This document shows, piece after piece, positions 1 through 64,000 of a stretch of 64,000 nt of DNA (within the stretch, counting starts at the first letter, position 1; each line of letters opens with the position of its first letter). Under the pieces are notes generated by a model that was given only the letters and a program-made list of their open reading frames with translations, made no database searches and was not told the origin of the DNA. Both the position numbers and the translations under genes were made by a program. The DNA comes from Flexivirga endophytica (lineage in GTDB: Bacteria > Actinomycetota > Actinomycetes > Actinomycetales > Dermatophilaceae), in assembly GCF_014640635.1 (NCBI RefSeq), contig NZ_BMHI01000001.1, forward strand, positions 558,001-622,000, read 5' to 3'.

Positions 1-242
1 TCATGGCCTGGATCCTCGTCCAGGCGATGATCAACATCGGCTCGGTGACCGGCCTGCTGCCGATCATCGGTGTGCCGCTGCCGCTGGTCTCGTCCGGCGG
101 ATCCGCCCTGGTGACAACGCTGCTCGCGCTCGGGATCCTGATCTCGTTCGCCCGCAACGAGCCGGCCTGCAAGTCGGCGCTGGCCGCTCGGCCCAACGCG
201 GTCAAGCGCACGCTCGCGGTGCTGCCGTTGCCCCGTCGTTGA
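1..242 (+). CDS. ftsW: FtsW, C-terminal fragment (septal peptidoglycan glycosyltransferase)
   Basis: This is the 3' end of a SEDS-family gene; the 5' part lies before the window, and in-frame codons start at base 3. The visible 79 residues hold the last membrane segments and the conserved SEDS C-terminal stretch: NIGSVTGLLPIIGVPLPLVS followed by SGGSAL. In the family this region follows the last large extracytoplasmic loop of the lipid II polymerase that works with its class B PBP at the septum. A short basic tail (residues 60-79) is cytoplasmic. murG follows after 136 bp, the usual dcw order. FtsW is preferred to RodA because of the murG-murC neighbourhood; the fragment alone would not separate the two. 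Confidence 0.93.
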   Translation, partial: MAWILVQAMINIGSVTGLLPIIGVPLPLVSSGGSALVTTLLALGILISFARNEPACKSALAARPNAVKRTLAVLPLPRR

Positions 243-302
243 ATGCGATGCTCTCGCACACCGGTCCGGGTGTTACCACCGTGCGCACAACTCGCTACTG
301 TC

Positions 303-357
303 GCGAGTTACTCGCCCGAAGAGCCGTAAAACTGCGAGTAACTCGCAACTGTCGTCA
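303..357. repeat. Palindrome-cored repeats upstream of murG
   Basis: Two copies of the 13-bp palindrome GCGAGTNACTCGC lie at 303-315 and 334-346. The second runs on into ACTGTCGTCA, ending at 357. The 24-nt unit 334-357 recurs at 15587-15610, upstream of dnaE, with only two differences. The region just before it (289-309) also forms an inverted repeat, AACTCGC/GCGAGTT. It ends 21 bp before the murG start, so it could be an operator or a dispersed palindromic repeat. Function unknown. Confidence 0.6.
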
Positions 358-378
358 TCTATTCAGGTCACGAGGATC

Positions 379-1551
379 ATGAGTCAGCTTTCTCCCCGTT
401 TGAAGTCCGTCCTGCTCGCCGGCGGCGGCACCGCCGGCCACATCTCGCCGTTGCTGGCGACCGCAGACGCCCTGCGGCGGCGTTACCCGGACGTGCGCAT
501 CACCGTGCTCGGTTCGCACGGCGGGCTGGAGGAGACACTCGTCCCGGAGCGTGGCTACGACCTGCGGCTGATCGACAAGGTGGCCTTCCCGCGGCGGCCC
601 GACGCCGATGCGGCGCGGTTCCCGCTGAAGTTCGTGCGCGCGCGTCGCGATGCCGCCGCGATCGTGCAGGAGGTCGGCGCCGAGGTCGTCGTCGGTTTCG
701 GTGGCTACGTCAGCCCGCCCGCTTTCCTCGCGGCCCGCAAGCTGGGCGTGCCGATCGTCGTGCACGACGGCAACGCGCTGGCCGGGTTGGCCACCAAGCT
801 GGGCTCACGGTTCAGTCCGTATGTCGCCACGGCGTTCTCGGTCACCAAACTGCCGCACGCCCAGGTCGTCGGTATGCCGCTGCGTCGCGAGATCACCACG
901 CTCGACCGGGCTGCGCTTCGACCCGAAGCGCTGGAGACCTTCGGCCTGCGCGGTCACCTGCCGACCGTGCTGGTGACCGGCGGATCCAGTGGTGCCGTCC
1001 GGGTCAACGAGCCGGTCGCTGCGGCCGCCGACGCGTTCCGGCGGGCCGGGGTGCAGGTGTTGCACGTCACTGGCAAGGGCAAAGAGGTGCACGTGCCGAC
1101 CGGCGGCCCGAACGAGGGCGGGGCCCCCGCGAAGTATTCGGGGGAGCGGAGCGGAGGAGAAACTTCGTGGGGTGCCGATCCGGCATACGTCGTGCTGCCC
1201 TATGCCGACCGTATGGACCTCGCGTATGCCGCCGCCGATCTCGTGGTCACCCGCGCAGGCGGCAACATGGTGTGCGAGACCTCGACGATCGGACTGCCGG
1301 CGGTGTTCGTGCCGCTCCCGGTCGGCAACGGGGAGCAGCGCCTCAACGCCTCCGATGTCGTCGACGCAGGCGGAGCACTGCTGGTCGACAACGACGACTT
1401 CACCACCGATTACCTTGCGCAGCAGGTGATTCCGCTGGTCAAGGACCGCGAGCGCCTGGACCGTATGGCGGAAATCGCCCGCGCCCAGGGCCACGGCGAC
1501 GCGGACGAGAAGCTGGTCGACATGATCGAGCGAGCCGCGCGCGCCGGCTGA
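379..1551 (+). CDS. murG: MurG, UDP-GlcNAc:undecaprenyl-PP-MurNAc-pentapeptide GlcNAc transferase
   Basis: Adds GlcNAc to lipid I to make lipid II on the inner face of the membrane. The GT-B fold motifs are visible: glycine loop GGTAGH (residues 16-21), second loop GGYVSPP (about 108), third loop GGSSGA (about 201), and the UDP-GlcNAc site with RAGGNMVCE (about 291-299) and EQRLNA (about 318-323). At 390 residues it is longer than usual (about 360-370). The surplus is at residues 246-267, where a 62-nt palindromic repeat (1116-1177) is read through in frame and encodes a Gly/Ser/Glu-rich loop (AKYSGERSGGETSWG) between the third glycine loop and the PYADRMDLAYAAADL helix. All catalytic motifs flank the insert intact, so the enzyme is probably functional. 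The start follows the AGGATC sequence after the upstream repeats. Confidence 0.96.
   Translation: MSQLSPRLKSVLLAGGGTAGHISPLLATADALRRRYPDVRITVLGSHGGLEETLVPERGYDLRLIDKVAFPRRPDADAARFPLKFVRARRDAAAIVQEVGAEVVVGFGGYVSPPAFLAARKLGVPIVVHDGNALAGLATKLGSRFSPYVATAFSVTKLPHAQVVGMPLRREITTLDRAALRPEALETFGLRGHLPTVLVTGGSSGAVRVNEPVAAAADAFRRAGVQVLHVTGKGKEVHVPTGGPNEGGAPAKYSGERSGGETSWGADPAYVVLPYADRMDLAYAAADLVVTRAGGNMVCETSTIGLPAVFVPLPVGNGEQRLNASDVVDAGGALLVDNDDFTTDYLAQQVIPLVKDRERLDRMAEIARAQGHGDADEKLVDMIERAARAG
1116..1177. repeat. 62-nt palindromic repeat, copy 1 (inside murG)
   Basis: This 62-nt stretch matches 19354-19415 at 56 of 62 positions. The ends are complementary: the left end carries CCCCCGCGAAGTATTC and the right end carries GAAACTTCGTGGGG, so it can fold into an imperfect hairpin. 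It is in frame with murG and adds about 21 residues. Its partner is intergenic, so the coding copy looks like a secondary insertion that was tolerated, like the palindromic elements known inside Rickettsia genes. Confidence 0.75.
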
Positions 1552-1671
1552 CGGTGTTGTCCGCCATTGACGGCTGAAACGGCGATTGACGGTGCAGTTG
1601 CGGCGTCAACGGCAGGTTCGACCGCCAACGGCCGCGCACGCACACCAAGCATTTCGACCTGAGGAAGCACA

Positions 1672-3117
1672 ATGACCGACCACGTACCCGACGGCACGAA
1701 CCACCGCTTCGACTTCGCGGCGCCGCTGCCGTCGCTCAGCGACCTGCGTGCCGCCCACCTGATCGCCATCGGCGGCTCCGGTATGTCGGGGGTCGCTCGG
1801 TTGCTGCTCGCGGCCGGTGTGCGGGTGTCGGGCTCGGACCGGGGCGATAGCCCGGTGCTGCAGGAGTTGCACGCGGCGGGTGCTGAGGTGTGGGTCGGGC
1901 AGACCGCCGAGGGTGCCCAGCGCGTCCCGGACGATGCCGTTGTCATCGTGTCGTCGGCGATCGCGGAGGACAACCCGGAGCTGGCAGCGATCCGGTCCCG
2001 CGGCCTGACCGTGCTGCACCGCGCACAAGCGCTGTCGGTGCTGATGGCTGGGCGCGCAGCGCTGGCCGTCGCCGGCGCCAACGGCAAGACCACCACCAGC
2101 GCGATGGCCACGGTGGCGCTGCGCGCAGCGGGCGCGGACCCGTCGTTCGCGATCGGTGCGCCCATTGCCGGGATCGGAGCCAATTCCGGTGTCGGTCAAG
2201 GGGATTCGTTCGTCGTCGAGGCGGACGAGAGCGACGGATCCTTCGTCGTCTATCGGCCGCAGGTCGCGATCGTGACGAGCGTGCGGGACGACCACCTGGA
2301 CTTCTACGGCACCTCGGAGCGCTTGCAACAGGCGTATGCCGAGTTCGCTGACACCATTCGCGACGGCGGGTTGCTGGTCGCCTGCGCCGACGACCCGGGG
2401 GCGGCCGCACTCGCCATACGGCACCGCGAGCTGGGCCGGCGCGTGGTGACTTACGGCCGCACCGCCGACGCCGACCTGAGACTGGCCGACGAGTCGGGCA
2501 CCGGGTTCGATTGGAGCGGGACGCTGCTGCCGGCGGACGGTGGTCGGATCCCGTTGCGGCTGAAGGTCCCCGGCGCGCACAACCTGCAGAACGCGACCGG
2601 CGTCGTGCTGGCGCTCACCGCGGGTTTCGGGTTGTCGTTGGAGCGGGCCGCCGAAGGCGTCGGAGAGTTCACCGGGTCAGCTCGCCGGCTCGAGCCGCGC
2701 GGCGAAGCCGGGGGAGTGCGGGTCATCGACGACTACGCCCACAACCCGGACAAGCTCGACGCGGCGGTCCGCGCCGGACTCGGGCTGCGCGACGGCGGCC
2801 GGCTGGTCGCGGTGTTCCAGCCGCACCTCTTCTCGCGCACGCAGCACGCTGCCGCCGGCCTGGCGGCCGCGCTGTCGCTCGCCGACGTCGCCGTGGTGCT
2901 GGACGTCTATCCGGCCCGCGAGGCGCCGGTCCCGGGCGTCACCGGTGCGCTGGTCGCCGACCGGGTGACCGACGCCGAGGTCGTCTACGCGCCGACGCTC
3001 GACGAGGCGTTCCAGGCAGTGGTGGACCGCGCACGCCCCGGAGACCTGGTGCTCACGCTCGGAGCCGGCGACGTCACCACCCTCGGCGCGCGGATCCTGC
3101 AGGCCCTGCAGGACTGA
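1672..3117 (+). CDS. murC: MurC, UDP-N-acetylmuramate--L-alanine ligase
   Basis: First amino-acid ligase of the peptidoglycan stem peptide, cytoplasmic. It has 481 residues and three Mur-ligase domains: the UDP-MurNAc-binding Rossmann part with IGGSGMSGVARLL (about 32-44), the central ATPase with P-loop GANGKTTT (about 135-142), EADESDGSF (about 183) and DDHLDFYG (about 204), and the C-terminal domain with DDYAHNPDK and FQPHLFSRT. The P-loop reads GANGKTTT where most MurC proteins have GTHGKTTT, a conservative but noticeable change. It follows murG after 120 bp. The gene normally next in actinobacteria, ftsQ, is not here; the following genes are a foreign-looking cassette. Confidence 0.96.
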   Translation: MTDHVPDGTNHRFDFAAPLPSLSDLRAAHLIAIGGSGMSGVARLLLAAGVRVSGSDRGDSPVLQELHAAGAEVWVGQTAEGAQRVPDDAVVIVSSAIAEDNPELAAIRSRGLTVLHRAQALSVLMAGRAALAVAGANGKTTTSAMATVALRAAGADPSFAIGAPIAGIGANSGVGQGDSFVVEADESDGSFVVYRPQVAIVTSVRDDHLDFYGTSERLQQAYAEFADTIRDGGLLVACADDPGAAALAIRHRELGRRVVTYGRTADADLRLADESGTGFDWSGTLLPADGGRIPLRLKVPGAHNLQNATGVVLALTAGFGLSLERAAEGVGEFTGSARRLEPRGEAGGVRVIDDYAHNPDKLDAAVRAGLGLRDGGRLVAVFQPHLFSRTQHAAAGLAAALSLADVAVVLDVYPAREAPVPGVTGALVADRVTDAEVVYAPTLDEAFQAVVDRARPGDLVLTLGAGDVTTLGARILQALQD

Positions 3118-3155
3118 CGCCCACCCCTTCGCCGAAAGGCTCACCAGAACGTCGG

Positions 3156-3220
3156 CAGGCTCAGAAATATCGGGCTCGGTGTGCGATTCTTCTGGGCCGC
3201 TCGGTGCATTGCTGAGCCTG
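3156..3220. terminator. Inverted repeat between convergent murC and LuxR gene
   Basis: The 9-bp arms CAGGCTCAG (3156-3164) and CTGAGCCTG (3212-3220) are perfectly complementary across a 47-nt loop, in the gap between two converging genes. It may act as a bidirectional terminator or be a decayed palindromic repeat; no T-tract follows. Confidence 0.4.
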
Positions 3221-3228
3221 TCGACGAG

Positions 3229-3873
3229 TTACCACCTGGCGAGCGCCGACCATCTGTCGACGTCGACCATGTAGCCGTCGTCGATCAGCGCCTGTTGCAG
3301 TCGCTGGCGGGAACCGACGTCGACCCCGGCGTTCTCGTACTTGCGGCGTCCGGCGCGCAGGTGGCTGCGGGTCGTGTCGATGCTGATCCCGAGACTTCGC
3401 GCGAGCGCCTTGGCGGTCGGTGCGCGCCGGCTGGTGTATGCCGCCATGATCTGCAGTTCACGGTCGGTGAAGCGCGGCGCAGGGGAGTCGATCTCGGGTC
3501 GCGGAGTGCGTGCGTTGTCCACGACGGCGCAGATCCGCTCGGTGATCTCCGCGGCGTCGGCGTCGGGCGTCAGCCACAGCTGACACCCCTCCAGCTCGGC
3601 CCGGCGGCGCAACCGCTCGTCGACCTCGCCGACGACGATGGCGCTGCTGCCGACGTCATACAACGCCCGCACTTTCAACGACAACGGAACGTGATCGTCC
3701 AGGTAAGCGTCTACGACAACGACAGCAGCCGAGAAGTCCCATTTGGACACGAACTGGATCCACGAGTAGCCACAGTGATTGACCGACCGTCCAGCATCAC
3801 GCAAAAAGCCCTCGATGGCATGTGCGATTATCGGGCTGCTGTGCACAATGTAGATGCTGCTTCCGGGAGCCAT
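3229..3873 (-). CDS. LuxR-family response-regulator-like transcription factor
   Basis: A 214-residue protein with an N-terminal receiver-like fold (MAPGSSIYIVHSSPIIAHAIEGF) and a C-terminal LuxR helix-turn-helix: FTDRELQIMAAY, AKALARSLGISIDTTRSHL. The receiver part lacks the usual run of acidic residues after the first strand, so phosphorylation is doubtful. A longer reading to 4020 exists, but it would run into the oppositely transcribed regulator at 3908. The ATG at 3873 removes the overlap and puts the start at the beginning of the fold. No strong SD is visible before it, so a leaderless transcript is possible. It is divergent from a second LuxR regulator and lies between murC and the exported-protein genes. 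Confidence 0.75.
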   Translation of the reverse strand: MAPGSSIYIVHSSPIIAHAIEGFLRDAGRSVNHCGYSWIQFVSKWDFSAAVVVVDAYLDDHVPLSLKVRALYDVGSSAIVVGEVDERLRRRAELEGCQLWLTPDADAAEITERICAVVDNARTPRPEIDSPAPRFTDRELQIMAAYTSRRAPTAKALARSLGISIDTTRSHLRAGRRKYENAGVDVGSRQRLQQALIDDGYMVDVDRWSALARW

Positions 3874-3907
3874 GTCGCCCAGTGTGTCCGATCGTGAGGA
3901 GGTCTTG

Positions 3908-4534
3908 GTGAATAGTGCCAAACCTTCCGGGGTTCCCGGAGCGCGGGTGGGACGCTCCGATTCCGGTCGCGTCATCGCCATCAGTCCGCAGGCCCTGCAC
4001 CGTGACGCACTCGTGGCCACGCTGACGGCGTCGGGCGCGTTCAGCGTCGTGGAGGGTCATTGCGACGCGACTGCGACCGCAGCGTATGACGTCACCGTCG
4101 TCGATCTACCCGGCTTGGGTATGGCGGCAGTGCGCGCGATCGTGCAGCAGCGACCGACGGTGGCCTGGGGCGGCTATTTGCACACCGGAACGGTCTCCGA
4201 GTTGGTCGATGCCGGTCTGCGCGGCTATGTCTCGGTGATCGGATCCCAGCGCGACCTCGTCGTCGCGGCGATTCGCGTGGCATCGGGCGAGGTTTCGCTC
4301 CCGGAGCTGAATGCATCGGTGATCCGGCTGACTCCCGCCGAGCAACGCGTGTGCCAGGCCTACCTCTTCGACCTCGCCGACGTCCCGCGCGCTCTGGTCG
4401 CGACCGAGCTCGGGATCAGCGAGCGCACCCTCAAGGTGCATCTGTCGAACGTCCGCGCGAAGGTCAACAGCACCGCCGCGAACCGCGTCGAACTCGCCCG
4501 GCACCTGCGCGCCCGCGGCATCCTCGCCGGCTGA
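3908..4534 (+). CDS. LuxR-family transcription factor with degenerate receiver domain
   Basis: A 208-residue regulator. The N-terminal two-thirds resembles a receiver domain (VIAISPQALHRDALVATL, YDVTVVDLPGLGMAAVRAI), with Asp in VVDLPG where the phospho-acceptor would lie. The C-terminal LuxR HTH is LTPAEQRVCQAY with ALVATELGISERTLKVHLSN. The GTG start at 3908 is chosen because GAGGAGGT (3896-3903) is a strong SD just upstream; the earlier ATG at 3854 would overlap the divergent regulator. Only 34 bp separate the two divergent starts, so they share a control region. It points at the exported-protein genes 4819-6132, which share an upstream motif, and is a likely regulator of them (inference). 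Confidence 0.78.
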   Translation: MNSAKPSGVPGARVGRSDSGRVIAISPQALHRDALVATLTASGAFSVVEGHCDATATAAYDVTVVDLPGLGMAAVRAIVQQRPTVAWGGYLHTGTVSELVDAGLRGYVSVIGSQRDLVVAAIRVASGEVSLPELNASVIRLTPAEQRVCQAYLFDLADVPRALVATELGISERTLKVHLSNVRAKVNSTAANRVELARHLRARGILAG

Positions 4535-4614
4535 CCAGCCCCTGACGAAACGCACCGCGCGATGCCGCGCAGGGTGGCGAGGTGATCAGTGCCTGTACGA
4601 ACCTGGACGACTGT

Positions 4615-4636
4615 CCTAGTACCTTCTGGCTATACC
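4615..4636 (+). promoter_or_regulatory. Shared upstream motif, copy 1
   Basis: CCTAGTACCTTCTGGCTATACC here and TCTAGTCCTTTCTGATTAGTCC at 5503-5524 agree at 16 of 22 positions. Each lies in the leader of one of the two paralogous exported-protein genes. They probably mark a common promoter or operator. The CTATAC part could be a -10 element. Confidence 0.45.
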
Positions 4637-4639
4637 TGT

Positions 4640-4656
4640 GCTTTACGTAGTAAAGC
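4640..4656. promoter_or_regulatory. 17-bp perfect palindrome before first exported-protein gene
   Basis: GCTTTAC-GTA-GTAAAGC is perfectly symmetrical, and GTAAAG is repeated once more at 4661-4666. It is AT-richer than its surroundings and sits in the 284-bp gap between the LuxR gene and the exported-protein gene. It is a plausible operator for the neighbouring LuxR regulators; no other function is visible in this gap. Confidence 0.45.
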
Positions 4657-4818
4657 GTAGGTAAAGTCGAGTTTGCGGGAGGGGCTGACACGTTCGGCCG
4701 CGTGCTTCGACATGCGTTCATACGACTGTCTGACAGCCCGGCACACCGTGCAATTCGCTGTATCAATTCAGACGATTTCGTGCTGCCCAAGTGGTGGTCA
4801 CTCGGAAGGGAATTCGGT

Positions 4819-5427
4819 TTGAGTACTGAGAAGAAGACAGTTGATCGACGGACGATCGCCAAGGGGGCTGCCTGGACGCTGCCGGTCATCGCGACCGCTG
4901 CTGCCGCGCCGGCTGCGTCGGCCAGCACGAACCCGACCTGCCCGCAATGCGGCGTGCCGATCCTGAATGTCGTGACCGCGACTGCGGGCGTGAAGAAGAA
5001 CGTCGGTGACTTGGTCATCCCGGTCGGCGCCTTCGTCGCCAACCTCGCAGGGTGCACGGGGCTGATCAATGCGTCGGTGCTCACAGCCAATTCGGCGACC
5101 CTCACGATGAAGTACTCCAATGGGTCGACGAAGTCATACACGACCACCAACGGTCTGTCGGTCGGCGTCAGTGCGACCGTCGCGACCGTGCTCGCGGAGG
5201 CGGCTCTCACCTTCACTGGGGTGGACTTCCCGCGCGGCAGCTTCCTGAATCCGCCAGTGCAGCCCAGTTCGGTGTCCTTCGACGTGGTCATCCTGCTGGA
5301 GATTCTCGGCAAGCGCCTGGAGTGCCCGCAGACGATCACGTTCAACTTCGACCTATCGGTCGGTGGATATGCGGTTGGCCCAGGTGGAAACGGCTCGGCC
5401 GCTTATCTGCTGGCAGGGCTGCTCTGA
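4819..5427 (+). CDS. Exported protein with Tat-like leader, paralogue 1
   Basis: I do not recognise a functional family. The TTG at 4819 is preferred: it follows GGAAGGGA (4805-4812) and puts a compact signal peptide at the N-terminus, with twin-arginine DRRTIAKGAAW, a hydrophobic Ala-rich stretch and a cleavage-like APAASAS. The upstream ATG at 4702 would add 39 residues that do not look like a leader. The mature part (about 165 residues) is Thr/Val/Ala-rich and beta-like, with four cysteines: CPQC near the N-terminus, AGCTG and LECPQ. There is no lipobox and no LPXTG sorting signal. The same leader is on the next gene. With the nearby MauE-thioredoxin gene, the paired cysteines suggest disulfides formed outside the cell (inference). 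Confidence 0.7.
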   Translation: MSTEKKTVDRRTIAKGAAWTLPVIATAAAAPAASASTNPTCPQCGVPILNVVTATAGVKKNVGDLVIPVGAFVANLAGCTGLINASVLTANSATLTMKYSNGSTKSYTTTNGLSVGVSATVATVLAEAALTFTGVDFPRGSFLNPPVQPSSVSFDVVILLEILGKRLECPQTITFNFDLSVGGYAVGPGGNGSAAYLLAGLL

Positions 5428-5450
5428 CGGCGGGCATCTGACTCGCGCAG

Positions 5451-5481
5451 AGGCGGCGAGGTGCATTGCACCTCGCCGCCT
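5451..5481. terminator. Strong hairpin terminator after exported protein 1
   Basis: A 14-bp perfect stem, AGGCGGCGAGGTGC / GCACCTCGCCGCCT, closed by a 3-nt ATT loop, followed by TCCTCGTGTTT. It ends the first exported-protein transcript, so the second paralogue is expected to have its own promoter. Confidence 0.8.
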
Positions 5482-5502
5482 TCCTCGTGTTTGTAACTGA
5501 TA

Positions 5503-5524
5503 TCTAGTCCTTTCTGATTAGTCC
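5503..5524 (+). promoter_or_regulatory. Shared upstream motif, copy 2
   Basis: Counterpart of 4615-4636, located 111 bp before the second exported-protein start and directly after the terminator. It contains a direct repeat of TAGTCC (5505-5510 and 5519-5524). Probable promoter or operator common to both paralogues. Confidence 0.45.
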
Positions 5525-5634
5525 GCATGAGTGAGGCTGTTCGCGCCTCTAATGTCTCTGTTCGTAGGGACGGTCGCGCTGACTCGGGGCGACGGGATCC
5601 CGACCTCATCCATTGCGTGAAAGGCACCCGTCAC

Positions 5635-6132
5635 ATGACAAGTCAGCAGAAGGTCTCTCGTCGCACCATCGCCAAGGGCGCCGCATGGTCCGTGCCCGTT
5701 GTCGCGGTGGCTGCCGCGGCCCCCGCTGCTTCTGCCAGCACCGGAACTGATATCGGAGCGGTTGCATTGAACGGCGTGTGTGGCCTGCTGGGCACCGTCA
5801 ACCAGGGGTTCACCCTTGCGGCAAGCGCGACTGCTCCAGTTCCTGCAGGCAGCGTCGTGACGATCACTGGCAGTGGTCTGGCCAGTGTCACTGCCATCAA
5901 CCTCAGCAATCAGATCGCTAACGTGACGATCGGTACAAATAGCGCCACGATCGTGCTGAGCCAGGACCTGCCGGCAGGCCAGACGTTGTCCATGACCACG
6001 CTCTTGTCGATCTCGGTCAGCTTTGACCTGAACGGCTCGCTGACGCTTCCGACCGGTTACAGCGCCACGGGCGGCAAGCTCACCGGGTCCGTCAACGTTG
6101 GCCTTCCGATCGTCGGCTGCAGCGCGAACTGA
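5635..6132 (+). CDS. Exported protein with Tat-like leader, paralogue 2
   Basis: A 165-residue unknown protein. The ATG at 5635 puts the same leader as paralogue 1 at the N-terminus: KVSRRTIAKGAAW, a short hydrophobic Val/Ala stretch and APAASAS. The mature part (about 125 residues) is rich in Ser/Thr/Val/Gly with alternating beta-type patterns and has just two cysteines (NGVCGLLG near the start, IVGCSAN at the end), which could form one disulfide closing the domain. No lipobox, sortase signal or enzymatic motif is seen. Outside the leader the sequence has diverged from paralogue 1, so the relation rests on the leader, the cysteine pattern, the shared upstream motif and adjacency. Probably a small cell-surface or secreted protein. 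Confidence 0.7.
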   Translation: MTSQQKVSRRTIAKGAAWSVPVVAVAAAAPAASASTGTDIGAVALNGVCGLLGTVNQGFTLAASATAPVPAGSVVTITGSGLASVTAINLSNQIANVTIGTNSATIVLSQDLPAGQTLSMTTLLSISVSFDLNGSLTLPTGYSATGGKLTGSVNVGLPIVGCSAN

Positions 6133-6140
6133 TGGAGAAA

Positions 6141-6202
6141 GCGGTCACCTGCTGACCGCGTCCCGGAATGGGATGTGGGCCTCTCGGTCCGCATCCCATT
6201 CC
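6141..6202. terminator. Double hairpin between convergent genes
   Basis: Two stems: GCGGTCA/TGACCGC (6141-6159) and GGAATGGGATG (6165-6175) with CATCCCATTCC (6192-6202), the latter extended inward by GGGCC/GGTCC. It lies between exported protein 2 and the converging MauE-thioredoxin gene. Likely a bidirectional terminator. Confidence 0.75.
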
Positions 6203-6237
6203 CGTGCTTGGAGTGATCTGCAGCCGATTCGAAGCTG

Positions 6238-7236
6238 CTAGAGCCGTTTTACGTCGGCCGTCGGCTCCGCAATCTCGGTGTCGACGGACATGGCGGCCGC
6301 CACCTCCTGCCAGTCCGGACGCAGCACCAAGTTGCGGATAGCGCCGTACCCAGCCGTTCCCTGGCCGCCCAGTGGATGCTCGGCGTCGATCATCGCCGCG
6401 CCAGGGGTGCCGGTGATGCCGACGACTGTGGCCAACTCGCCGTCGGCATACCAGGCATGCGGTGCGAGGGGCGCGAACTTCTGCAGGCCGGCGAAGTCTT
6501 CGGGTGTGCCGAGGAAGACCGGCTGCAGGTCGTAACCGTCCTTCAGCAGGTGCGGCCACCACCGGAAGTCGTCGACCAGTGCGTGACACGCACCGCAGCG
6601 CGGTGCGAAGAAGACGAGGAACGTCGGCGGGTCCTGGAACTCGGTGATCGGCAGCTCGTTGCCGTCGACGTCCTGCACGGTGAGAGTGCGGATCAGCCGA
6701 TCCCGCTTGCGGCGGGCGGCGACTGAGCGCCATACGACCAAGCTGCCGGCTACGGCAGCGGCCAGCACCGCGGGGATCGGATAGCACCAGCCGGCGAGTC
6801 GGTCGGCGGCCACGCTCGCGGGCGACCGGTGCAGCAACACCGCGGCGAGGGCCAGCACCACCAGCACTGCATTGCGTATGACGGTGCGCGCGCCGACCGT
6901 GTCGTCGCCCAGCCCACCGAAACAGTTGCACGACACGGGGGTCGGGCGGCGTCGCACCTGGACGACCAGCACGAGGAACGCGACGAAGAGCGCGAGGATC
7001 GCGACCGCCGGCAGCAGGTGCACCGGAGCTGGCAACAGCACCACCGCGAGACCCAGAGCGATCTCACACCATGGGAACACTCGGGCGAATCGTTCGTCCC
7101 GCCAGGTCCACTGGGGGAGTCCGAATTGTGAGAGCGTCACCTGGAACGTCTTTTCGGTCCCGAGTTTGAGCACGCCACTGCTCACCAGCACGGCTCCGAT
7201 GAGCCAGGTGCACAAGGCACCGATCCAGTCGGTCAT
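6238..7236 (-). CDS. MauE/DoxX-like membrane protein fused to a thioredoxin-like domain
   Basis: 332 residues. The N-terminal half (about 1-170) has four to five hydrophobic helices of the MauE/DoxX type with a conserved SCNCFGGLGDD loop (Cys103, Cys105). The C-terminal half (about 185-320) is thioredoxin-like, with FFAPRCGACHALVDDF (CXXC Cys214-Cys217) and a cis-Pro-like GITGTPGAAM. MauE-family proteins are associated with disulfide handling during maturation of exported proteins. The fusion suggests a membrane electron carrier passing redox equivalents between a membrane cysteine pair and an extracytoplasmic thioredoxin. Its neighbours, the exported proteins with paired cysteines, are natural candidate clients (inference). 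It occupies the place just before ftsZ where ftsQ is usually found. Confidence 0.8.
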   Translation of the reverse strand: MTDWIGALCTWLIGAVLVSSGVLKLGTEKTFQVTLSQFGLPQWTWRDERFARVFPWCEIALGLAVVLLPAPVHLLPAVAILALFVAFLVLVVQVRRRPTPVSCNCFGGLGDDTVGARTVIRNAVLVVLALAAVLLHRSPASVAADRLAGWCYPIPAVLAAAVAGSLVVWRSVAARRKRDRLIRTLTVQDVDGNELPITEFQDPPTFLVFFAPRCGACHALVDDFRWWPHLLKDGYDLQPVFLGTPEDFAGLQKFAPLAPHAWYADGELATVVGITGTPGAAMIDAEHPLGGQGTAGYGAIRNLVLRPDWQEVAAAMSVDTEIAEPTADVKRL

Positions 7237-7566
7237 CGGTGATTACCCCAGGAATTCACACCTCGAATCCTAATGACCGGCGCGGGCTTTCGCGGTCGGT
7301 CTCCCGAGGGGCCGCGAAATGACGCGGATGGACACCCCTCACCGTCAACCTCAGGTCCATACTCGCCGCTCGCGTCGGATCCCGCGTACCATGCCGCAAT
7401 GCTGCTTTCGTGAGGCACCGGTCGACGCGCCACGGTGTGTCGATTAGGGCAGCGCGGGCATCAACGTCATCATCATGGTGACTGTCTGGTGACTGCGTTC
7501 CGTTGCGGTCGCAGTCGGCATACTTGCTTTGCTTCACATCGTCTACCGCTGGAAAGGCCGTTCCTC
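7237..7566 (+). promoter_or_regulatory. 330-bp region upstream of ftsZ, no gene
   Basis: No convincing gene is seen. An open frame from 7435 runs into ftsZ, but its first 44 residues are His/Arg/Cys-rich and unlike FtsZ. The region should carry the ftsZ promoters and the start of the divergent MauE-fusion transcript. An SD, GGAAAGG (7552-7558), lies 8 nt before the chosen ftsZ GTG. Confidence 0.5.
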
Positions 7567-8901
7567 GTGGCAACTCCGCAGAACTACTTGGCCGTCATCA
7601 AGGTCGTCGGCATCGGCGGCGGTGGCGTCAACGCCATCAATCGGATGATCGAGGTCGGTCTCAAGGGCGTGGAGTTCATCGCCATCAACACCGACGCGCA
7701 AGCGCTGTTGATGTGTGACGCTGACGTCAAACTTGAGGTCGGTCGCGACCTGACGCGTGGTCTCGGCGCGGGCGCCGACCCGGAGGTCGGCAAGAAGGCT
7801 GCCGAGGACCACGCCGAGGACATCGAAGAGGTGCTCAAGGGCGCTGACATGGTGTTCGTCACCGCCGGCGAGGGCGGCGGCACGGGCACCGGCGGTGCGC
7901 CGGTGGTCGCCAAGATCGCCAAGAGCCTCGGTGCGCTGACCATCGGTGTCGTCACCCGCCCGTTCACCTTCGAGGGCCGCCGCCGCGCCAGCCAGGCCGA
8001 CCTGGGCATCAACGCCTTGCGCGAAGAGGTCGACACCCTCATCGTCATCCCCAACGACCGACTGCTGTCGATCAGCGACCGCAACGTCTCGATGCTCGAC
8101 GCCTTCCACAGCGCCGACCAGGTCCTGCTGTCCGGTGTCCAGGGCATCACCGACCTGATCACCACACCGGGCCTGATCAACCTCGACTTCGCCGACGTCA
8201 AGTCGGTCATGCAGGGTGCCGGATCGGCACTGATGGGCATCGGCTCCGCGCGTGGCGAGGACCGTGCGGTCCAGGCCGCGGAGTTCGCGATCTCCTCCCC
8301 GCTGCTCGAAGCCAGCATCGACGGTGCGCAGGGCGTGCTGTTGTCGGTCCAGGGTGGCAGCGACCTCGGTCTGTTCGAGATCAACGAGGCCGCGCGACTC
8401 GTGCAGGAGGCCGCGCACCCGGAGGCCAACATCATCTTCGGCGCGGTCATCGACGACGCGCTCGGCGACGAGGTCCGCGTGACTGTCATCGCCGCCGGTT
8501 TCGAGGGCGGCGCTCCCAACAAGCGCACCGACGAGCGAGCCCCCGGCCAGATCCAGGGCTCCCCGGCACCGCGCCAGCAGCAGGCCGCAGCTCCGGCAAC
8601 CGGTGGCGCTCCGCAGCAGGACAAGCAGCAGGCCGCCGGCCAGCAGGCACCCGGGCAGCAGGGCGCACCCCAGCAGGGAGTCCCGCAGCAGGGGCAGCCC
8701 CAGCAGGCGCCCGCGCAGCAGCAGAGTGGCCAGCAGCAGGGTGCCGGCCAGCCGCAGCAGGGCCAGGGTCAGCAGCAGGGCGAGCCGGCCCAGCCGGCCG
8801 CGAACCCGGGCACCGTCAAGCAGACCCCCAGCAACCGCCCGCCGCATGAGGTCAGCTTCGACGACGGCCAGGATCTCGACGTCCCTGACTTCTTGAAGTG
8901 A
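7567..8901 (+). CDS. ftsZ: FtsZ, cell division GTPase
   Basis: Tubulin-like GTPase that polymerises into the division ring. The GTG start is set by the SD at 7552-7558 and by the family N-terminus ([19 protein letters not shown]). Motifs: nucleotide loop [13 protein letters not shown], tubulin signature [12 protein letters not shown] (about 101-112), and T7-loop region [11 protein letters not shown]. The 444 residues exceed the usual 380-420 because the C-terminal linker (about 320-430) is a long Gln/Gly/Ala/Pro-rich low-complexity stretch. The conserved C-terminal peptide DLDVPDFLK, the binding site of SepF and similar partners, is intact. ftsQ does not precede it as expected; pgeF, yggS and sepF follow in the normal order. 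Confidence 0.97.
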
Positions 8902-8969
8902 GCCGCACCCCGATTCAACCGTCGGGGCACCCGACCCCGACTCGGTCGCTCATAGACCGGCGCTGACCG

Positions 8970-9707
8970 ATGTGGTGGTGGCGTGACCAGTTGACCGGCC
9001 CGGCCGGCCGCACGATCGACGTCGGTTTCACCGACACGATGGACGGTGTCAGCACCGGACCCGTGGCGTCGTTCAATCTCGGGGGAAGGGTCGGTGACGA
9101 CCCGGCGCACGTGGCGCACAACCGGGGCGCGCTGGCGGCGGCGGTCGACGTCGCACCGGACGACCTGGTGTTCATGCACCAGACGCACAGTGACCACGTC
9201 GTGACCATCGACCCGGATGGCACCCGCGATCCGAACAGTGACGGCATCGTCACGACCGCACCCGGGGTCGCACTCGCCGTGCTCGTGGCCGACTGCACGC
9301 CCGTGCTGTTGGCCGATCCTGCCGCCGGCGTGATCGGTGCCGTGCATGCGGGTCGCCCCGGCATGATGGCCCGCATCGTCGACCGTGCGCTCGCCCGGAT
9401 GCACGACCGGGGTGCGACCAATCCCGTTGCGATCATTGGCCCTTCGGTCTGTGCGCGCTGCTACGAAGTCCCCCTCGAGATGCGCGAGGAAGCCGCCGCG
9501 GTCGCGCCCGAGAGTCGCGCCGTGAGCTGGACGGGCACGCCGGCGATCGACGTCGCGGGCGGCGTGGTCGCCCAGTTGCACGCCCGAGGCGTGGCCACCA
9601 CCTGGGTGCCGGGGTGCACGCGGGAGAGCGACCGGCTCTTCTCCTACCGGCGCGACCACCACACCGGCCGGTTCGCCGGCGTCATCGTCCAGCGCGACAA
9701 CGCCTGA
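8970..9707 (+). CDS. pgeF: PgeF/YfiH-type laccase-domain protein (peptidoglycan editing factor)
   Basis: A 245-residue DUF152/YfiH protein. Metal-site residues typical of the family are seen in FMHQTHSDHV, VLVADCTPVLL and GAVHAGRPGMMARIVD, with the later CARCYEVP and REESDRLFSYRRD-like region (reading CTRESDRLFSYRRD). Family members are purine nucleoside phosphorylase/adenosine deaminase-like enzymes, and in some bacteria they correct misincorporation of L-Ser in peptidoglycan precursors. The position right after ftsZ is the standard actinobacterial arrangement. yggS starts 16 bp after its stop, so they are probably co-transcribed. Confidence 0.92.
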   Translation: MWWWRDQLTGPAGRTIDVGFTDTMDGVSTGPVASFNLGGRVGDDPAHVAHNRGALAAAVDVAPDDLVFMHQTHSDHVVTIDPDGTRDPNSDGIVTTAPGVALAVLVADCTPVLLADPAAGVIGAVHAGRPGMMARIVDRALARMHDRGATNPVAIIGPSVCARCYEVPLEMREEAAAVAPESRAVSWTGTPAIDVAGGVVAQLHARGVATTWVPGCTRESDRLFSYRRDHHTGRFAGVIVQRDNA

Positions 9708-9723
9708 GCAGAAGGGTGCGCCC

Positions 9724-10443
9724 GTGAGCACGTCGTACGACAACGAGCGCCGCGATCAACTTGCGGCCAACCTCGCCGCTGTGCACGACCGCATCGACCG
9801 CGCCTGCACCGCGGCGGGACGCGATCGCCACGACGTCACGCTGATCGCAGTCACCAAATTCTTCCCGGCCGCCGATGTGGAGCATCTCGCCGCGCTCGGT
9901 GTCACCGACATGGGGGAGAACCGCGACCAGGAAGCGGCGGCGAAGGTCGCCGAGTTGCCCGAGGACGTGCGCGGCGCCCTGACGGTGCACTTCATCGGCC
10001 AGTTGCAGTCCAACAAGGCGGCGCACGTCGCGCGGTATGCCGACGTCGTGCAGTCGATCGACAGGGCCAAGATCGCCGGCGCGCTCGACAAGGCGGCAGC
10101 TGCGCAGGACCGCACCCTGGACGCCCTGGTGCAGGTCGACCTCTCGGGTGCGACCGGTCGCGGCGGAGTCGCGCCGCAGGACGCGCGTGCCCTGGCCGAC
10201 CGCGTCGCCGGCTGTGCTGCGCTGCGGCTGCGGGGCGTGATGGCCGTCGCGCCGCTGGACGCGGATCCGGCCGAGGCGTTCGCGCGGCTGGCGGATGTGG
10301 CGGACGTCATACGAGGGGATCATCCGGAGGCCACGTGGCTCTCCGCGGGGATGAGCGGCGACCTCGAACAAGCGGTCGCCGCAGGCGCGACACACCTGCG
10401 TGTCGGCAGCGCAATCCTCGGATCTCGCCCTGCTGCCCGGTAG
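9724..10443 (+). CDS. yggS: YggS/PLPBP, pyridoxal phosphate homeostasis protein
   Basis: A 239-residue alanine-racemase-fold PLP carrier. The PLP lysine lies in LIAVTKFFPAADV (about residue 44). Other conserved stretches are GENRDQEAAAKV, VHFIGQLQSNK and LSAGMSGDLEQAVAAGATHLRVGSAILG. It has no established catalytic activity and keeps free PLP and amino-acid pools balanced. The GTG start follows AGAAGG. It lies between pgeF and sepF, as in most actinobacterial division clusters. Confidence 0.94.
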   Translation: MSTSYDNERRDQLAANLAAVHDRIDRACTAAGRDRHDVTLIAVTKFFPAADVEHLAALGVTDMGENRDQEAAAKVAELPEDVRGALTVHFIGQLQSNKAAHVARYADVVQSIDRAKIAGALDKAAAAQDRTLDALVQVDLSGATGRGGVAPQDARALADRVAGCAALRLRGVMAVAPLDADPAEAFARLADVADVIRGDHPEATWLSAGMSGDLEQAVAAGATHLRVGSAILGSRPAAR

Positions 10444-10509
10444 CGTCGTCCGCGACCGACCACACGCCACAGAGGCTGGTCCGGCCTCGCGGTGAGAAGG
10501 AGCACATTC

Positions 10510-11016
10510 ATGGCTGGGAAGCTGCGCGCGACGATGGAATATCTCGGCTTGGCCGAGGCCGATCCGCACTACCGCGACGACGATTACGCCGGCGAGTGGG
10601 CCGAGGAGGCCTACGACGAAGCGCACGACAGCGGTTACCCGGTCGAGGAGACGCATCGTGAGCCCGCCCCGGTGACTCAGTTGCACACGTCGCCGGCCGC
10701 ACCGGCATCGCATCAGCAGGAGGCCGGCGACATGAGCCGCATCAACACGATCCACCCGCGCACCTACAACGAGGCCAAGGAGATCGGCGAGAGCTTCCGC
10801 AGCGGGGTCCCGGTCATCATGAACCTCTCCGACATGGACGACACCGACGCCAAGCGCCTGGTCGACTTCGCGGCCGGTCTCGTCTTCGGTCTGCACGGCA
10901 CCATCGAGCGGGTCACCAGCAAGGTCTTCCTGCTGTCGCCGCACGGCATCGAGGTCGCCACCAGCGGCCCGGAGGCCGCGCGTCCGACCGGCCGCGGCCT
11001 GTTCAACCAGAGCTGA
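10510..11016 (+). CDS. sepF: SepF, FtsZ membrane anchor
   Basis: 168 residues with the three-part SepF layout: an N-terminal amphipathic membrane-binding helix (MAGKLRATMEYLGLAE), an acidic linker (DDDYAGEWAEEAYDEAHD), and the C-terminal beta-sandwich (about 75-160) with INTIHPRTYNEAKEIGESF, PVIMNLSDMDDTDAKRLVDF and GTIERVTSKVFLLSP. It tethers FtsZ to the membrane through the FtsZ C-terminal peptide; actinobacteria lack FtsA and use SepF instead. The start at 10510 is preferred over 10492 because GAGAAGGAG (10493-10501) is well placed and the helix then begins at residue 1. Confidence 0.96.
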   Translation: MAGKLRATMEYLGLAEADPHYRDDDYAGEWAEEAYDEAHDSGYPVEETHREPAPVTQLHTSPAAPASHQQEAGDMSRINTIHPRTYNEAKEIGESFRSGVPVIMNLSDMDDTDAKRLVDFAAGLVFGLHGTIERVTSKVFLLSPHGIEVATSGPEAARPTGRGLFNQS

Positions 11017-11035
11017 CGCGCACCACCACGGCATC

Positions 11036-11067
11036 CGGGCAGCGGCTTGGTTGGTCCCAGCTGCCCG
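11036..11067. terminator. Hairpin after sepF
   Basis: Arms CGGGCAGC (11036-11043) and GCTGCCCG (11060-11067) with a 16-nt loop, no T-tract. Possible terminator or attenuator between sepF and yggT, which are 161 bp apart. Confidence 0.4.
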
Positions 11068-11177
11068 CGCGTGGGGCTCAGGACGGGCACAACACGCGTG
11101 CGCTATGACGACATCGCGGGGAGCGTACGACCGCGTCCGCTTTCGCGAACTACTCGTCGATGCCGCAGAATGAAGTC

Positions 11178-11456
11178 ATGTCAGCCGTCCTGAGCGTCGT
11201 GTCGCTGCTGCTCTATGTGTTCTTCATCCTGTTGCTGGGGCGGTTGGTGCTGGACTGGGTCCAGGTGTTCGCTCGCAGCTGGCGCCCGCGGGGTCCCGTG
11301 CTGGTGGTCGCCGAAACCATCTACAGCACAACGGATCCGCCGCTGAAGGCGCTCCGAAAGGTCGTTCCGCCACTGCGTTTGGGCCAGGTTCGCCTCGATT
11401 TGACGTTCCTGATCCTGATCCTGGCTGTCTCTTTGCTGCTCGGTATCCTAAAGTGA
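11178..11456 (+). CDS. YggT-family membrane protein
   Basis: 92 residues with two hydrophobic segments: MSAVLSVVSLLLYVFFILLL and LDLTFLILILAVSLLLGIL. Between them lies the family's RLVLDWVQVFAR...TDPPLKALRKVVPPLRLG region. YggT proteins are small integral membrane proteins in bacterial division or cell-envelope loci, with links to osmotic tolerance but no settled biochemical role. The ATG at 11178 is preferred to 11160 because it begins right at the first membrane segment; neither has a strong SD. It lies between sepF and divIVA as usual in actinobacteria. Confidence 0.9.
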   Translation: MSAVLSVVSLLLYVFFILLLGRLVLDWVQVFARSWRPRGPVLVVAETIYSTTDPPLKALRKVVPPLRLGQVRLDLTFLILILAVSLLLGILK

Positions 11457-11547
11457 GCACGATATTTATCCGATTGTTGCGGCGAGTGCCGCGTGTCCAC
11501 CTGGACACGTCTGCTCTCCGTCCTGAAGTTTCAACTGAGGTGCACAC

Positions 11548-12705
11548 ATGGCGTTGACGCCAGAAGACGTGGTCAAGAAGGAGTTCACCAAGCCCAAGGG
11601 CTTCGGTCGTAGCGGTTACGACGAGATTCAGGTGGACGACTTCCTCGACGAGATCGTGGTCGAGCTGCGTCGGCTGAACGCTGAGAACGAGGAAGTCACC
11701 GGCAAGCTCGAGGACTGCCGTCGTTCCAAGGGCGTTCCCGGCCGCAGCGAAGCCGACTCGAGCCAGGGCGCGTCCCCGGCCGCCGCCGTCCCGGCTCTGA
11801 CGCCGGTCGGTGGACGCAACGACGACGCGGACAGGACGCAGGTCGTCCCCACCGCCAAGGACGCCGAGGCGGCCAAGGCCGCGCGGGTCGAGCTGGACAA
11901 GACCCGGGGCGAGCTGCAGACGGCGCAGGCCAACCTGAAGTCCGCCCGGGAGGAGCTGACCCGCACCAAGGCCGAGCTCGACCAGGCGCAGAGCGCCCTG
12001 GCCGCGGCCAAGAAGGAGCAGGCGCAGCTCAAGGAGCAGCAGGCGCAGCTCAAGGAGCAGCAGGCTCAGTTCCGCGACCAGCAGGCCGCCGCCGCGAAGG
12101 CTGCCGAGGGCCAGCAGGCCAACGGCACCAAGCCGGGCGAGCTGCGTGCTGCGAGCAACAGCGGTGGCAGCAGCGACGTTGCGGCGCTCGCGTCGACCGA
12201 CGGCGCAGCCGGCGTCATCGCGCTGGCACAGCGAGTCCACGACGAGCACGTGCGTGAGGGCGAGACCAAGCGTGACCGTCTGATCAGTGACGCGCAGGCA
12301 CACCACGACAAGGTGGTCGGCGAGGCCAACGCCAAGCGCGACGAGCTCATCGGCTCCGCACACAACAAGCACGACGAGCTGATCAGCGCCGCACAGGCCC
12401 GCCACGACGAGCTGCTCTCCACGGCGCAGAGCCGTCACGACGAGCTGCTGTCGACCGGCCAGCAGAAGCACGACGATTTGGTCCGCACCGGCACCGAGAA
12501 GTCCGAGAAGATGGTTCGCGAAGCCGAGGACCGCAAGAACCGCATCCTGGGCGAGCTCAATTCCGAGCGCGAGAAGGTCAGCAGCAGCATCGAGCAGCTG
12601 CGTTCCTTCGAGGGCGACTACCGGACCAAGCTGCGCGGCTACATCGAGGACCACCTGACCCGGTTGGACGAGACTGCGGTCGACAAGGCGAAGTCCAAGG
12701 ACTGA
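11548..12705 (+). CDS. divIVA: DivIVA/Wag31 polar growth scaffold, long repeat-bearing form
   Basis: 385 residues. Residues 1-60 are the DivIVA membrane-binding N-terminal domain (MALTPEDVVKKEFTKPKGFGRSGYDEIQVDDFLDEIV, read as two halves around FGRSGY). A low-complexity linker follows (about 60-110), then a coiled coil (about 113-190) with AQLKEQQ repeats, a second linker, and a helical region (about 235-320) built of roughly 11-residue repeats of the kind RHDELLSTAQS and KHDELISAAQA. In actinobacteria this protein marks the cell poles and recruits the elongation machinery. The His-Asp-Glu-Leu repeat array is unusual and makes the protein longer than mycobacterial Wag31 (about 260). The start follows AACTGAGG. 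Confidence 0.94.
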   Translation: MALTPEDVVKKEFTKPKGFGRSGYDEIQVDDFLDEIVVELRRLNAENEEVTGKLEDCRRSKGVPGRSEADSSQGASPAAAVPALTPVGGRNDDADRTQVVPTAKDAEAAKAARVELDKTRGELQTAQANLKSAREELTRTKAELDQAQSALAAAKKEQAQLKEQQAQLKEQQAQFRDQQAAAAKAAEGQQANGTKPGELRAASNSGGSSDVAALASTDGAAGVIALAQRVHDEHVREGETKRDRLISDAQAHHDKVVGEANAKRDELIGSAHNKHDELISAAQARHDELLSTAQSRHDELLSTGQQKHDDLVRTGTEKSEKMVREAEDRKNRILGELNSEREKVSSSIEQLRSFEGDYRTKLRGYIEDHLTRLDETAVDKAKSKD

Positions 12706-13007
12706 CACCGGGCTGACACGCCCTCTGACAAGTCGCCGGACAGGCGCGCCGATCCGTTATGGTGAGGCGCTCGTGTCCGGCGACTTCGTCGTCGGACACC
12801 TGCCTTCGTTCTGTGTCTCGGCACGCTCGAGGCAGACGGGATTGCGACCGGTGGTCTGCGGCAGCGCGGGCCGATCACGACGCCACGCAGCAATTTCGTT
12901 GTATGTCGGCAGTGGGTCGCTTATCCTGCCCGCAGCCAGATCGGGGGCAGTTGCCCGGCGGCACCCAACGCAGGTGTCTCGGTCCGCTGCGAGAGGAAGA
13001 GGATGCG
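12706..13007. promoter_or_regulatory. 302-bp gap with 13-bp inverted repeat where ileS is expected
   Basis: There is no gene here, although ileS usually lies between divIVA and the dksA-like gene in related genomes. AAGTCGCCGGACA (12730-12742) and TGTCCGGCGACTT (12774-12786) are a perfect 13-bp inverted repeat around a 31-nt loop that contains GTTATGGT, a possible -10. It may be the divIVA terminator, an operator for the next gene, or a deletion scar. Confidence 0.55.
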
Positions 13008-14018
13008 ATGCCCGCCAAGAAGACGGCCGCAACGTCCAGCTCCACGGGCCGGTCACGTGTGACCGCGGCCCTTCGCAAGGCCACGGGCGCCGTCGCCAAG
13101 GCGGCGGGCCGCGCGGAGTCCTCATCACGACCGGCCACCACGACGGCTGCGAAGAAGGCGGCCGCCAAGAAGGCGGCTGGGAAGGCCGGCGGCACCAAGG
13201 CCGCCAAGAAGGCGACCTCGAAGTCCGCAGGCGCGAAGTCGGCCGGCCCGAAGAAGGCGGCGGCCAAGACGACGCCCGCGAAGAAGACCACGGCCAGCAA
13301 GGCCGCATCGGCGACGAAGACGGCGACCGCGAAGAAAACGACCGCGCAGAAAACGACTACCCAGAAGACGGCCAAGAAGACGCCGGCCAAGAAGGCACCT
13401 GCGAAGAAGGCGTCTGCGAAGAAGGCGCCGGCAGGCAGGACCAGCACCAAGACGGCCGCGACGAAGCCCGCAGCCACCAACAGCACGGCCGCCACGAAGA
13501 GTTCGGCGACCAAGAGCACCACCTCCACCCATCCGAAGCCCGCCGCCAAGAGTGCGGCTCCGACGAAGAAGGCCGCCACGAACACGACGACCCAGAAGGC
13601 CGCTCAGACGGCCTCCAAGACTCCCCGCAAGCTCAAGGTTCGCGACGACGAATCCCCATGGACCGCAAAAGAACTCGCCGCCGTGCGGGCCGAGCTCGAA
13701 GGCGACGTCGAGCGACTGACCTCTGAGCTCAGCGGTTTCGAGAGCGACATCGCCGGTCTGATCAAGGACAGTGGCGACGGCGCCGGCGACGACCAGGCCG
13801 ACACCGGTGCCAAGACGTTCGAGCGGGAGCACGAGTACTCCCTCGCGCAGAACTCCCGGGACCTGCTGGAACAATCGGTGCATGCGCTCGAGCGCATCGA
13901 CGACGGCACCTACGGAGTTTGTGAAAATTGTGGCAACGCGATCGGCAAGATGCGGTTGCAGGCATTCCCGCGAGCGACGCTGTGCCTGACGTGCAAGGCG
14001 CAGCAGGAGCGGCGCTGA
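13008..14018 (+). CDS. TraR/DksA-family zinc-finger protein with histone-H1-like Lys/Ala tail
   Basis: 336 residues. Residues 1-200 are a Lys/Ala/Thr repeat region (many AKK, AAKK and KTTA units) resembling the basic tails of histone H1 and mycobacterial HupB, expected to bind DNA or RNA non-specifically. Residues about 210-300 are an acidic helical coiled-coil arm (WTAKELAAVRAELEGDVERL), and about 305-329 is a C4 zinc finger, CENCG...CLTC, of the DksA/TraR type. DksA relatives insert into the RNA polymerase secondary channel; the basic tail would add nucleic-acid tethering (inference). The ATG at 13008 follows GAGAGGAAGAGG. A longer frame from 12759 exists, but its extra N-terminus looks non-coding. 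Confidence 0.85.
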   Translation: MPAKKTAATSSSTGRSRVTAALRKATGAVAKAAGRAESSSRPATTTAAKKAAAKKAAGKAGGTKAAKKATSKSAGAKSAGPKKAAAKTTPAKKTTASKAASATKTATAKKTTAQKTTTQKTAKKTPAKKAPAKKASAKKAPAGRTSTKTAATKPAATNSTAATKSSATKSTTSTHPKPAAKSAAPTKKAATNTTTQKAAQTASKTPRKLKVRDDESPWTAKELAAVRAELEGDVERLTSELSGFESDIAGLIKDSGDGAGDDQADTGAKTFEREHEYSLAQNSRDLLEQSVHALERIDDGTYGVCENCGNAIGKMRLQAFPRATLCLTCKAQQERR

Positions 14019-14599
14019 GTTCCGACCCATCGGCCGACGAGCAGCACGAGCAGCAGCCCGCCCCGAAGACGCGAAACCGACCGTCGACGCAGCTGATCGC
14101 GCTGCTGGTCGGTGTCGCTGTCGTCGGCTACGGCCTCGATCAGGGCACCAAGGCGTGGGCCTCGGCCTCGCTGGACCCGATGCGGCCCAAGCACGTCGTC
14201 GGCGACCTGCTGAAGCTGCACCTGACGAGCAACCCCGGCGCTGCGTTCTCGATCGCCACCAACGCCACCTGGGTGCTGACGATCGTGGCGATCGTCGTCA
14301 TCGTGGTCACGATCTTCATCGCGCGCCGGTTGCGCAGCAAGCCCTGGGCGTGTGCCCTCGGGCTGCTGATCGGCGGGGCACTGGGCAACCTGACCGACCG
14401 GTTCGTGCGCTCCCCGGGTGGCGGCAAGGGTCACGTCGTCGACTTCCTGGAGTTGCCGCACTGGCCGATCTTCAACATCGCCGACTGTTGTGTGGTGAGC
14501 GCCGCGTGCCTCATCGCGCTGTTGGCGTTCCTCGGCATCGGCATCGACGGCCGGCGTGTCTCAGCGACCAAATCGAAGGACGACGCAGCGGATGACTGA
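13991..14599 (+). CDS. lspA: LspA, lipoprotein signal peptidase II
   Basis: Membrane aspartyl protease that removes signal peptides from diacylglyceryl-modified prolipoproteins. Four membrane helices are visible. Both catalytic Asp motifs are present: GNLTDRF (about 134-140) and FNIADCCV (about 161-168); SNPGAAFSI is also conserved. The start is uncertain: no ATG suits, and the GTG at 13991 overlaps the preceding gene by 28 bp. The conserved part begins about 35 residues later, so the N-terminal Gln/Ser-rich segment may be shorter. The rluD-like gene overlaps its 3' end. Lipoproteins in this window (the three ABC binding proteins) would be its substrates. Confidence 0.93.
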
Positions 14600-15524
14600 G
14601 GTCAAGGCTCTCGGCATACCGGACGGGCTCGAGGGCGAGCGGGTCGACACCGCGCTCGCCCGGGTGCTCGGCTTCTCCCGCACCCAGGCCGCCCAGCTGG
14701 CCGCAGACGGAGAGGTGACGGTCGACGGCAAGGTCGTCGGCAAGTCCGACCGCGTGAGCGCCGGACAGTGGCTCGAGGTCCGTATGCCGGACCGCGTCGG
14801 CCCGCGCGTCGCCGAGGTCAAGCCGCAGATCGTCGAGGGGCTGCGGATCGTCCACGACGACTCCGAGATCGTCGTCATCGACAAGCCGGCCGGTGTCGCC
14901 GCACACCCCAGCGTCGGCTGGAACGGCCCGGATGTCGTCAGTGGGCTGGCGGCTGCCGGTTATCGCATCTCGACCTCCGGGGCCGCCGAACGCCAGGGCA
15001 TCGTCCAACGACTCGACGTCGGCACCAGCGGCCTGATGGTCGTGGCCAAGAGCGAGCGCGCCTACACCGTGCTCAAGCAGGCCTTCCGAGACCGCACGGT
15101 CGACAAGACCTATCACGCACTCGTCCAGGGCCTGCCCGATCCGGTGGTCGGCACCATCGAGGCGCCGATCGGCCGGCATCCCGGGCACGACTACAAGTTC
15201 GCGGTGATGCAGTCCGGCAGAGCCAGCACCACCCACTACGAGCTGCTCGAGGCGTTCCGGTCGATGAGCCTGCTCACGATCCATCTGGAGACCGGGCGCA
15301 CCCATCAGATCCGCGTGCACTTCGCCGCGCTGCACCGGCCGCTGGTCGGCGATCCGCTCTACGGCTCGGACCCGACCGTCGCCAAGCGCCTCGGTCTCGA
15401 GCGGCAGTGGCTGCATGCGACCGAACTCGGTTTCGCGCACCCCGGGTCGGGGGAGTGGGTCACCTTCAACAGTCCCTACCCGGCCGACCTCGAGCACGCG
15501 CTGGAGATCGCCCGCGACGCGTGA
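14592..15524 (+). CDS. RluA/RluD-family 23S rRNA pseudouridine synthase
   Basis: 310 residues: an N-terminal S4 RNA-binding domain (about 10-75: [29 protein letters not shown]), then the pseudouridine synthase domain with [13 protein letters not shown], the catalytic-Asp motif [17 protein letters not shown] (about 138-154), YHALVQG and [21 protein letters not shown] (read in two parts). RluD-type enzymes modify helix 69 of 23S rRNA. The ATG at 14592 overlaps the lspA stop (GATGACTGA), a typical translational coupling; the lspA-rluD order is conserved in actinobacteria. Confidence 0.94.
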
Positions 15525-15544
15525 CGTCGCGCCATACAACCAGG

Positions 15545-15610
15545 TCGCTACTGTCGTCGGTTTGTCGCCCGATCGGGGCCAGTATGGCGAGTGACTCGCT
15601 ACTGTCGTCA
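15545..15610. repeat. Palindrome-cored repeats upstream of dnaE
   Basis: TCGCTACTGTCGTC (15545-15558) is a partial copy. The full 24-nt unit lies at 15587-15610: the palindrome GCGAGTGACTCGC plus TACTGTCGTCA. It is the partner of 334-357 before murG. It sits 146 bp before the dnaE start, in a 231-bp non-coding gap. Confidence 0.6.
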
Positions 15611-15742
15611 CTTTGTCGCTGGTGCGTGTCCCGAAGTGTCAACGGTCGCGAGGTCGGCACCCGACGGGTCCCGCCGCCCCATACCACCAGCCACATTCGT
15701 CACATCCGAGCGTGCCATGACGCTCCTGTCCGAACCCCGATC

Positions 15743-15755
15743 TAGACTCATCGCG
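15743..15755 (+). promoter_or_regulatory. Possible -10 element of a leaderless dnaE promoter
   Basis: TAGACT (15743-15748) lies 7 nt before the dnaE ATG and no SD is present, so transcription could start at or next to the start codon. Leaderless transcripts are common in actinobacteria. No clear -35 was found. Confidence 0.3.
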
Positions 15756-18700
15756 ATGTCCGATCCTGCCGCCTCCACAGACTTCGTGCACCTGCATGTG
15801 CACACCGAATACTCCATGCTCGACGGTGCCGCGAACGTCGGGCGGATGTTCGAGGAGGTGGAACGTCTCGGCATGCCGGCGATCGCGATGAGCGATCACG
15901 GCAACATGTTCGGGGCCTACGAATTCTTCGGCGCCGCAAAGGGATCCCCGGTCAAGCCGATCATCGGCATCGAGGCCTACGTCGCACCAAGCACGCGCCA
16001 TTCGCGCAAGCAGGAGTTCTGGGCGCCGGGCGGTAAGCGCGACGCCAACGTCGACGGTGAGGGCGGCAAGGATGTCTCCGGTGGCGGTCGCTACACCCAC
16101 ATGACGATGTGGGCCAAGGACGCCGCCGGCCTGCGCAACCTCTTCAAGCTCAGCTCACTGGCCAGCTTCGAGGGCTACTACATGAAGCCGCGCATGGACC
16201 GCGAGCTGCTGGCCGAGCACGGCAAGGGCATCGTCGCCACCACCGGCTGCCCGTCCGGTGAGGTGCAGACCCGGTTGCGGCTCGGCCAGTTCGATGAGGC
16301 GGTCGCGGCCGCGGCGGCATACCAGGACATCTTCGGCAAGGAAAACTACTTCCTGGAGCTGATGGACCACGGCCTGGACATCGAGCGATCGGTGCGGTCG
16401 GGACTGTTGGACATCGCCAAGCGGCTCGACATACCGCTGCTCGCGACCAACGACAGCCACTACGTCACTGAGGGCGAGGCCGACAGCCACGACGACCTGC
16501 TGTGCATCGGCGTCGGCAAGAACAAGGACGACCCGGGCCGCTTCAAGTTCAACGGCACCGGCTACTACCTGAAGTCCGCCGACGAGATGCGCGAGTTGTT
16601 CCGCGAGCTGCCGGAGGCCTGCGACAACACCCTGCGGGTCGCCGAGATGATCGGCGACTACAGCGAGGTCTTCACGTATGTCGACCGGATGCCGCAGTTC
16701 CCGGACGTCCCGGAGGGTCAGACCCAGGCGTCGTTCCTGCGCGAGCAGATCCAGGTCGGCCTGCAGGAGCGCTACGACGGCAACCCGAGCCAGGAAGTGC
16801 TCGATCGGATCGAGACCGAGATGAAGGTCATCGAGCCGATGGGCTTCTCGTCATACTTCCTCGTGGTCGCAGACATCTGTAAATACGCGCGCGACAACGG
16901 CGTCCCGGTCGGCCCGGGCCGTGGTTCGGCGACCGGCTCGATGGTTGCCTACCTGACCCGCATCACCGAGCTCGATCCGCTGGAGCACCAGTTGCTCTTC
17001 GAGCGGTTCCTCAACCCCGAGCGCATCAACCCGCCGGACGTCGACCTCGACTTCGACGATCGCCAGCGCGACAAGATGGTGCAATACGTCACCAACAAGT
17101 ACGGCGCCGAATACACCGCACAGGTCAACACCTTCTCCACCATCAAGGCCAAGGCGGCGATCAAGGACGCCAACCGCATTCTCGGCTTCCCGTTCAGCCT
17201 CGGCGACCAGATCTCCAAGGCGATGCCCCCGGACGTGCAGGGCAAGGGCGTGCCGCTGGCTGCGACCTATGACGAGAAGCATCCGCGCTACACCGAGGGC
17301 GTCGACTTCCGCGCGATGATCCAGGCGCAGCCGGAGGTCAAGAAGGTCTTCGACACCGCTCGTGGGTTGGAGGGCAAGATCCGCGGCACCGGCGTGCATG
17401 CCGCCGCGGTCATCCTGTCGTCGGCGCCGCTGCTCGACCTCGTCCCGATGCACCGCCGGGACAAGGACGGCACCATCATCACCGGGTTCTCCTACCCTCA
17501 GTGCGAGGACATGGGCCTGGTCAAGATGGACTTCCTGGGGTTGCGCAACCTCGGCATCATCGATCAGGCGCTCGCCAACATCAAGGCCAACCGTGGCGAG
17601 ACGATCACGACCGAGACCATCCCGCTGGACGACGAGAAGACCTACAAGTTGCTCGCCAGCGGCGAGACGCTCGGTGTCTTCCAGCTCGACGGCGGCGCGA
17701 TGCGCAGCCTGTTGCGGCTGATGGTGCCGACCCGGTTCGAGGACATCGCTGCCGTGCTCGCGCTCTACCGGCCGGGCCCGATGGCCGCCAACGCGCACAT
17801 CAACTACGCAGAGCGCAAGAACGGTCGCCAACCGATCACGCCGATCCACCCGGAGTTGGAGGAGGCGCTGGAGCCGATCCTCGGCACCACCTACCACCTG
17901 CTGGTCTACCAGGAGCAGATCATGGCGATCGCCCGCGAGCTCGCGGGCTACACCATGGGCGGCGCCGACCTGCTGCGCCGGGCGATGGGTAAGAAGAAGC
18001 CGGAGATCCTGGCCAAGGAGTGGGACCACTTCTCAGCCGGTATGACGGGCAACGGCTTCTCACCCGAGGCCACCCAGGCGTTGTGGGACGTCATGCTGCC
18101 GTTCTCCGGTTACGCGTTCAACAAGTCGCACACCGCCGGCTACGGCCTGGTCTCGGTGTGGACCGCCTTCCTCAAGGCCAACTACCCGGCCGAATACGCT
18201 GCCGCGCTGCTCACCTCGGTCGCAGACTCCAAGGACAAGATGGCCATCTATCTGGCCGACACCCGCAAGCAGGGCATCCAGGTGCTGCCGCCGTCGGTCA
18301 ACGAGTCGTCGCACGATTTCACCGCTGTCGGTGAGGACATCCGCTTCGGGCTGGGTGCGGTCCGCAACGTCGGCGAGAACGTCGTCGACGCGACGGTTCG
18401 GGCGCGTGAGTCGAAGGGCAAGTTCTCCTCGTTCGACGACTTCCTGCGCAAGGGCGGCACCGCGGTATGCAACAAGCGCACCGTCGAATCCCTTGTCAAG
18501 GCAGGTGCTTTCGACGATCTGGGACACACCAGGCAGGGCCTTGTCGCCATACACGAGACCTATGTCGACTCCCTCGCCGACGAGGCCAAGAAGAGCGAGC
18601 AGGGGCAGGAGAGCCTCTTCGCCGGGTTCGGTGACGACGAGGGCGTGAGCCTGGCGGCGCTACCGCCGATCCCGGACATGGAGTGGGACAAGCAGACCAA

Positions 18701-19322
18701 GCTCGCCTTCGAGCGCGACATGCTCGGGCTCTACGTCTCCGACCACCCGCTCTTCGGCATCGAGCACGTGCTCGCGCAGCACGCCGACGTCTCGATCGCC
18801 AAGCTGCACGGTGACGACGCACCGAAGGAAGGCTCGATGATCACCATCGCGGGCCTGATCACCGGGCTGCAGCTCAAACGCAACAAGCGCGGCGAGCTGT
18901 GGGCGATCGCGACGGTCGAGGACCTCGAGGGCAGTGTCGAGGTGTTGTTCTTCGCCAAGACCTACATGACCGTCTCCACGATGCTCAGTCCGGACACGGT
19001 CTGCGTGATCAAGGGCCGGGTGATGGAGCGCGACGACACGATCTCGCTGTCCGCGCAGGAGTTCACCATCCCCGAGATCAAGGGCGACATCCGCGGGCCG
19101 GTCGTGCTGACCCTGCCGCTGGTGCGCGCCAACAACGGCCTGGCGCACCGGCTCAAGGGCGTCCTCGGCGAGCACCCCGGCGCGACCGAGGTGCACCTGA
19201 AGTTGACCCAGCCGGGGCGGTCGGTGACCGTGCGGCTCGAGGACGGGCTGCGGGTCACCGCGTCACCCGCGCTCTTCGGTGACCTCAAGGCGCTGCTCGG
19301 CCCGGCCTGCCTGGTGGGATAG
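15756..19322 (+). CDS. dnaE: DnaE1, DNA polymerase III alpha subunit
   Basis: Replicative polymerase, 1188 residues, close to the usual actinobacterial DnaE1 length (about 1180). Domains in order: N-terminal PHP domain beginning FVHLHVHTEYSMLDGAANV (metal-binding His residues kept, so proofreading by PHP is plausible), palm with GPGRGSATGSMVAYL and the catalytic PDVDLDFDD (about 428-436), finger and tau-binding parts, helix-hairpin-helix, and a C-terminal OB-fold (about 1010-1100, ITIAGLITGLQLKRNKRGELW). The ATG at 15756 is preferred to 15717 or 15591 because it starts three to ten residues before the PHP domain. Transcribed separately from the rluD-like gene after a 231-bp gap. Confidence 0.97.
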   Translation: MSDPAASTDFVHLHVHTEYSMLDGAANVGRMFEEVERLGMPAIAMSDHGNMFGAYEFFGAAKGSPVKPIIGIEAYVAPSTRHSRKQEFWAPGGKRDANVDGEGGKDVSGGGRYTHMTMWAKDAAGLRNLFKLSSLASFEGYYMKPRMDRELLAEHGKGIVATTGCPSGEVQTRLRLGQFDEAVAAAAAYQDIFGKENYFLELMDHGLDIERSVRSGLLDIAKRLDIPLLATNDSHYVTEGEADSHDDLLCIGVGKNKDDPGRFKFNGTGYYLKSADEMRELFRELPEACDNTLRVAEMIGDYSEVFTYVDRMPQFPDVPEGQTQASFLREQIQVGLQERYDGNPSQEVLDRIETEMKVIEPMGFSSYFLVVADICKYARDNGVPVGPGRGSATGSMVAYLTRITELDPLEHQLLFERFLNPERINPPDVDLDFDDRQRDKMVQYVTNKYGAEYTAQVNTFSTIKAKAAIKDANRILGFPFSLGDQISKAMPPDVQGKGVPLAATYDEKHPRYTEGVDFRAMIQAQPEVKKVFDTARGLEGKIRGTGVHAAAVILSSAPLLDLVPMHRRDKDGTIITGFSYPQCEDMGLVKMDFLGLRNLGIIDQALANIKANRGETITTETIPLDDEKTYKLLASGETLGVFQLDGGAMRSLLRLMVPTRFEDIAAVLALYRPGPMAANAHINYAERKNGRQPITPIHPELEEALEPILGTTYHLLVYQEQIMAIARELAGYTMGGADLLRRAMGKKKPEILAKEWDHFSAGMTGNGFSPEATQALWDVMLPFSGYAFNKSHTAGYGLVSVWTAFLKANYPAEYAAALLTSVADSKDKMAIYLADTRKQGIQVLPPSVNESSHDFTAVGEDIRFGLGAVRNVGENVVDATVRARESKGKFSSFDDFLRKGGTAVCNKRTVESLVKAGAFDDLGHTRQGLVAIHETYVDSLADEAKKSEQGQESLFAGFGDDEGVSLAALPPIPDMEWDKQTKLAFERDMLGLYVSDHPLFGIEHVLAQHADVSIAKLHGDDAPKEGSMITIAGLITGLQLKRNKRGELWAIATVEDLEGSVEVLFFAKTYMTVSTMLSPDTVCVIKGRVMERDDTISLSAQEFTIPEIKGDIRGPVVLTLPLVRANNGLAHRLKGVLGEHPGATEVHLKLTQPGRSVTVRLEDGLRVTASPALFGDLKALLGPACLVG

Positions 19323-19353
19323 CGCCTCTGGCGGATTGAGTAGCAGGGGGGAG

Positions 19354-19415
19354 GGGCGGGGTCCCTGCGAAGTATTCGGAGGAGCGAAGCGGGGGAGACA
19401 CTTCGTGGGGTGCCG
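19354..19415. repeat. 62-nt palindromic repeat, copy 2 (behind dnaE)
   Basis: 56 of 62 bases match the copy inside murG (1116-1177). It lies inside a larger unit that starts with ATTGAGTAG (19335-19343) and ends with GCGTATCGAAA (19427-19437), the same borders as the repeat at 24977-25020. The family looks like a dispersed actinobacterial REP/MITE-like palindrome. It may end dnaE transcription. Confidence 0.7.
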
Positions 19416-19498
19416 GAGCGGAGGATGCGTATCGAAATCGCCCTTGCCGGACCTCCCGATCAAGCCAGATGTGTCTTCATAACGATATGTTTTCGATC

Positions 19499-20905
19499 AT
19501 GACGCGTTATTCGATTCGGGGTCGTCAATTCAGAACAGACGAAGGAGTCCCGAGAAGCGTTGGTGTTGCGGGGAGCTTGCGACCGCAACCGCCAACGCGC
19601 ACTGGGACTCCTCGTACGCCATCACGGCGTCAGCTGCTGGCCGCCGGTGGCGGGATCCTCCTCTCGGGCGCGCTCGCGGCGTGCGGTGGCAACACCGGCC
19701 GGTCCTCGGGCGGCAGCGGGGACGGCAGTAGCGCGGGCGGTGGAGGCGCGGGCGGCGGTGGGGCGATCTCGCAGTGGTACCACCAGTACGGCGAGCAGGG
19801 CACCGAGCAGGCCGTCAAGAAGTATGCCGCGGCATACAAGAAGGCCAAGGTCAACGTCCAGTGGATCCCGGGCAACTACGACCAGAAGTCGGCAGCTGCG
19901 CTGCTCACGAAGTCCGGGCCGGACGTCTTCGAATACGGCAACGGCCCGACGATCGACATGATCACCGGCAAGCAGGTCGTCGACCTGACCGACGTGTTCG
20001 GAGATGCCAAGGACGACTTCACCGCGTCACTGCTGGACCGTATGACGTGGAAGGGCAAGATCTACGGCGTTCCACAGGTCGTCGACATGCAGCTGTTCGT
20101 CTATCGCAAGTCGATGCTGCAGAAGGCCGGCGTCCAGCCGCCGAAGACACTGGACGACCTGGTGGCGGCGGCGAAGAAACTCACGACCGGGAAGGTCAAG
20201 GGTCTCTTCCTGGGCAACGACGGCGGCGCCGGCATCCTGGCCGGACCGGTGCTGTGGAGCAGCGGGCACGACTACCTCAAGGACGGCGAGCCCGACTTCG
20301 CCAACGCAGACGTGGCGGGCGCGCTCGCCAAGTTCCACGAGCTCTTCACTTCCGGTCACCTGTTACTCGGCGCACCGACCGACTGGTCCGACCCGGGCGC
20401 CATCACGAGTGGCCTGACCGCGATGCAGTGGACCGGGTTGTGGAATTTCCCGATGCTCAAGGACAAGCTCGGCGACGATTTCGGCGTGCTGCCGTTCCCG
20501 GCGATCGGCACGTCCGGCAAGCCGTCCGTCCCGGTCGGTGCCTACGCCTCGTGCGTCAGTGCCAAGGCAAAAGACGTCGCGGCAGCCAAGGCGTTCGTGA
20601 AGTGGCTGTGGGTCGACCAGACCGACGATCAGCTGGACTTCGCGCAGAGCTACGGTTTCCACGTGCCGTCCCGGCAGAGCCTCATCGGCAAGGCCACCAA
20701 ACTGCAGTCCGGAGAAGCGAAAACGGCGGCCGGCTACCTCAAGACCTACGGCCACCCGCAGACGCCACTGCTGTGGTCGCCGAAGTCGGCGACCGCGATG
20801 ACCGATGCGATCGACAAGATCGTCCGCTCGGGCGCCGACTCGAGCAAGAGCCTGGCCGGTGTGGCGAAGACGGTGACGGCGGAGCTGAAGCGGATCGGTG
20901 GCTGA
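19499..20905 (+). CDS. Extracellular solute-binding lipoprotein of a CUT1-type sugar ABC importer
   Basis: About 468 residues. The twin-arginine SRRQLLAAGGGILL and lipobox ALAAC give a Tat-exported, lipid-anchored protein. The mature part begins with a Gly/Ser-rich spacer, then a family-1 binding-protein fold: YGEQGTEQAVKKYAAAYKKA, DVFEYGNGPTID, MTWKGKIYGVPQVVDMQLF, AKAFVKWLWVDQ. Its ligand is likely an oligosaccharide, but this cannot be read from sequence. The start is unsure: candidates at 19469, 19487, 19499 and a TTG at 19577. A long hairpin (19539-19615) covers the region before the leader, so the true start may be the later TTG. It overlaps the permease gene by 8 bp; no ATPase gene follows, so a shared MsmK/UgpC-type ATPase is expected. 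Confidence 0.85.
   Translation: MTRYSIRGRQFRTDEGVPRSVGVAGSLRPQPPTRTGTPRTPSRRQLLAAGGGILLSGALAACGGNTGRSSGGSGDGSSAGGGGAGGGGAISQWYHQYGEQGTEQAVKKYAAAYKKAKVNVQWIPGNYDQKSAAALLTKSGPDVFEYGNGPTIDMITGKQVVDLTDVFGDAKDDFTASLLDRMTWKGKIYGVPQVVDMQLFVYRKSMLQKAGVQPPKTLDDLVAAAKKLTTGKVKGLFLGNDGGAGILAGPVLWSSGHDYLKDGEPDFANADVAGALAKFHELFTSGHLLLGAPTDWSDPGAITSGLTAMQWTGLWNFPMLKDKLGDDFGVLPFPAIGTSGKPSVPVGAYASCVSAKAKDVAAAKAFVKWLWVDQTDDQLDFAQSYGFHVPSRQSLIGKATKLQSGEAKTAAGYLKTYGHPQTPLLWSPKSATAMTDAIDKIVRSGADSSKSLAGVAKTVTAELKRIGG
19539..19615 (+). promoter_or_regulatory. Long imperfect hairpin at the head of the sugar ABC operon
   Basis: Left arm 19539-19571 (ACGAAGGAGTCCC, then GCGTTGGTGTTGCGG) pairs with right arm 19583-19615 (CCGCAACCGCCAACGC, then GGGACTCCTCGT) over about 30 positions, leaving an 11-nt loop that contains a TTG. 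The SD-like GAAGGAG is inside the left arm, so folding would hide it. Candidate 5' regulatory structure, or a palindromic insertion. Confidence 0.5.
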
Positions 20906-21857
20906 GCAGACCGTCGAGCGTGCCGGTTCCGCGCCGGCGCGACCGGCGAGTCCGCGCCGCAAGTGGACCGACAGCCCGCACCTGTGGTTCTGGATCTTCG
21001 TCGGCCCCTTCATCGCGGGACTGCTGGTCTTCGTCGTCATACCCATCCTGTGGAGTGTGTGGCTGAGCTTCTACGACGCCCGAAACACCGTCACCCCAAC
21101 GCATTTCGTCGGATTCGACAACTACCGCCGGATGCTGGGGGACGCCAGCTTCCGGTCCAGCCTGATCACGTTCGTCGTGTTCGCGGCGTTCATCGTGCCG
21201 ACGACGTTCGTGCTGTCGCTCGGGCTCGCGGTGCTGGTCAACGGCGTACGGCGTGGCAAAGCGTTCTTCCGGTCGGTGTTCTTCCTGCCAACTGCGTGCA
21301 GCTATGTCGTGGCGGCGATGATCTGGCGGCATTCGCTCTTCGGTGGCACCGCAGCCGGGATGGTCAACACCGTCATGGGCTGGCTCGGTGGTGCGCCGAT
21401 CGCGTGGCTGTCGATCGTGCACCCGCCGTGGTACTGGCTGGTGCTGGTCAGCGTGCGGCTCTGGCTGCAGGTCGGCTTCTTCATGGTGCTCTTCCTCGCC
21501 GCGTTGCAACGGGTCCCGCAGCAGCTCTACGAAGCCGCCGCGCTCGACGGCGCGACCGGCTGGAAAGCGTTCCGGTACATCACCTTCCCGCAGCTGCGAG
21601 CGACCTCGACAGCCGTGCTGATGTTGTTGCTCGTCAACGCGTTTCAGGCGTTCGACGAGTTCTACAACGTCTTGTCGACGACGGGCGGCTACCCGCCGTA
21701 CGCCCGGCCGCCGTTGGTCTACCTCTTCAACGTCGCGCTCGGCAACGGCCAAGACTTCGGTGACGGCAGCGCCGGTGCCGTCATACTCACGCTGATCATC
21801 GCGATCTTCGCCCTCCTGCAGGGTCGGTTCACCGGCATCGGGAGGCGAGAATCGTGA
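20898..21857 (+). CDS. Sugar ABC transporter permease (MalF/UgpA type)
   Basis: 319 residues with six predicted membrane helices and the ABC permease EAA loop EAAALDGATGWKAFRYITFP (about 213-232), which docks on the ATPase. A hydrophilic N-terminal extension (1-28) precedes the first helix (LWFWIFVGPFIAGLLVFVVI). The GTG start at 20898 lies within the end of the binding-protein gene (8-bp overlap), and its 3' end overlaps the next permease by 4 bp, so the three genes are translationally coupled. It forms the membrane channel with the following gene product. Confidence 0.93.
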   Translation: MAEQTVERAGSAPARPASPRRKWTDSPHLWFWIFVGPFIAGLLVFVVIPILWSVWLSFYDARNTVTPTHFVGFDNYRRMLGDASFRSSLITFVVFAAFIVPTTFVLSLGLAVLVNGVRRGKAFFRSVFFLPTACSYVVAAMIWRHSLFGGTAAGMVNTVMGWLGGAPIAWLSIVHPPWYWLVLVSVRLWLQVGFFMVLFLAALQRVPQQLYEAAALDGATGWKAFRYITFPQLRATSTAVLMLLLVNAFQAFDEFYNVLSTTGGYPPYARPPLVYLFNVALGNGQDFGDGSAGAVILTLIIAIFALLQGRFTGIGRRES

Positions 21858-22687
21858 CGAGCAATCTGAGCGCACGCGCCGCTCGCTACCTGGTGCTCGG
21901 CGTCGCTGCGTTGATCTTCCTGGTGCCGTTCTATCTGCTGCTGCGCGGTGCGCTGTCGAGCGAGCAGCAACTGGTCGGCATCGATCACTGGACCTGGTTC
22001 CCGACGAACCCGCAGTGGTCGAATTTCGCTGACACGTTCAACAATTCGACGGTTCCGCTCGCGCGCAGCATGTTCAACTCGCTGGCGATCGCGGTGACAC
22101 AGACGGTGCTGGTGCTGGTCATCTCGGGTATGGCGGGCTACGGCCTTGCGCGCTCCACGGTCCGCTACGCCAACGCGGTCTTCTATCTGATCGTGGCGAC
22201 GTTGCTCATCCCGGCGGCGGTGACGTTCGTGCCGTCGTTCGTGATGGTGTCGTCGCTAGGGTGGGTGTCGACGCTGCGCGGGCTGATCATCCCGGGGCTC
22301 TTCCAGTCGCTCGCGACGTTCCTCTTTCGGCAGTACTTCCTCGGCTTCCCGAAGGAACTGGAGGAGGCGGCCCGGATCGACGGCGCCGGCCCGATGCGCA
22401 CCTTCCTGTCGATCGTCGTGCCCAACTCGTGGGGATTCACCGCCGCGATCGCCACCATCACGTTCATCGGTAGTTGGAACTCGTTCCTCTGGCCGCTGGT
22501 GATCGGCCAGGACCAGTCGGCGTGGACCGTGCAGGTGTCGCTGTCGACCTACATCACGGCGCAGTCGGTGGACCTGTCCGGCATGTTCACCGCGGCGCTG
22601 GTGTCGATGGTGCCGCTGCTGCTGATGTTCCTCTTCCTGCAGCGCTGGATCGTCGCCGGAGTAGAACAAACGGGGATCAACGAGTAA
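21854..22687 (+). CDS. Sugar ABC transporter permease (MalG/UgpE type)
   Basis: 277 residues and six membrane helices: first YLVLGVAALIFLVPFYLLL, last FTAALVSMVPLLLMFLFLQ. The EAA loop EEAARIDGAGPMRTFLSIVV lies at about 173-192. The C-terminus RWIVAGVEQTGINE, with a GVEQTGI-like tail, is typical of MalG-type subunits. The GTG start overlaps the preceding stop (GTGA). It is the last gene of the operon; a strong inverted repeat (22753-22842) follows after 65 bp. Confidence 0.93.
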   Translation: MTSNLSARAARYLVLGVAALIFLVPFYLLLRGALSSEQQLVGIDHWTWFPTNPQWSNFADTFNNSTVPLARSMFNSLAIAVTQTVLVLVISGMAGYGLARSTVRYANAVFYLIVATLLIPAAVTFVPSFVMVSSLGWVSTLRGLIIPGLFQSLATFLFRQYFLGFPKELEEAARIDGAGPMRTFLSIVVPNSWGFTAAIATITFIGSWNSFLWPLVIGQDQSAWTVQVSLSTYITAQSVDLSGMFTAALVSMVPLLLMFLFLQRWIVAGVEQTGINE

Positions 22688-22752
22688 ACGAGTAGTTGTT
22701 GCATGGATGCCGGGGTGGCAGCAGACCGGCATAAACGAATAGCCACTCTCCC

Positions 22753-22842
22753 CGAGCGGACAGGCAAACATCGAGAGGACAGGCGATTCGGGCCGAATTC
22801 AGCCTGCATCGCCTGTCCTCTCGATGAACGGGTGTCCTCTCG
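22753..22842. terminator. 18-bp perfect inverted repeat with four copies of a 10-mer
   Basis: The arms at 22769-22786 and 22809-22826 are perfectly complementary over 18 bp (CATCGAGAGGACAGGCGA and its complement). The 10-mer CGAGAGGACA occurs at 22772, inverted at 22814 and 22833, and with one change (CGAGCGGACA) at 22753. It ends 32 bp before the oligopeptidase start. It could be the ABC-operon terminator, an operator for the peptidase gene, or both. Confidence 0.65.
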
Positions 22843-22874
22843 GCATGAATGTGTGGGGCTCGTAGAGTTGGCGG

Positions 22875-24986
22875 GTGACTCCTCTACAGCCGCCACGTGC
22901 GCGGCGCGAACCCAGCACGCGCACGTTTCACGATGATGTCTTCACCGACCACTACGAGTGGCTGCGCGACAAGGAATCGCCTGAGGTCATCGCGCATCTG
23001 GAGGCCGAGAACGCCTACACCGAAGCAGTGACCGATCACCTGAAACCGTTGGCGGACAAGGTTTTCGGCGAGATCAAGGCGCACACGAAAGAGACGGATC
23101 TGTCGGTGCCGGTCCGGATGGGGGACTGGTGGTACTTCACCCGCACCGTCGAGGGCGAGCAGTATGCCGTCCACGTGCGGGTGCCGTATGTCGCCGGCGC
23201 CGAGCGGCCAGACCCGCAGCCCGGGACACCGTTGCCCGACGAGCAGGTCCTGTTGGACGGCAATGCCGAGGCGAAGGGCCACGACTTCTTCGAGCTGTCC
23301 GACCTGGCCGTCAGCCACGACGGGACGAAGGTCGCGATCGGGCTCGACATCGCCGGCGACGAGATCTACGACCTGTCGGTGCGTGACGCCGCTACCGGTG
23401 CAGTGCTCGACGACGCGGTCCGCCGCATCGGCAACGGAGTCGTCTGGTCGGTCGACGGCCGGCACCTGTTCTACACCCGCCGCGACGACGCCTGGCGGGC
23501 CAACGAGGTGTGGCGCCACGAGATCGGCACGCCCGTGGGGCAGGACGCGCTCGTCATCCGCGAGGACGACGAGCAGTTCTCGCTGATGATCGGGGAGTCC
23601 CGCGACGAGCGCTGGCTGATCGTGATGATCGGCTCGAGCACCACGACCGAGGGGCACCTGCTCGACCTGACCGACCCGACCGGTGAGCTGCGTGTCGTGC
23701 AACCGCGCGTCGCCGGGCTCGACTACGACGTCGAGGTCGACGGCGGCCGGATTCTGGTCGTGCACAACGCTGCTCGCGTCGACTTCGACCTGGCGCAGGC
23801 TCCGATCGAGACGCCGGGACGAGAGCACTGGCAGCCCGTGATGACCGGCGAGGACGGCGACCGGATCCTCGGCGTCGACGCCTTCGCCGACTTCGTCATC
23901 GTGTCGATGCGGCACGACGGGCTGCGCACGCTGCGGCTGCTGCCCAAGGGCGAGGACGCGGCCTTGGGGGAGGCTCGCGCCATACCCGTGGAGCCGGAGT
24001 TGCACACGCTCGCGCTCGGCAACAACCCTGAGTATGCAATGGGCACAGTGCAGCTGGTGCTCACGTCCTGGCTCACGCCGAGCAGCGTCCTCGACTACAC
24101 ACCCGACACCGGCGAGCTGCAGCTGCTCAAACAGCGTGAGGTGCCCGGCTTCGATCAGCAGCTGTATGCCGAGGAGCGCCTCTGGGTGACCGCCGAGGAC
24201 GGCGCGCGGATCCCCGTCTCGCTGGTGCGACGCCGCGACATCGAGGCGGACGGCAGCAACCCCGGATACATCTACGGCTACGGCTCCTACGAGATGTCGT
24301 TCGATCCGTACTTCTCCGTGGCTCGCCTGTCGCTGCTGGACCGTGGTGTCGTCTACGCCGTCGCCCATGTGCGTGGCGGCGGCGAACTCGGCCGCAGGTG
24401 GTACGACGACGGCAAGCTGCTGGCCAAGCGCAACACCTTCACCGACTTCGTCTCCGCATCCCGCGCGTTGATCGACCTCGGCTGGGTTCACCCGGATCGC
24501 CTTGCGGCAGAAGGCGCTTCGGCCGGCGGGCTGCTGATGGGCGCGATCGTCAACCTCGCACCCGAGCTGTATGCCGCAGTCCATGCAGGCGTGCCGTTCG
24601 TCGACGCGCTGACGACGATCCTCGACCCGTCGCTGCCGCTGACCGCCGGCGAATGGGAGGAGTGGGGCAACCCGATCGAGGACCCCGAGGTCTACGCCTA
24701 CATGAAGTCCTACACGCCATACGAGAACATCCGGGCGACCCGTTACCCGGCGATCCTGGCCACGACCAGCCTCAACGACACGCGTGTCTTCTACGTCGAG
24801 CCGGCCAAGTGGGTGCAGCAACTGCGCGAGACCGTCGAGGCCGATCCGGCCCGACCGATCGTGCTCAAGACCGAGATGGTCGCCGGGCACGGCGGTCGCA
24901 GCGGACGGTATGACGGCTGGCGTCAGTCGGCGTTCGAGTACGCCTTCCTGCTGGACCGGATCGGCGCGACCAAGCGGGTTGAGTAG
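22875..24986 (+). CDS. ptrB: Oligopeptidase B-like S9 serine peptidase
   Basis: Cytosolic prolyl-oligopeptidase family, 703 residues: an N-terminal seven-bladed propeller (about 70-410) that gates access, and a C-terminal alpha/beta hydrolase domain. The nucleophile is Ser549 in EGASAGGLLMGA (most relatives have GGSAGG); the Asp is near 635 in LNDTRVFYVEPAKW and the His near 671 in AGHGGRSGRY. It cleaves short peptides, usually after basic residues for oligopeptidase B. The GTG start gives the family N-terminus (PPRARREPSTRTFHDDVFTDHYEWLRD, read in parts). The last three codons and stop (GTT GAG TAG) are the edge of a dispersed repeat, so the extreme C-terminus was probably set by repeat insertion. 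Confidence 0.93.
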   Translation: MTPLQPPRARREPSTRTFHDDVFTDHYEWLRDKESPEVIAHLEAENAYTEAVTDHLKPLADKVFGEIKAHTKETDLSVPVRMGDWWYFTRTVEGEQYAVHVRVPYVAGAERPDPQPGTPLPDEQVLLDGNAEAKGHDFFELSDLAVSHDGTKVAIGLDIAGDEIYDLSVRDAATGAVLDDAVRRIGNGVVWSVDGRHLFYTRRDDAWRANEVWRHEIGTPVGQDALVIREDDEQFSLMIGESRDERWLIVMIGSSTTTEGHLLDLTDPTGELRVVQPRVAGLDYDVEVDGGRILVVHNAARVDFDLAQAPIETPGREHWQPVMTGEDGDRILGVDAFADFVIVSMRHDGLRTLRLLPKGEDAALGEARAIPVEPELHTLALGNNPEYAMGTVQLVLTSWLTPSSVLDYTPDTGELQLLKQREVPGFDQQLYAEERLWVTAEDGARIPVSLVRRRDIEADGSNPGYIYGYGSYEMSFDPYFSVARLSLLDRGVVYAVAHVRGGGELGRRWYDDGKLLAKRNTFTDFVSASRALIDLGWVHPDRLAAEGASAGGLLMGAIVNLAPELYAAVHAGVPFVDALTTILDPSLPLTAGEWEEWGNPIEDPEVYAYMKSYTPYENIRATRYPAILATTSLNDTRVFYVEPAKWVQQLRETVEADPARPIVLKTEMVAGHGGRSGRYDGWRQSAFEYAFLLDRIGATKRVE

Positions 24987-25084
24987 CGGAGGGGCGCAGC
25001 GGCGGAGGCGTATCGAAACCAGGTGGATCGAGGCCTTGCGGGGTTTCGCTACGGCCTCGCCCAGCGGCTCGTCCTACTCGACCA
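24977..25084. repeat. Inverted pair of dispersed palindromic repeats
   Basis: Unit 1 (24977-25020) runs from GGTTGAGTAG to GTATCGAAACC. Unit 2 (25042-25084) runs from GGTTTCGCTAC to CTACTCGACC, in opposite orientation. Together they can form a long hairpin between the converging peptidase and stress-protein genes, and likely act as a bidirectional terminator. The same borders flank the repeat behind dnaE. Confidence 0.65.
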
Positions 25085-25093
25085 GCTGTGGCG

Positions 25094-25954
25094 TCAGTGC
25101 ATGATCAGCACGGGCGACGTGGCGTGCGACAGCAGGTCGACGGCGACCCGCCCGAGGGTCAGGCCCTCGAAGCCGCCGATCCCGCGGGCACCGACGACGA
25201 CCAGGTCGCTCTCGTGCGACTTGTCGACCAGCACCCGGGTCGGGTTGCCGTCGACGAGGTCGGTCAGCACCTTCACACCGGGGTGCTGTCGCTGCTGATC
25301 GGCGATGGACGCCTCGATCTGTGATCGGGCGGTCGCCATGTAGGACTTCCAGTCGACACTGCCGAGGCCGGGATCCTTGGCGTCGTCCGGCTGCCAGACG
25401 TGCACCACCTGCAGGTCCGCCTGGGTGCGCTCGGCCTCGGCGAAGGCCCACGCGAGTGCCTTGCGGCTGTGCGCGGACCGGTCCACGCCGGCGGTGATGC
25501 GGCCGTATGCCGAGTCGGACTCCTTGCGGATCACCGCGACCGGACACCTGGCGTGAGCGGCCACCTGGTGCGCGGTCTCACCGAGTGAGGAGATGTGCAG
25601 CATGCTGTCGCCGTGCGAGCCGATGACCACCAGTCTCGCGTGGGCGCTGGCACGCACCAGAGCGGCGGCCGGGTAGCCGTCGGGGTGCGCGGTGGTGATC
25701 GCGAGGCGCGCATCTTTGAGAAGCACCCGGTTGCGACCGCGGGTCAGGACCCGCTCGCCGGCGGCATACAGCTTGTCGGGTTCGGCGCCCATGTTGAAGA
25801 CGAGATCCGGCCGGTCATGACTGAAGCCGTGGACGAGATGGACCGGCGCGTGCGTCGCATGGGCGTAGTCGGCCGCCCAGTCGAGGGCAGTCATCGAGCA
25901 CGTCGAGGTGTCGATCCCCACGACGATGCTTCCGGGTTGCACTGAGCCTTCCAT
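25094..25954 (-). CDS. Tandem-domain universal stress protein
   Basis: 286 residues with two USP domains. Domain 1 (about 8-145) has VVGIDTSTCSMTALDWAADYA and GSHGDSMLHISSLGETAHQVA; domain 2 (about 150-286) has ITAGVDRSAHSRKALAWAFAEA and GARGIGGFEGLTLGRVAVDLL. Each carries a version of the G-x2-G-x9-G-(S/T) ATP-binding motif; domain 1 deviates from it, so domain 2 is the more likely nucleotide site. Such tandem USPs are abundant in actinobacteria and respond to hypoxia or stationary phase. It appears to be a single gene, with the inverted repeat pair behind its 3' end. Confidence 0.92.
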   Translation of the reverse strand: MEGSVQPGSIVVGIDTSTCSMTALDWAADYAHATHAPVHLVHGFSHDRPDLVFNMGAEPDKLYAAGERVLTRGRNRVLLKDARLAITTAHPDGYPAAALVRASAHARLVVIGSHGDSMLHISSLGETAHQVAAHARCPVAVIRKESDSAYGRITAGVDRSAHSRKALAWAFAEAERTQADLQVVHVWQPDDAKDPGLGSVDWKSYMATARSQIEASIADQQRQHPGVKVLTDLVDGNPTRVLVDKSHESDLVVVGARGIGGFEGLTLGRVAVDLLSHATSPVLIMH

Positions 25955-26118
25955 GGTTGACCTCCGAGTCGACCTTGGGCGGCGGTCACCAGTGACGGTT
26001 GGCCGTCGTCGCGGGGCGCGCCCCCGCCTCCTTCAAGTTAAGCACCAACACTGTGCAGACGCTGATAACGATCTGATCGATGCCCCGATGTCGCCGGGGT
26101 GGTCCGTGCCGGTTGGGG

Positions 26119-26532
26119 TCAGTCGACGGACAGCGCGGATCGCAGTCGTGCGGCGTAGTCGGCCTGCTCGCCGTCGGCATACTTCACTCGGGGCCAGAAG
26201 AAGCCGCGCAGGCCGTCGCCCTTGGTGCGGGGCACGACGTGACAGTGCAGGTGCGCGACCGACTGCGACACCTTGTTGTTCATGGCGACGAACGTGCCCT
26301 GAGCTCCCAACGCAGCTGGTATGGCGCCGGCGATGCGGCGCACCTCGCCGAAGAACGGCGCCAGGAGCGTGTCGGCCAGGTCCGGCAGGGTGACGACGTG
26401 CTCGGTGGGTATGACGAGCACGTGTCCCTTGAACACTGGGCGGTTGTCGAGGAACGCGACCGTGTGGTCCGTGCGTGCGACCTCGTGGGCCGAGTCGCCG
26501 TCGACGATCGCACAAAAGACGCAAGCGCTCAT
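26119..26532 (-). CDS. HIT-family nucleotide hydrolase
   Basis: 137 residues, HINT/HIT fold. The histidine triad is H94-x-H96-x-H98 in AHLHCHVVPR. The N-terminal CVFCAIVDGD has the CXXC seen in zinc-binding HIT proteins, and GHVLVIPTEH is the conserved central strand. Members hydrolyse AMP-lysine, AMP-NH2 or dinucleoside polyphosphates; the substrate here is unknown. An SRPBCC gene starts 104 bp downstream on the same strand. Confidence 0.93.
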   Translation of the reverse strand: MSACVFCAIVDGDSAHEVARTDHTVAFLDNRPVFKGHVLVIPTEHVVTLPDLADTLLAPFFGEVRRIAGAIPAALGAQGTFVAMNNKVSQSVAHLHCHVVPRTKGDGLRGFFWPRVKYADGEQADYAARLRSALSVD

Positions 26533-26550
26533 GGGTGCGCAAACCCCTTG

Positions 26551-27015
26551 CTAGACAACAGTTTCGACTTCTTTGCGGATCTCCTGCAGCGTCTGCCGCA
26601 TGCCGGTGGTGAGCTCCTTCTCGTAGCTCGCCTCACCGCCGAGGAATTTGTCGATCAACGTCGACGAGATCTTGCTGACGCCGCCGGAGACATCGCGGCG
26701 CTGGACCAGTCGGGTGCGCGTGTTGTCGTCCAACGGCTCGAGGTCGAAGCTCCACACCGAGTGGTTCTCGGCAATCTCCCAGGCGATCCGCTTGCTGGGG
26801 TCGAACGCGACGATCTTGCTGCGGGTGGCCCAGACGCGCACGTCACGTCGGTTGAGATTGATCATGCTGCTGCCCAGTCGCAGCGGGCCGCCGCGCACGA
26901 TGACCTTGCGGGTCTGGGGGCTCCACTGCGGCATCCGTTTCAGGTCGGAGACGACGTTCCACACCTGCGCCGGGGTCGCGCTGATCTCGATGGAGACCTC
27001 GAGGTTTGCTGGCAT
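26551..27015 (-). CDS. SRPBCC (START-like) lipid/ligand-binding family protein
   Basis: 154 residues with the polyketide-cyclase/dehydrase-like SRPBCC fold: an N-terminal strand NLEVSIEISATPAQVWNVVSD, DLKRMPQWSPQTRKV, a central region with RVWATRSKIVAFDPSKRIAW, and a long C-terminal helix ending in MRQTLQEIRKEVETVV. The ATG at 27015 is preferred to 27069 because the fold begins at once. This family binds hydrophobic ligands in a cavity; no catalytic residues can be assigned. Its partner or pathway is unknown. Confidence 0.82.
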   Translation of the reverse strand: MPANLEVSIEISATPAQVWNVVSDLKRMPQWSPQTRKVIVRGGPLRLGSSMINLNRRDVRVWATRSKIVAFDPSKRIAWEIAENHSVWSFDLEPLDDNTRTRLVQRRDVSGGVSKISSTLIDKFLGGEASYEKELTTGMRQTLQEIRKEVETVV

Positions 27016-27080
27016 GCGAATCCTTGCTGTTGCGAGCGTGTTTCGGGGCTGGTCCGTCGAACCTACCAAGTCGGCAGTTG

Positions 27081-27353
27081 TCAGGGCCGGCGCCGGTCGC
27101 GCTCTGGCACGCGCAGGCCGCTGGCGATCAGTCGGCGGATCAGCGTCGAACCGCTTACTTCGACCGCGCCCGCGGCGACCGCGTCCGCATAGCGTTCCTC
27201 GGGCAGGTCGTAGTGGTCGTGGTCGAAGAGTCGCAGCGGTATGCCGAGCGCGCCTGCGAACGCGTGCAATTCGTCGTATGACGCATCGCTCACCACGTGC
27301 GACCAGAGCCGGCCATGTGCCGGCCAGGCAGGCGGATCGATGAGGACGGTCAC
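27081..27353 (-). CDS. DUF4031 small protein
   Basis: A 90-residue conserved actinobacterial protein: TVLIDPPAWPAHGRLWSHVV, then ELHAFAGALGIPLRLFDHDHYDLPE. The closing helical part ends in LRVPERDRRRP. Function unknown; the pattern of Asp and His residues (IDPP, FDHDHYD) hints at metal or nucleotide binding but is not proof. The GTG start at 27353 overlaps the stop of the preceding gene (GTGA), so the two are coupled. A longer open frame to 27977 exists, but its N-terminal part is a shadow. Confidence 0.82.
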   Translation of the reverse strand: MTVLIDPPAWPAHGRLWSHVVSDASYDELHAFAGALGIPLRLFDHDHYDLPEERYADAVAAGAVEVSGSTLIRRLIASGLRVPERDRRRP

Positions 27354-27685
27354 GCCCGGGCGACCCGGGTGAACCGCAATCCGGAGCCGTTGGTGGGGCC
27401 GTGCTTGGCGACGAACCGCCAGGCGTCGCCGGCTGCGATGTTCACGTCGCGCTGGACGGCACCGAGCGCGGCCTTGGTCCCGCGGTAGCGGAAGAAAGCG
27501 CGGATCTCGTGGTGCCCGGGCAGCACCGTCAGGCGCAGCGGCTTGCCCCAACGCGCCACGTGGTCCTCGCCATCGACCTGCACCACGGCGGTGGCGCCGG
27601 CGCGCAGGAGCCAGCCGTTCACCCAGTGCGGGGCGACGGTCACGGTGATGGCGGCATCGGAATCGGCATCGGTGGAGGTCATCAC
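27350..27685 (-). CDS. Conserved hypothetical protein coupled to DUF4031 gene
   Basis: 111 residues, no signal peptide or membrane segment. It has a beta-rich pattern (ITVTVAPHWVNGWLLRAGATA, VDGEDHVARWGKPLRL, HHEIRAFFRYRGTKAALG) resembling small beta-sandwich proteins. It may start at the first or second ATG (MMTSTDAD). I do not recognise the family. The 4-bp overlap with the DUF4031 gene suggests a two-gene operon and joint function. The start lies 92 bp from the divergent nat gene. Confidence 0.7.
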   Translation of the reverse strand: MMTSTDADSDAAITVTVAPHWVNGWLLRAGATAVVQVDGEDHVARWGKPLRLTVLPGHHEIRAFFRYRGTKAALGAVQRDVNIAAGDAWRFVAKHGPTNGSGLRFTRVARA

Positions 27686-27777
27686 CTCCGAGGCTAGCTG
27701 GCGGACGACCGGTCGCGTCGGTCGAGGCGGCCCTAAAATCGGTGGTGTCGTCCGCAGGCCGTGGTGAAGGGAGCGTC

Positions 27778-28665
27778 ATGAGCGCAGCTGGCTCGCCATA
27801 CGCCGAGAAATACCTGGGGCGCGTCGGCCACAGTGGCAGCGTCCGTCCCGGACGCGACCTCCTCGACGAGCTGCTGCGACTGCACGTCGCGTCGATCCCG
27901 TTCGAGAACGTCGACAGCTTCGCCCCGGCCGACGGTCGCCTCGGTGTGTCGCTCGAGCCGGCCACCTTGGCGGACAAGATGCTCGGTGCCGTCGACGGCG
28001 GACCACGGCGGGGCGGCTACTGCTTCGAGCATGCTGCGCTGTTGCGAATGGTGTTGCCGTCATACGGATTCGAGGCGCGGACCGCCTGCGGTCGGGTGTA
28101 TGTCGACCCCAATCACGCGCCGACCGCGAAGACCCACAACGTCACGGTCGTGCGGCTGGGGGACCGTGAGCTGCTGGCCGATCCGGGTTTCGGCGGTATG
28201 ACGCCCACCGCGTCGCTCGACCTGGATCCGACCGGTCAGGCGCAGGCGACGCCCCACGGCAACTACCGGGTGCTGCCGATGGCGGCGGCCGGTGTCGACC
28301 TGGCGGCCGCGCCCGACCTGGACGTGATGGTGCAGGCCGAGGTCGACGGGGAGGACGGGAAGCGCTGGATCAACCTCTGCGGGCTGGACCTCGGACCGGT
28401 GGTGCCCCAGGACATCGTCGCGCTGAACTGGTACATCGCCACGTCACCGGTCTCACCGTTCGTGCGCGGTTTCGCCGCGGCGCTCGCGCCGGGGCATGAA
28501 CGAATCACCGTAGCCAACAACGTGACTCGCACTCGACGAGGCTCGGAGGTGACCAAGCGCGAGCTGCGCACAGCGGACGATCTCGACAGCGGGCTGCGGG
28601 TCGTGGGTGTCGAGGTCGACCCGGCTGCGATAGCGCGGGTGCGGGAGCGGTTGCGGACGGTGTGA
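27778..28665 (+). CDS. nat: Arylamine N-acetyltransferase
   Basis: 295 residues. The Cys-His-Asp triad is visible: Cys82 in RRGGYCFEHA, His120 in AKTHNVTVV and Asp135 in LLADPGFGG. The N-terminal helical bundle starts SPYAEKYLGRVGHSG and keeps the SIPFENVDSF motif. NAT enzymes transfer acetyl from acetyl-CoA to arylamines or hydrazines; in mycobacteria the gene is tied to sterol catabolism, but no such genes are adjacent here. The ATG at 27778 is chosen for the SD GAAGGGAG nearby. Converges with the small gene at 28691. Confidence 0.93.
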   Translation: MSAAGSPYAEKYLGRVGHSGSVRPGRDLLDELLRLHVASIPFENVDSFAPADGRLGVSLEPATLADKMLGAVDGGPRRGGYCFEHAALLRMVLPSYGFEARTACGRVYVDPNHAPTAKTHNVTVVRLGDRELLADPGFGGMTPTASLDLDPTGQAQATPHGNYRVLPMAAAGVDLAAAPDLDVMVQAEVDGEDGKRWINLCGLDLGPVVPQDIVALNWYIATSPVSPFVRGFAAALAPGHERITVANNVTRTRRGSEVTKRELRTADDLDSGLRVVGVEVDPAAIARVRERLRTV

Positions 28666-28671
28666 CCGACC

Positions 28672-28686
28672 CGCGCCACCGGCGCG
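28672..28686. terminator. Short hairpin between convergent genes
   Basis: CGCGCC-ACC-GGCGCG, a 6-bp GC stem in the 25-bp gap between nat and the converging small gene. It could be a weak bidirectional terminator; no T-tract. Confidence 0.3.
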
Positions 28687-28690
28687 ACCG

Positions 28691-28897
28691 CTAGGAGACG
28701 GCGCGCTGTGAGGACTGGACGCGGGCGAAACGCTCCCGGCGCATCAGCTCCCGCGGGTCGCGCTCCAGCGGCCGCTGCCCCGGACCACCCCACGCGAGCA
28801 GCGTGTAGTGCAACCGCCAGAAGAAGCGGTAGCCGATGGAGAGGCCGGACTTGTCCTTGGGGATCGGCGTTGGGCGCGGTCGGTCTCGGGGGATCAC
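28691..28897 (-). CDS. Small conserved-looking basic protein, divergent from MarR gene
   Basis: A 68-residue protein from a GTG at 28897: N-terminal Arg/Pro/Lys-rich, then SIGYRFFWRLHYTLLAWGGP, an aromatic amphipathic or membrane-touching helix, then a charged tail. A longer frame to 29080 exists but crosses the MarR operator and gene. Function unknown. The divergent arrangement over a shared palindrome (28914-28935) suggests control by the neighbouring MarR regulator. Confidence 0.55.
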   Translation of the reverse strand: MIPRDRPRPTPIPKDKSGLSIGYRFFWRLHYTLLAWGGPGQRPLERDPRELMRRERFARVQSSQRAVS

Positions 28898-28913
28898 ACT
28901 TGAAGTGTACGCA

Positions 28914-28935
28914 AATAGTTGGTGCACCAACAATT
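28914..28935. promoter_or_regulatory. MarR-type operator
   Basis: The perfect 14-bp palindrome GTTGGTGCACCAAC (28918-28931) is extended by AAT/ATT to 22 bp. It lies between divergent starts at 28897 and 28952. The position and symmetry fit autoregulation by the MarR/OhrR protein. Confidence 0.7.
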
Positions 28936-28951
28936 GGTACGCTGCTGCATC

Positions 28952-29440
28952 ATGGATGACGAGACTTTCGACCCGTTGGCGCTGGAGAACCAGGTCTGCT
29001 ATTCGCTCGCTCTCGCCGCGCGTGGCGTGATCGGCGCCTATCGCGAGGTGCTGGCGCCGCTGGGCCTGACGCACCCGCAATACCTGGTGATGTTGGCACT
29101 GTGGCAGGACGAGCCCAGATCCAATCGTGAGCTGGCACAGGCACTTCGGCTGGATCCCGGGACGCTGTCACCGTTGCTCAAGCGGCTGGCGAGGGCCGAC
29201 TACGTGACCAAGGCACGCGATGCCTCGGACGAGCGCACACTCGCCGTACGCCTGACCCCTCGTGGTCGGGAGCTGCGTGACCGGGCCGTGAATGTGCCGT
29301 TGATCATGATCCGCCGGCTCGGTCTGGAGGATCGGGATCTGGGGGCGCTGAACGACGTACTGCACGGTCTGATCGAGGCCGCCGATCACCCCGCGGAGGT
29401 GACGTCCGCCGAGCGCCGCGCGCTCGTCGGCACCGTCTGA
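28952..29440 (+). CDS. OhrR-like MarR-family redox-sensing regulator
   Basis: 162 residues, winged helix MarR fold. The N-terminal LENQVCYSLALAARGVIGAY closely parallels OhrR: Cys16 matches the peroxidatic cysteine and Tyr30 the first hydrogen-bonding tyrosine. The second one (TYP in OhrR) is His41 here (LTHPQYLVM). DNA-recognition region: NRELAQALRLDPGTLSPLLKRL; wing: DASDERTLAVRLTPRG. It is expected to lose DNA binding on oxidation by organic peroxides. No ohr peroxidase gene is adjacent; the only divergent neighbour is a small unknown gene. Start chosen at 28952, downstream of the palindrome. Confidence 0.85.
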   Translation: MDDETFDPLALENQVCYSLALAARGVIGAYREVLAPLGLTHPQYLVMLALWQDEPRSNRELAQALRLDPGTLSPLLKRLARADYVTKARDASDERTLAVRLTPRGRELRDRAVNVPLIMIRRLGLEDRDLGALNDVLHGLIEAADHPAEVTSAERRALVGTV

Positions 29441-29454
29441 AGCTGTCCGGATCG

Positions 29455-29468
29455 AGCGGCGGGCCGCT
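29455..29468. terminator. Short hairpin between convergent MarR and TetR genes
   Basis: AGCGGC-GG-GCCGCT, 6-bp stem in the 32-bp intergenic gap. Weak candidate terminator. Confidence 0.3.
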
Positions 29469-29472
29469 GCGC

Positions 29473-30069
29473 TCAGCGCGGGCTGACGAGTGGCAGGAAC
29501 ACCTGGTCGATGATCGCCTCGACCTCGGCGCGGGAGACCTTCCGTTGAGTCAGCATGATGCGCTCTCGCACCAGGTCCGCCGGAACGCCGAGTATCAGAT
29601 CGGTGATGCGGTCCGGGTCGATCTCGCCGCGCTCGATCGCCCGGTCGATGACGATGCGCAGCCGCTGTGGTCGATCGGCGAGGTAGAGGTTGCGAATCTC
29701 CTCCGGCGTCATCCGTTCCGAGGAGTGCATGATCTCCAGGTGGCCGGTCAGCAGGGTCAGGAACTGGCCGACCGTGCGGTTCATGTCCAGCAGCATGATG
29801 ATCAGGTCCTCGCGCAGTGACCCGCTGTCGGGCACGATCCGGCGCACCTTGGTCCCGCCGTGCCGGATCGCTGCCTTCAGCAACTGGTCGCGCTGTGGCC
29901 ACCGGCGGTAGAGCACCGGGCGACTGGTCTCGGCGCGGGCCGCCACGGATTCGTAGGTGAACTTCGGGGTGCCGCCTTCCATGAGTTGTTCCCAGGCGGC
30001 ATCCAGGATCGCCTCCTCCAACGCGGCGCCTCGGCGTCGGGTGGGGGACTCCTTCTCGCTAAGACTCAC
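29473..30069 (-). CDS. TetR-family repressor
   Basis: 198 residues. The N-terminal HTH is ALEEAILDAAWEQLMEGG, then FTYESVAARAETSRPVLYRRWPQRDQL (about 15-62), with a variable helical ligand domain. The GTG start at 30069 reads VSLSEKESP. It is divergent from a DHA2-type efflux gene, with a perfect palindrome between them (30100-30115), the classical repressor/pump arrangement; the pump substrate is probably the inducer. The YRRW motif near the end of the HTH is typical of this TetR subgroup. Confidence 0.9.
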   Translation of the reverse strand: MSLSEKESPTRRRGAALEEAILDAAWEQLMEGGTPKFTYESVAARAETSRPVLYRRWPQRDQLLKAAIRHGGTKVRRIVPDSGSLREDLIIMLLDMNRTVGQFLTLLTGHLEIMHSSERMTPEEIRNLYLADRPQRLRIVIDRAIERGEIDPDRITDLILGVPADLVRERIMLTQRKVSRAEVEAIIDQVFLPLVSPR

Positions 30070-30099
30070 TTGCGCATCTTAACGCACAGATGCATATTA

Positions 30100-30115
30100 G
30101 ATACGTGAACGTATC
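30100..30115. promoter_or_regulatory. TetR operator
   Basis: GATACGT-GA-ACGTATC, a perfect 7-bp inverted repeat. A second, GCATCT (30074-30079) / AGATGC (30088-30093), lies beside it. Both are in the space between the divergent TetR and MFS genes, and probably cover the MFS promoter. Confidence 0.65.
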
Positions 30116-31562
30116 CAATGACTCCTGTTCGACGTCCGTGCAAGCAGTTCCGGACATCGCTCCGTCGCCGCCGGTGTCCGACCGCCTTGACCGGCAGACC
30201 CGGCTGACCCTTGCGGTGCTGGTGCTGGGTGGCATCGCGGCAGTGCTCGACACGACGGTCGTGACCATTGCGCTGCACGACCTGGTGATCGACCTGCACA
30301 CGTCGGTCGCGACCGTGCAGTGGGTGACGACGGCATACCTACTCGCACTGACCGCCGTCATACCCGCAGTGGGTTGGGCCGAGGCGCGGGTCGGCGGCAA
30401 GCGCCTGTGGCTGACCGCTCTCGCCACGTTCCTGACGGGCTCGCTGCTGTGTGCTGTCGCATGGAACCCGTTGAGCCTCATCATGTTCCGCGTGCTGCAG
30501 GGTGTCGGCGCGGGCATCGTGATGACGCTGATGATGACGCTCGCCATGCGTGCGGTGCAGGGGCGAGCGACGGCGCGGGTGACGGCGGCGATCAGTCTGC
30601 CGATGGCAGTGGGCCCGGTGGTCGGACCGATCCTGGGCGGGGTGCTGCTCGACTGGGCCGACTGGCGCTGGATCTTCCTGATCAACCTGCCGCTCTGCGC
30701 GGCCGGCATCATCGGCGCACTGCGGGTGCTGCCGGAGGATGCGCCACGGAGCCGAGCGCGTCCTGTCCTGGATGTCGTCGGCCTCGGCCTGCTCACACCG
30801 GGTCTCGCAGTGACGGTCTACGGGCTCTCTCGATGCGGCGATGGAGACGCCGCCGGTGGCTACGGGCTCACTGCGGCGCTCGTCGCATCGGGTTTGTTGC
30901 TCATCGCCGGTTTCGTCGGCTGGGCGGCGCGTCGGCGCGAGTCGGCCCTGATCCGGGTGAGCCTCTTCGCGCGGCGATCGGTGGGGTCGGCGTCGTTGAT
31001 GATGTTCCTCGTCGGCGTGACGCTCTACGGCAGCATGTTTCTGCTACCGCTCTATTGGCAGTTGGCCCGTGGGGAGAGCGCGCTCGGGGCTGCCATGGTG
31101 CTGGTGCCGCAAGGTGTCGGGTCGTTGTTGAGCCGAGTCTTCATCGCCCGCCTGGTCGAGCGCTTCGGTGCTCCGATGGTCTGTTTCGCGTCGTTCCTGG
31201 TCGCGGCCGTTGCGACGGCACCATTCGCCCTCGCTGACGGGCACACGAGCGTCTGGTGGCTGGGCGTGGTGCTCCTCGTCCGCGGTCTCGGCCTCGGTGC
31301 CGTCATGGTGCCGATCGTCTCCAGCGCGTATGTCGGACTCGAGCCGGTCAACGTGCCGCACGCATCGATGCAGACCCGTGCGCTGCAGCAGATGGGTGGC
31401 GCATTCGGAGTGGCCGCCGCGGCGATGCTCTTGCAGGCCTTGGCTGATCGGGGCACAGTCGGTCAGTTCCATTGGGTCTTCTGGGTTTTCACCATCCTGG
31501 CCGCGCTGGCGTCGGTGGCGAGCTTCTCGCTGCCGGACGGTCGGCTCCGTGAGCCGGTATGA
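30105..31562 (+). CDS. DHA2-type MFS drug efflux transporter
   Basis: About 485 residues with many hydrophobic helices (probably 14). DHA2 hallmarks: [20 protein letters not shown] (motif D1-like, with the helix-1 Asp), motif A-like [13 protein letters not shown], motif [21 protein letters not shown]. It extrudes toxic compounds using the proton gradient. Start is uncertain: ATG 30090, GTG 30105 or GTG 30138; no SD is seen. A candidate -35 (TTGCGC, 30070) and -10 (CATATT, 30093) would start RNA near 30105, fitting a leaderless mRNA. The PEP carboxylase frame begins at its end, but the two are unlikely to be functionally linked. Confidence 0.9.
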
Positions 31563-31639
31563 CCGCGGCGTGTGCGAGATTGCTCACGTCCCGAGACGAA
31601 CGCCCACCTGATGGGCGTCCAGGCACCATGCTTGGGGCC

Positions 31640-34423
31640 ATGTTCGATCACATGCTGGCCTTCGACGTCACCGAGCAGGGACGCGCGGCTTCCGAGCCGC
31701 TGCGCGAGGACATCCGCCTGCTCGGCGGGATCCTTGGGGAGGTGATCCGCGACCACGAGGGCGAGGAGGTCCTCGATCTGGTCGAGGAAGCACGAACGCG
31801 GGCCTTCGCGGTGCGGCGTCGGGAGGAGCACCGCGAGGAGTTCGCGGCCATCTTCGACGGACTGCCGACGAAGCAGGCGATGAAGGTGGTGCGGGCGTTC
31901 AGTCTCTTCGCGCTGCTCGCCAACCTGGCGGAGGACCTGCACCGGGAGCGACGCCGGGCGATGCACGTGAACGCCGGCGAGCCACCGCAGGACGGGTCAC
32001 TGGCAGCGACCTTCGCGAAGCTCGACGAGGCACAGCTGGCCGACGGCACCGTGCGCGACGCACTGGGTGGCGCGACGATCGTGCCGGTGATCACGGCGCA
32101 CCCGACCGAGACCCGGCGGCGCACCGTCTTCCAGACGCAGTCGCGCATCAAGGAGGTCATGCGCCGTCGTGAGCAGGGCAACCTGACGCCGGCCGAGCTG
32201 GCAGCGGGGGAGCGGGTGATCCGGCTGCAGATCCTCACCCTGTGGCAGACCGCCCTGGTGCGCCTGCAGCGGGTGGACATCACCGACGAGATCGAGGTCG
32301 GTCTGCGCTGGTTCGACGCTTCTCTCTTCGAGGTCATGCCGCAACTCAACGCGCGCGTGCGCGACGAGCTGGGATCCCGTTACCCGACGGCTAACGTCGC
32401 GAAAGAGCCTGTGCTGCGGGCTGGTTCGTGGATCGGTGGCGACCGGGACGGCAACCCCAACGTCACCGCCGATGTCGTGTCGACTGCAACCGGTCGTGCG
32501 TCCCAGACGGCGATCCAGCACTACCTGCGCGAGTTGGAGACGTTGGAGGACGAGTTCTCCTTCTCCATCCGGATGGCACGCACCACCCCCGAACTGCTCG
32601 AGCTGGCCGCGCTGAACACCTCCGACGAGCGGACCGACGAACCCTTCCGGCAGGTCATCGCCTGGATCCGTGGTCGGCTGTCGGCTACGCACAGCGAGTT
32701 CTTCGGCGACTGGTTCGAGGCGGCTGTGGAGGTCGCAGGAGCCGCGCCATACAAGCAGGCAGCGGAGCTGTCGGCCGACCTGGACGTCATCGACGCGGCG
32801 CTGCGTGACGGGTCCGGCGCGTTGATCGCCGACGACCGGCTGCTCGGACTGCGTGAAGCGGTGCGGACTTTCGGCTTCCACCTCTACGGGCTCGATCTGC
32901 GGCAGGACTCCGGGATCAACGAGGAGACGATCGCCGAGGTCTTCTCGTGGGCAGGGGTGCACCAGGACTACCTGGCGCTGGACGAGGACGCCCGCGTCGA
33001 GCTGCTGACCGCGGAGCTGGGCAATCGGCGGCCGCTGATCGGCGAGGGCGCGGAGTTCGGTGAGCAGACGACGAAGGAGCTGGCGATCACCGCCGCGGCG
33101 GCGCGTGCGGTGCGGACCTTCGGGCCCGAGGCGGTGCCGAACCACGTGATCAGCATGTGCACCTCGGTGTCGGACATGCTGGAGACCGCGGTGCTGTTGA
33201 AGGAGGCAGGCCTGCTCGACCCGGGCGTCACCGGCGAGGGCGCCACCTGCTCGGTGAACATCGTCCCACTCTTCGAAACCATTGAGGATCTTCAGGTTTC
33301 GGCGACCACGTTGCGCGCCGCGCTTGCTGTGCCGGTATACCGGGAGCTGGTGGACTCGAAGGACGGGCTGCAGGAGGTGATGCTCGGCTACAGCGACTCC
33401 AACAAGGACGGCGGCTACATGGCAGCCAACTGGGCGCTCTACCGGGCCGAGCTCGACCTGGTCGAGGCTGCGCGGGAGACCGGCATCCGGCTGCGGCTCT
33501 TCCACGGTCGCGGCGGCACCGTCGGTCGCGGTGGCGGCCCGAGCTACGAGGCGATCCTTGCGCAGCCCCCGGGTGCGGTCCGCGGCTCGCTGCGGCTGAC
33601 CGAGCAGGGCGAGATCATCGCGGCGAAGTATGCCGAGCCGCCTCTGGCGACGCGCAACCTGGAGACGCTGCTGGCGGCGACCCTCGAGGCGTCGCTGCTG
33701 GACGTCGAGGGACTCGGTGACGACACGGCCGACGCGTATGCCGCGCTCGACGAAATCGCAGCGCTGGCAAAGGAATCGTATGCCGACCTGGTGCACCGGA
33801 CCGACGGCTTCGTGGAGTACTTCACGACTTCGACCCCGGTGGCCGAGATCGGCTCGATGAACATCGGCTCCCGGCCGTCGTCGCGTCGGCAGACCAAGGA
33901 GATCAGCGACCTGCGCGCGATCCCGTGGGTGATGTCGTGGTCGCTGTCGCGGGTGATGCTGCCGGGCTGGTACGGCACCGGTAGTGCCTTGGAGCAGTGG
34001 GTCGGCGACAACGAGTCGCGGCTCGAAACGTTGCGTGGCTACTACGAGCGGTGGCCGTTCTTCCAGACGGTGATGTCGAACCTGGCACAGGTGATGGCAA
34101 AGTCGGATCTCGGGATCGCAGAGCGGTATTCGCGGTTGGTCGAAGACGAGGCGCTGCGTGAGCGGGTGTTCTCCAAGATCGTCGACGAGCACCAGCGGAC
34201 GCTGCAGATGTTCGCCCGAGTGACCGGTCACGAGGACCTGCTGTGGGACAACGCCGCGCTGAAACGCTCTGTGTTCAACCGGTTCCCCTACCTCGAGCCG
34301 CTCAACCACCTGCAGATCGAGCTGCTGCGGCGCTACCGCAAGGGCGATGACGACCCCCAGGTCCAGCGCGGCATCCTGCTCACCATGAACGGTCTCGCAA
34401 CGGCGCTGCGCAACTCCGGCTAA
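31640..34423 (+). CDS. ppc: Phosphoenolpyruvate carboxylase
   Basis: Anaplerotic enzyme converting PEP and bicarbonate to oxaloacetate. 927 residues from the ATG at 31640; other in-frame starts are 31628 and 31559. Catalytic motifs: [12 protein letters not shown] (His about 153), [39 protein letters not shown] (about 582-598), [20 protein letters not shown] (about 620-639) with the glycine-rich loop, and the C-terminal [25 protein letters not shown] is the aspartate/malate inhibition-site region. Single gene; repeat-like DNA follows. Confidence 0.97.
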
Positions 34424-34612
34424 GTGGACTCGCTGGTCGATCGCCGCTGGGGGAGCGAAGCGGGGGATCGGTGTGCGAGACCTGTGAGGTTCGAGCGTCT
34501 CGAGGTCCCGCGCCAAGTCTGCGGGTTGAGTCGTGAAGAGTCACAGCTCGCGGGCGATGCAGACACTGAGAGGCGGGATGGACCACCGATCGTCGATACC
34601 GTGACCTTCGAC
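34424..34612. other. 189-bp gap between convergent ppc and hydrolase genes
   Basis: No gene. It contains GGAGCGAAGCGGGGGA (34452-34467), a 16-nt exact match to 19381-19396 inside the dispersed repeat behind dnaE, so a decayed copy of that repeat family lies here. It probably also contains the terminators of both genes. Confidence 0.5.
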
Positions 34613-35410
34613 CTACAAGGACTGTAGAAGGCGCCGCACGTGCGCAGCGACCTGGTCGGGGCACTGCTCCATCGCCGGGATCATGGCGCCCTCCAGCGTC
34701 GCAGTCGCGACGTGCTCGGCGCCGGTCAGTCCCTCGAGGATGTGGGGGAGTGCCGGAGTGGCGAACGGGTCGCCGGTCGCGGTGAGCACCAGCACGGGAC
34801 ACCGGACGAGACCGATCCGCTCGTCCATGAGGTAGCGGTCGCATGCGCGATGTCCTTCGGCGGGATCGAGGCCCGGGACGAGTGCGTCCCTGATGAAGCG
34901 GTCCAGTAGGTCAGGGCGCTCCGAAGGGTAGTAGGGCCGCCGCAGTGACCACAGCTCGGTCAGGTGTGATCCGTCGTCCTGGCGCGTGGCGTCGTCGACA
35001 CCGATACCACCCTCGCGCGCCCGGCGCTCCGGTCCGACCCAGGGCATCGAGGACAGGATGATCGCGTCCACTCGCTGCGGTGCCGCTGCTGCCACCTCGA
35101 GGGCCACCGCAGCACCGGTGTGGTGGCCGAGCAGCACCGCCGAGTCGATCCCGAGCGCCTGGAGCAGCGCAGTGACGCTGTTGGCCATCGCCTCGATCGT
35201 CGGTGGCGCGGGCAACGGCGCGCTCATCCCGAAGCCCAGCAGGTCCATCGCCACGGTGTGGCAGTCACCGGACAGCTCGCGTTGCACCTCGGCGAACTCG
35301 TCCAGCGATCGGGGCGCTTGATGCAGCATCAGCACGGTGCGACCATCACCGTCCTCGGCATAGTGCAGTTGTCCGAGCGGGGTGTCGGCATACGCGCGGC
35401 GCAGTGTCAT
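34613..35410 (-). CDS. Alpha/beta-hydrolase-fold protein lacking the canonical triad
   Basis: 265 residues with the alpha/beta hydrolase layout: VLMLHQAPRSLDEF (oxyanion strand), DLLGFGMSAPLP, nucleophile elbow VLLGHHTGAAVALEVA, acid strand VLVLTATGDPFATP and a C-terminal helix. The elbow reads G-H-H97-T-G where the family has G-x-Ser-x-G. The residue at the catalytic His position is Met243 (LEGAMIPAMEQ, family GGHxP). Asp214 is kept. It is therefore probably not a classical Ser hydrolase; it may be cofactor-free with different chemistry, or a binding protein. It is coupled to the LLM oxidoreductase (stop-start overlap ATGA at 35407-35410). The start at 35410 excludes a 74-residue unrelated extension. 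Confidence 0.82.
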   Translation of the reverse strand: MTLRRAYADTPLGQLHYAEDGDGRTVLMLHQAPRSLDEFAEVQRELSGDCHTVAMDLLGFGMSAPLPAPPTIEAMANSVTALLQALGIDSAVLLGHHTGAAVALEVAAAAPQRVDAIILSSMPWVGPERRAREGGIGVDDATRQDDGSHLTELWSLRRPYYPSERPDLLDRFIRDALVPGLDPAEGHRACDRYLMDERIGLVRCPVLVLTATGDPFATPALPHILEGLTGAEHVATATLEGAMIPAMEQCPDQVAAHVRRLLQSL

Positions 35411-36471
35411 TCGGTGTCCTTCCGGCGAGCGGGTTCCCTGATCCGAGGTATGACGTGGGTGCCGACCGAATGTACGAGTTCCGTTGGCAGGTACCAGGAT
35501 CCGACATGTTGCAGAAACACGGAAGTGACGCCGAGCGAAGACAGGGCGTTGATCCGTCCAGCGATCTCGTCCGGGGTTCCGAAGAGGCAGAAGGCTTGCG
35601 CGAAGGCGGCCGCATCTGCATCGCTGATCCATTGCGAGCAGACCTCGACGGCGTGCTCCCAGTCCTCCGCGTGCACGAGGTCGGGTACGACATCGGGGAC
35701 GACGGCAGGCACGGCGACCTCGATTCCTGCATCCGCCAACGCGTTCGTGCCGCCGCGCTGTGCGATGGATGCCAGGATCGGCTTGATGATCCGTGCGTCC
35801 CGCTCGACGTCGTCGGTGACGAGCGCATGCGCGGACACCGTGATCTCGGGGTCGGTCGGCGCTCGACCGGCTGCGACCGCTCCGGCCCGGACCTGCTCGA
35901 CGGCGGCTCGTAACGGGCCATCGGCAACGCCCGACAACAGGATGGCGCCGTCGCCGATCTCACCGGCAAGACTCAGGTTTCGTGGACCGGTAGCCGCGAT
36001 GTGCACCGGCACCCCATCCGGACGGGGGTCGCGCAGCCGCGCGCTGGCTTCGCCATACGCGACCTCTTCGCCGATGACGAGTCGCCGGATCTGATCGACA
36101 CCGGCACGCAGCTGCGCTCGCGTGCTGGCGGCGAGTCCGATCGACTCGACTGAACTGTGGCCGACCCCCAGGCCGAGGACGACCCGCCCTGGCGCAGCTT
36201 CGTCGAGCGTCCGCACCAGGCCGGAGATCACGCTCGGGTGGCGAGTCGCGACGTTGGAGACCGCGGTCGCCAGCGTCAGCCGCTCGGTGGCGGCCGATGC
36301 GACTTGGAGCGCGAGATAACAGTCTCGCCACAACGTCTGTGAGTCCGGCACATAGAGCGCGTCAAACCCGGCGCGCTCGACCACGCCTGCGAATGCGGCG
36401 ATCTCGGCCAGCGGCCGGCACGGAGGAACGCGCACACCCACCTTGATCGCACCGTATGCCGAGCCGGGCAC
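35407..36471 (-). CDS. LLM-class (luciferase-like) flavin-dependent oxidoreductase
   Basis: 354 residues, TIM-barrel of the bacterial luciferase family. Seen: IKVGVRVPPCRPLAEIAAFAG, ERAGFDALYVPDSQ, LTLATAVSNVATRHPSV, RVVLGLGVGHSS, PVHIAATGPRNLSLAGEIGDG. Such enzymes use F420 or reduced FMN; the GHSS and AATGP stretches match the phosphate and isoalloxazine regions, but the cofactor cannot be fixed from sequence. It overlaps the triad-less hydrolase, and is divergent from the ThDP enzyme with a 125-bp gap holding a 10-bp inverted repeat. Likely an oxygenase or dehydrogenase step in the catabolic island. Confidence 0.88.
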   Translation of the reverse strand: MPGSAYGAIKVGVRVPPCRPLAEIAAFAGVVERAGFDALYVPDSQTLWRDCYLALQVASAATERLTLATAVSNVATRHPSVISGLVRTLDEAAPGRVVLGLGVGHSSVESIGLAASTRAQLRAGVDQIRRLVIGEEVAYGEASARLRDPRPDGVPVHIAATGPRNLSLAGEIGDGAILLSGVADGPLRAAVEQVRAGAVAAGRAPTDPEITVSAHALVTDDVERDARIIKPILASIAQRGGTNALADAGIEVAVPAVVPDVVPDLVHAEDWEHAVEVCSQWISDADAAAFAQAFCLFGTPDEIAGRINALSSLGVTSVFLQHVGSWYLPTELVHSVGTHVIPRIREPARRKDTE

Positions 36472-36484
36472 AGAAACCTCCGAG

Positions 36485-36569
36485 GAGTTGCCGAACCGCC
36501 ACCGTAGGCGGGGCAGGATCGGCGAGCGGGCACAGCCGGACCGCTGAGCGGAACGAATGTCGGCAACTC
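36485..36569. promoter_or_regulatory. Divergent control region with separated 10-bp inverted repeats
   Basis: GAGTTGCCGA (36485-36494) and TCGGCAACTC (36560-36569) are exact complements, 65 bp apart, one next to each divergent start (36471 and 36597). Possible half-sites bound by a looping or dimeric regulator such as the IclR protein of the island. Confidence 0.4.
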
Positions 36570-36596
36570 GCTCGCAAAGGCTCCTACCGTCGCGTG

Positions 36597-38228
36597 ATGG
36601 AGACCATCACAGTGCACGAGGCCATCGCTCGCAGCTTGCTCGCTGCGGGCCAGGAGACCATCTTCGGTCTGCTCGGCGACGGGAACATGCAGTACTGCGC
36701 CAACTATATGGATCTGGGCGGGCAGTTCATCGGTGCGGTGCACGAGGGAAATGCCGTGTCGATGGCCGACGGTCACGCACGGGAGACGGACCGGGTCACG
36801 GCCGTCAGCGTCACGCACGGCCCGGCCGTCACCAACACGCTGACGGCACTCACCGAGGCGGTCCGCGCCGGGTCGCCGGTGCTGCTGCTGAGCGGCGACA
36901 CCCCGGAGCGTCGTGACTTCGTCCAGCACCTCGACCTGCGGGCGGCGGCTTCGCTCGCCGGAGCCTCGTATCGGCGGGTGTTGCGACCGGAGCATGTTGT
37001 TGACGACATCACCAAGGCACTGAGCAGTGTCGAGACGACCAGGGTTCCGATGCTCCTCGACATCCCACATGCCCTCCTCAACGACGAAATTGACTACGAA
37101 CCATCACGATTCACCTCGGCATCGACGAGTTCGTGGACAAGACCGACGGAGGAGTCGCTGGACACTGCGGTCGGGATTCTCGCGTCCGCGCAGAGACCGG
37201 TCGTGCTGGCTGGAGCCGGCGCGGTGCGTTCCGAGGCACGTGAGGAACTCGTCGCGCTCGCCGAGCAGTTGGGTGCACCACTTGCGACAACGCTGCTGGC
37301 GAAGGACTACTTCAGTGGTGTACCGGGACACGTGGGTGTCTGCGGGACGGTCTCCCACGACATCGGGATCGAAGCGATCTCGTCCGCCGACTGCCTGGTC
37401 GTCTTCGGGGCAAGTCTGAATCAGTACACCGCCGCGCACGGTGACCTCCTGCGCGGCAAGGCGATCGTGCAGTGCGACACCGATCCTGCTGCTCCGGGAA
37501 GGCATTTCCCGGTCGATGCCGGGCTCGTCGGTGATGCCGCGGCGACTGCCCGCGCCATACGCCGCATGCTCGATGAGGCCGAGATCACGCCGCGGGGCTA
37601 CAACTCCGAATCGCTGCGACGCCGGCTGTCCGAGCGCGACCCGCGTCGTGAGTTCTCCGACGCCGGTTCCGAGGACCTCCTGGACATGCGCACTGCCATG
37701 ATCGAGCTGGACGAGGCACTACCGGCTCATCGCACCGTCGTCACCGACACCGGTCGCTTCATGGGCGCGCCGTGGAAGTATCTCCACGTCGGTGGGGGAG
37801 GACGGTTCCATCACACCGTCAACTTCGGCTCGATCGGTCTCGGCCTGGCCACCGCGCTCGGTGCCGCGGTCGCGAATCGCGCCGGCCTCACCGTCGCTGT
37901 CGCAGGAGACGGGGGCGTGGCGATGTCCTACATGGAGCTGGCAACCGCCGCCAGGGAGAAGCTGCCCCTGGTCGTGGTGATTCTCGACGACGGCTGTTAT
38001 GGCGCGGAATACACCAAACTCGCTGAAGCAGGGCTGAATCCGCAGTATTCGCTGCTGGATTCACCTGACCTGTGCGACGTCGCCCGCAGTCTCGGATGCG
38101 AGGCGATCCGGGCGACCGACACGGCCGACCTGCACAAGGCCGCGGCACTCGTGGAGGAAGGTCATCTGCCCCTGGTGATCGATGTCCGGGCCGATCCCGG
38201 TGTCGACCCCGGCGTGCTGAACGGATGA
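36597..38228 (+). CDS. Thiamine-diphosphate-dependent enzyme (acetolactate synthase/decarboxylase type)
   Basis: 543 residues with the three ThDP-enzyme domains: N-terminal PYR domain with the activating Glu50 in GAVHEGNAVSMADGHA, a central domain (ILASAQRPVVLAGAGAV), and C-terminal PP domain with VAGDGGVAMSYMELATAARE and ILDDGCYGAEY (metal/ThDP motif; the usual NN is DD here). It is closest to the acetolactate synthase/benzoylformate decarboxylase superfamily. The reaction is unknown; decarboxylation or carboligation of a 2-oxo acid from the aromatic pathway is plausible. The ATG at 36597 is preferred over the long upstream frame. The ABC importer genes follow. Confidence 0.88.
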   Translation: METITVHEAIARSLLAAGQETIFGLLGDGNMQYCANYMDLGGQFIGAVHEGNAVSMADGHARETDRVTAVSVTHGPAVTNTLTALTEAVRAGSPVLLLSGDTPERRDFVQHLDLRAAASLAGASYRRVLRPEHVVDDITKALSSVETTRVPMLLDIPHALLNDEIDYEPSRFTSASTSSWTRPTEESLDTAVGILASAQRPVVLAGAGAVRSEAREELVALAEQLGAPLATTLLAKDYFSGVPGHVGVCGTVSHDIGIEAISSADCLVVFGASLNQYTAAHGDLLRGKAIVQCDTDPAAPGRHFPVDAGLVGDAAATARAIRRMLDEAEITPRGYNSESLRRRLSERDPRREFSDAGSEDLLDMRTAMIELDEALPAHRTVVTDTGRFMGAPWKYLHVGGGGRFHHTVNFGSIGLGLATALGAAVANRAGLTVAVAGDGGVAMSYMELATAAREKLPLVVVILDDGCYGAEYTKLAEAGLNPQYSLLDSPDLCDVARSLGCEAIRATDTADLHKAAALVEEGHLPLVIDVRADPGVDPGVLNG

Positions 38229-38340
38229 TCTTCCGGTGGTTCGCTCAGCGGACCTGGAAGGTATGCCCGACCTGACAACGTGACTAGCGTCACCACGCAC
38301 AAGGACGCAGCAGCAGCGCTCCCCCACGAAAGAGGTAGGC

Positions 38341-39327
38341 ATGCGAAACGCGAGAACGCGGCGTTGGGCCGGCATCGGAATCGTCCTCACGGCGGCGCTG
38401 GGACTGACCGCCTGCGGAGGCTCGGGGGCCGGAAAGAGCGGCGCCACAGGGGCGAGCGGCGATCCCATCCGCATCGGCATCGGGATCGACGCGGCATACG
38501 CACCGTTCTTCCTGGCCGACAAGGAAGGGATGTTCAAGGACGCCGGCCTCAAGGTCAACCTGGTGCAGTTCGGCCGCGGTGGCGATGCGGTCCAGGCGAT
38601 CGCCGGGAGCCAGGTCGACATGGCCGGCAACTCGGACACCACCACCCTCACCCTGCTGAAGCAGAACCCGAAGTTGCGGGCGCTGTTCATCTACGAGCAG
38701 TCCGGCAAATACCTGAAGGTCGTCGCGAAGCCGGGGATCACCAAGGCGAGTCAGATCAAGAAGATGGGCGTCGTCCAGGGTCTGAGTGACTACATGGCCC
38801 AGAAGTACTTCGAGGCCAACAAGATTCCGCTCGACTCGGTCAAATTCGTCGAAGCCGACCCGTCGTCGCTCCCGGCACTCACCAAGAAAGGGACCGTCGA
38901 CGCCTACCTGCTCTGGGAGCCGTGGCCCTCCAACGGTGTCAAGTTGGGGCTGAAGGAGCTCACCGACACCGGGTCCTACGGCTACTCCTACGTGCACTGG
39001 GCGGTCGCCGACTCCACGTGGCTCAAGGGTCACGAGAAGGAGGCCGCGAAGGTCGCCGAGGTGCTCACCAAGGCCGCCAAGATCACGGCGAAGGATCCGG
39101 ATCGTGCGGCCGCGGCCGTGGAGTCCGAGGCCAAGATCAAGAAGGCGGACGCGAAGCAGGCGATCGAGCTCGTCGACTGGGACGTGCGCGACTTCACCGC
39201 CAAGGACACCAAGTCCTACGACGAGCAGATGAAGTACTTCGTCGACAAGGGCACCTTGAAGAAGGCACTGGACATCAAGCCGAACATCCTCACCGGCTGG
39301 TACGACGAACACGTCGCGAAGCCGTGA
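38341..39327 (+). CDS. NMT1/SsuA-type ABC substrate-binding lipoprotein 1
   Basis: 328 residues. Lipoprotein signal with lipobox LTAC (Cys25), then a two-lobe NMT1/SsuA-like fold: IRIGIGIDAAYAPFFLADKE, GMFKDAGLKVNLVQFGRGGD, GSQVDMAGNSDTTTL, YLLWEPWPSNGVKL. Relatives bind sulfonates, taurine, nitrate, pyrimidines or aromatic acids. SD AAGAGGT lies before the ATG. First of a four-gene importer (binding protein, ATPase, permease, second binding protein). Confidence 0.9.
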   Translation: MRNARTRRWAGIGIVLTAALGLTACGGSGAGKSGATGASGDPIRIGIGIDAAYAPFFLADKEGMFKDAGLKVNLVQFGRGGDAVQAIAGSQVDMAGNSDTTTLTLLKQNPKLRALFIYEQSGKYLKVVAKPGITKASQIKKMGVVQGLSDYMAQKYFEANKIPLDSVKFVEADPSSLPALTKKGTVDAYLLWEPWPSNGVKLGLKELTDTGSYGYSYVHWAVADSTWLKGHEKEAAKVAEVLTKAAKITAKDPDRAAAAVESEAKIKKADAKQAIELVDWDVRDFTAKDTKSYDEQMKYFVDKGTLKKALDIKPNILTGWYDEHVAKP

Positions 39328-39344
39328 ACGGGCGAAGGAATTGA

Positions 39345-40208
39345 GTGAGTGAACACATGCCTTTAACGACAGCGAAATCCACGGGCACCACCACCTCGAC
39401 GGCGCCAGCCGCCGGGGTGCGTGGTGCGGCCCTGGACCTGGACGCCGTGACGATCAAGTTCGGCGACTTCACCGCCGTCGACAGTGTCGACGTCTCCGTC
39501 CGAGCCGGCGAGTTCATCTGCCTGCTCGGTCCCAGCGGGTGCGGAAAGTCGACGCTGATCTCGGCGATCGCCGGGTTCGAGAAGCCCGCGAACGGTCGGA
39601 TCCACCTCGAAGGACAAGAGATTCGCGGAGCGAGCCTCGACGTCGGGATGGTGTTCCAGAGCAGCGAGGCGCTGTTCGACTGGCTGACGATCCGGCAGAA
39701 CATCGAGTACGGCCCCAAGATGCGCGGCGTCGCCAAGAAGGAGCGGCAGGCACTCGCCGACGAGTTCTTGTCGCTGGTCGGGCTGGCCCACTGCGCGGAC
39801 CAGTTGCCGCGGCAGCTCTCCGGCGGCATGCGGCAACGTGCCCAGATCGCGAGGGTTCTCGCGAACGAGCCGCGGGTCGTGTTGATGGACGAGCCGTTCG
39901 GGGCATTGGATGCGCAGACCCGCCAGGTGATGCAGCAGGAGCTCGACCGCATCTGGCGCACGAGTGGCTGCACCGTCATCTTCGTGACACACGACATCGA
40001 CGAGGCGATCGTTCTCGCCGACCGCATCCTGGTGATGACGGCGGGGCCGGAGGCCACGATCAAGTCGAGTTACGACGTCGACATCCCTCGCCCGCGGGAC
40101 GAAGCCGGCGACGAGGCGATCGCACTGCACCGGAAGCTGCGGGAGGACATCGGCGCCGAGGTGCGTAAGGCATTGCAGGGCCAGGGGCTCACCCAGGAGG
40201 GTTCATGA
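39345..40208 (+). CDS. ABC transporter ATPase (SsuB/TauB type)
   Basis: 287 residues. Walker A GPSGCGKST (62-70), signature LSGGMRQRAQIAR (158-170), Walker B RVVLMDEPFGALD (177-189) and the switch His in FVTHDIDEAI. There is an N-terminal Thr/Ala-rich extension of about 25 residues. The GTG at 39345 (SD GAAGGA) is chosen; the ATG 12 nt later would also work. Its 3' end overlaps the permease gene by 4 bp. It drives uptake through the adjacent permease. Confidence 0.93.
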   Translation: MSEHMPLTTAKSTGTTTSTAPAAGVRGAALDLDAVTIKFGDFTAVDSVDVSVRAGEFICLLGPSGCGKSTLISAIAGFEKPANGRIHLEGQEIRGASLDVGMVFQSSEALFDWLTIRQNIEYGPKMRGVAKKERQALADEFLSLVGLAHCADQLPRQLSGGMRQRAQIARVLANEPRVVLMDEPFGALDAQTRQVMQQELDRIWRTSGCTVIFVTHDIDEAIVLADRILVMTAGPEATIKSSYDVDIPRPRDEAGDEAIALHRKLREDIGAEVRKALQGQGLTQEGS

Positions 40209-41038
40209 CACTGGCGGAAACCAAACCGGCGCCCGCTCGACCGGCTTCGGACAAGTCACGTCGGCGCGGGCAGAAGCCGAACATGACCGGTTCGCTGCGG
40301 CGTGGCGGCCTCTTCATCGTCTCGATCGTCCTCGGACTCGTAGTGTGGCAGCTGGTGGCGTCGCACTTCGGCCCGGCGCTGGTCGCGTCGCCGTCCGAGA
40401 CCTGGCAGGGCGCGGCCGACCTCTGGGCGGACGGCACATTGTGGCAGTCGATCTGGGCCTCGAGCCGGCGAATCTTCATCGGCTGGGCGCTCGGTGTCGT
40501 GGTCGGTGCACCGCTCGGTCTGCTGATGGGCCGGATCACCATCGTCCGGGAGATTCTCGACCCCTACATCGAGTTCTTCCGGTTCATCCCACCGATCGCC
40601 TTCGTCACGTTGGCGATCATCTGGTTCGGGATCGGCGAGTCCTCCAAGATCGTGCTGATCTTCTACACCTCCGTCTTCGTGGTCATCATCAACACGATCT
40701 CTGGGGCGGTGTCGACCGACGAGACGAAGCTGCGCGCTGCGGCCAGCCTCGGGGCCAGCAAGAGCCAGATCCTGCGAACCATCGTGTTGCCGTCGGCGAT
40801 TCCGCACATCGTCACCGGCGCGCGCCTGGCCATGGGCAACAGCTTCCTGACGATCGTGTCGGCAGAGATCGTGGCCGCGCAGGAAGGTCTGGGTGCGTTG
40901 ATCTGGACCTCTCGCAACTACGGCCACATCGACTGGGTGTTCGTCGGCATCATCGTCCTCGGCGCTCTCGGTTTCCTCTTCGACCGCGTGTTGCGGGTGT
41001 GTGTCCGGCCATTGCGCAGGTATGGCGTCAAGGTCTGA
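40205..41038 (+). CDS. ABC transporter permease (SsuC/TauC type)
   Basis: 277 residues with about six membrane helices after a basic N-terminus: GGLFIVSIVLGLVVWQLV, then the EAA-like loop LRAAASLGASKSQILRTIVL (about 178-197). The EGLGALIWTSRNYGHIDWVF segment is a hallmark of the nitrate/sulfonate permease family. Starts on ATGA overlapping the ATPase stop. Only one permease, so it works as a homodimer. Confidence 0.92.
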   Translation: MTLAETKPAPARPASDKSRRRGQKPNMTGSLRRGGLFIVSIVLGLVVWQLVASHFGPALVASPSETWQGAADLWADGTLWQSIWASSRRIFIGWALGVVVGAPLGLLMGRITIVREILDPYIEFFRFIPPIAFVTLAIIWFGIGESSKIVLIFYTSVFVVIINTISGAVSTDETKLRAAASLGASKSQILRTIVLPSAIPHIVTGARLAMGNSFLTIVSAEIVAAQEGLGALIWTSRNYGHIDWVFVGIIVLGALGFLFDRVLRVCVRPLRRYGVKV

Positions 41039-41045
41039 AAGCCCT

Positions 41046-41069
41046 TCAAGGAGAACGTCAAGGAGAACG
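41046..41069 (+). promoter_or_regulatory. Tandemly duplicated Shine-Dalgarno before binding protein 2
   Basis: TCAAGGAGAACG occurs twice head to tail (41046-41057, 41058-41069) directly before the ATG at 41070. The second copy's AAGGAG has near-ideal spacing; the first may be a standby site. Confidence 0.7.
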
Positions 41070-42062
41070 ATGACCAGCACAGTCACCAGGCGCGGCGTGC
41101 TCCGTTCGGCCGGCCTCGCCACCGCAGCGTTCAGTCTCGCCGCGTGTTCCTCCGGCAACACGAAGAGCGGCGCGGGGGCGGACAAGGTGCGCCTCTCGGT
41201 CGGCGTCGATCCGGCATACGCCCCGATCTACCTCGCACAGCGCGACGGCATGTTCGACACAGCAGGCGTGGCGGTCGAGTTCGTGCAGGTCGAGGGTGGT
41301 GCCGCTGGGGTGCAGAACATCTCGGCCGGCACCACCCACCTGTCGGTGAACGCTGATGCCACGGTCATTCCCGTGGCCGCCAAGAGCGACAAGATCGCGG
41401 CGATCGCGAGCTTCGAGCACTCGGACACCTACTTCAAGGTGGTGCTCCGCAAGGGGGTCGAGCCGGCCGACATCCACAGCATGGTCTATTTCCCGGGTCT
41501 GGGCGAGTACATGACCGGCAAGTACCTACGGAGCGTCGGCCGCGAGCCCAGCGACATCAAGATGGTGTCGGCGGCTCCGCCGGACTTCGATGCAATTCTC
41601 TCCAGGGGTGACGCCGACGGGTGCGTCATCTTCGATCCCTGGGTGTCGCGAGCGGTCAAACAGGGCGCGCGGGTGGTCGCCGAGAGCAAGGACTTCGACG
41701 CCGGGTTCAGCCAGTGGATCATCGCAGATGCCACCTGGCTGGAAAGTAATCAGAAGACCGCAGGCATCGTTGTCGACGTGCTCGGCAAGGCTGCAGCACG
41801 GATCCGGAAAGACCCCGACCTCGGTGTTCGGGCCACGGCGAAGCAGGTCGATGTGCCACAGAAGACGGCCGAATCAGCCGTGTCCGACATACATTTCGAG
41901 GTGCGTGGGTTCACCGACGAAGACTTCCGGGCGAGCCGTGACCTCGTGCGCTTCCTCACGTCCGTGGATGCGGTCGACGGTGAGGTCGACCTGCCCAAGG
42001 TCATGCGCCGCGGCTGGTATGCGCGGCACGCCGGCGCGGCCGGTCCGTCCTCCGGCGCCTGA
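41070..42062 (+). CDS. NMT1/SsuA-type ABC substrate-binding lipoprotein 2
   Basis: 330 residues. Twin-arginine TRRGVLRSAGLATAAF with lipobox LAAC (Cys26), so probably Tat-exported, unlike paralogue 1 which looks Sec-type. The mature part parallels paralogue 1: VRLSVGVDPAYAPIYLAQRD, GMFDTAGVAVEFVQVEGG, THLSVNADATVIPV, VIFDPWVSRAVKQGA, RGWYARHAG. Two binding proteins with one permease/ATPase pair suggests two ligands, or two affinities, for one importer. The gene converges with the alcohol dehydrogenase gene (1 bp apart). Confidence 0.9.
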   Translation: MTSTVTRRGVLRSAGLATAAFSLAACSSGNTKSGAGADKVRLSVGVDPAYAPIYLAQRDGMFDTAGVAVEFVQVEGGAAGVQNISAGTTHLSVNADATVIPVAAKSDKIAAIASFEHSDTYFKVVLRKGVEPADIHSMVYFPGLGEYMTGKYLRSVGREPSDIKMVSAAPPDFDAILSRGDADGCVIFDPWVSRAVKQGARVVAESKDFDAGFSQWIIADATWLESNQKTAGIVVDVLGKAAARIRKDPDLGVRATAKQVDVPQKTAESAVSDIHFEVRGFTDEDFRASRDLVRFLTSVDAVDGEVDLPKVMRRGWYARHAGAAGPSSGA

Positions 42063-42063
42063 A

Positions 42064-43032
42064 TCATCGAACGAGCTGGACCTTCAGACGCCCGGACGAG
42101 GGCTGTGCGGCCAGGTCGAACGCCAACTGTGCATCGGTGAAATCGAAGGTGTGCGAAACCAGTTGCTTCTGCAGTTCGGGGAACCGGCGCTGGTGGGCGA
42201 GTGCCGACTCCAGGCAGCGACGGCGCTCGGCCACGATCCCGCCGAACAGCGTGACGTGCTTGCGGAACAGCTCCTGCATGGGCAGCGGATAGACCGGCTC
42301 GTCGGGCACACCGAAGCAGAAGATCCGGCCGTCCTGCGCCACGGCCTCGACGGCATCGCTCAGTGTCGCTGTCTGGTGACCGACCGCTTCGATGATCAGG
42401 TCCGGCCGGTCGTCATCGGCCAGCGAGCGAGCCCATCGACCGGTCGCACTGTGCACGAGGGTGTTGATCCCGAAGGCATCGGCGATCGCCGATCGGTCCA
42501 GGCGGTCGACACCGACGACCTCGGCGGCGCCGGCGGCCGACAGGGTGTGGCAGAACAGCAGCCCGAACGGCCCGAGCCCCAGCACTGCGACGCGCAGGCC
42601 ATCGACCGGACCGAGCGACCGCACCGTCTCCAGGACGCAGGCAAGGGGTTGCAGGGTCAACGCGGTGGCCGAGTCGAGCTCATCCGGAACCGCCATCAGA
42701 CTGTCGCTGTCGGTCACCGTGTATTCAGCCAGTGCCGAGAACCTGGTCGCCCAGCCGACGGCCCGGCTGCTCACCGGCAACGCCGGGTCGTCGCTCGCGA
42801 CGACCTCGCCGACGACCTCGTGCAGTGGGAATCCCGGCACGTTCGCGGCCAACGGCGCTGCGTCGTCGAAGTGGGTACAGGTCTCGCCTCGGAAGTAGGG
42901 CAAGTCGCTGCCGCAGATCGCTCCCGCCTCCACCCGTAGCAGGGTTTCGCCGTGATGCAGCGCGGCAGGATCCGGTGCCTTCGCGTCCACCTGTTCGAAA
43001 ACGCCTGGCCGCACTAGCTGTTGAGCCCACAT
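42064..43032 (-). CDS. Zinc-type alcohol dehydrogenase/MDR family oxidoreductase
   Basis: 322 residues, medium-chain dehydrogenase. The catalytic zinc cysteine lies in GAICGSDLPYFRGE; the HE pair is in FPLHEVVGEV; the Rossmann fingerprint is VLGLGPFGLLFC. The structural-zinc four-cysteine lobe is missing. The ATG at 43032 has SD AAGGAG; a longer upstream frame is a shadow of the hydrolase gene. Last gene of the five-gene minus-strand operon that starts with ferredoxin reductase. A role in oxidising or reducing a catabolic alcohol or aldehyde is likely. Confidence 0.85.
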   Translation of the reverse strand: MWAQQLVRPGVFEQVDAKAPDPAALHHGETLLRVEAGAICGSDLPYFRGETCTHFDDAAPLAANVPGFPLHEVVGEVVASDDPALPVSSRAVGWATRFSALAEYTVTDSDSLMAVPDELDSATALTLQPLACVLETVRSLGPVDGLRVAVLGLGPFGLLFCHTLSAAGAAEVVGVDRLDRSAIADAFGINTLVHSATGRWARSLADDDRPDLIIEAVGHQTATLSDAVEAVAQDGRIFCFGVPDEPVYPLPMQELFRKHVTLFGGIVAERRRCLESALAHQRRFPELQKQLVSHTFDFTDAQLAFDLAAQPSSGRLKVQLVR

Positions 43033-43067
43033 ACCGGTCTCCTTCTCGTCGATACGAATGTCGATGG

Positions 43068-43850
43068 TCAGCGGGTCAGGTGGTCCTCGACCAGGTCGTT
43101 GAACCGCTGCGGTTGCTCGATCATGGGGGAGTGACCGCACCCGGCCATCTCGACCGCGCGCGACTCGGAGATGCCAGCCAGCAGCTCGGCGACATGGCGC
43201 GGGCTGCGGGCCGTGTCGTGCTCGCCACGGATCACCAGCGTTGGTGCGGTGATCCGGTTGAGTTCGCGGCGCAGGTCCAGGCGGCGCGAACTCACGAGCA
43301 CCGCGCTGAGGAAGTCCGGATCGGCGGCCAGGACCGTTCGCACGTACCCGTCGCGTTCCGCATGCGGACGTCGTTCGGCGGTCAGTGCGTCGACCAACCG
43401 CGGCGCCAGAGCACGACGGTCGGCAAGACCTCCCACCCATGCGTGGACAAGCTCACCGAACCGGCTCGGCGGCCCTCCCAGGGCGGCGCCGGTCCCGACC
43501 AGCACCAGCCTGCGGACGCGGTCAGGCCACCGGGCAGCCAGCAGTTGGGCGACGATGCCGCCGACGCTGTTGCCGACGACGTCGACCTGTGGCGCTTCGA
43601 TGCTGTCCAGCAGTGCGACTGCCGCCTCGGCGAGCCCTTCAGGGCCGGATGACGCTGACCAGTCGCCGTCGCCGAGCGCATACCAGTCGACCGCACAGGT
43701 CGGCGCTGCCAACTGCTCCGCCGTACGGTCCCAGAAGGCGCGGCAGCCGAACCACGGATGCAGCAGCAGCACAGGAAACCGCTGCGCATCGGTCCCGGCG
43801 GACGCGGTGTAGCGCAGCCCGGTGCCAGGCACAGCGAGTGTCGATGCCAC
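43068..43850 (-). CDS. Alpha/beta hydrolase with complete triad
   Basis: 260 residues. Ser95 in VVGNSVGGIVAQ, Asp212 in RGEHDTARSP and His240 in AGCGHSPMIEQP form a full triad; the oxyanion strand is LLLHPWFGCRAFWD. It resembles 3-oxoadipate enol-lactonase and meta-cleavage hydrolases. The GTG start has SD AGGAGGA. It lies between the SDR and ADH genes in the operon. The substrate may be an ester, lactone or C-C bond in the pathway. Confidence 0.88.
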   Translation of the reverse strand: MASTLAVPGTGLRYTASAGTDAQRFPVLLLHPWFGCRAFWDRTAEQLAAPTCAVDWYALGDGDWSASSGPEGLAEAAVALLDSIEAPQVDVVGNSVGGIVAQLLAARWPDRVRRLVLVGTGAALGGPPSRFGELVHAWVGGLADRRALAPRLVDALTAERRPHAERDGYVRTVLAADPDFLSAVLVSSRRLDLRRELNRITAPTLVIRGEHDTARSPRHVAELLAGISESRAVEMAGCGHSPMIEQPQRFNDLVEDHLTR

Positions 43851-43859
43851 GAATCCTCC

Positions 43860-44600
43860 TCAGCGAGCGGTGTATCCGCCATCCACGTGTATGACGGTCC
43901 CGGTCGTCCAACCGGCGGCGTCGTCCAACAGACCGACGATGATGTGGGCAATGTCCTCGGGCCGTCCCCACCGTCCTGCGGGGATCAGATCATCGAACTT
44001 GCTGGCGGCGTCGTCGGCGTTCATCGAGGTGCGGACCGGTCCGGGTGCGACGCAATTGACGGTGATCCCGGTCCGGGCAAGCTCCAGTGCGATCGACCGG
44101 CTGAGTGCGGCCACGGCGCCCTTGGTGGCCGCGTAACCCCCGCGCTCCGGCGTCCCGGTGCTGCCGAGCACCGACCCGATGGTGACGATCCGACCGTGTC
44201 CATGCTGCTGCATCGCCGGGACACAAGCGCGCATGGCGAGCCATGTGCCGTGCACATTGATCTGCCAGGCGGCCTCGAAGTCCTCCGGCGTCAGCGTCAG
44301 CAAGGAGCCGCGCGCCAGCCGTCCGGCGGTGGTCACCAGGCCGTCCAAACGGCCCCACCGGTCGATGACGGCTCGGACAACCGCGGTGAGATCTTCCGGG
44401 TTCGTGGTGTCGCCACGGCGCGCGAGCACGAGCTCCGGATCACCCTCGCTGCGAAGCTGGTTCGCCGCTTCGTCGGCTCGCTCCGCATCCCGGCCGAGTA
44501 TGGCGACGGGCCGACCCGCTCGCACGATCGCCGAGGCGACGCCTAGCCCGATGCCACTGGTGCCGCCCGTGACGAGGACCGGGCCGTTTCCAGCTGTCAC
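43860..44600 (-). CDS. Short-chain dehydrogenase/reductase
   Basis: 246 residues, classical SDR. Cofactor motif LVTGGTSGIGLG (9-20), then VTTAGR (NNAG equivalent), catalytic Ser143 (TIGSVLGS), Tyr156-x3-Lys160 (GGYAATKGA), and C-terminal VIHVDGGYTAR. Possibly a cis-dihydrodiol or hydroxyl dehydrogenase after the Rieske oxygenase (inference). The GTG start overlaps the ferredoxin stop (GTGA), so it is translated coupled to it. A longer frame to 44828 is an artefact of the ferredoxin gene on the same strand. Confidence 0.9.
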   Translation of the reverse strand: MTAGNGPVLVTGGTSGIGLGVASAIVRAGRPVAILGRDAERADEAANQLRSEGDPELVLARRGDTTNPEDLTAVVRAVIDRWGRLDGLVTTAGRLARGSLLTLTPEDFEAAWQINVHGTWLAMRACVPAMQQHGHGRIVTIGSVLGSTGTPERGGYAATKGAVAALSRSIALELARTGITVNCVAPGPVRTSMNADDAASKFDDLIPAGRWGRPEDIAHIIVGLLDDAAGWTTGTVIHVDGGYTAR

Positions 44601-44944
44601 TGGTTCGAGGGCAACGCTGCGACGAGTGGCGTGTCCACGCCGACCGGACCGAGCGCGGTGGCGCCGTTGGGGTCGCCGAGCGGTGCGTCGCGACCGGGCA
44701 GGATGTCGTGGAAGAACGACTCCTGATCGGTGAGGTAGGGGCTGAACTTCGGGTTCTTCTTCGCGACCCGGTCCACGACGATCGCCTCTACCGGGCACTC
44801 GACCTCGCAGGCGCCGCAGTCGATGCACTCGTTGCCGTTGATGTAGCTCTTGCGCTCACCGACGTAGATGCAGTCGACCGGGCACACGTCGATGCACGAG
44901 CGGTCGAGAATGTCGGTGCAGTCGGGTCCGATCACGTAGGCCAT
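44597..44944 (-). CDS. 7Fe-8S ferredoxin (3Fe-4S/4Fe-4S)
   Basis: 115 residues. Cysteines 9, 17, 21, 25, 40, 43, 46 and 50 give the FdxA pattern: a 3Fe-4S cluster (Cys9, 17, 50) and a 4Fe-4S cluster (Cys21, 40, 43, 46), seen in SCIDVCPVDCIY and CIDCGACEVECPVEAI. The C-terminal 40 residues are an actinobacterial extension. It lies between ferredoxin reductase and SDR genes and opposite the Rieske oxygenase gene, so it likely carries electrons to that oxygenase. Most CarAa-type systems use a Rieske or [2Fe-2S] ferredoxin, so a 7Fe type is of interest. Confidence 0.94.
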   Translation of the reverse strand: MAYVIGPDCTDILDRSCIDVCPVDCIYVGERKSYINGNECIDCGACEVECPVEAIVVDRVAKKNPKFSPYLTDQESFFHDILPGRDAPLGDPNGATALGPVGVDTPLVAALPSNQ

Positions 44945-44982
44945 GTCATGTTCCTTTCAGGGCACGGGGATTCGCGAGAAAT

Positions 44983-45978
44983 TCAGGACTCGTCGGTCGA
45001 GTGACCGGGAAAGAGGTTGAGGTCCGGGTCGAGTTCGACGGCGACGTGGTTGACCGCGGTGGCGACCTCTCCGAAGCCCACCGACATCAACCTGACCTTG
45101 CCGTCGAAGTCGGCGACGTCGCCGGCGGCGTAGACGCGCGGGACATTGGTGCGCATCGACCGGTCCACCTGGATCGACCGACCTGCCAGCTGCAGCCCCC
45201 AGGTGCGAAGCGGCCCGATGTCGGAGATGAAGCCGAGAGCGGCGATCACGTGATCCGCAGCGACGAGCCGCTCCTCTCCCGAGGTGTGAGTCACCGTCAC
45301 CTTCTGCAACTGCCCGTTCGCCAGGTCGCCGTCGAACGCGGTGACCTCGCACTCGGTGAGGACCGTCGTGTTCGGGGACGACTCGACCCGAGCGAGTGTG
45401 GCGGCGTGGCCCCGGAAGCCGGAGCGCCGGTGCACCAGTGTCACCGACGTGGCGAGCGTCGACAATGCATCGGCCCAGTCGAGGGCGGAGTCGCCTCCGC
45501 CGACGATCACCACGTCCTGGTCGCGGTGCACTTCGGGGTCGACCACGAAGTACGACAGACCACGGTCCAGCCATTGCGAACCCGCCTGCAGGGGACGGGG
45601 TTTCGGGGTGCCGATGCCCGCAGTGATGACCACTGCTCCCGCCTCGATCCGGGTGCCGTCGTCCAGGGTCACCACAGCTGCGTCCGATGAGTGCTCGACG
45701 GTGACGGCCTGGCGGCCGAGCAGATAGGTCGGCGAGAACGCGTCGGCCTGCTCTTTCAGCGCGGCGATGAAATCCCGGCCGCGGATGCTGGGCAGCCCGG
45801 CGACATCGCGGATCTGCTTCTCGGGATAGAGCGCCATCACCTGGCCGCCAACCTGGGGAAGGACGTCGACGACGATCGTCGACAGTCCACGGAATCCCGC
45901 GTAGTAGGCGCCATACAGCCCGGTCGGGCCGGCCCCGAGGATGAGGACGTCTGTCGCCAGTTTCTGCGCCTTGCTCAC
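44983..45978 (-). CDS. Ferredoxin-NADP+ reductase, thioredoxin-reductase-like type
   Basis: 331 residues. FAD motif VLILGAGPTGLYGAYYAG (12-29), NADPH motif VVIVGGGDSALDWADAL (about 156-172), and the C-terminal VYAAGDVADFDGKVRLMSVGFGE. The CXXC redox pair of thioredoxin reductase is absent, which assigns it to the TrxR-like FNR (YumC) group. It passes electrons from NAD(P)H to the ferredoxin encoded next. First gene of the operon, just behind the inverted repeat at 45986-46011. Confidence 0.93.
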   Translation of the reverse strand: MSKAQKLATDVLILGAGPTGLYGAYYAGFRGLSTIVVDVLPQVGGQVMALYPEKQIRDVAGLPSIRGRDFIAALKEQADAFSPTYLLGRQAVTVEHSSDAAVVTLDDGTRIEAGAVVITAGIGTPKPRPLQAGSQWLDRGLSYFVVDPEVHRDQDVVIVGGGDSALDWADALSTLATSVTLVHRRSGFRGHAATLARVESSPNTTVLTECEVTAFDGDLANGQLQKVTVTHTSGEERLVAADHVIAALGFISDIGPLRTWGLQLAGRSIQVDRSMRTNVPRVYAAGDVADFDGKVRLMSVGFGEVATAVNHVAVELDPDLNLFPGHSTDES

Positions 45979-45985
45979 GCTGACC

Positions 45986-46011
45986 TCCTGGTCTGCTTAC
46001 GGAGACCAGGA
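45986..46011. promoter_or_regulatory. 9-bp inverted repeat at head of reductase operon
   Basis: TCCTGGTCT (45986-45994) and AGACCAGGA (46003-46011), perfect, with an 8-bp spacer, 8 bp before the reductase start codon. It lies in the 247-bp gap that separates the two divergent catabolic operons (45979-46225), which holds no gene. Candidate operator for the island's IclR regulator. The left arm also holds the reductase SD (AGGAGGTCA read on the minus strand). Confidence 0.5.
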
Positions 46012-46225
46012 ATGTATGGAGGTATCCGCGCTGCCGTCTCGTGGTCTGGACCGCTCACCGGAATGGCGCTCTGAGACGGGCGAATCTGGCTGGTCGGGGC
46101 GGTGGATCGCCTCCCTGTGACGGCATTGTTCGGGGCGTGTTCCGGTGGCCGAACCGATGCGGTTGTGACGTGGTGCACAGCGGTGATGTTCTCGGTCCAG
46201 ACCCACCGACCACTGGAGTGAACCC

Positions 46226-47470
46226 ATGACGCAGACCGCTAACCCGGAGGCAGCAAACTCTGCCGAAGCACCTGCCACGCCGCGCAAGCCGGCGCGTCGG
46301 CATCGAGCCGGAAAGCTTCCGGGTCGTCAGGACTGGTCGACCTGGCCGCACTACAACGCGGCGAAGGCCGGCTTCCGTGGTTACTGGTATCCGGTCACGT
46401 ACTCCTCGCACGTGGGTGAGCGGCCGGTCCGCATCCGCTTGCTGGGCGAGGACATCGCGATCGTGCGCGACAAGGGCACGGTCTACGCATTGGCCAATCG
46501 GTGTCCCCACCGCGGGGTGCCTCTGACCTACGGCAACAAGCAGTTCCCCGGCACCTTGTCGTGCGTCTACCACGGTTGGACCTTCGACCTGAAGTCCGGC
46601 GACCTGTGTGCGGTCATCACGGACGGCCCCGACTCGCGCCTGTGCGGCAAGGTCACCCAACCGACGTATGACGTCGAAGAACGACTGGGCATGGTGTGGA
46701 TCTACGTCGGTGACGGTGAGCAGCCGCACCCGATCGACGAGCAACTGCCCGAAGAGCTCGTCGAGAACGCCGCGGTCGTCGGCTCGAGAATCCAACCACG
46801 CGAGGGCAATTGGCGCTTCGCCTGCGAGAACGGGTATGACGAGGGCCACGCCAAGTTCCTGCACCGCACCGCACTGTGGCGGATGTTCAAGGCCATGCCC
46901 GTCTGGAACATCACCCGCATCGAACGCCGCGGTCGTTGGATCTTCCGGGTGCAGGAGGAGCAGCACTGGTCGGCCGACTTCCCAGGTGTGGGCAAATGGA
47001 CCAGCCTGGCTTGGTACAAGAAGAAGCCGTCCGGGAAGGTCTCCAACATCGGCAACGTGGGCTCGCAGCGTGAGCCGAACCCGGTGATCGCGGAGCAGGG
47101 TTTCCCCGGGTTCGTGTCGGTGGCCATGCCCGGCATCCTCCGGGTGGTCTACCCCACCTTCATCCACTACGAGTTCTACACGCCGGTCGACGAGGACAAT
47201 CACCTGTATGTCGGCGTGATGGCCAACTTCAGCAAGGGAGTTCACACCCTCCCCTTCTACGTGAAATACCTCGGCGCCGTGCGCTGGCTCTTCCACGGAC
47301 AGTTCTCCAGCCAGGACAAGTGGATGGTCGAGATGACCGACGCACCCCCGGAGAAGCTCTACCGCCCTGACGCGTCCCTACTGCAGTGGCGTGCGCTGGC
47401 GGAGGACGTCACCGAGGCGCGCATCGAGCGCCTGACCGAACTCGGCCTCGCGCCGGCCGACGAGAGCTGA
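46226..47470 (+). CDS. CarAa-like Rieske non-haem iron oxygenase
   Basis: 414 residues. The Rieske [2Fe-2S] domain has C93-x-H95 (NRCPHRGVPL) and C113-x2-H116 (SCVYHGWTF). The mononuclear iron site is N202-x2-D205-x2-H208-x4-H213 (ENGYDEGHAKFLH). Residues around YWYPVTYS, RIRLLGEDIAIVRD, YDVEERLGMVWIYVGDG and GNWRFACENGYD resemble the terminal oxygenase of carbazole 1,9a-dioxygenase (CarAa), which works as a homotrimer without a beta subunit; none is encoded here either. It would hydroxylate an aromatic or heteroaromatic ring. Electron supply is probably the divergent ferredoxin/reductase. SD-like GGAG precedes the ATG. Confidence 0.9.
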   Translation: MTQTANPEAANSAEAPATPRKPARRHRAGKLPGRQDWSTWPHYNAAKAGFRGYWYPVTYSSHVGERPVRIRLLGEDIAIVRDKGTVYALANRCPHRGVPLTYGNKQFPGTLSCVYHGWTFDLKSGDLCAVITDGPDSRLCGKVTQPTYDVEERLGMVWIYVGDGEQPHPIDEQLPEELVENAAVVGSRIQPREGNWRFACENGYDEGHAKFLHRTALWRMFKAMPVWNITRIERRGRWIFRVQEEQHWSADFPGVGKWTSLAWYKKKPSGKVSNIGNVGSQREPNPVIAEQGFPGFVSVAMPGILRVVYPTFIHYEFYTPVDEDNHLYVGVMANFSKGVHTLPFYVKYLGAVRWLFHGQFSSQDKWMVEMTDAPPEKLYRPDASLLQWRALAEDVTEARIERLTELGLAPADES

Positions 47471-47482
47471 GGAGCGACACAC

Positions 47483-48430
47483 ATGTCCGCAATCACGTTG
47501 GGAGTGGGCGCTTCTCACTCCACCCTGATGAATACCCACTGGGACAAGGTGGTGCACACCGAGCGCGCCGCGGCCTTCCGCGACTCGCTCCAGCACGTCA
47601 ACCGGCGACTGCGGGAGCTCAACCCGGACGTCGCGGTCATCATCGGGTCGAACCATTTCCGGGGCTTCTGGCTCGACCTGATCCCGTCCTTCACGATGGG
47701 TGTCGGTGACGTCATCGCCTCGGGTGAGTCCGGCACGCCGAAGGGGCCCCAGAAGACCGACCCCGTCTTCGCGAATCAGTTGGCCACGCACCTGGTGGAA
47801 GCCGGGTCGGAGGTCGCGATCTCGGCGCGACTGCAGATCGACCACGGACAATCGCACGCCATCCAGTACCTGCTGGACGGCATCGACATCCCGGTGGTCC
47901 CGCTGGTCGTCAACGTCTTCGCGCAGCCGCTGCCAACCATCGAGCGGTGCGCCACCCTCGGGCGGCGGCTCGCCGACGCGATCGAGGCGAATGCTGAAGG
48001 ACGCAAGGTCGTCGTCATTGCCTCCGGCGGCCTGTCACACCAGTTGCCTTGGCCGAGCGACTGGTCAAATCCGCAGGACGACGACGAGGAGTTCATGGTC
48101 GACGCCTGGCTGAACGGGCGCGGCGAGTGGGAACGCTACGACAAGCGTCGGCGGGAGATCATCGTCGCCGCGCAGCCATGCATCTTCGAGGACTTCGACG
48201 CGCAGTTCCTCGCCGACCTGGAGGCCGGTGACCTCGAGAAGTACACCGAGCTGTCCACCCCCGAGCTGGAGAAGATCGCCGGCAACGGCGGGCAGGAGCT
48301 GCGCACCTGGCTGGTGATGGCAGCCGCACTCGGCTTCGCACCCGGCTCTTCTCTCTGCTACTCGCCGATGCCCGAGTGGCTCACCGGGATGGGCGCCGCA
48401 CTCATCGAACCCGCAGGAGGCGACGCATGA
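47483..48430 (+). CDS. LigB-superfamily class III extradiol dioxygenase (MhpB-like)
   Basis: 315 residues, similar in length and pattern to 2,3-dihydroxyphenylpropionate 1,2-dioxygenase MhpB: GVGASHSTLMNTHWD (first His), VIIGSNHFRGFWLDLIPSF, QIDHGQSHAIQYLLDG, IASGGLSHQLPWP (metal/acid-base His) and the C-terminal SPMPEWLTGMGAAL. It opens a catechol-like ring next to the hydroxyls using Fe(II). It starts 12 bp after the Rieske stop and overlaps the next gene by 4 bp, fitting the order oxygenase, ring-cleavage enzyme, hydrolase. Confidence 0.92.
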   Translation: MSAITLGVGASHSTLMNTHWDKVVHTERAAAFRDSLQHVNRRLRELNPDVAVIIGSNHFRGFWLDLIPSFTMGVGDVIASGESGTPKGPQKTDPVFANQLATHLVEAGSEVAISARLQIDHGQSHAIQYLLDGIDIPVVPLVVNVFAQPLPTIERCATLGRRLADAIEANAEGRKVVVIASGGLSHQLPWPSDWSNPQDDDEEFMVDAWLNGRGEWERYDKRRREIIVAAQPCIFEDFDAQFLADLEAGDLEKYTELSTPELEKIAGNGGQELRTWLVMAAALGFAPGSSLCYSPMPEWLTGMGAALIEPAGGDA

Positions 48431-49353
48431 CCACCGAGCCGATGGATCGAGTAGGGCGAGGGACGAGCCCCTATCGCGACCCAAGCACCTCGCCGGCGCC
48501 GGGGCCGGCCCCGGAAAGCCATTTCGTCGATGCCGACGGCGTCACCGTCCACTACCACGACGTCGGGCAGGGGCAGGACACGATCTTCCTGCACGGTGGC
48601 GGACCAGGCTGCACCGCATGGAGCGACTTCGGTGCTGTCACACCGCTTTTCGCGGCGGACCGGCGTTGCGTCCTGCAGGACCTGCTGCAGTACGGCAAGT
48701 CGGACAAGTGCCGCATCACCGGCCCGATGTGGGACTTCCACGCTGCCAAGACCGTCGCCTTCATGGACGCACTCGGCATCGAGCGTGCCGACCTGATCTG
48801 CAACTCGTGGGGCGGCACGATCGCGCTCGCGACAGCCGCTTACTACCCGGACCGTGTTCGCTCACTGGTCATCACCGGCTCCATGCCGGTGTTCTACGGA
48901 CCTTTGGCACCGCTGCCCGAGCAAGGGCACCGCGGGCGCTCGGCTCGCGACGTCTACTACGGCGGAGAGGGACCGACGCGGGACAAGATGCGCGAGTTGA
49001 TCACCCGCCTCGAGTGGTATGCCGCACAACGCCTCCCCGAGGAGACGCTCGATCTGCGTTACCGGCAGAGCCTGGACCCGGAGGAGCGCGCGCTCGCCGC
49101 GATGTCGGACTCGCCGCGCGGCGACTGGCAGGACCTCACCGAGCAGCTCGGCAAGGTGCTCGCACCGACATTGTTCATCTGGGGTCGGGAGGACGCGTTC
49201 CTTACCCCGGACTACCCGCTGATGCTCTCCAGGATGCTGCCGCGCGGAAATCTGCACGTCATGGACCACGTCTCCCACCACCTGCAAGAGGAGCGCCCCG
49301 GTGCGTACCACGCGATCGTCGACGGATTCCTCCGCTCGGTCGATCACCCATAG
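48427..49353 (+). CDS. MhpC/BphD-like meta-cleavage product hydrolase
   Basis: 308 residues, alpha/beta hydrolase. The oxyanion segment FLHGGGPGCTAWSDF is characteristic of C-C hydrolases of meta-cleavage pathways. Nucleophile Ser127 in LICNSWGGTIAL, Asp256 in IWGREDAFLTP, His284 or His285 in DHVSHHLQEERPG. It should cleave the vinylogous 1,5-diketone from ring opening, giving 2-hydroxypenta-2,4-dienoate and an acid. The ATG overlaps the dioxygenase stop. The N-terminal 25 residues are Pro/Ser/Thr-rich and unstructured. Confidence 0.92.
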   Translation: MTTEPMDRVGRGTSPYRDPSTSPAPGPAPESHFVDADGVTVHYHDVGQGQDTIFLHGGGPGCTAWSDFGAVTPLFAADRRCVLQDLLQYGKSDKCRITGPMWDFHAAKTVAFMDALGIERADLICNSWGGTIALATAAYYPDRVRSLVITGSMPVFYGPLAPLPEQGHRGRSARDVYYGGEGPTRDKMRELITRLEWYAAQRLPEETLDLRYRQSLDPEERALAAMSDSPRGDWQDLTEQLGKVLAPTLFIWGREDAFLTPDYPLMLSRMLPRGNLHVMDHVSHHLQEERPGAYHAIVDGFLRSVDHP

Positions 49354-49418
49354 GCGCCTGGCCTGATCGCGGCACCAGGCTCTCCGTACGAGCCCCTCAT
49401 CCGAAGGAAGTTCTCGCA

Positions 49419-49565
49419 ATGAAGTCTCGCTATCTCGTGGCCGGCTCTGTCGCCGGCGCCGCCGGCCTGCTGGGTCTGAGCCAGCGACTCGCGCTGCACC
49501 GGCGACTGATCCCGCGCCTGACCTCGCGGATCAATACGCAGGTTCATCGCATCAACCAGCCATGA
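49419..49565 (+). CDS. 48-residue membrane peptide in the meta-cleavage operon
   Basis: An open frame too short for usual thresholds: 48 codons, SD GAAGGAAG (49402-49409), ATG 49419. The peptide has MKSRY, a hydrophobic stretch LVAGSVAGAAGLLGLS (6-21), then a strongly basic tail (RLALHRRLIPRLTSRINTQV). It looks like a single-span or amphipathic small membrane protein. Its stop overlaps an in-frame ATG of the next gene's frame (49562). Not matched to any known family; its position between two hydrolases of a catabolic operon is conserved-looking but unverified. Confidence 0.5.
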   Translation: MKSRYLVAGSVAGAAGLLGLSQRLALHRRLIPRLTSRINTQVHRINQP

Positions 49566-49600
49566 ACACATCATCTCCGTCGACCAGTAAGGGATCTGAC

Positions 49601-50479
49601 ATGACCAACGACCTGACCGACACCATCTGGACCGAGCTGGCCGGGCTCGACTTCAAGGTCACCACCGTCGATGCCGGGGGAGTGCCGACGCGCTCACTAC
49701 AGGCCGGAAACGGTGAGGAGGCAGTGGTTTTCCTGCACGGCACCAGCGGCCACCTCGAGGCGTTCATCCGCAACATCCGGTCGCACGCGGAGAAATACAC
49801 CGTGCACGCGATCGACATGCTCGGCCACGGCTACACCGGCAAGCCCGACTATCCCTACGAGATCCCGAAGTACCGCGACCACCTGCTGGCCTACCTCGAC
49901 GCCGTCGGTATCGACAAGGCGCACATCGGTGGCGAGTCACTCGGCGGCTGGGTCGGCGCCCGCGCCGCCATCGACGACCCCGACCGCATCGCGAGCCTGC
50001 AGCTGTTGTGCGCGGGAGGCACCGTGGCCAACCCCGCGGTGATGGATCGGATCCGCACCAGCACCCGCAAGGCGGTGTCGACGGAAGACGTCGAGTTCAC
50101 CCGGAAGCGTCTGCAGTTGCTGATGGCCGACGCTGCCGACGCGACCGAGGAGCTCGTCGCGACGCGGTACGCGATCTACCACCAGCCGGACTTCGTCACC
50201 AATGTCGAGAACCTCCTGAGCCTGCAGGACATGGAGACCCGCCAGCGCAACATCCTCCGGCCGGAGGACCTGGCCAAGATCGACGTCCCCACCCTGATCG
50301 TCTGGGGACGCAACAACCCGTTCGGTGAGACGCCGGAGGCTGACGCGATGCATCAGCACATCAAGGGTTCCGAACTGGTCCTCTTCGAGGACTGCGGCCA
50401 CTGGCCGCAGCACGAGCAGGCTGCGAAGTACAACCCGATCAGCCTCGACTTCATCGGCCGGAACCGGGCCCACTCATGA
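49601..50479 (+). CDS. Alpha/beta hydrolase 2 of the meta-cleavage operon
   Basis: 292 residues from the ATG at 49601, which has SD AAGGGA; an earlier ATG at 49562 has none. Ser113 in IGGESLGGWVGA and His267 in DCGHWPQHEQ are clear. The acid position reads WGRN238-N239-PF where relatives have Asp, so the acid may be supplied elsewhere or the enzyme may have changed activity. Oxyanion strand VVFLHGTSGHLEAFI. It may share a substrate class with the MhpC-like enzyme or act on an amide or ester intermediate. Next gene overlaps by 4 bp. Confidence 0.85.
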   Translation: MTNDLTDTIWTELAGLDFKVTTVDAGGVPTRSLQAGNGEEAVVFLHGTSGHLEAFIRNIRSHAEKYTVHAIDMLGHGYTGKPDYPYEIPKYRDHLLAYLDAVGIDKAHIGGESLGGWVGARAAIDDPDRIASLQLLCAGGTVANPAVMDRIRTSTRKAVSTEDVEFTRKRLQLLMADAADATEELVATRYAIYHQPDFVTNVENLLSLQDMETRQRNILRPEDLAKIDVPTLIVWGRNNPFGETPEADAMHQHIKGSELVLFEDCGHWPQHEQAAKYNPISLDFIGRNRAHS

Positions 50480-51486
50480 CCACAATGGCTGCGGTCCGCG
50501 TCCACGGGTGGGGCGAACCACCTGTCGCAGAAGAGGTTTCGACCCCCGAAGTAGTCGCGGACGAGGCGCTGGTGCGGATCGAGGCCGCTGCCGTCGGGCA
50601 CCTCGATCGCACCGTCGCGGGTGGCGACTTCGGGGTGAAGCCTCGGCTGCCCTACATCGGCGGGGTCGAGGGCTGCGGCACCGTCGTGTCCTCGGCGCTG
50701 CACGCCGCGGGCACGAGAGTGATGCTCCGCGGCGGGGGCCTGGGCCTGACCCGCGACGGCACGTGGGCCGAGTTCGTCCGGGTGCCGGAGAAGAACCTCG
50801 TGGTGCTCCCGGACGGCATGGGGCCGGCGCTGGGTGCGACCTACTTCGTTCCTGTGACCACCGCGGCATGCGCGCTGCGGTCGATAGGGCGCCTCGGCAC
50901 GTGGGGTGTGCCGGACGTCGAGTCGGCGGCGGACGAGGTGGTGCTCGTTGCAGGCGCCGCCGGTGCGGTCGGGTCGATGGTGGCGCAGCTGGCGTTGCGG
51001 GACGGCGCCAAGGTGCTCGGCCTGGTGCTCGACCAGGGCCAGGCGGACCGCTTGCCGGACGGTGTCGAGCCAGTGCTCGCCGGTGACGCGAAGCATGCGC
51101 ACACGTTGCACGAGGAACGTCCCGGGACACTCCTCGTCGACACGCTCGGCGGGCGGGAACTCGGTGACCGGATGCACTGGGTGCGCCCCGGCGGCCGGGC
51201 CGTGCTCATCGGCTACGTCACCGGCGAGGAGGCCACGCTGGACCTGCCCAACTGGCTGCTCCAGGACGTCGCGCTGCTGCCGACCAACATGATCCGCCGC
51301 AACCGTGAGGCTCGCAAGTATGCCGAGGAGCTCGCGCCGCTGCTCGTCTCCGGTGACCTGCAGCTCGCGGTCGAAGAGTTCGGGTTCGACCAGGCAGCAA
51401 CAGTTTTCGAGCGTATGGCGGCAGGTGGCATCAACGGTCGAGCAGTCCTGCAGCCGCGTTCCGGTCGACAAGAGTCGGAGTCATGA
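50476..51486 (+). CDS. MDR-family NAD(P)H:quinone/enoyl reductase-like oxidoreductase
   Basis: 336 residues, zinc-free medium-chain reductase: VRVHGWGEPPVAEEV, GVEGCGTVV, Rossmann motif VLVAGAAGAVGSMVAQLAL (about 155-173), LVDTLGGRELGDRMHWVRPG, GRAVLIGYV. No zinc ligands are visible. It probably reduces a double bond or quinone in the pathway. Starts on ATGA overlapping the preceding stop and ends overlapping the hydratase gene. Confidence 0.88.
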   Translation: MTTMAAVRVHGWGEPPVAEEVSTPEVVADEALVRIEAAAVGHLDRTVAGGDFGVKPRLPYIGGVEGCGTVVSSALHAAGTRVMLRGGGLGLTRDGTWAEFVRVPEKNLVVLPDGMGPALGATYFVPVTTAACALRSIGRLGTWGVPDVESAADEVVLVAGAAGAVGSMVAQLALRDGAKVLGLVLDQGQADRLPDGVEPVLAGDAKHAHTLHEERPGTLLVDTLGGRELGDRMHWVRPGGRAVLIGYVTGEEATLDLPNWLLQDVALLPTNMIRRNREARKYAEELAPLLVSGDLQLAVEEFGFDQAATVFERMAAGGINGRAVLQPRSGRQESES

Positions 51487-52313
51487 CCCAGGACGTCACC
51501 CCGCCGGTCGCGCAGGCGGCGGAGCGGCTGCGATATGCCGACACGATGCGTCGCACCTGCGCTCCGGTGCGCGAACTGATCGGCCGCGACAACGTCGAGG
51601 CGGCATACGCCGTCCAGCAGCACGTGGTGGCCCTGCGCGAGATCAGCGGCGACCACGTCGTCGGCCGGAAGGTCGGCCTGACTGCCCGCGCGGTGCAGGA
51701 TCAACTCGGCGTGCACGAGCCGACGATCGGGACGCTCATGGAGAGCATGCAGGTCCATGACGGTGCCGTCGTGCCGGTGCGCCGACTGTTGCAGCCGCTC
51801 GTCGAGGCCGAGGTCGTCTTCCGGCTGGGCGAGGATCTCGATGAGGCGGAGGTCGATCCGCAGCGCGCGCGGTCTGCGGTCTCGGAGGTGCTCGCCGGCA
51901 TCGAGGTGGTCGACAGCCGGATCGACAAGTGGGACATCACCCGAGTCGATACCATTGCTGACAATGCCTCCGCGGGACTTTTCGTACTCGCTCCGGAGGG
52001 TCGTCCGATCGGGAAACTGGATCTCGGAGAGTTCGCGATGAAGTTGCGCTGCAACGGCAAGGTGGCGTCCCGCGGCTCCGGTGCCGACAACTTCCACGGC
52101 GACCCCCTGCGCGGGCTGGCCTGGCTGGCGGGCGAGGCGCATCGCCGCGGAACGCCGCTGCGCGCGGGCCAGATCGTGCTCGCCGGAGCGCTCGGACCGA
52201 TGGTCGAGGTGCACGAGGACGACTCCTTCGACGCCGTGATCGGCGACCTGCCGCCGGTGTCGGTCCACTTCCGCTCCAGCGTCGCGGCGCGGGAAGCCGG
52301 AGTGCTCTCGTGA
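51483..52313 (+). CDS. 2-keto-4-pentenoate hydratase family protein (MhpD-like)
   Basis: 276 residues, fumarylacetoacetase superfamily. VVGRKVGLTARAVQDQLGV holds the conserved Lys; the metal-binding acids lie in LVEAEVVFRLGEDL, with E-x-E-x then the later Glu in VLAGIEVVDSR. FADNASAGLF-like stretch reads IADNASAGLFVLAP. It should hydrate 2-hydroxypenta-2,4-dienoate to 4-hydroxy-2-oxovalerate. The aldolase and acetaldehyde dehydrogenase that normally follow (MhpE, MhpF) are not in this window. Confidence 0.92.
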   Translation: MTQDVTPPVAQAAERLRYADTMRRTCAPVRELIGRDNVEAAYAVQQHVVALREISGDHVVGRKVGLTARAVQDQLGVHEPTIGTLMESMQVHDGAVVPVRRLLQPLVEAEVVFRLGEDLDEAEVDPQRARSAVSEVLAGIEVVDSRIDKWDITRVDTIADNASAGLFVLAPEGRPIGKLDLGEFAMKLRCNGKVASRGSGADNFHGDPLRGLAWLAGEAHRRGTPLRAGQIVLAGALGPMVEVHEDDSFDAVIGDLPPVSVHFRSSVAAREAGVLS

Positions 52314-53611
52314 CGGTCTGCGAGCAGCAGGTCGACGCGGTCATGGCACACGTGGATCGCGACCTACTGGTGGACGCCGTGTGCGGGCTGGTCGACATAC
52401 CGAGCCCGACCGGCGCGGAGCGGCCGGCCGCGTCCTGGCTGGTCGATCACCTGGCCGCCGCCGGGGTGGACTCCACCCTGCAGGTCATCGACGACGAGCA
52501 GGCCAACGCGGTCGGCGTCCTGCCCGGCGCCCCGGACGGCGAGACGGTGCTGCTCTATGCGCCGCTGGACACGTACACGACCGGCATCGAGGCGCTCGAC
52601 ATCCCGGACGCCGGCCCGCGGATGCGTGAGGACATGCTCCCGCACGCAACGGTGTATGACGACGTGGTCGTGGGCCTCGCGGCGGGTAACCCCAAGGGAC
52701 ACGCGGCCAGCATCCTGGTCGCGATCGAGGCGATGAAGCGCTCCGGCATCGAGATGCCCGGTGACGTCGTCGCCGCTTTCGGCGCGGGCGGCATGCCCAG
52801 CTTCGCCGTCGACGGGGTCGGGGTCCGGGGTCGCACGAACACGGGGCACGGGGTCGGAGCGAACTTCCTGCTCGAGCGTGGATTCACCACGGACCACGCA
52901 ATCATCGCCAAGCCCGGCTGGACGGTGTCCCACGAGGAGGTGGGGCTGACCTGGGTCGACATCGAGATCTCGGGGCAGCACAGCTATGTCGGCAGTCGCC
53001 ACCGGATGCCCTACCGCAACGCACCGAGGGACGCGGCGCGCGTCATCGAGGTGTTGGAGACCTGGTGCGAGGCGTATGCCGAGCGGCACGAGACGGGCAC
53101 CATGCGACCGCAGGGCGTGGTGTCGTCGGTGCACGGCGGCTTCGAGCGACTGGCCGCATCGACCTCGGCATCCGTCAGGGTGCGCATGGACATCCGGACG
53201 ACACCGGAGCAGACCGCGCAGTCGGTGGTCCGTGAAGTGCGAAATGCGCTGGCACCGTTGGAGACCGAGCTGGGGACGCGGTTTCACGTCCGGCAGGTCG
53301 CCTCCGTGCCCGCGAGTCGCACGGACCCGGACGCGCCGATCGTGCGCGCGACGATCGCGGCCTGGGAGGCCGTGGCCGGCGAGCGACACGAGCCGGTGCT
53401 CGCCAACAGCGGTGCGACCGACGCGAACATCCTGCGGATGCGCGGTGTGCCGACGGCGCGTGTCGGGATGCCGAAGATCCAGCAGGGACCCGGCGGACGG
53501 CCCGTCGATTTCACGCTGGGGATGAATGCCGTTGACGTAGGGGAGATGCGGCGCCTCGTCGAGGTGCTCGTGCGTGCGGTAAGGGGCGTTTGGGAATCAC
53601 GTCAGGAGTAG
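52310..53611 (+). CDS. M20-fold protein without the M20 metal ligands
   Basis: 433 residues with an M20/ArgE-like layout: catalytic-domain start LVDIPSPTGAERPAASWLVD, a lid domain (HEEVGLTWVDIEISGQHSYV), then SGATDANILRMRGVPTARVG and a C-terminal GPGGRPVDFTLGMN. The metal positions are changed: the GHxD motif is APLD (Pro85, Asp87), the bridging Asp region is GNPKG (Asn127), the catalytic Glu-Glu is replaced by FGAGGMP (about 157-163), the next acid is AKPGW, and the final His is absent. It is probably not a zinc peptidase; it could bind an amide-like intermediate or have new chemistry. Overlaps the hydratase by 4 bp, so belongs to the operon. Confidence 0.8.
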   Translation: MTVCEQQVDAVMAHVDRDLLVDAVCGLVDIPSPTGAERPAASWLVDHLAAAGVDSTLQVIDDEQANAVGVLPGAPDGETVLLYAPLDTYTTGIEALDIPDAGPRMREDMLPHATVYDDVVVGLAAGNPKGHAASILVAIEAMKRSGIEMPGDVVAAFGAGGMPSFAVDGVGVRGRTNTGHGVGANFLLERGFTTDHAIIAKPGWTVSHEEVGLTWVDIEISGQHSYVGSRHRMPYRNAPRDAARVIEVLETWCEAYAERHETGTMRPQGVVSSVHGGFERLAASTSASVRVRMDIRTTPEQTAQSVVREVRNALAPLETELGTRFHVRQVASVPASRTDPDAPIVRATIAAWEAVAGERHEPVLANSGATDANILRMRGVPTARVGMPKIQQGPGGRPVDFTLGMNAVDVGEMRRLVEVLVRAVRGVWESRQE

Positions 53612-53613
53612 TG

Positions 53614-54396
53614 ATGACAACCGGCTCTCATGAGTTGCCCTACGGCGACGGCCAAGGACACGGTGCCAACAGCGTGCTGGGGAAGGCACGACTGATCTTG
53701 GAGGCCTTCCAGCACGACGACGTCGAGCTGTCCCTCTCGGAGTTGTCCCGCAGGACCGGGGTCTCGAAGGCGTCGGTCCACCGACTTGCCCAGGAGCTGG
53801 TCGAGTGGGGCATGCTCGAGCGGTCCGGTTTCGAATACCGTTTGGGTATGCGGGCTTTCGAGCTTGGCTCGCGCGTGCCGCGGTTCCGGGTGCTGCGGGA
53901 CGCTGCCCGGCCGACGATGGAGCGGCTGCACTTCACGACGAACGAAGCGGTGCACCTGGCCGTCAAGGACGGTCTCGAGGCGATCTACCTCGAGAAGGTC
54001 GCCGCCGGTGAGAAGTCGGCCAAGCCGTCCCGGATCGCCGGCCGGATGCCTTTGCACGCCACGGCAACCGGCAAGGCACTGGTCGCCTTCTCACCACCGG
54101 CGGTGCTGTCGGAGGTCGTCAGCCGTGAGCTGGTCCGCTTTACACCGCACACGACCGTGGCGCCGGGCCTGCTGCTCAAGCAGATCCAGCGGGTGCGCGA
54201 GGTGGGCTTCGCCCTGGAGGAGGATGAGGTGACGCTCGGCTACTGCTCGGTCGCCGTCCCGATCTTCAGCGGCAGCCGGCTGCTGCTCGGTGCCCTCTCG
54301 ATCACCGCGCCCACCTACCGGGCGGACGTGCACCGCTTCTCGGCTGCGCTGCTGGAGGCAAGCCACCGGTTGTCCACCTCCAACCTCGTCAACTGA
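53614..54396 (+). CDS. IclR-family transcriptional regulator
   Basis: 260 residues. Winged HTH at about 20-80 (VLGKARLILEAFQHDDVELS, LSELSRRTGVSKASVHRLAQ), then an IclR effector domain: LHFTTNEAVHLAVKDGLEAIYLEKV, RMPLHATATGKALVAFSPP, FALEEDEVTLGYCSVAVPIF. IclR proteins control aromatic catabolic genes and bind pathway intermediates. The ATG follows CAGGAG. It is at the end of the meta-cleavage operon and is the only regulator in the island, so it is the best candidate to bind the inverted repeats at 45986 and 36485. Confidence 0.92.
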   Translation: MTTGSHELPYGDGQGHGANSVLGKARLILEAFQHDDVELSLSELSRRTGVSKASVHRLAQELVEWGMLERSGFEYRLGMRAFELGSRVPRFRVLRDAARPTMERLHFTTNEAVHLAVKDGLEAIYLEKVAAGEKSAKPSRIAGRMPLHATATGKALVAFSPPAVLSEVVSRELVRFTPHTTVAPGLLLKQIQRVREVGFALEEDEVTLGYCSVAVPIFSGSRLLLGALSITAPTYRADVHRFSAALLEASHRLSTSNLVN

Positions 54397-54406
54397 TCGA
54401 GACCGT

Positions 54407-55177
54407 TCAGCGGCCTTCGAAGCGTGGCTCGCGCTTGTCGAGGAACGCCTGCAGGCCCTCGGCAGGATCCGCGAGGTCGAGGTTGGCCCGGACGTATGTC
54501 GCCTCGCGGTCTATCGCCGCATCGAGCGGCAGCTCGAGGTTGTCGTCGACGACGCGCTTGATCAGCCCGACGGTGGCGGTTGGTCGCGTCGCGAGCCGGA
54601 TTGCCTCGCAACGCACGACCTCGTCGAAGTCGGCACCGGCCACGATGTCGACCAGCCCCTGGTCGAGTGCTTCGGCGGCGGACAGTCGCGTGCCGTCGAT
54701 CATCAGCCGCTTGGCGCGATGTGGTCCGATCAGGCGTGGGAGTCGTTGACTCCCACCGGCACCCGGAAAGATCCCCAGGTTTGACTCGGGGAAGCCGAAG
54801 GTCGCGCGTTCGTGCAGGATGCGCAGGTCACACGCGAGGGCGAGCTCGGCCCCGCCGCCGAGCGTGTGACCGTTGAGGGCGGCAATGACCGGTTTGGGTG
54901 CGCGCACGAGCAGTTGCTGCACGACGGTCCAGCGCCGCATCGCGGTGTAGGTGTCCGGGTCGAGGCGGCGCATCACGCGGATGTCCGCACCGCCGACGAA
55001 GACCTTTCCCTTGCCGCGTATCACCACCGCCCGCACCGCCGGGTCCTCGGTGACCGTCGGCAGCACCTCGATGAGTGCCTCGATAAGCGGTGGGTCGACG
55101 GTGTTCACCGGCCCGTGGTCCAGCACCACGGTGGCGACGGGGCCGTCATAATCGATCCGGAAGCCGGGTTCGGTCAT
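54407..55177 (-). CDS. Enoyl-CoA hydratase/isomerase family protein
   Basis: 256 residues, crotonase fold. Oxyanion segment KVFVGGADIRVM, LNGHTLGGGAELALACDL with Glu111, and FPESNLGIFPGAGGSQRLPR with Glu131: both catalytic glutamates are present, so hydratase activity is plausible. It hydrates or isomerises an enoyl-CoA. Starts on ATGA overlapping the CoA-transferase stop; last gene of a three-gene CoA operon (ligase, transferase, hydratase). Its stop is 10 bp from the converging IclR gene's stop. Confidence 0.92.
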   Translation of the reverse strand: MTEPGFRIDYDGPVATVVLDHGPVNTVDPPLIEALIEVLPTVTEDPAVRAVVIRGKGKVFVGGADIRVMRRLDPDTYTAMRRWTVVQQLLVRAPKPVIAALNGHTLGGGAELALACDLRILHERATFGFPESNLGIFPGAGGSQRLPRLIGPHRAKRLMIDGTRLSAAEALDQGLVDIVAGADFDEVVRCEAIRLATRPTATVGLIKRVVDDNLELPLDAAIDREATYVRANLDLADPAEGLQAFLDKREPRFEGR

Positions 55178-57423
55178 TGCAGGACTCCTTGGTCACGCAG
55201 CCGGCGGAGCTCCACCGGGTCGAGGGCGAGCAGCTCGGTGAGCAACTCGTCGGTGTGTTCACCGAGCAACGGCGCGGGCCGGTCAAGCACCGGCGGAGTG
55301 GTGCTCAGGTGGTGCACCGGGCCTTCCACGCGGATGTCCCCGGCGATCGGGTGAAGCTGGGTCGGGTAGAAGTCGCGCGACTCCAGTTGCTCGTCGTGAT
55401 CGACGAGATCGCGCCCGTCGCGCACGGGGTACGCCGCAATTCCGTGCAGTTGCAGGGTGATCGCGGCCTGGTCCGCGTCGGTGGTGGCGGCATGCTCGGC
55501 CAGCCACTCCTGCGGGTCGCGGTGCCCGGCGAGTGCCCTCAGCCTGTCGCGGTCGGTGGCGCCGACGGCGAGCCAGCGGTCGTCACCGGGTGCGCGCAGG
55601 GTGCGCGGCCCGACGTGCTCGCTGTCGTATGTCGGGGGTGCGCCGAGGGCCGCCGTGCCGAGATGTGCCGTCAACGCTTCGAGCTGGGAGAGGTCGACAT
55701 ACCCGCCTCCACCGCGCAGCAGGTGTTCCAGGATCGCGACGACTGCGGCGTTGGCCGCGACCATGTCACCCAACCCGAAGGTGAATCCCTGTGGGATGCC
55801 GTCGGATCCGGCGGTCGCGGCGGTCAGACCGGACCAGGCGGCGAGCGTGTCGGCGAAGGTCACCGATGAGCGCCAGGGACCGGTGGCACCGACTCCCGAC
55901 ATCGAGACCAGCAGGCAGTCCGGATTCAGTCGCTGCAGGCTCGCGGGGTCCAGCCCCCACTTCGCCAGGGTGCCGGGCGAGAAGTTCTCGATCACCAAGT
56001 CGACCTCGGCGGCGAGTCGGCGCAGCAGGTCCGGTCCTTCGGAGCTGCGCAGATTGAGGGCGAGGCTGCGCTTGTTGCGGTTGAAGTTGAGGAAGTAGCC
56101 GCTGTCGTCCGGCCCGGCGTCCGGCCGCAGCCGCATGGACGGCGCGAACCGGGTCGGGTCCTGTCGGTGTGCGGACTCGATCTTGATGATGTCGGCGCCG
56201 TGCTCAGCGAGCGTCTTGGTGACGTAGGGGCCGGCGAGCACCCAGGTGAGGTCCAGCACGCGCAGTCCGGACAGTGCGCCGGATCCGTGTGTGCGTTGCT
56301 GCCACGCGGCCGCATAGGCCCCGGATCGCTCTGTGTGCCAGGGGAGTTCGCCGGTCACGGGTTCGCTGACCGACAGAGTCACCGGTCGCGGGCGACCTGG
56401 CGACTCGTAGGGGAAGCCGGCGTCCAGCACTGCACCGGTCGGTGTGTGCAGCTGGACGAAGAAGTCACGGGACTGCAGCTGCGGGTTACCCGGGAGGTCC
56501 CCTGGCGCGGCGACCTCCGCCCACGGCAAGGCGCGGCGGCGTGCTTCCGGAGCGATCACGGCGGTGCGGCGGCGGCGTGTCCATTCGGTGACGACGTCGT
56601 CGACGTGGGCGCGATGTTTCCACCGGTGGACCGGGTCGGCCCAGATCGGGTCGGTGAGATCCTCGGCTTCGCCGGTTTCGTCCATCCAGGCGAGCAGGTC
56701 GGTCCACATCCGGTCCGGGCCGGAGTAGCCGCCGGCGACATACCCGTCGGCGGTGGGGAAGATCCGGTGCGCGACGTGTCCGTAGACACCGCTCGTGCGA
56801 CCAGGCACGGAGCCGGCGTGGATCCAGGAGATGGCACCGGTCTCGAGGGTTGCCGCGACGGCCTCCTGCGCGGACACCTCGCCGAGCTGACCCTGGCCGG
56901 TGCGCTTGCGAGCGAGTGCTGCGAGCAGTGCTGCCACCGCGAGGTGCGTTCCCGCGAGCTGGGATGCCTGCTCGTGCGGTGGGGTGACCGGCGGCCGGCC
57001 GGGGTCGCCGCCCAGCCACGCCATACCTCCGGCGGCTGCGATGACGTGGTCGTCGGCCAGCCAGTCGGCCCGAGGGCCGGTCAGCCCGAACGGGGTGAGC
57101 ACGACATGTGCGACGCCGGTCCAGAGATCCGGGCATTCCTCACGGAGGCGCAGCGTCCGCAGTGTCGGGCGCGGTCCGGATTCGAGCACGATGTCGGCAT
57201 CACCCACGAGTTCGGTGATGGTCAGGTCGACGTCCGCATCGGGAACGGTGCGCGTACGCGTGCCGGCATACCAGTGCAGCGCTGCGGCCTCGTCCGGCCT
57301 CGGTTGGGTGGCGGGGCGCAGCCGGATCACGTCAGCGCCCATGCCGACGAAGAGCCGGACGGCGTTCGCGCCGAGCGCATCGGTCAGATCGAGAACACGA
57401 AGGAGGGGAGAGGTGACTGTCAT
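55174..57423 (-). CDS. Fused double-domain CaiB/BaiF (family III) CoA transferase
   Basis: 749 residues, two CaiB-like halves in one chain; typical members have about 400. The second half (from about 382, LSGLRVLDLTWVLAGPYVTK) has family features: KIESAHRQDPTR, NFNRNKRSLALNLRSSEG, ENFSPGTLAKWGLDP, and GLGDMVAANAAVVAILEHLL with the catalytic Asp (about 551). The first half (1-370: RVLDLTDALGANAVRLFVGM, PFGLTGPRADWLADD) lacks it: the matching site reads PPHEQASQLAG (about 147-157). So one half is probably a structural partner. The family's active form is an interlocked dimer, which a fusion could mimic. The start at 57423 overlaps the ligase stop. Confidence 0.88.
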   Translation of the reverse strand: MTVTSPLLRVLDLTDALGANAVRLFVGMGADVIRLRPATQPRPDEAAALHWYAGTRTRTVPDADVDLTITELVGDADIVLESGPRPTLRTLRLREECPDLWTGVAHVVLTPFGLTGPRADWLADDHVIAAAGGMAWLGGDPGRPPVTPPHEQASQLAGTHLAVAALLAALARKRTGQGQLGEVSAQEAVAATLETGAISWIHAGSVPGRTSGVYGHVAHRIFPTADGYVAGGYSGPDRMWTDLLAWMDETGEAEDLTDPIWADPVHRWKHRAHVDDVVTEWTRRRRTAVIAPEARRRALPWAEVAAPGDLPGNPQLQSRDFFVQLHTPTGAVLDAGFPYESPGRPRPVTLSVSEPVTGELPWHTERSGAYAAAWQQRTHGSGALSGLRVLDLTWVLAGPYVTKTLAEHGADIIKIESAHRQDPTRFAPSMRLRPDAGPDDSGYFLNFNRNKRSLALNLRSSEGPDLLRRLAAEVDLVIENFSPGTLAKWGLDPASLQRLNPDCLLVSMSGVGATGPWRSSVTFADTLAAWSGLTAATAGSDGIPQGFTFGLGDMVAANAAVVAILEHLLRGGGGYVDLSQLEALTAHLGTAALGAPPTYDSEHVGPRTLRAPGDDRWLAVGATDRDRLRALAGHRDPQEWLAEHAATTDADQAAITLQLHGIAAYPVRDGRDLVDHDEQLESRDFYPTQLHPIAGDIRVEGPVHHLSTTPPVLDRPAPLLGEHTDELLTELLALDPVELRRLRDQGVLQ

Positions 57424-58979
57424 CGAGGCTCCGGGGTCAGCGACCGGGTCTCGGCGTCCCAGGCGTCGGCCGGTAGGCCGCGCCGCCGCAAGAGCGCGCG
57501 GTCGAGTTTGTGGGTCATGGTGTGCGGGACGCTCTGCCGCACCGTGAGATAGCGTGGGACCGCGAAGCGCGGGAGTAGCTGCTCGCAGTGTTTCCAAAGG
57601 GTTTCGGGTGAGGGTGACTTCGTGGCGGTCGGCACGACGATGGCGAGAACCTCGTCCTCGGTAAGTTCGGACGGCACCGCGATCGCGGCTGCCTCGGCCA
57701 CCTCCGGATGGGCGAGTAGCGCTTCCTCGATCTGTGCGGGGTCGATGTTCGTGCCGCGTCGGCGGATGACGTCGGAAGCGCGACCGGTGATGTGCAGCCA
57801 GCCGGCGTCGAGCCGGCCACGGTCTCGGGTGCGGAACCAGCCGGACTCCCAGGCAGCAGCTGTTGCCTGTGGGTCGCCGACATACTCCAGGAGCGTCGTC
57901 CCGGGATCCCGCGGGCGGACCAGGATCTCGCCGGTGGCGCCGTCAGGGACGGGACGCAGCTGCTCGTCGACGATGCGGATCTCGCGGTCGTCCACCGGGC
58001 GACCGGCCGCGCCGGGACACAGCTCGTCCAACGCCGTGGTCGAGATGTCGCCGAGTTCGGTGCAGGCATAGGCCTGTCGGAGGGTCACGCCGAATCGATC
58101 GGCGAAGTCGGCCACGAGGTCGGCGGGCGCGGGCCCGCCATACGCCTTGGTGAGTGGGTGCCGGCGATCATCTCCGGACGGCGGTTGCCGCAACAGCATC
58201 ATGCAGACCGCGCCCATGAAGGTGAAGGCGGTGACGTGCTCGCGGCGGACCAGCTCCCAGAAGCGCGAGGCCGAGAAGTGCGGCGTGAAGACGACGCGGG
58301 CGCCGCTGAGGATCGCCGGCAGGACGACGGCGTTGCGCGCGTTGATGTGGTGCCAGGGGAAGAGGCTCAACAGCACGTCGTCGCTGCCGTATTGCATCGC
58401 AGCGGCCACCTGTCGCGCCTGGCGGATCGGCGCTCCGACCGGGAGCAAAGCAGCCTTCTGGCGACCGGTGGTGCCGGAGGTCACGACCACCGTCGCGGGA
58501 TCGGTGGTCGAGCGGGCGATCGGCACGACGTGGTCGGCTCCTGGAAGGTGCGGTTCGAATGTGCCGGGATCCTCGATCAACTCGAGCCGCCGATCGGTGG
58601 TGGCGTGCACCAGTCGTCGCACCAACGGTGGCTCCGTGCGGGACGCCGAACTGACGACGAGGCGCGCTCGGGTCAATTCGACCAATTCGCAAGCCCATTC
58701 GACCGGCGTGTCCGCGCCGAGCGGCAGCTCGACCGCCCCGAGGGCAGAGATCGCGGCGGTCAGGGCGACCGCGTTCGGTCCGCTGTCGACACAGGTCACC
58801 ACGACGTCGTCGGGTCCGACCGGCGCCAGGCAGATCGCCCACGAAGCGGCGCGGGTGCGCACGTCATCCGCGGTCCAGGGGTCGCCGCCGACGATCCGGA
58901 GCAGCTCGGACCGTGGTGCGCGCTCGGCTCGGCGCCAGAGCGCCTGGGCATACGTGAGCGTCAACGGCATACGGCTCAC
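57420..58979 (-). CDS. AMP-binding acyl/aryl-CoA ligase
   Basis: 519 residues, ANL superfamily. P-loop VVVTSGTTGRQKAALLP (about 163-179), LSLFPWHHINARNAVVLPA, adenine region YGGPAPADL and QAYACTELGD, hinge ESGWFRTRDRGRLDAGWLHI and GRASDVIRRRGTNIDPAQIE; the C-terminal catalytic Lys is in TMTHKLDRALLRR. It activates a carboxylic acid to its CoA thioester via an acyl-adenylate. First gene of the CoA operon. Possible starts are the first or fourth codon (MSRMPL). Divergent from the FAD monooxygenase gene. Confidence 0.9.
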   Translation of the reverse strand: MSRMPLTLTYAQALWRRAERAPRSELLRIVGGDPWTADDVRTRAASWAICLAPVGPDDVVVTCVDSGPNAVALTAAISALGAVELPLGADTPVEWACELVELTRARLVVSSASRTEPPLVRRLVHATTDRRLELIEDPGTFEPHLPGADHVVPIARSTTDPATVVVTSGTTGRQKAALLPVGAPIRQARQVAAAMQYGSDDVLLSLFPWHHINARNAVVLPAILSGARVVFTPHFSASRFWELVRREHVTAFTFMGAVCMMLLRQPPSGDDRRHPLTKAYGGPAPADLVADFADRFGVTLRQAYACTELGDISTTALDELCPGAAGRPVDDREIRIVDEQLRPVPDGATGEILVRPRDPGTTLLEYVGDPQATAAAWESGWFRTRDRGRLDAGWLHITGRASDVIRRRGTNIDPAQIEEALLAHPEVAEAAAIAVPSELTEDEVLAIVVPTATKSPSPETLWKHCEQLLPRFAVPRYLTVRQSVPHTMTHKLDRALLRRRGLPADAWDAETRSLTPEPR

Positions 58980-59081
58980 CCTCGCAGTCCGCGGAGGAGG
59001 TGTCCGGCCGTCCGGTTCGCTCAGCAGAACGAGAGGGAGGTCACATCGCCGAGTTCTTCATAACGTTGTTCGAAATCGTTC

Positions 59082-60410
59082 ATGAACCCGGCAGACGTCG
59101 CCGCACCCGCTGCGCCGCCTCGAGTGAGAGAGCAGAGGATCGCATTGCCAATCCGACAGATTGAGGCAGTTGTCGTCGGCGCCGGCCAGGCCGGGATCGC
59201 CATGAGTGAGAGCTTGACCGCGCTCGGCGTGCCGCACGTGGTCTTGGAGCGCAACCGGATCGCGGAGCGGTGGCGTTCGGAGCGGTGGGACTCGCTGGTC
59301 TCCAACGGCCCGGCCTGGCACGACCGCCTGCCCGGCCGGCGGTTCTCCGGTGTGCCCGGTGAGACCTTCGCGTCCAAGGACCAGATCGCCGACTATCTCG
59401 AGGAGTATGCCGAGCAGGTCGCGGCACCCGTCCGGTGCGGCGTCGAGGTCACCGAGGTGCGTCGCAGACCGGACAGTCCGGGGTTCCGCGTCGAGACCAC
59501 CGACGGAGACTTCGATGCGCGGTTCGTCATCGCGGCGACCGGGCCGTTCCAGACGCCGACGTGCCCGGACATCGTGCCCGCGGATTCCGGTCTGTTGCAG
59601 CTGCATTCGCGCGACTACAAGAATCCTGGCCAGTTGCCGGACGGCAATGTGCTGGTGGTCGGCTCAGGGTCGTCCGGAGCACAGATCGCCGACGAGTTGC
59701 AACGCGCCGGGCGGCAGGTGCACCTGTCGGTGAGCGCGCACACGCGGCCGCCGCGGACCTACCGAGGGCGTGACATCGTCTGGTGGCTGGGCGTTCTCGG
59801 CCTGTGGGACCAACAGGTGCCACGGGCCGGTGCCGAGCACGTGACGCTCGCGATCAGTGGCGCCAACGGCGGATCGACGATCGACTTCCGCCGGCTGGCG
59901 GCGTCGGGGATCAAGCTCGTCGGACGCACCGAGTCGTTCGACGAGGGCATGTTGCGGTTCGCGCCGGGGCTGGCCGAGACGATCGCGGCTGGTGACGACA
60001 ACTACCTGGGGGTGCTGGACACCGCCGACGCTTATGTCGCCCGCAACGGCCTGGACCTGCCCGAGGAGCCGCAAGCACGTGAGTTGGGTCCGCTCCCGGA
60101 CTGCGTGACCGACCCGATCCGTGAGGTCGACCTCGCCGATAGCGGCATCACGTCGGTCATCTGGGCGACCGGCTTCTCGGTCGACTACAGCTGGCTGAAG
60201 GTAGCCGCCGTTGACGACGCCGGCAAACCCGTGCACCAACGCGGCATCTCGCCCGAGCCCGGCATCTACTTCGTCGGCCTGCCGTGGCTCACCCGTCGCT
60301 CGTCGAGTTTCCTGTGCGGAGTGTCCGGGGATGCCAGATATCTCGCCGAGCACATCGCTGTCCAGCGCAACTACCTAGCGTATCAGCCCGCCCTCGCACT
60401 GATCGAGTAA
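59082..60410 (+). CDS. FAD/NADPH-dependent monooxygenase (CzcO/FMO-like)
   Basis: 442 residues. FAD motif VVVGAGQAGIAMSESL (about 30-45), then ERWRSERWDSLVSNGPAWHD, NADPH motif VLVVGSGSSGAQIADELQ (about 190-207), and C-terminal VIWATGFSVDYSWL with PGIYFVGLPWLTRRSSSFLCG. It resembles flavin monooxygenases and Baeyer-Villiger-like CzcO proteins; a classical BVMO fingerprint is not seen. An inverted repeat (TTCATAACG / CGTTCATGAA, 59057-59087) spans the start codon, so a regulator may bind there. It may oxidise an amine, sulfur or ketone in the island's substrate. Confidence 0.88.
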   Translation: MNPADVAAPAAPPRVREQRIALPIRQIEAVVVGAGQAGIAMSESLTALGVPHVVLERNRIAERWRSERWDSLVSNGPAWHDRLPGRRFSGVPGETFASKDQIADYLEEYAEQVAAPVRCGVEVTEVRRRPDSPGFRVETTDGDFDARFVIAATGPFQTPTCPDIVPADSGLLQLHSRDYKNPGQLPDGNVLVVGSGSSGAQIADELQRAGRQVHLSVSAHTRPPRTYRGRDIVWWLGVLGLWDQQVPRAGAEHVTLAISGANGGSTIDFRRLAASGIKLVGRTESFDEGMLRFAPGLAETIAAGDDNYLGVLDTADAYVARNGLDLPEEPQARELGPLPDCVTDPIREVDLADSGITSVIWATGFSVDYSWLKVAAVDDAGKPVHQRGISPEPGIYFVGLPWLTRRSSSFLCGVSGDARYLAEHIAVQRNYLAYQPALALIE

Positions 60411-60444
60411 CGACGAACGACGTGCCTGACCGGGTCGGGCGCGT

Positions 60445-60479
60445 TGACAGTCAGCTTCGCCAAGCGAAGCTAACTGTCA
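60445..60479. promoter_or_regulatory. 16-bp inverted repeat over the promoter and start of the HTH gene
   Basis: Arms 60445-60460 and 60464-60479 (TGACAGT-C-AGCTTCGC and its complement with one mismatch) around CAA. The left arm includes the -35-like TTGACA (60444-60449) and the right arm ends on the start codon. Likely autoregulatory operator for the HTH protein. Confidence 0.65.
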
Positions 60480-61009
60480 TGGCCATGGTTGGTGTCAGCG
60501 AAGCGGCAGAGCGTCTGGGCGTGTCGTCCCGGCGCGTGCAGCAGTTGATCGCATGTCGCGAGCTGCAAGCGCCCGTGCGGGGGCTCGGCGGCACGCAGCT
60601 CTCGCACTGGGTGGCCGCCTGCGGCACATTGACGCGCACCATTGAGCGGACCCGGGGTCGTGCTCTGGTCGCTCACTACGTGGCGCACCCGAGCACGGCC
60701 GGTCGGTTGTCCCAAGAGGTGGTGTCGGGCGATCACTCGGCCCTGCTCGGACTGTCGGCGATGACCCGCGTCGATGGGTATGTCGCAGCGTCCGAGCTCC
60801 AGCGACTCGTGCGTCGGCACGGGCTGATCCGCGACGACAGCGGCGCGGTGACCCTTCGAGCCACGGCCACGGACCTCGAGGTGGTCCGGGATCTGTTCGA
60901 ACACAGCGCTGTCTTGACGGCGCTCGACCTCGCGTCCTCGCTGGATACGCGGGAGCAGGGGGCGGGACTGAACATGCTCACCCGCGCGCTGCGAGACTTC
61001 CATTGCTGA
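60479..61009 (+). CDS. MerR/excisionase-like HTH protein, probable antitoxin-type regulator
   Basis: 176 residues from ATG 60479 (or 60485). N-terminal HTH: VGVSEAAERLGVSSRRVQQL, then ELQAPVRGLGGTQLSHWVAA, as in MerR/DNA-binding 'excisionase' folds. The rest (about 55-176) is a helical domain without recognisable motifs (SAMTRVDGYVAASELQRLVR). Such HTH proteins often sit before a nucleotidyltransferase toxin gene. The next frame here (61046-61189) starts like such a toxin but is cut short, so this may be an orphan antitoxin. The promoter palindrome supports autoregulation. The family assignment is an inference. Confidence 0.65.
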   Translation: MAMVGVSEAAERLGVSSRRVQQLIACRELQAPVRGLGGTQLSHWVAACGTLTRTIERTRGRALVAHYVAHPSTAGRLSQEVVSGDHSALLGLSAMTRVDGYVAASELQRLVRRHGLIRDDSGAVTLRATATDLEVVRDLFEHSAVLTALDLASSLDTREQGAGLNMLTRALRDFHC

Positions 61010-61045
61010 GCAACTGAGGATCCAGGTGCCGACGCCTCCGGGCGG

Positions 61046-61189
61046 ATGCACGCACCCTGGCCGAATGTCGCCGAGATCGAGAGCGTTCTGTCGCACCAGA
61101 AGTGGACGCTCGTTGGTGGTCTGATGAGACGCGATAAGAGGCGCCGCTTGGCCGACGCCGCGCTGCGGATTCTGACCGCTGACCTGTGA
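61046..61189 (+). pseudogene. Remnant of AbiEii-like nucleotidyltransferase toxin gene
   Basis: A 47-codon frame reading VLSHQKWTLVGGLMRRDKRR and RRLADAALRILTADL. The VGGLM stretch fits the N-terminal helix-strand of nucleotidyltransferase toxins (family pattern hG[GS]), which should continue with a D-x-D motif some 15-20 residues later. Here it jumps straight to a C-terminal-looking helix. This suggests an internal deletion. Too short to be certain. Confidence 0.4.
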
Positions 61190-61272
61190 GCGGCCCCGAC
61201 ATCCCCTAAGGCCATCGCACCGACCAGGTTCAAGTCATTGTCATCGACGTTGCGGATCAGGATATCGGCCAT
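61190..61272 (-). pseudogene. 5' remnant of a FitA/StbC-like antitoxin gene
   Basis: From the ATG at 61272, with a strong SD (GGGAGGTGG), the frame reads MADILIRNVDDNDLNLVGAM, the typical first helix/strand of ribbon-helix-helix antitoxins (M-x-I-I-R-N-V). After about 20 residues the similarity ends and the frame continues antisense to the toxin remnant. Probably a truncated antitoxin whose toxin partner (PIN domain) is gone. Confidence 0.4.
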
Positions 61273-61346
61273 TGACACCACCTCCCGCAACGGTGACATT
61301 GCTGACGGGGCGCAACGGACATCGTTCTGTTTCAGGAGATTTCGAA

Positions 61347-61424
61347 ATGCAACTATCGGAACTCATTGATGGACAGTGCTTTTCCGAGTCTACAAGTGTG
61401 GTAAGGACGGCTCCACAAAAGTAG
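61347..61424 (+). CDS. 25-residue open frame with SD in AT-rich gap
   Basis: MQLSELIDGQCFSESTSVVR plus five residues, preceded by AGGAG (61334-61338) at good spacing. The DNA here (about 61320-61480) is visibly AT-richer than the window. It could be a leader peptide for the osmoprotectant operon, a gene remnant, or chance. The rest of 61425-61589 holds no gene; a promoter for the transporter is expected there. Confidence 0.25.
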   Translation: MQLSELIDGQCFSESTSVVRTAPQK

Positions 61425-61589
61425 CGAAGCCGAAAAGACTTCCCATGGAACGACTTTGGTTCTTGGCGCTGGTGCGTCACTGTGCTTGAGTAGAAGCGAC
61501 CTGAGCACACCGAGGAGTTTGTGAGCCTTCGGAAGTGCTCGTTGCTGCACACTGCAGCGCAGCCGTCGACGCCTTTCGGGAGGCAGCAC

Positions 61590-62231
61590 GTGTGGGACTT
61601 CCTCGTCAATCGTCAGGCGCAATTCCTGATCAATGGCTGGAATCACGCCTACCTGGTGATCCTCGCCGTCTTCTTCGGGACCATCATCGCCGTCGCACTC
61701 GCCGTGGTGGTGACGCGGCTCCCGGCGCTCGAGCCGGTGGCCAACGCGGTCAGCGCCATCGGACTGACCATCCCATCGCTCGCACTCATCGGGCTGCTGC
61801 TGCCGCTGACCGGGCTCGGCGCCACCACGGCACTGGTCGCGGTGACCTTCTACGCCACGCTGCCGATCCTGCGCAACGCCGTGGTGGGCCTGCAGGGCGT
61901 TGACCCCACGCTGGTGGAGTCGGCCCGCGGCATGGGCATGAGCGAGCCGATGACGTTGTTGCGGATCCGACTACCGCTCGCTTGGCCGGTGATCCTCAGC
62001 GGTATCCGGGTCTCGCTGCAGATGTGCATGGGTATCGCCGCCATCGCGGCATACGTGCTGGGTCCGGGCCTGGGCGCCTGGATCTTCCAGGGTCTGGCGC
62101 AGGTCGGTGGCAAGAACGCTCTGAACCTCGCGCTCAGCGCGACGATCGGCATCGTCGTGCTGGCGCTCATCCTCGATGTCCTGCTGCTCCTGCTCGGGCG
62201 GCTCACCACCTCAAAGGGAGTGCGTGTCTGA
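61590..62231 (+). CDS. Osmoprotectant ABC transporter permease 1 (OpuCB/ProW type)
   Basis: 213 residues, five to six helices: YLVILAVFFGTIIAVALAVV, AVSAIGLTIPSLALIGLLL. The family segment LRNAVVGLQGVDPTLVESAR with MGMSEPMTLLRIRLPLAWPV is the ATPase-docking loop of betaine/choline permeases. The GTG start at 61590 has SD GGGAGG; the longer frame from 61521 lacks a good SD. It overlaps the ATPase gene by 1 bp (TGATG). It pairs with the second permease at 63490. Confidence 0.92.
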   Translation: MWDFLVNRQAQFLINGWNHAYLVILAVFFGTIIAVALAVVVTRLPALEPVANAVSAIGLTIPSLALIGLLLPLTGLGATTALVAVTFYATLPILRNAVVGLQGVDPTLVESARGMGMSEPMTLLRIRLPLAWPVILSGIRVSLQMCMGIAAIAAYVLGPGLGAWIFQGLAQVGGKNALNLALSATIGIVVLALILDVLLLLLGRLTTSKGVRV

Positions 62232-63493
62232 TGACAGCTCTGGAGTCCACCACCGAAGGCAAGACCGGAGTCAGTGGTGCCGAGATCCGCCTCGACGGAG
62301 TCACCAAGATCTACCGCGGGCAGAAGGCACCGGCGGTCGACAACATCAGCCTGACCATCCCTGCCGGCGAGATCGCCATGTTCGTCGGGCCGTCCGGTTG
62401 CGGCAAGACGACCACGCTGAAGATGATCAACCGGCTGATCGAGCCCTCATCGGGGACGATCAGCATCGGCGGGGAGGACATCCGCTCCAAGAAGGTCGAC
62501 GAGCTGCGGCGGACGATCGGCTACGTCATACAGGGCGGCAGCCTCTTCCCGCACATGTCGGTCGCCAAGAACATCTCGATCGTGCCCAAGCTGCTCGGCT
62601 GGGACTCCTCGCGGATCAGCGCGCGCGTCGACGAGTTGCTCGACCTGGTGGGGCTGGACCCGTCGAAATACCGCAGCCGCTATCCGCGTGAGTTGTCCGG
62701 TGGTCAGCAACAGCGCATCGGTGTCGCGCGTGGTCTGGCAGCCGACCCGCCGGTGATCCTGATGGACGAGCCGTTCGGTGCGGTCGACCCGATCACCCGG
62801 CAGCGCCTGCAGGACGAGATGCTGTCGATCCAGCGGGAGTTGCGCAAGACGATCGTCTGTGTCACTCACGACATCGACGAGGCGATCAAGATGGGCGATC
62901 GCGTGCTGATCCTGCAGGAGGGTGCGCACATCGCGCAGTACGACACCCCCGAGGTGGTGCTGAGCAGCCCGGCCAACGAGTTCGCCCAGGACTTCGTCGG
63001 TGCCGGCTCGTCGCTGAAACGCCTTAGCCTGGCGCGGGTTTCGGAGTTGGACCTGCGGCAGCCGACAACGGCGACGGTGGGGGAGAACGCCGAGGACGTC
63101 AAGCAGCGGGCGCAAGCGAACGGCGACCGCTCGGTCATCGTGCTCGACAGCCGCAACCGACCGTTGGGCTGGCCGTGGGTGCGGCAGCTCAAAGGCTCCA
63201 CGATCGTGGATCCGGGCCAGGACCTGGTCAACCTCGACTCGCGCGCGACGCTCAACGACGCGCTCGACACGATGCTGGTCAGCGGTCACGGTGGTGCGGT
63301 CGTGACCGGCGACCGGGACACCTACCTCGGCGTGGTCAACTTCAAGACCGTGACCGACTTCATCGAGGCGATGCAGCGCGAGGCCGAGGCCGAAACCGGC
63401 GCCGCTGCGTCGAACGGCGCCGATGAGCATCCGTCCGAACGCATTTCGATCGCGCCGACCGACGAGGAGCTGCAGAGCGGGAGCGCGCAGTGA
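62231..63493 (+). CDS. Osmoprotectant ABC transporter ATPase with CBS domains (OpuCA/ProV type)
   Basis: 420 residues. Walker A GPSGCGKTTT (53-62), Q-loop YVIQGGSLFPHM, signature LSGGQQQRIGVARGL, Walker B VILMDEPFGAVD and switch His THDIDEAIKMGDRV. The C-terminal 150 residues contain the CBS-type regulatory pair typical of glycine betaine importers (ATLNDALDTMLVSGHGGAVV), which sense ionic strength or nucleotides. The tail is acidic and Ser/Glu/Ala-rich. Starts on an overlap with permease 1 and ends overlapping permease 2. Confidence 0.94.
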   Translation: MTALESTTEGKTGVSGAEIRLDGVTKIYRGQKAPAVDNISLTIPAGEIAMFVGPSGCGKTTTLKMINRLIEPSSGTISIGGEDIRSKKVDELRRTIGYVIQGGSLFPHMSVAKNISIVPKLLGWDSSRISARVDELLDLVGLDPSKYRSRYPRELSGGQQQRIGVARGLAADPPVILMDEPFGAVDPITRQRLQDEMLSIQRELRKTIVCVTHDIDEAIKMGDRVLILQEGAHIAQYDTPEVVLSSPANEFAQDFVGAGSSLKRLSLARVSELDLRQPTTATVGENAEDVKQRAQANGDRSVIVLDSRNRPLGWPWVRQLKGSTIVDPGQDLVNLDSRATLNDALDTMLVSGHGGAVVTGDRDTYLGVVNFKTVTDFIEAMQREAEAETGAAASNGADEHPSERISIAPTDEELQSGSAQ

Positions 63494-64000
63494 CCATCGA
63501 CACCGGGACGCCGGACATCGAGACGCGCGAGGTCGAGGCGGCGGACGGCCGCAGCAAGCGCGGCCGGATGAGCCGCGGTATGGCGATCGAGCTCTTTGCG
63601 ATCCCGATCCTGGTGGTCGTCGGCTTCCTGCTCTATGTGTGGTGGCGACAGACCGCGACACTGGACTCCATCGAGTCCAGTTCGCTCGCCTGGGCAGACG
63701 TGCGACTGCAGCTGTGGCAGCACGTGAAACTCACCATCGTCGCCTCGCTCATCGTGGTGGCGATCGCGGTGCCGTTGGGCATCCTGCTGACCCGCCCAGG
63801 TGTGAAGGTGCTGGCGCCGGTGGTGGTCGGTGTCGCGAACGCCGGCCAGGCGGCACCGTCGATCGGCCTGATCGTGCTGCTGTTCATGTGGTTGTCCAGC
63901 TGGTCGGGCTTCTGGGTCGCGATCGCTGCGCTCACTCTGTATGGCGTGCTGCCGGTGCTGCGTAACACCATCACCGGACTGCAGGGCGTCGACCCGACCC
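63490..64000 (+). CDS. Osmoprotectant ABC transporter permease 2, 3'-truncated by window
   Basis: 170 codons are visible and the gene runs past the window end. The GTG start overlaps the ATPase stop (GTGA). A hydrophilic N-terminal segment (about 35 residues) precedes helix 1 (AIELFAIPILVVVGFLLYVW). Later helices show HVKLTIVASLIVVAIAVPLG and the family segment VLPVLRNTITGLQGVDPT, the same as in permease 1. A substrate-binding protein gene probably follows outside the window. Confidence 0.92.
   Translation, partial: MTIDTGTPDIETREVEAADGRSKRGRMSRGMAIELFAIPILVVVGFLLYVWWRQTATLDSIESSSLAWADVRLQLWQHVKLTIVASLIVVAIAVPLGILLTRPGVKVLAPVVVGVANAGQAAPSIGLIVLLFMWLSSWSGFWVAIAALTLYGVLPVLRNTITGLQGVDPT

Follow-up and report, generated by a model that had tools for sequence, protein, structure and literature searches.

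The window, a stretch of 64,000 nucleotides of a Flexivirga endophytica contig (NZ_BMHI01000001.1), contains a catabolic gene island centred on two tightly coupled operons on opposite strands. The plus-strand operon encodes a CarAa/OMO-like Rieske oxygenase alpha subunit (46226–47470; Pfam Rieske and Aromatic_hydrox, PDB matches CarAa and OMO), a LigB/MhpB-like class III extradiol dioxygenase of 315 aa (47483–48430), an MhpC/HsaD-like C–C bond hydrolase (48427–49353), a 48-residue micropeptide (49419–49565), a second meta-cleavage-hydrolase-like protein termed ABH_B (49601–50479), a medium-chain reductase of the quinone oxidoreductase/acrylyl-CoA reductase type (QOR, 50476–51486), an MhpD-like 2-hydroxypentadienoate hydratase (51483–52313), an M20-fold protein without the metal-ligand residues of its family (52310–53611) and an IclR-type regulator (53614–54396), with intergenic gaps of 12, -4, 65, 35, -4, -4, -4 and 2 bases. 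On the minus strand, separated by 35, 9, -4 and 38 bases, follow a zinc-type alcohol dehydrogenase (ADH, 42064–43032), the alpha/beta hydrolase ABH_A, assigned by eye (43068–43850), a short-chain dehydrogenase (43860–44600), an FdxA-type ferredoxin as putative electron donor (44597–44944) and a thioredoxin-reductase-like putative ferredoxin reductase (44983–45978). A sequence-only reading of this DNA had described coupled operons between 42064 and 54396, which these gaps (-4 to 65 bases on the plus and -4 to 38 on the minus strand) bear out, and the enzymes and IclR regulator that it listed lie where it had placed them. The transporter and the extent of the island were misplaced: an ABC transporter of the SsuA/NitT-TauT type (38341–42062, plus strand; binding protein, ATPase, permease assigned by eye, second binding protein) lies just before this interval, which begins with the ADH.

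Conservation of the island and its micropeptide

A Rieske scan of genomes gave 156 relatives, the best 80 of which, all actinobacterial by title, were compared together with two further genomes (82 loci). LigB, the M20-like protein and ABH_B each occur at 81 loci, the MhpC-like hydrolase at 79 and IclR at 70, while gene order differs among loci keeping the first three and the remaining parts are variable: the ferredoxin is found at 58 loci, its putative reductase at 57, the MhpD-like hydratase at 19 and the short-chain dehydrogenase at 14, and QOR at 47 with at least 40% identity (absent from 35) or 57 with at least 35%. The minus-strand hydrolase ABH_C (34613–35410), with His97 of a GHHTG motif at the nucleophile-elbow position (conserved columns taken from 50 sequences), is a recurrent member (48 loci at at least 40% and 52 at at least 35% identity). 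Three further minus-strand genes also recur, namely an enoyl-CoA hydratase, its family assigned by eye (54407–55177; 40 loci), a double-length CaiB-type CoA transferase with sub-threshold hits to succinate-glutarate and mesaconate CoA-transferase models (55174–57420; 51 loci) and an AMP-forming acyl-CoA ligase (57420–58979; 24 loci at at least 40%, 38 at at least 35%). Because ABH_C and the genes at 54407–58979 co-occur with the island elsewhere, it is larger than first drawn and spans about 34.6–59.0 kb. The transporter ATPase, permease and first binding protein were found at 19, 18 and 16 loci, respectively, at at least 40% identity. Not every listed gene appears to be part of the pathway, as had been supposed: the ADH accompanies the Rieske gene at none of the 82 loci and ABH_A at one, and neither is kept in the island. 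Two accessory genes, encoding a luciferase-like (LLM) oxidoreductase (35407–36471, minus strand; PF00296; start position uncertain) and a thiamine-diphosphate (ThDP) enzyme with TPP_enzyme domains (36597–38228, plus strand), occur at six loci and one locus. With its core at 82 loci the cluster is not singular, and "apparently complete" was too strong a term, as MhpE is encoded elsewhere in the genome and MhpD is present at so few loci. Besides, the M20-like protein (E≤1e-40) was detected in three of 396 phylum genomes and the Rieske protein (E≤1e-70) in the same three, a co-occurrence that exceeds chance (p 9.7e-8 with the own genome included; about 1.3e-5 for the other two of 395).

The sequence-only reading had proposed a genome search for Rieske, LigB, M20-like protein and 48-residue peptide together, and was right that the peptide deserves attention. 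In addition to the two enzymes at 81 of 82 loci, a hydrophobic ORF of 34–70 residues ending near NTQVHRINQ was present in the window and at all 80 loci of the Rieske scan. It was not found at loci L005, L006 and L087. The two further island loci outside those 80 gave no match, nor did G226 and G279, where the island core is present. The 395 other phylum genomes returned five weak partial matches of 18.8–20.7 bits, which we regard as noise, given that no match below 35 bits had been accepted, and plasmid searches with two micropeptides yielded none. The codon-position pattern of the ORF is further evidence for it. Its start is hydrophobic, and a helix is predicted at residues 2–29. Such a conserved micropeptide is easily missed by gene-length cut-offs.

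Oxygenase and ring-cleavage enzymes

Catalytic residues of the Rieske protein (C93/H95/C113/H116, D205, H208, H213, D364) and of the MhpC-like hydrolase (S127, D256, H285) are conserved among homologues. The only genome match to the ring-hydroxylating beta subunit family PF00866 lies on another contig, and thus the oxygenase has no linked beta subunit, as had been noted. Its best PDB matches are CarAa, at about 30% identity, with 160 bits compared with 112 for 2-oxoquinoline 8-monooxygenase (OMO; 1Z01). Against the 863 bits that a Cupriavidus protein scores to 1Z01, it is no OMO orthologue, and it is about 29% identical to that protein. Molybdenum hydroxylases make 2-oxo heterocycles from quinolines; six PF02738 matches were found in the genome, none within the window, and queries with this genome's own five proteins located such genes at just 2 of 83 loci.

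The LigB domain (PF02900, 116.8 bits) and the conserved H12, H58 and E272, whose catalytic roles we assume, point to a class III extradiol dioxygenase. It scores 165 bits against MhpB models with a cut-off of 286, so its ring substrate probably differs from that of MhpB; in a plasmid search, identity to it was at most 34.2% among the 20 of 65 matches listed. In ABH_B, the catalytic Asp position (alignment to 2D0D/1IUN) is occupied by a conserved Asn239.

The M20-like protein and a quinoline-type locus in Cupriavidus

The M20-like protein matches PF01546 at 27.7 bits (cut-off 24.6). In a profile search, 5-nitroanthranilate aminohydrolase (PDB 5K8M–5K8P) was recovered at E 1.1e-39 and the next different protein at 2.2e-11, and all top 12 Foldseek chains for the predicted model (pLDDT 91.8) were this same enzyme, making it the nearest solved relative by profile and predicted fold. 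The protein has the M20 fold, yet lacks the metal ligands of M20 metallopeptidases: at the corresponding positions, which we take to bind metal in the aminohydrolase and the M20 family, all 83 aligned homologues carry substitutions (PxD, NPK, GG and K201), Pro85 and Lys201 replacing the metal-site His and Glu in the 5K8M/5K8P alignment. Since these ligands are missing, a common fold may not mean a common reaction.

One plasmid homologue was obtained (E≤1e-20), on the Cupriavidus necator C39 megaplasmid. This protein, which matched no Pfam family at 1e-5, is 32% identical to that of the window (182 bits) and shares P85, D87, N127, K129, G160, G161 and K201. Its gene follows those of an OMO orthologue, which scores 863 bits to 1Z01, and of a reductase assigned by eye, with divergent MhpB, MhpF and MhpE genes above NCBIfam cut-offs, MhpD above the cut-off of one of its models, and a BphD-like hydrolase below cut-off. 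This is the combination of genes that one would expect for quinoline degradation by the 8-hydroxycoumarin route, with an M20-like protein inside it. The proposed route leads from 2-hydroxyquinoline via 2,8-dihydroxyquinoline to 8-hydroxycoumarin, with release of NH4+, and on to 2,3-dihydroxyphenylpropionate, as outlined in PMC9029321. The pairing of M20-like protein and OMO is a feature of one locus found in this analysis, not a published definition. We had proposed the OMO connection before the Cupriavidus neighbourhood was seen. Besides an amidase, the locus encodes a flavin reductase and an LLM monooxygenase, and these enzymes could remove the nitrogen instead. Our literature search met no paper visibly naming a gene for this step, for which the M20-like gene is a candidate.

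Comparison with known catabolic clusters

The car cluster for carbazole shares meta-cleavage and a C–C hydrolase with the island, whose Rieske protein resembles CarAa at the low identity given above. CarB of such clusters is a two-subunit dioxygenase, in contrast to the single LigB gene here, and the M20-like protein and micropeptide are additions. The phenylpropionate (mhp) cluster shares LigB, MhpC-like and MhpD-like genes, whereas here LigB and MhpD (240 bits, cut-off 350) fall below family cut-offs and no flavin hydroxylase (MhpA) was detected among the genes scanned at 42064–54396. Both identities were rejected, in agreement with the earlier reading. With the 8-hydroxycoumarin/OMO pathway the island has in common a Rieske protein without linked beta subunit, a LigB-type dioxygenase, a C–C hydrolase, MhpD and, through Cupriavidus C39, the M20-like protein; it differs in the diverged oxygenase and LigB and the lack of a molybdenum hydroxylase in the window, and adds extra hydrolases, CoA enzymes, IclR and the micropeptide.

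The lum cluster of Nocardioides simplex, too, is an actinobacterial system that degrades an N-heterocycle by means of Rieske and extradiol enzymes; as far as its description in PMC12746152 goes, it has a two-subunit (alpha/beta) Rieske oxygenase, xanthine oxidase and a pyrone hydrolase in place of the MhpC-like step. A riboflavin/lumichrome pathway, suggested by the ThDP and LLM genes, was rejected on these grounds, and the rarity of both genes further weakens it. The iad auxin pathway was also rejected, as the Rieske protein described for it carries a small subunit. The hcd (7-hydroxycoumarin) cluster of Pseudomonas mandelii shares an extradiol dioxygenase, a hydrolase and an ADH-type coumarin reductase, and differs in having a flavin hydroxylase, HcdA, in place of the Rieske protein (PMC7913881, PMC6222606).

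Proposed pathway and alternatives

The genes, their conservation and linkage and the conserved catalytic residues of the Rieske, LigB and MhpC-like proteins are observed, while each reaction, the order of the steps and the substrate are inferred. The single-subunit Rieske oxygenase would receive electrons from NAD(P)H via the thioredoxin-reductase-like protein and the ferredoxin, and would hydroxylate the ring carbon adjoining the nitrogen-bearing carbon. The M20-like protein might then exchange the ring nitrogen for oxygen with release of ammonia, as in the conversion of 2,8-dihydroxyquinoline to 8-hydroxycoumarin. QOR, at loci having it, may saturate the side chain, and a hydrolase would open the lactone; QOR is of a different family from the XenA-type (old-yellow-enzyme) 8-hydroxycoumarin reductase. 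The catechol would be cleaved by LigB and the C–C bond cut by the MhpC-like enzyme, after which MhpD, MhpE and MhpF, partly encoded outside the island, could give pyruvate and acetyl-CoA, and the ligase, CoA transferase and hydratase would process the side-chain acid.

Candidate substrates are 2-quinolone, oxindole-3-acetate, coumarin and a benzoxazinoid. We give roughly even chances to the island being an actinobacterial variant of the quinoline 8-hydroxycoumarin logic, acting on a 2-oxo N-heterocycle that resembles 2-quinolone or oxindole, or else on an ortho-amino aromatic related to these. The near-constant retention of LigB, M20-like protein and ABH_B and the coincidence of M20-like and Rieske proteins in the same three genomes support it, as do the Cupriavidus gene set, the route outlined in PMC9029321 and the existence of an ADH-type coumarin reductase (PMC7913881). 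The nitrogen-heterocycle guess of the sequence-only reading gains support as well, since the one relative of the M20-like protein found on a plasmid belongs to a quinoline locus of the OMO type and its nearest solved relative is an aromatic aminohydrolase. Against it stand the divergence of the Rieske protein from OMO, the low LigB scores, the gaps in QOR, the failure of the ADH-type coumarin reductase HcdE to use quinolin-2(1H)-one (PMC7913881), the rare molybdenum hydroxylase, the lost metal ligands and a proteobacterial link of one locus, Cupriavidus C39, from the plasmid search, with other enzymes there that could remove nitrogen.

A nitrogen-free substrate (coumarin, hydroxyphenylalkanoate or alkylphenol) is a good deal less probable. 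The Rieske protein would then be a phenol ortho-hydroxylase and the catechol would be cleaved by LigB and MhpC. The M20-like protein, which need not be a hydrolase as it lacks metal ligands, would be a tautomerase/isomerase or have a lactone as its substrate. LigB, MhpC and MhpD are indeed closest to phenylpropionate-type catabolism, and QOR would fit a coumarin reductase like that reported in PMC7913881. This scheme is at odds with the retention of the M20-like protein at 81 of 82 loci, its lone plasmid relative within a quinoline locus and its kinship to an aromatic aminohydrolase.

Slightly less probable again, the Rieske protein itself would attack the carbon that bears the nitrogen and so remove the latter, an angular dioxygenation like that of carbazole or the quinoxaline step of riboflavin catabolism. 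Either before ring cleavage or after it, the M20-like protein would hydrolyse or isomerise an intermediate with an amide or amino group. Carbazole 1,9a-dioxygenase is the nearest solved Rieske protein, and quinoxaline ring-opening by a Rieske enzyme is documented; however, that enzyme includes LumD as its beta subunit, no meta-cleavage C–C hydrolase step appears in the account of the lum pathway in PMC12746152, and the Cupriavidus M20-like protein accompanies OMO, a monooxygenase. That 42–54 kb is mostly a chance assembly of broad-specificity genes with no single pathway, as the sporadic ADH, ABH_A, ThDP and LLM genes might suggest, is highly improbable and strongly disfavoured by a core kept despite varied gene order and by the linked micropeptide.

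Returning to the 8-hydroxycoumarin-like pathway, we speculate, as an unlikely elaboration, that a metal-free M20-fold enzyme hydrolytically removes nitrogen from a hydroxylated N-heteroaromatic at the 8-hydroxycoumarin step, and that the micropeptide, with its near-invariant NTQVHRINQ tail, is an island-specific membrane peptide that docks pathway enzymes at the membrane. With the island, an M20 enzyme without metal becomes accessible to testing and the nitrogen-removing step gains a gene candidate; common among soil actinobacteria, with Nocardioides alcanivorans (L028) as one carrier, the island may link these bacteria to N-heterocycle turnover.

Gene content and operon layout

Two divergent coupled operons flank 45.98-46.23 kb of the window. 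The forward-strand operon encodes, in this order, a Rieske oxygenase, LigB, an MhpC-like hydrolase, a 48-residue peptide, the alpha/beta hydrolase ABH_B (49601-50479, +), the medium-chain reductase QOR, an MhpD-like hydratase, an M20-like protein (52310-53611, +) and IclR, and the reverse-strand operon encodes a reductase, a ferredoxin, an SDR, a second alpha/beta hydrolase (ABH_A, 43068-43850, -) and an ADH. Gene names are backed by family searches, except those of ABH_A, the transporter permease and the enoyl-CoA hydratase (ECH), which were read by eye; the enzymes and IclR listed in the sequence-only reading are present, while the transporter that it had placed inside 42064-54396 was found upstream of that start, at 38341-42062. 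Its proposal of a Rieske oxygenase without beta subunit holds as regards linked genes, the genome's sole match to a beta subunit of ring-hydroxylating oxygenases being on another contig; MhpE is also encoded elsewhere in the genome (554 bits). Besides, an FAD-dependent oxidoreductase (Pyr_redox_3) without match in 82 compared loci lies beside the AMP ligase at 59082-60410, and AT skew is high (0.361) in block 12001-14000.

Conservation across loci

The locus set comprised the best 80 of 156 Rieske relatives (named genome contigs; query alignment of three Rieske proteins), whose record titles name an actinobacterium in every case, and two genomes beyond the Rieske scan (L005 and L006). Because selection was by Rieske similarity, Rieske presence is given by construction, and some loci stop at contig ends. 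At a threshold of at least 40% identity, LigB, the M20-like protein and ABH_B were each present in 81 of the 82 loci, followed by the MhpC-like hydrolase (79), IclR (70), ferredoxin (58), the reductase of the reverse-strand operon (57), the CaiB transferase (51), the third alpha/beta hydrolase ABH_C (34613-35410, -; 48), QOR (47) and ECH (40). The AMP ligase (24), MhpD (19), the transporter ATPase (19), permease (18) and first binding protein (16), the SDR (14), a luciferase-like protein (6), the second binding protein (2), ABH_A (1), a thiamine-diphosphate enzyme (1) and the ADH (0) were less frequent. Neither LigB nor the M20-like gene was found within the stretch covered of L018. The core gene order differs among loci (R-L-C-B-Q-M, R-L-M-C-B-Q, R-M-L-B). 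Independently of the Rieske-based selection, the M20-like protein and the Rieske oxygenase co-occur in the same three of 396 phylum genomes, the own genome among them (p = 9.7e-8; a hand calculation that leaves out the own genome gives about 1.3e-5 for two of 395).

In the divergent locus L005, genes that read by eye as a cytochrome P450, a PaaK-like ligase and an amidase adjoin the core (5439-6995 and 13347-14753). A copper amine oxidase look-alike (cluster 28, representative in L017) and an aldehyde dehydrogenase (cluster 17, representative in L009), both also recognized by eye, lie near the core in 8 and 14 loci, respectively, and perhaps feed an amine precursor.

A conserved micropeptide

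The window copy of the micropeptide lies at 49419-49565 (+), and the C-terminal NTQVHRINQ of the peptide is near-invariant. Inspection of the gap between MhpC and ABH_B revealed a short ORF that begins with hydrophobic residues and ends in a sequence like this one; in the Streptomyces-type order it lies between the Rieske and M20-like genes. With E<1e-3 as the limit, a two-seed profile recovered the peptide from 52 of the 84 sequences, and an 81-sequence profile, circular in that it searched the sequences from which it was built, matched 81 of 84, namely the window and all 80 Rieske-scan loci, with none found in L005, L006 or L087 (a Cupriavidus plasmid stretch). The lowest score was 35 bits, versus 11.0 for the best shuffled decoy, and the median length was 39 residues (range 34-70, starts partly guessed). 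L015 carries two copies, at 13202 (+) and 16510-16815 (-), one preceding ABH_B and one the relocated M20-like gene. Among the 396 genomes, a full match was found in the own genome alone, with weak partial matches in five others.

In 19 copies of the Streptomyces type, the first, second and third codon positions differed at 0.152, 0.133 and 0.281, and over all pairs the codons differed synonymously in 1451 cases and non-synonymously in 1497; the 60 bases upstream, partly inside the Rieske gene and hence no neutral control, differed by 0.556. This pattern fits a translated gene, which falls short of proof. The predicted structure consists of a long and a short helix with a low-confidence tail, and our guess is that the peptide is anchored in the membrane and serves in docking or assembly. 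No occurrence of TQVHRIN or VHRINQ was found in the set of papers searched.

Active sites and the M20-like protein

The cluster ligands and iron-site residues of the Rieske protein, the metal-site residues of LigB and the Ser-Asp-His set of the MhpC-like protein are kept across aligned homologues. Judged from the alignments, the M20-like protein, ABH_B and ABH_C are odd in their active-site residues. Pro85, Asn127, Gly160-Gly161 and Lys201 of the M20-like protein are invariant in 83 of 83 sequences, including the Cupriavidus protein, and alignment with 5-nitroanthranilate aminohydrolase shows His replaced by Pro and Glu by Lys, with Asn127 being Asn in both. The catalytic Asp position of ABH_B is Asn239 and the nucleophile position of ABH_C is His97; both alterations are kept across the respective aligned homologues.

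A profile of 65 M20-like sequences (the window and 64 of 79 full-length locus copies) matched 5-nitroanthranilate aminohydrolase (E 1.1e-39) ahead of any other protein of known structure, of which the next reached 2.2e-11. Moreover, with the AlphaFold2 model (pLDDT 91.8), the first twelve chains of the structure ranking were 5-nitroanthranilate aminohydrolase (TM 0.76-0.83), and other M20 structures came after.

A Cupriavidus locus and the proposed pathway

One of 72,556 plasmid records, Cupriavidus necator C39 p1, held an M20-like relative at E<=1e-20, encoded third in a row after a Rieske gene and a gene that reads by eye as a reductase, the three being separated by 25 and 34 bases. Its Rieske protein matched the crystal protein 2-oxo-1,2-dihydroquinoline 8-monooxygenase (OMO) end to end with 863 bits. 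Divergent from this row and spanning the start of the circular record are MhpB (565 bits against a cut-off of 467, and below the sister model's 549), MhpD (399 against 350), MhpF, MhpE and a BphD-like hydrolase (376.7, short of its cut-off of 462). For the 8-hydroxycoumarin route of quinoline, PMC9029321 proposes intermediates and ammonia release, and PMC5519977 gives XenA as the 8-hydroxycoumarin reductase. At the sequence level, the gene set of this one locus is that expected for the route. The M20-like protein is not the sole candidate for nitrogen removal, because an amidase, an NtaA/DmoA-type monooxygenase and a flavin reductase are encoded in the same locus. This quinoline island of the 8-hydroxycoumarin type, which comprises OMO, the M20-like protein, MhpB, MhpD, MhpF and MhpE, is unannotated in its record (NZ_CP068436, L087/L088, around the record start). 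Two genes resembling (by eye) molybdenum hydroxylase large and iron-sulphur subunits lie more than 15 kb from the OMO genes (L089, 23957-26687, -).

For the window island, the protein families point to a putative pathway in which electron flow to the Rieske oxygenase, hydroxylation beside nitrogen and nitrogen removal by hydrolysis would be followed by an optional reduction step, the opening of a lactone, cleavage of the ring and hydrolysis of a C-C bond. The reduction is possibly not general, since QOR is missing from many loci. With a CoA ligase, a CaiB transferase and a hydratase in the island, the side-chain acid would seem to be something else than plain succinate, consistent with the LigB score under the MhpB cut-offs. 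A search for molybdenum hydroxylases close to the core found them in just 2 of 83 loci, and therefore the substrate, if an N-heterocycle, probably arrives already oxidised at carbon 2. The earlier idea of a nitrogen-heterocycle substrate has gained real support, substrate and reactions remaining putative, and, by analogy, we take the island to be a variant of the 8-hydroxycoumarin logic for another 2-oxo N-heterocycle.
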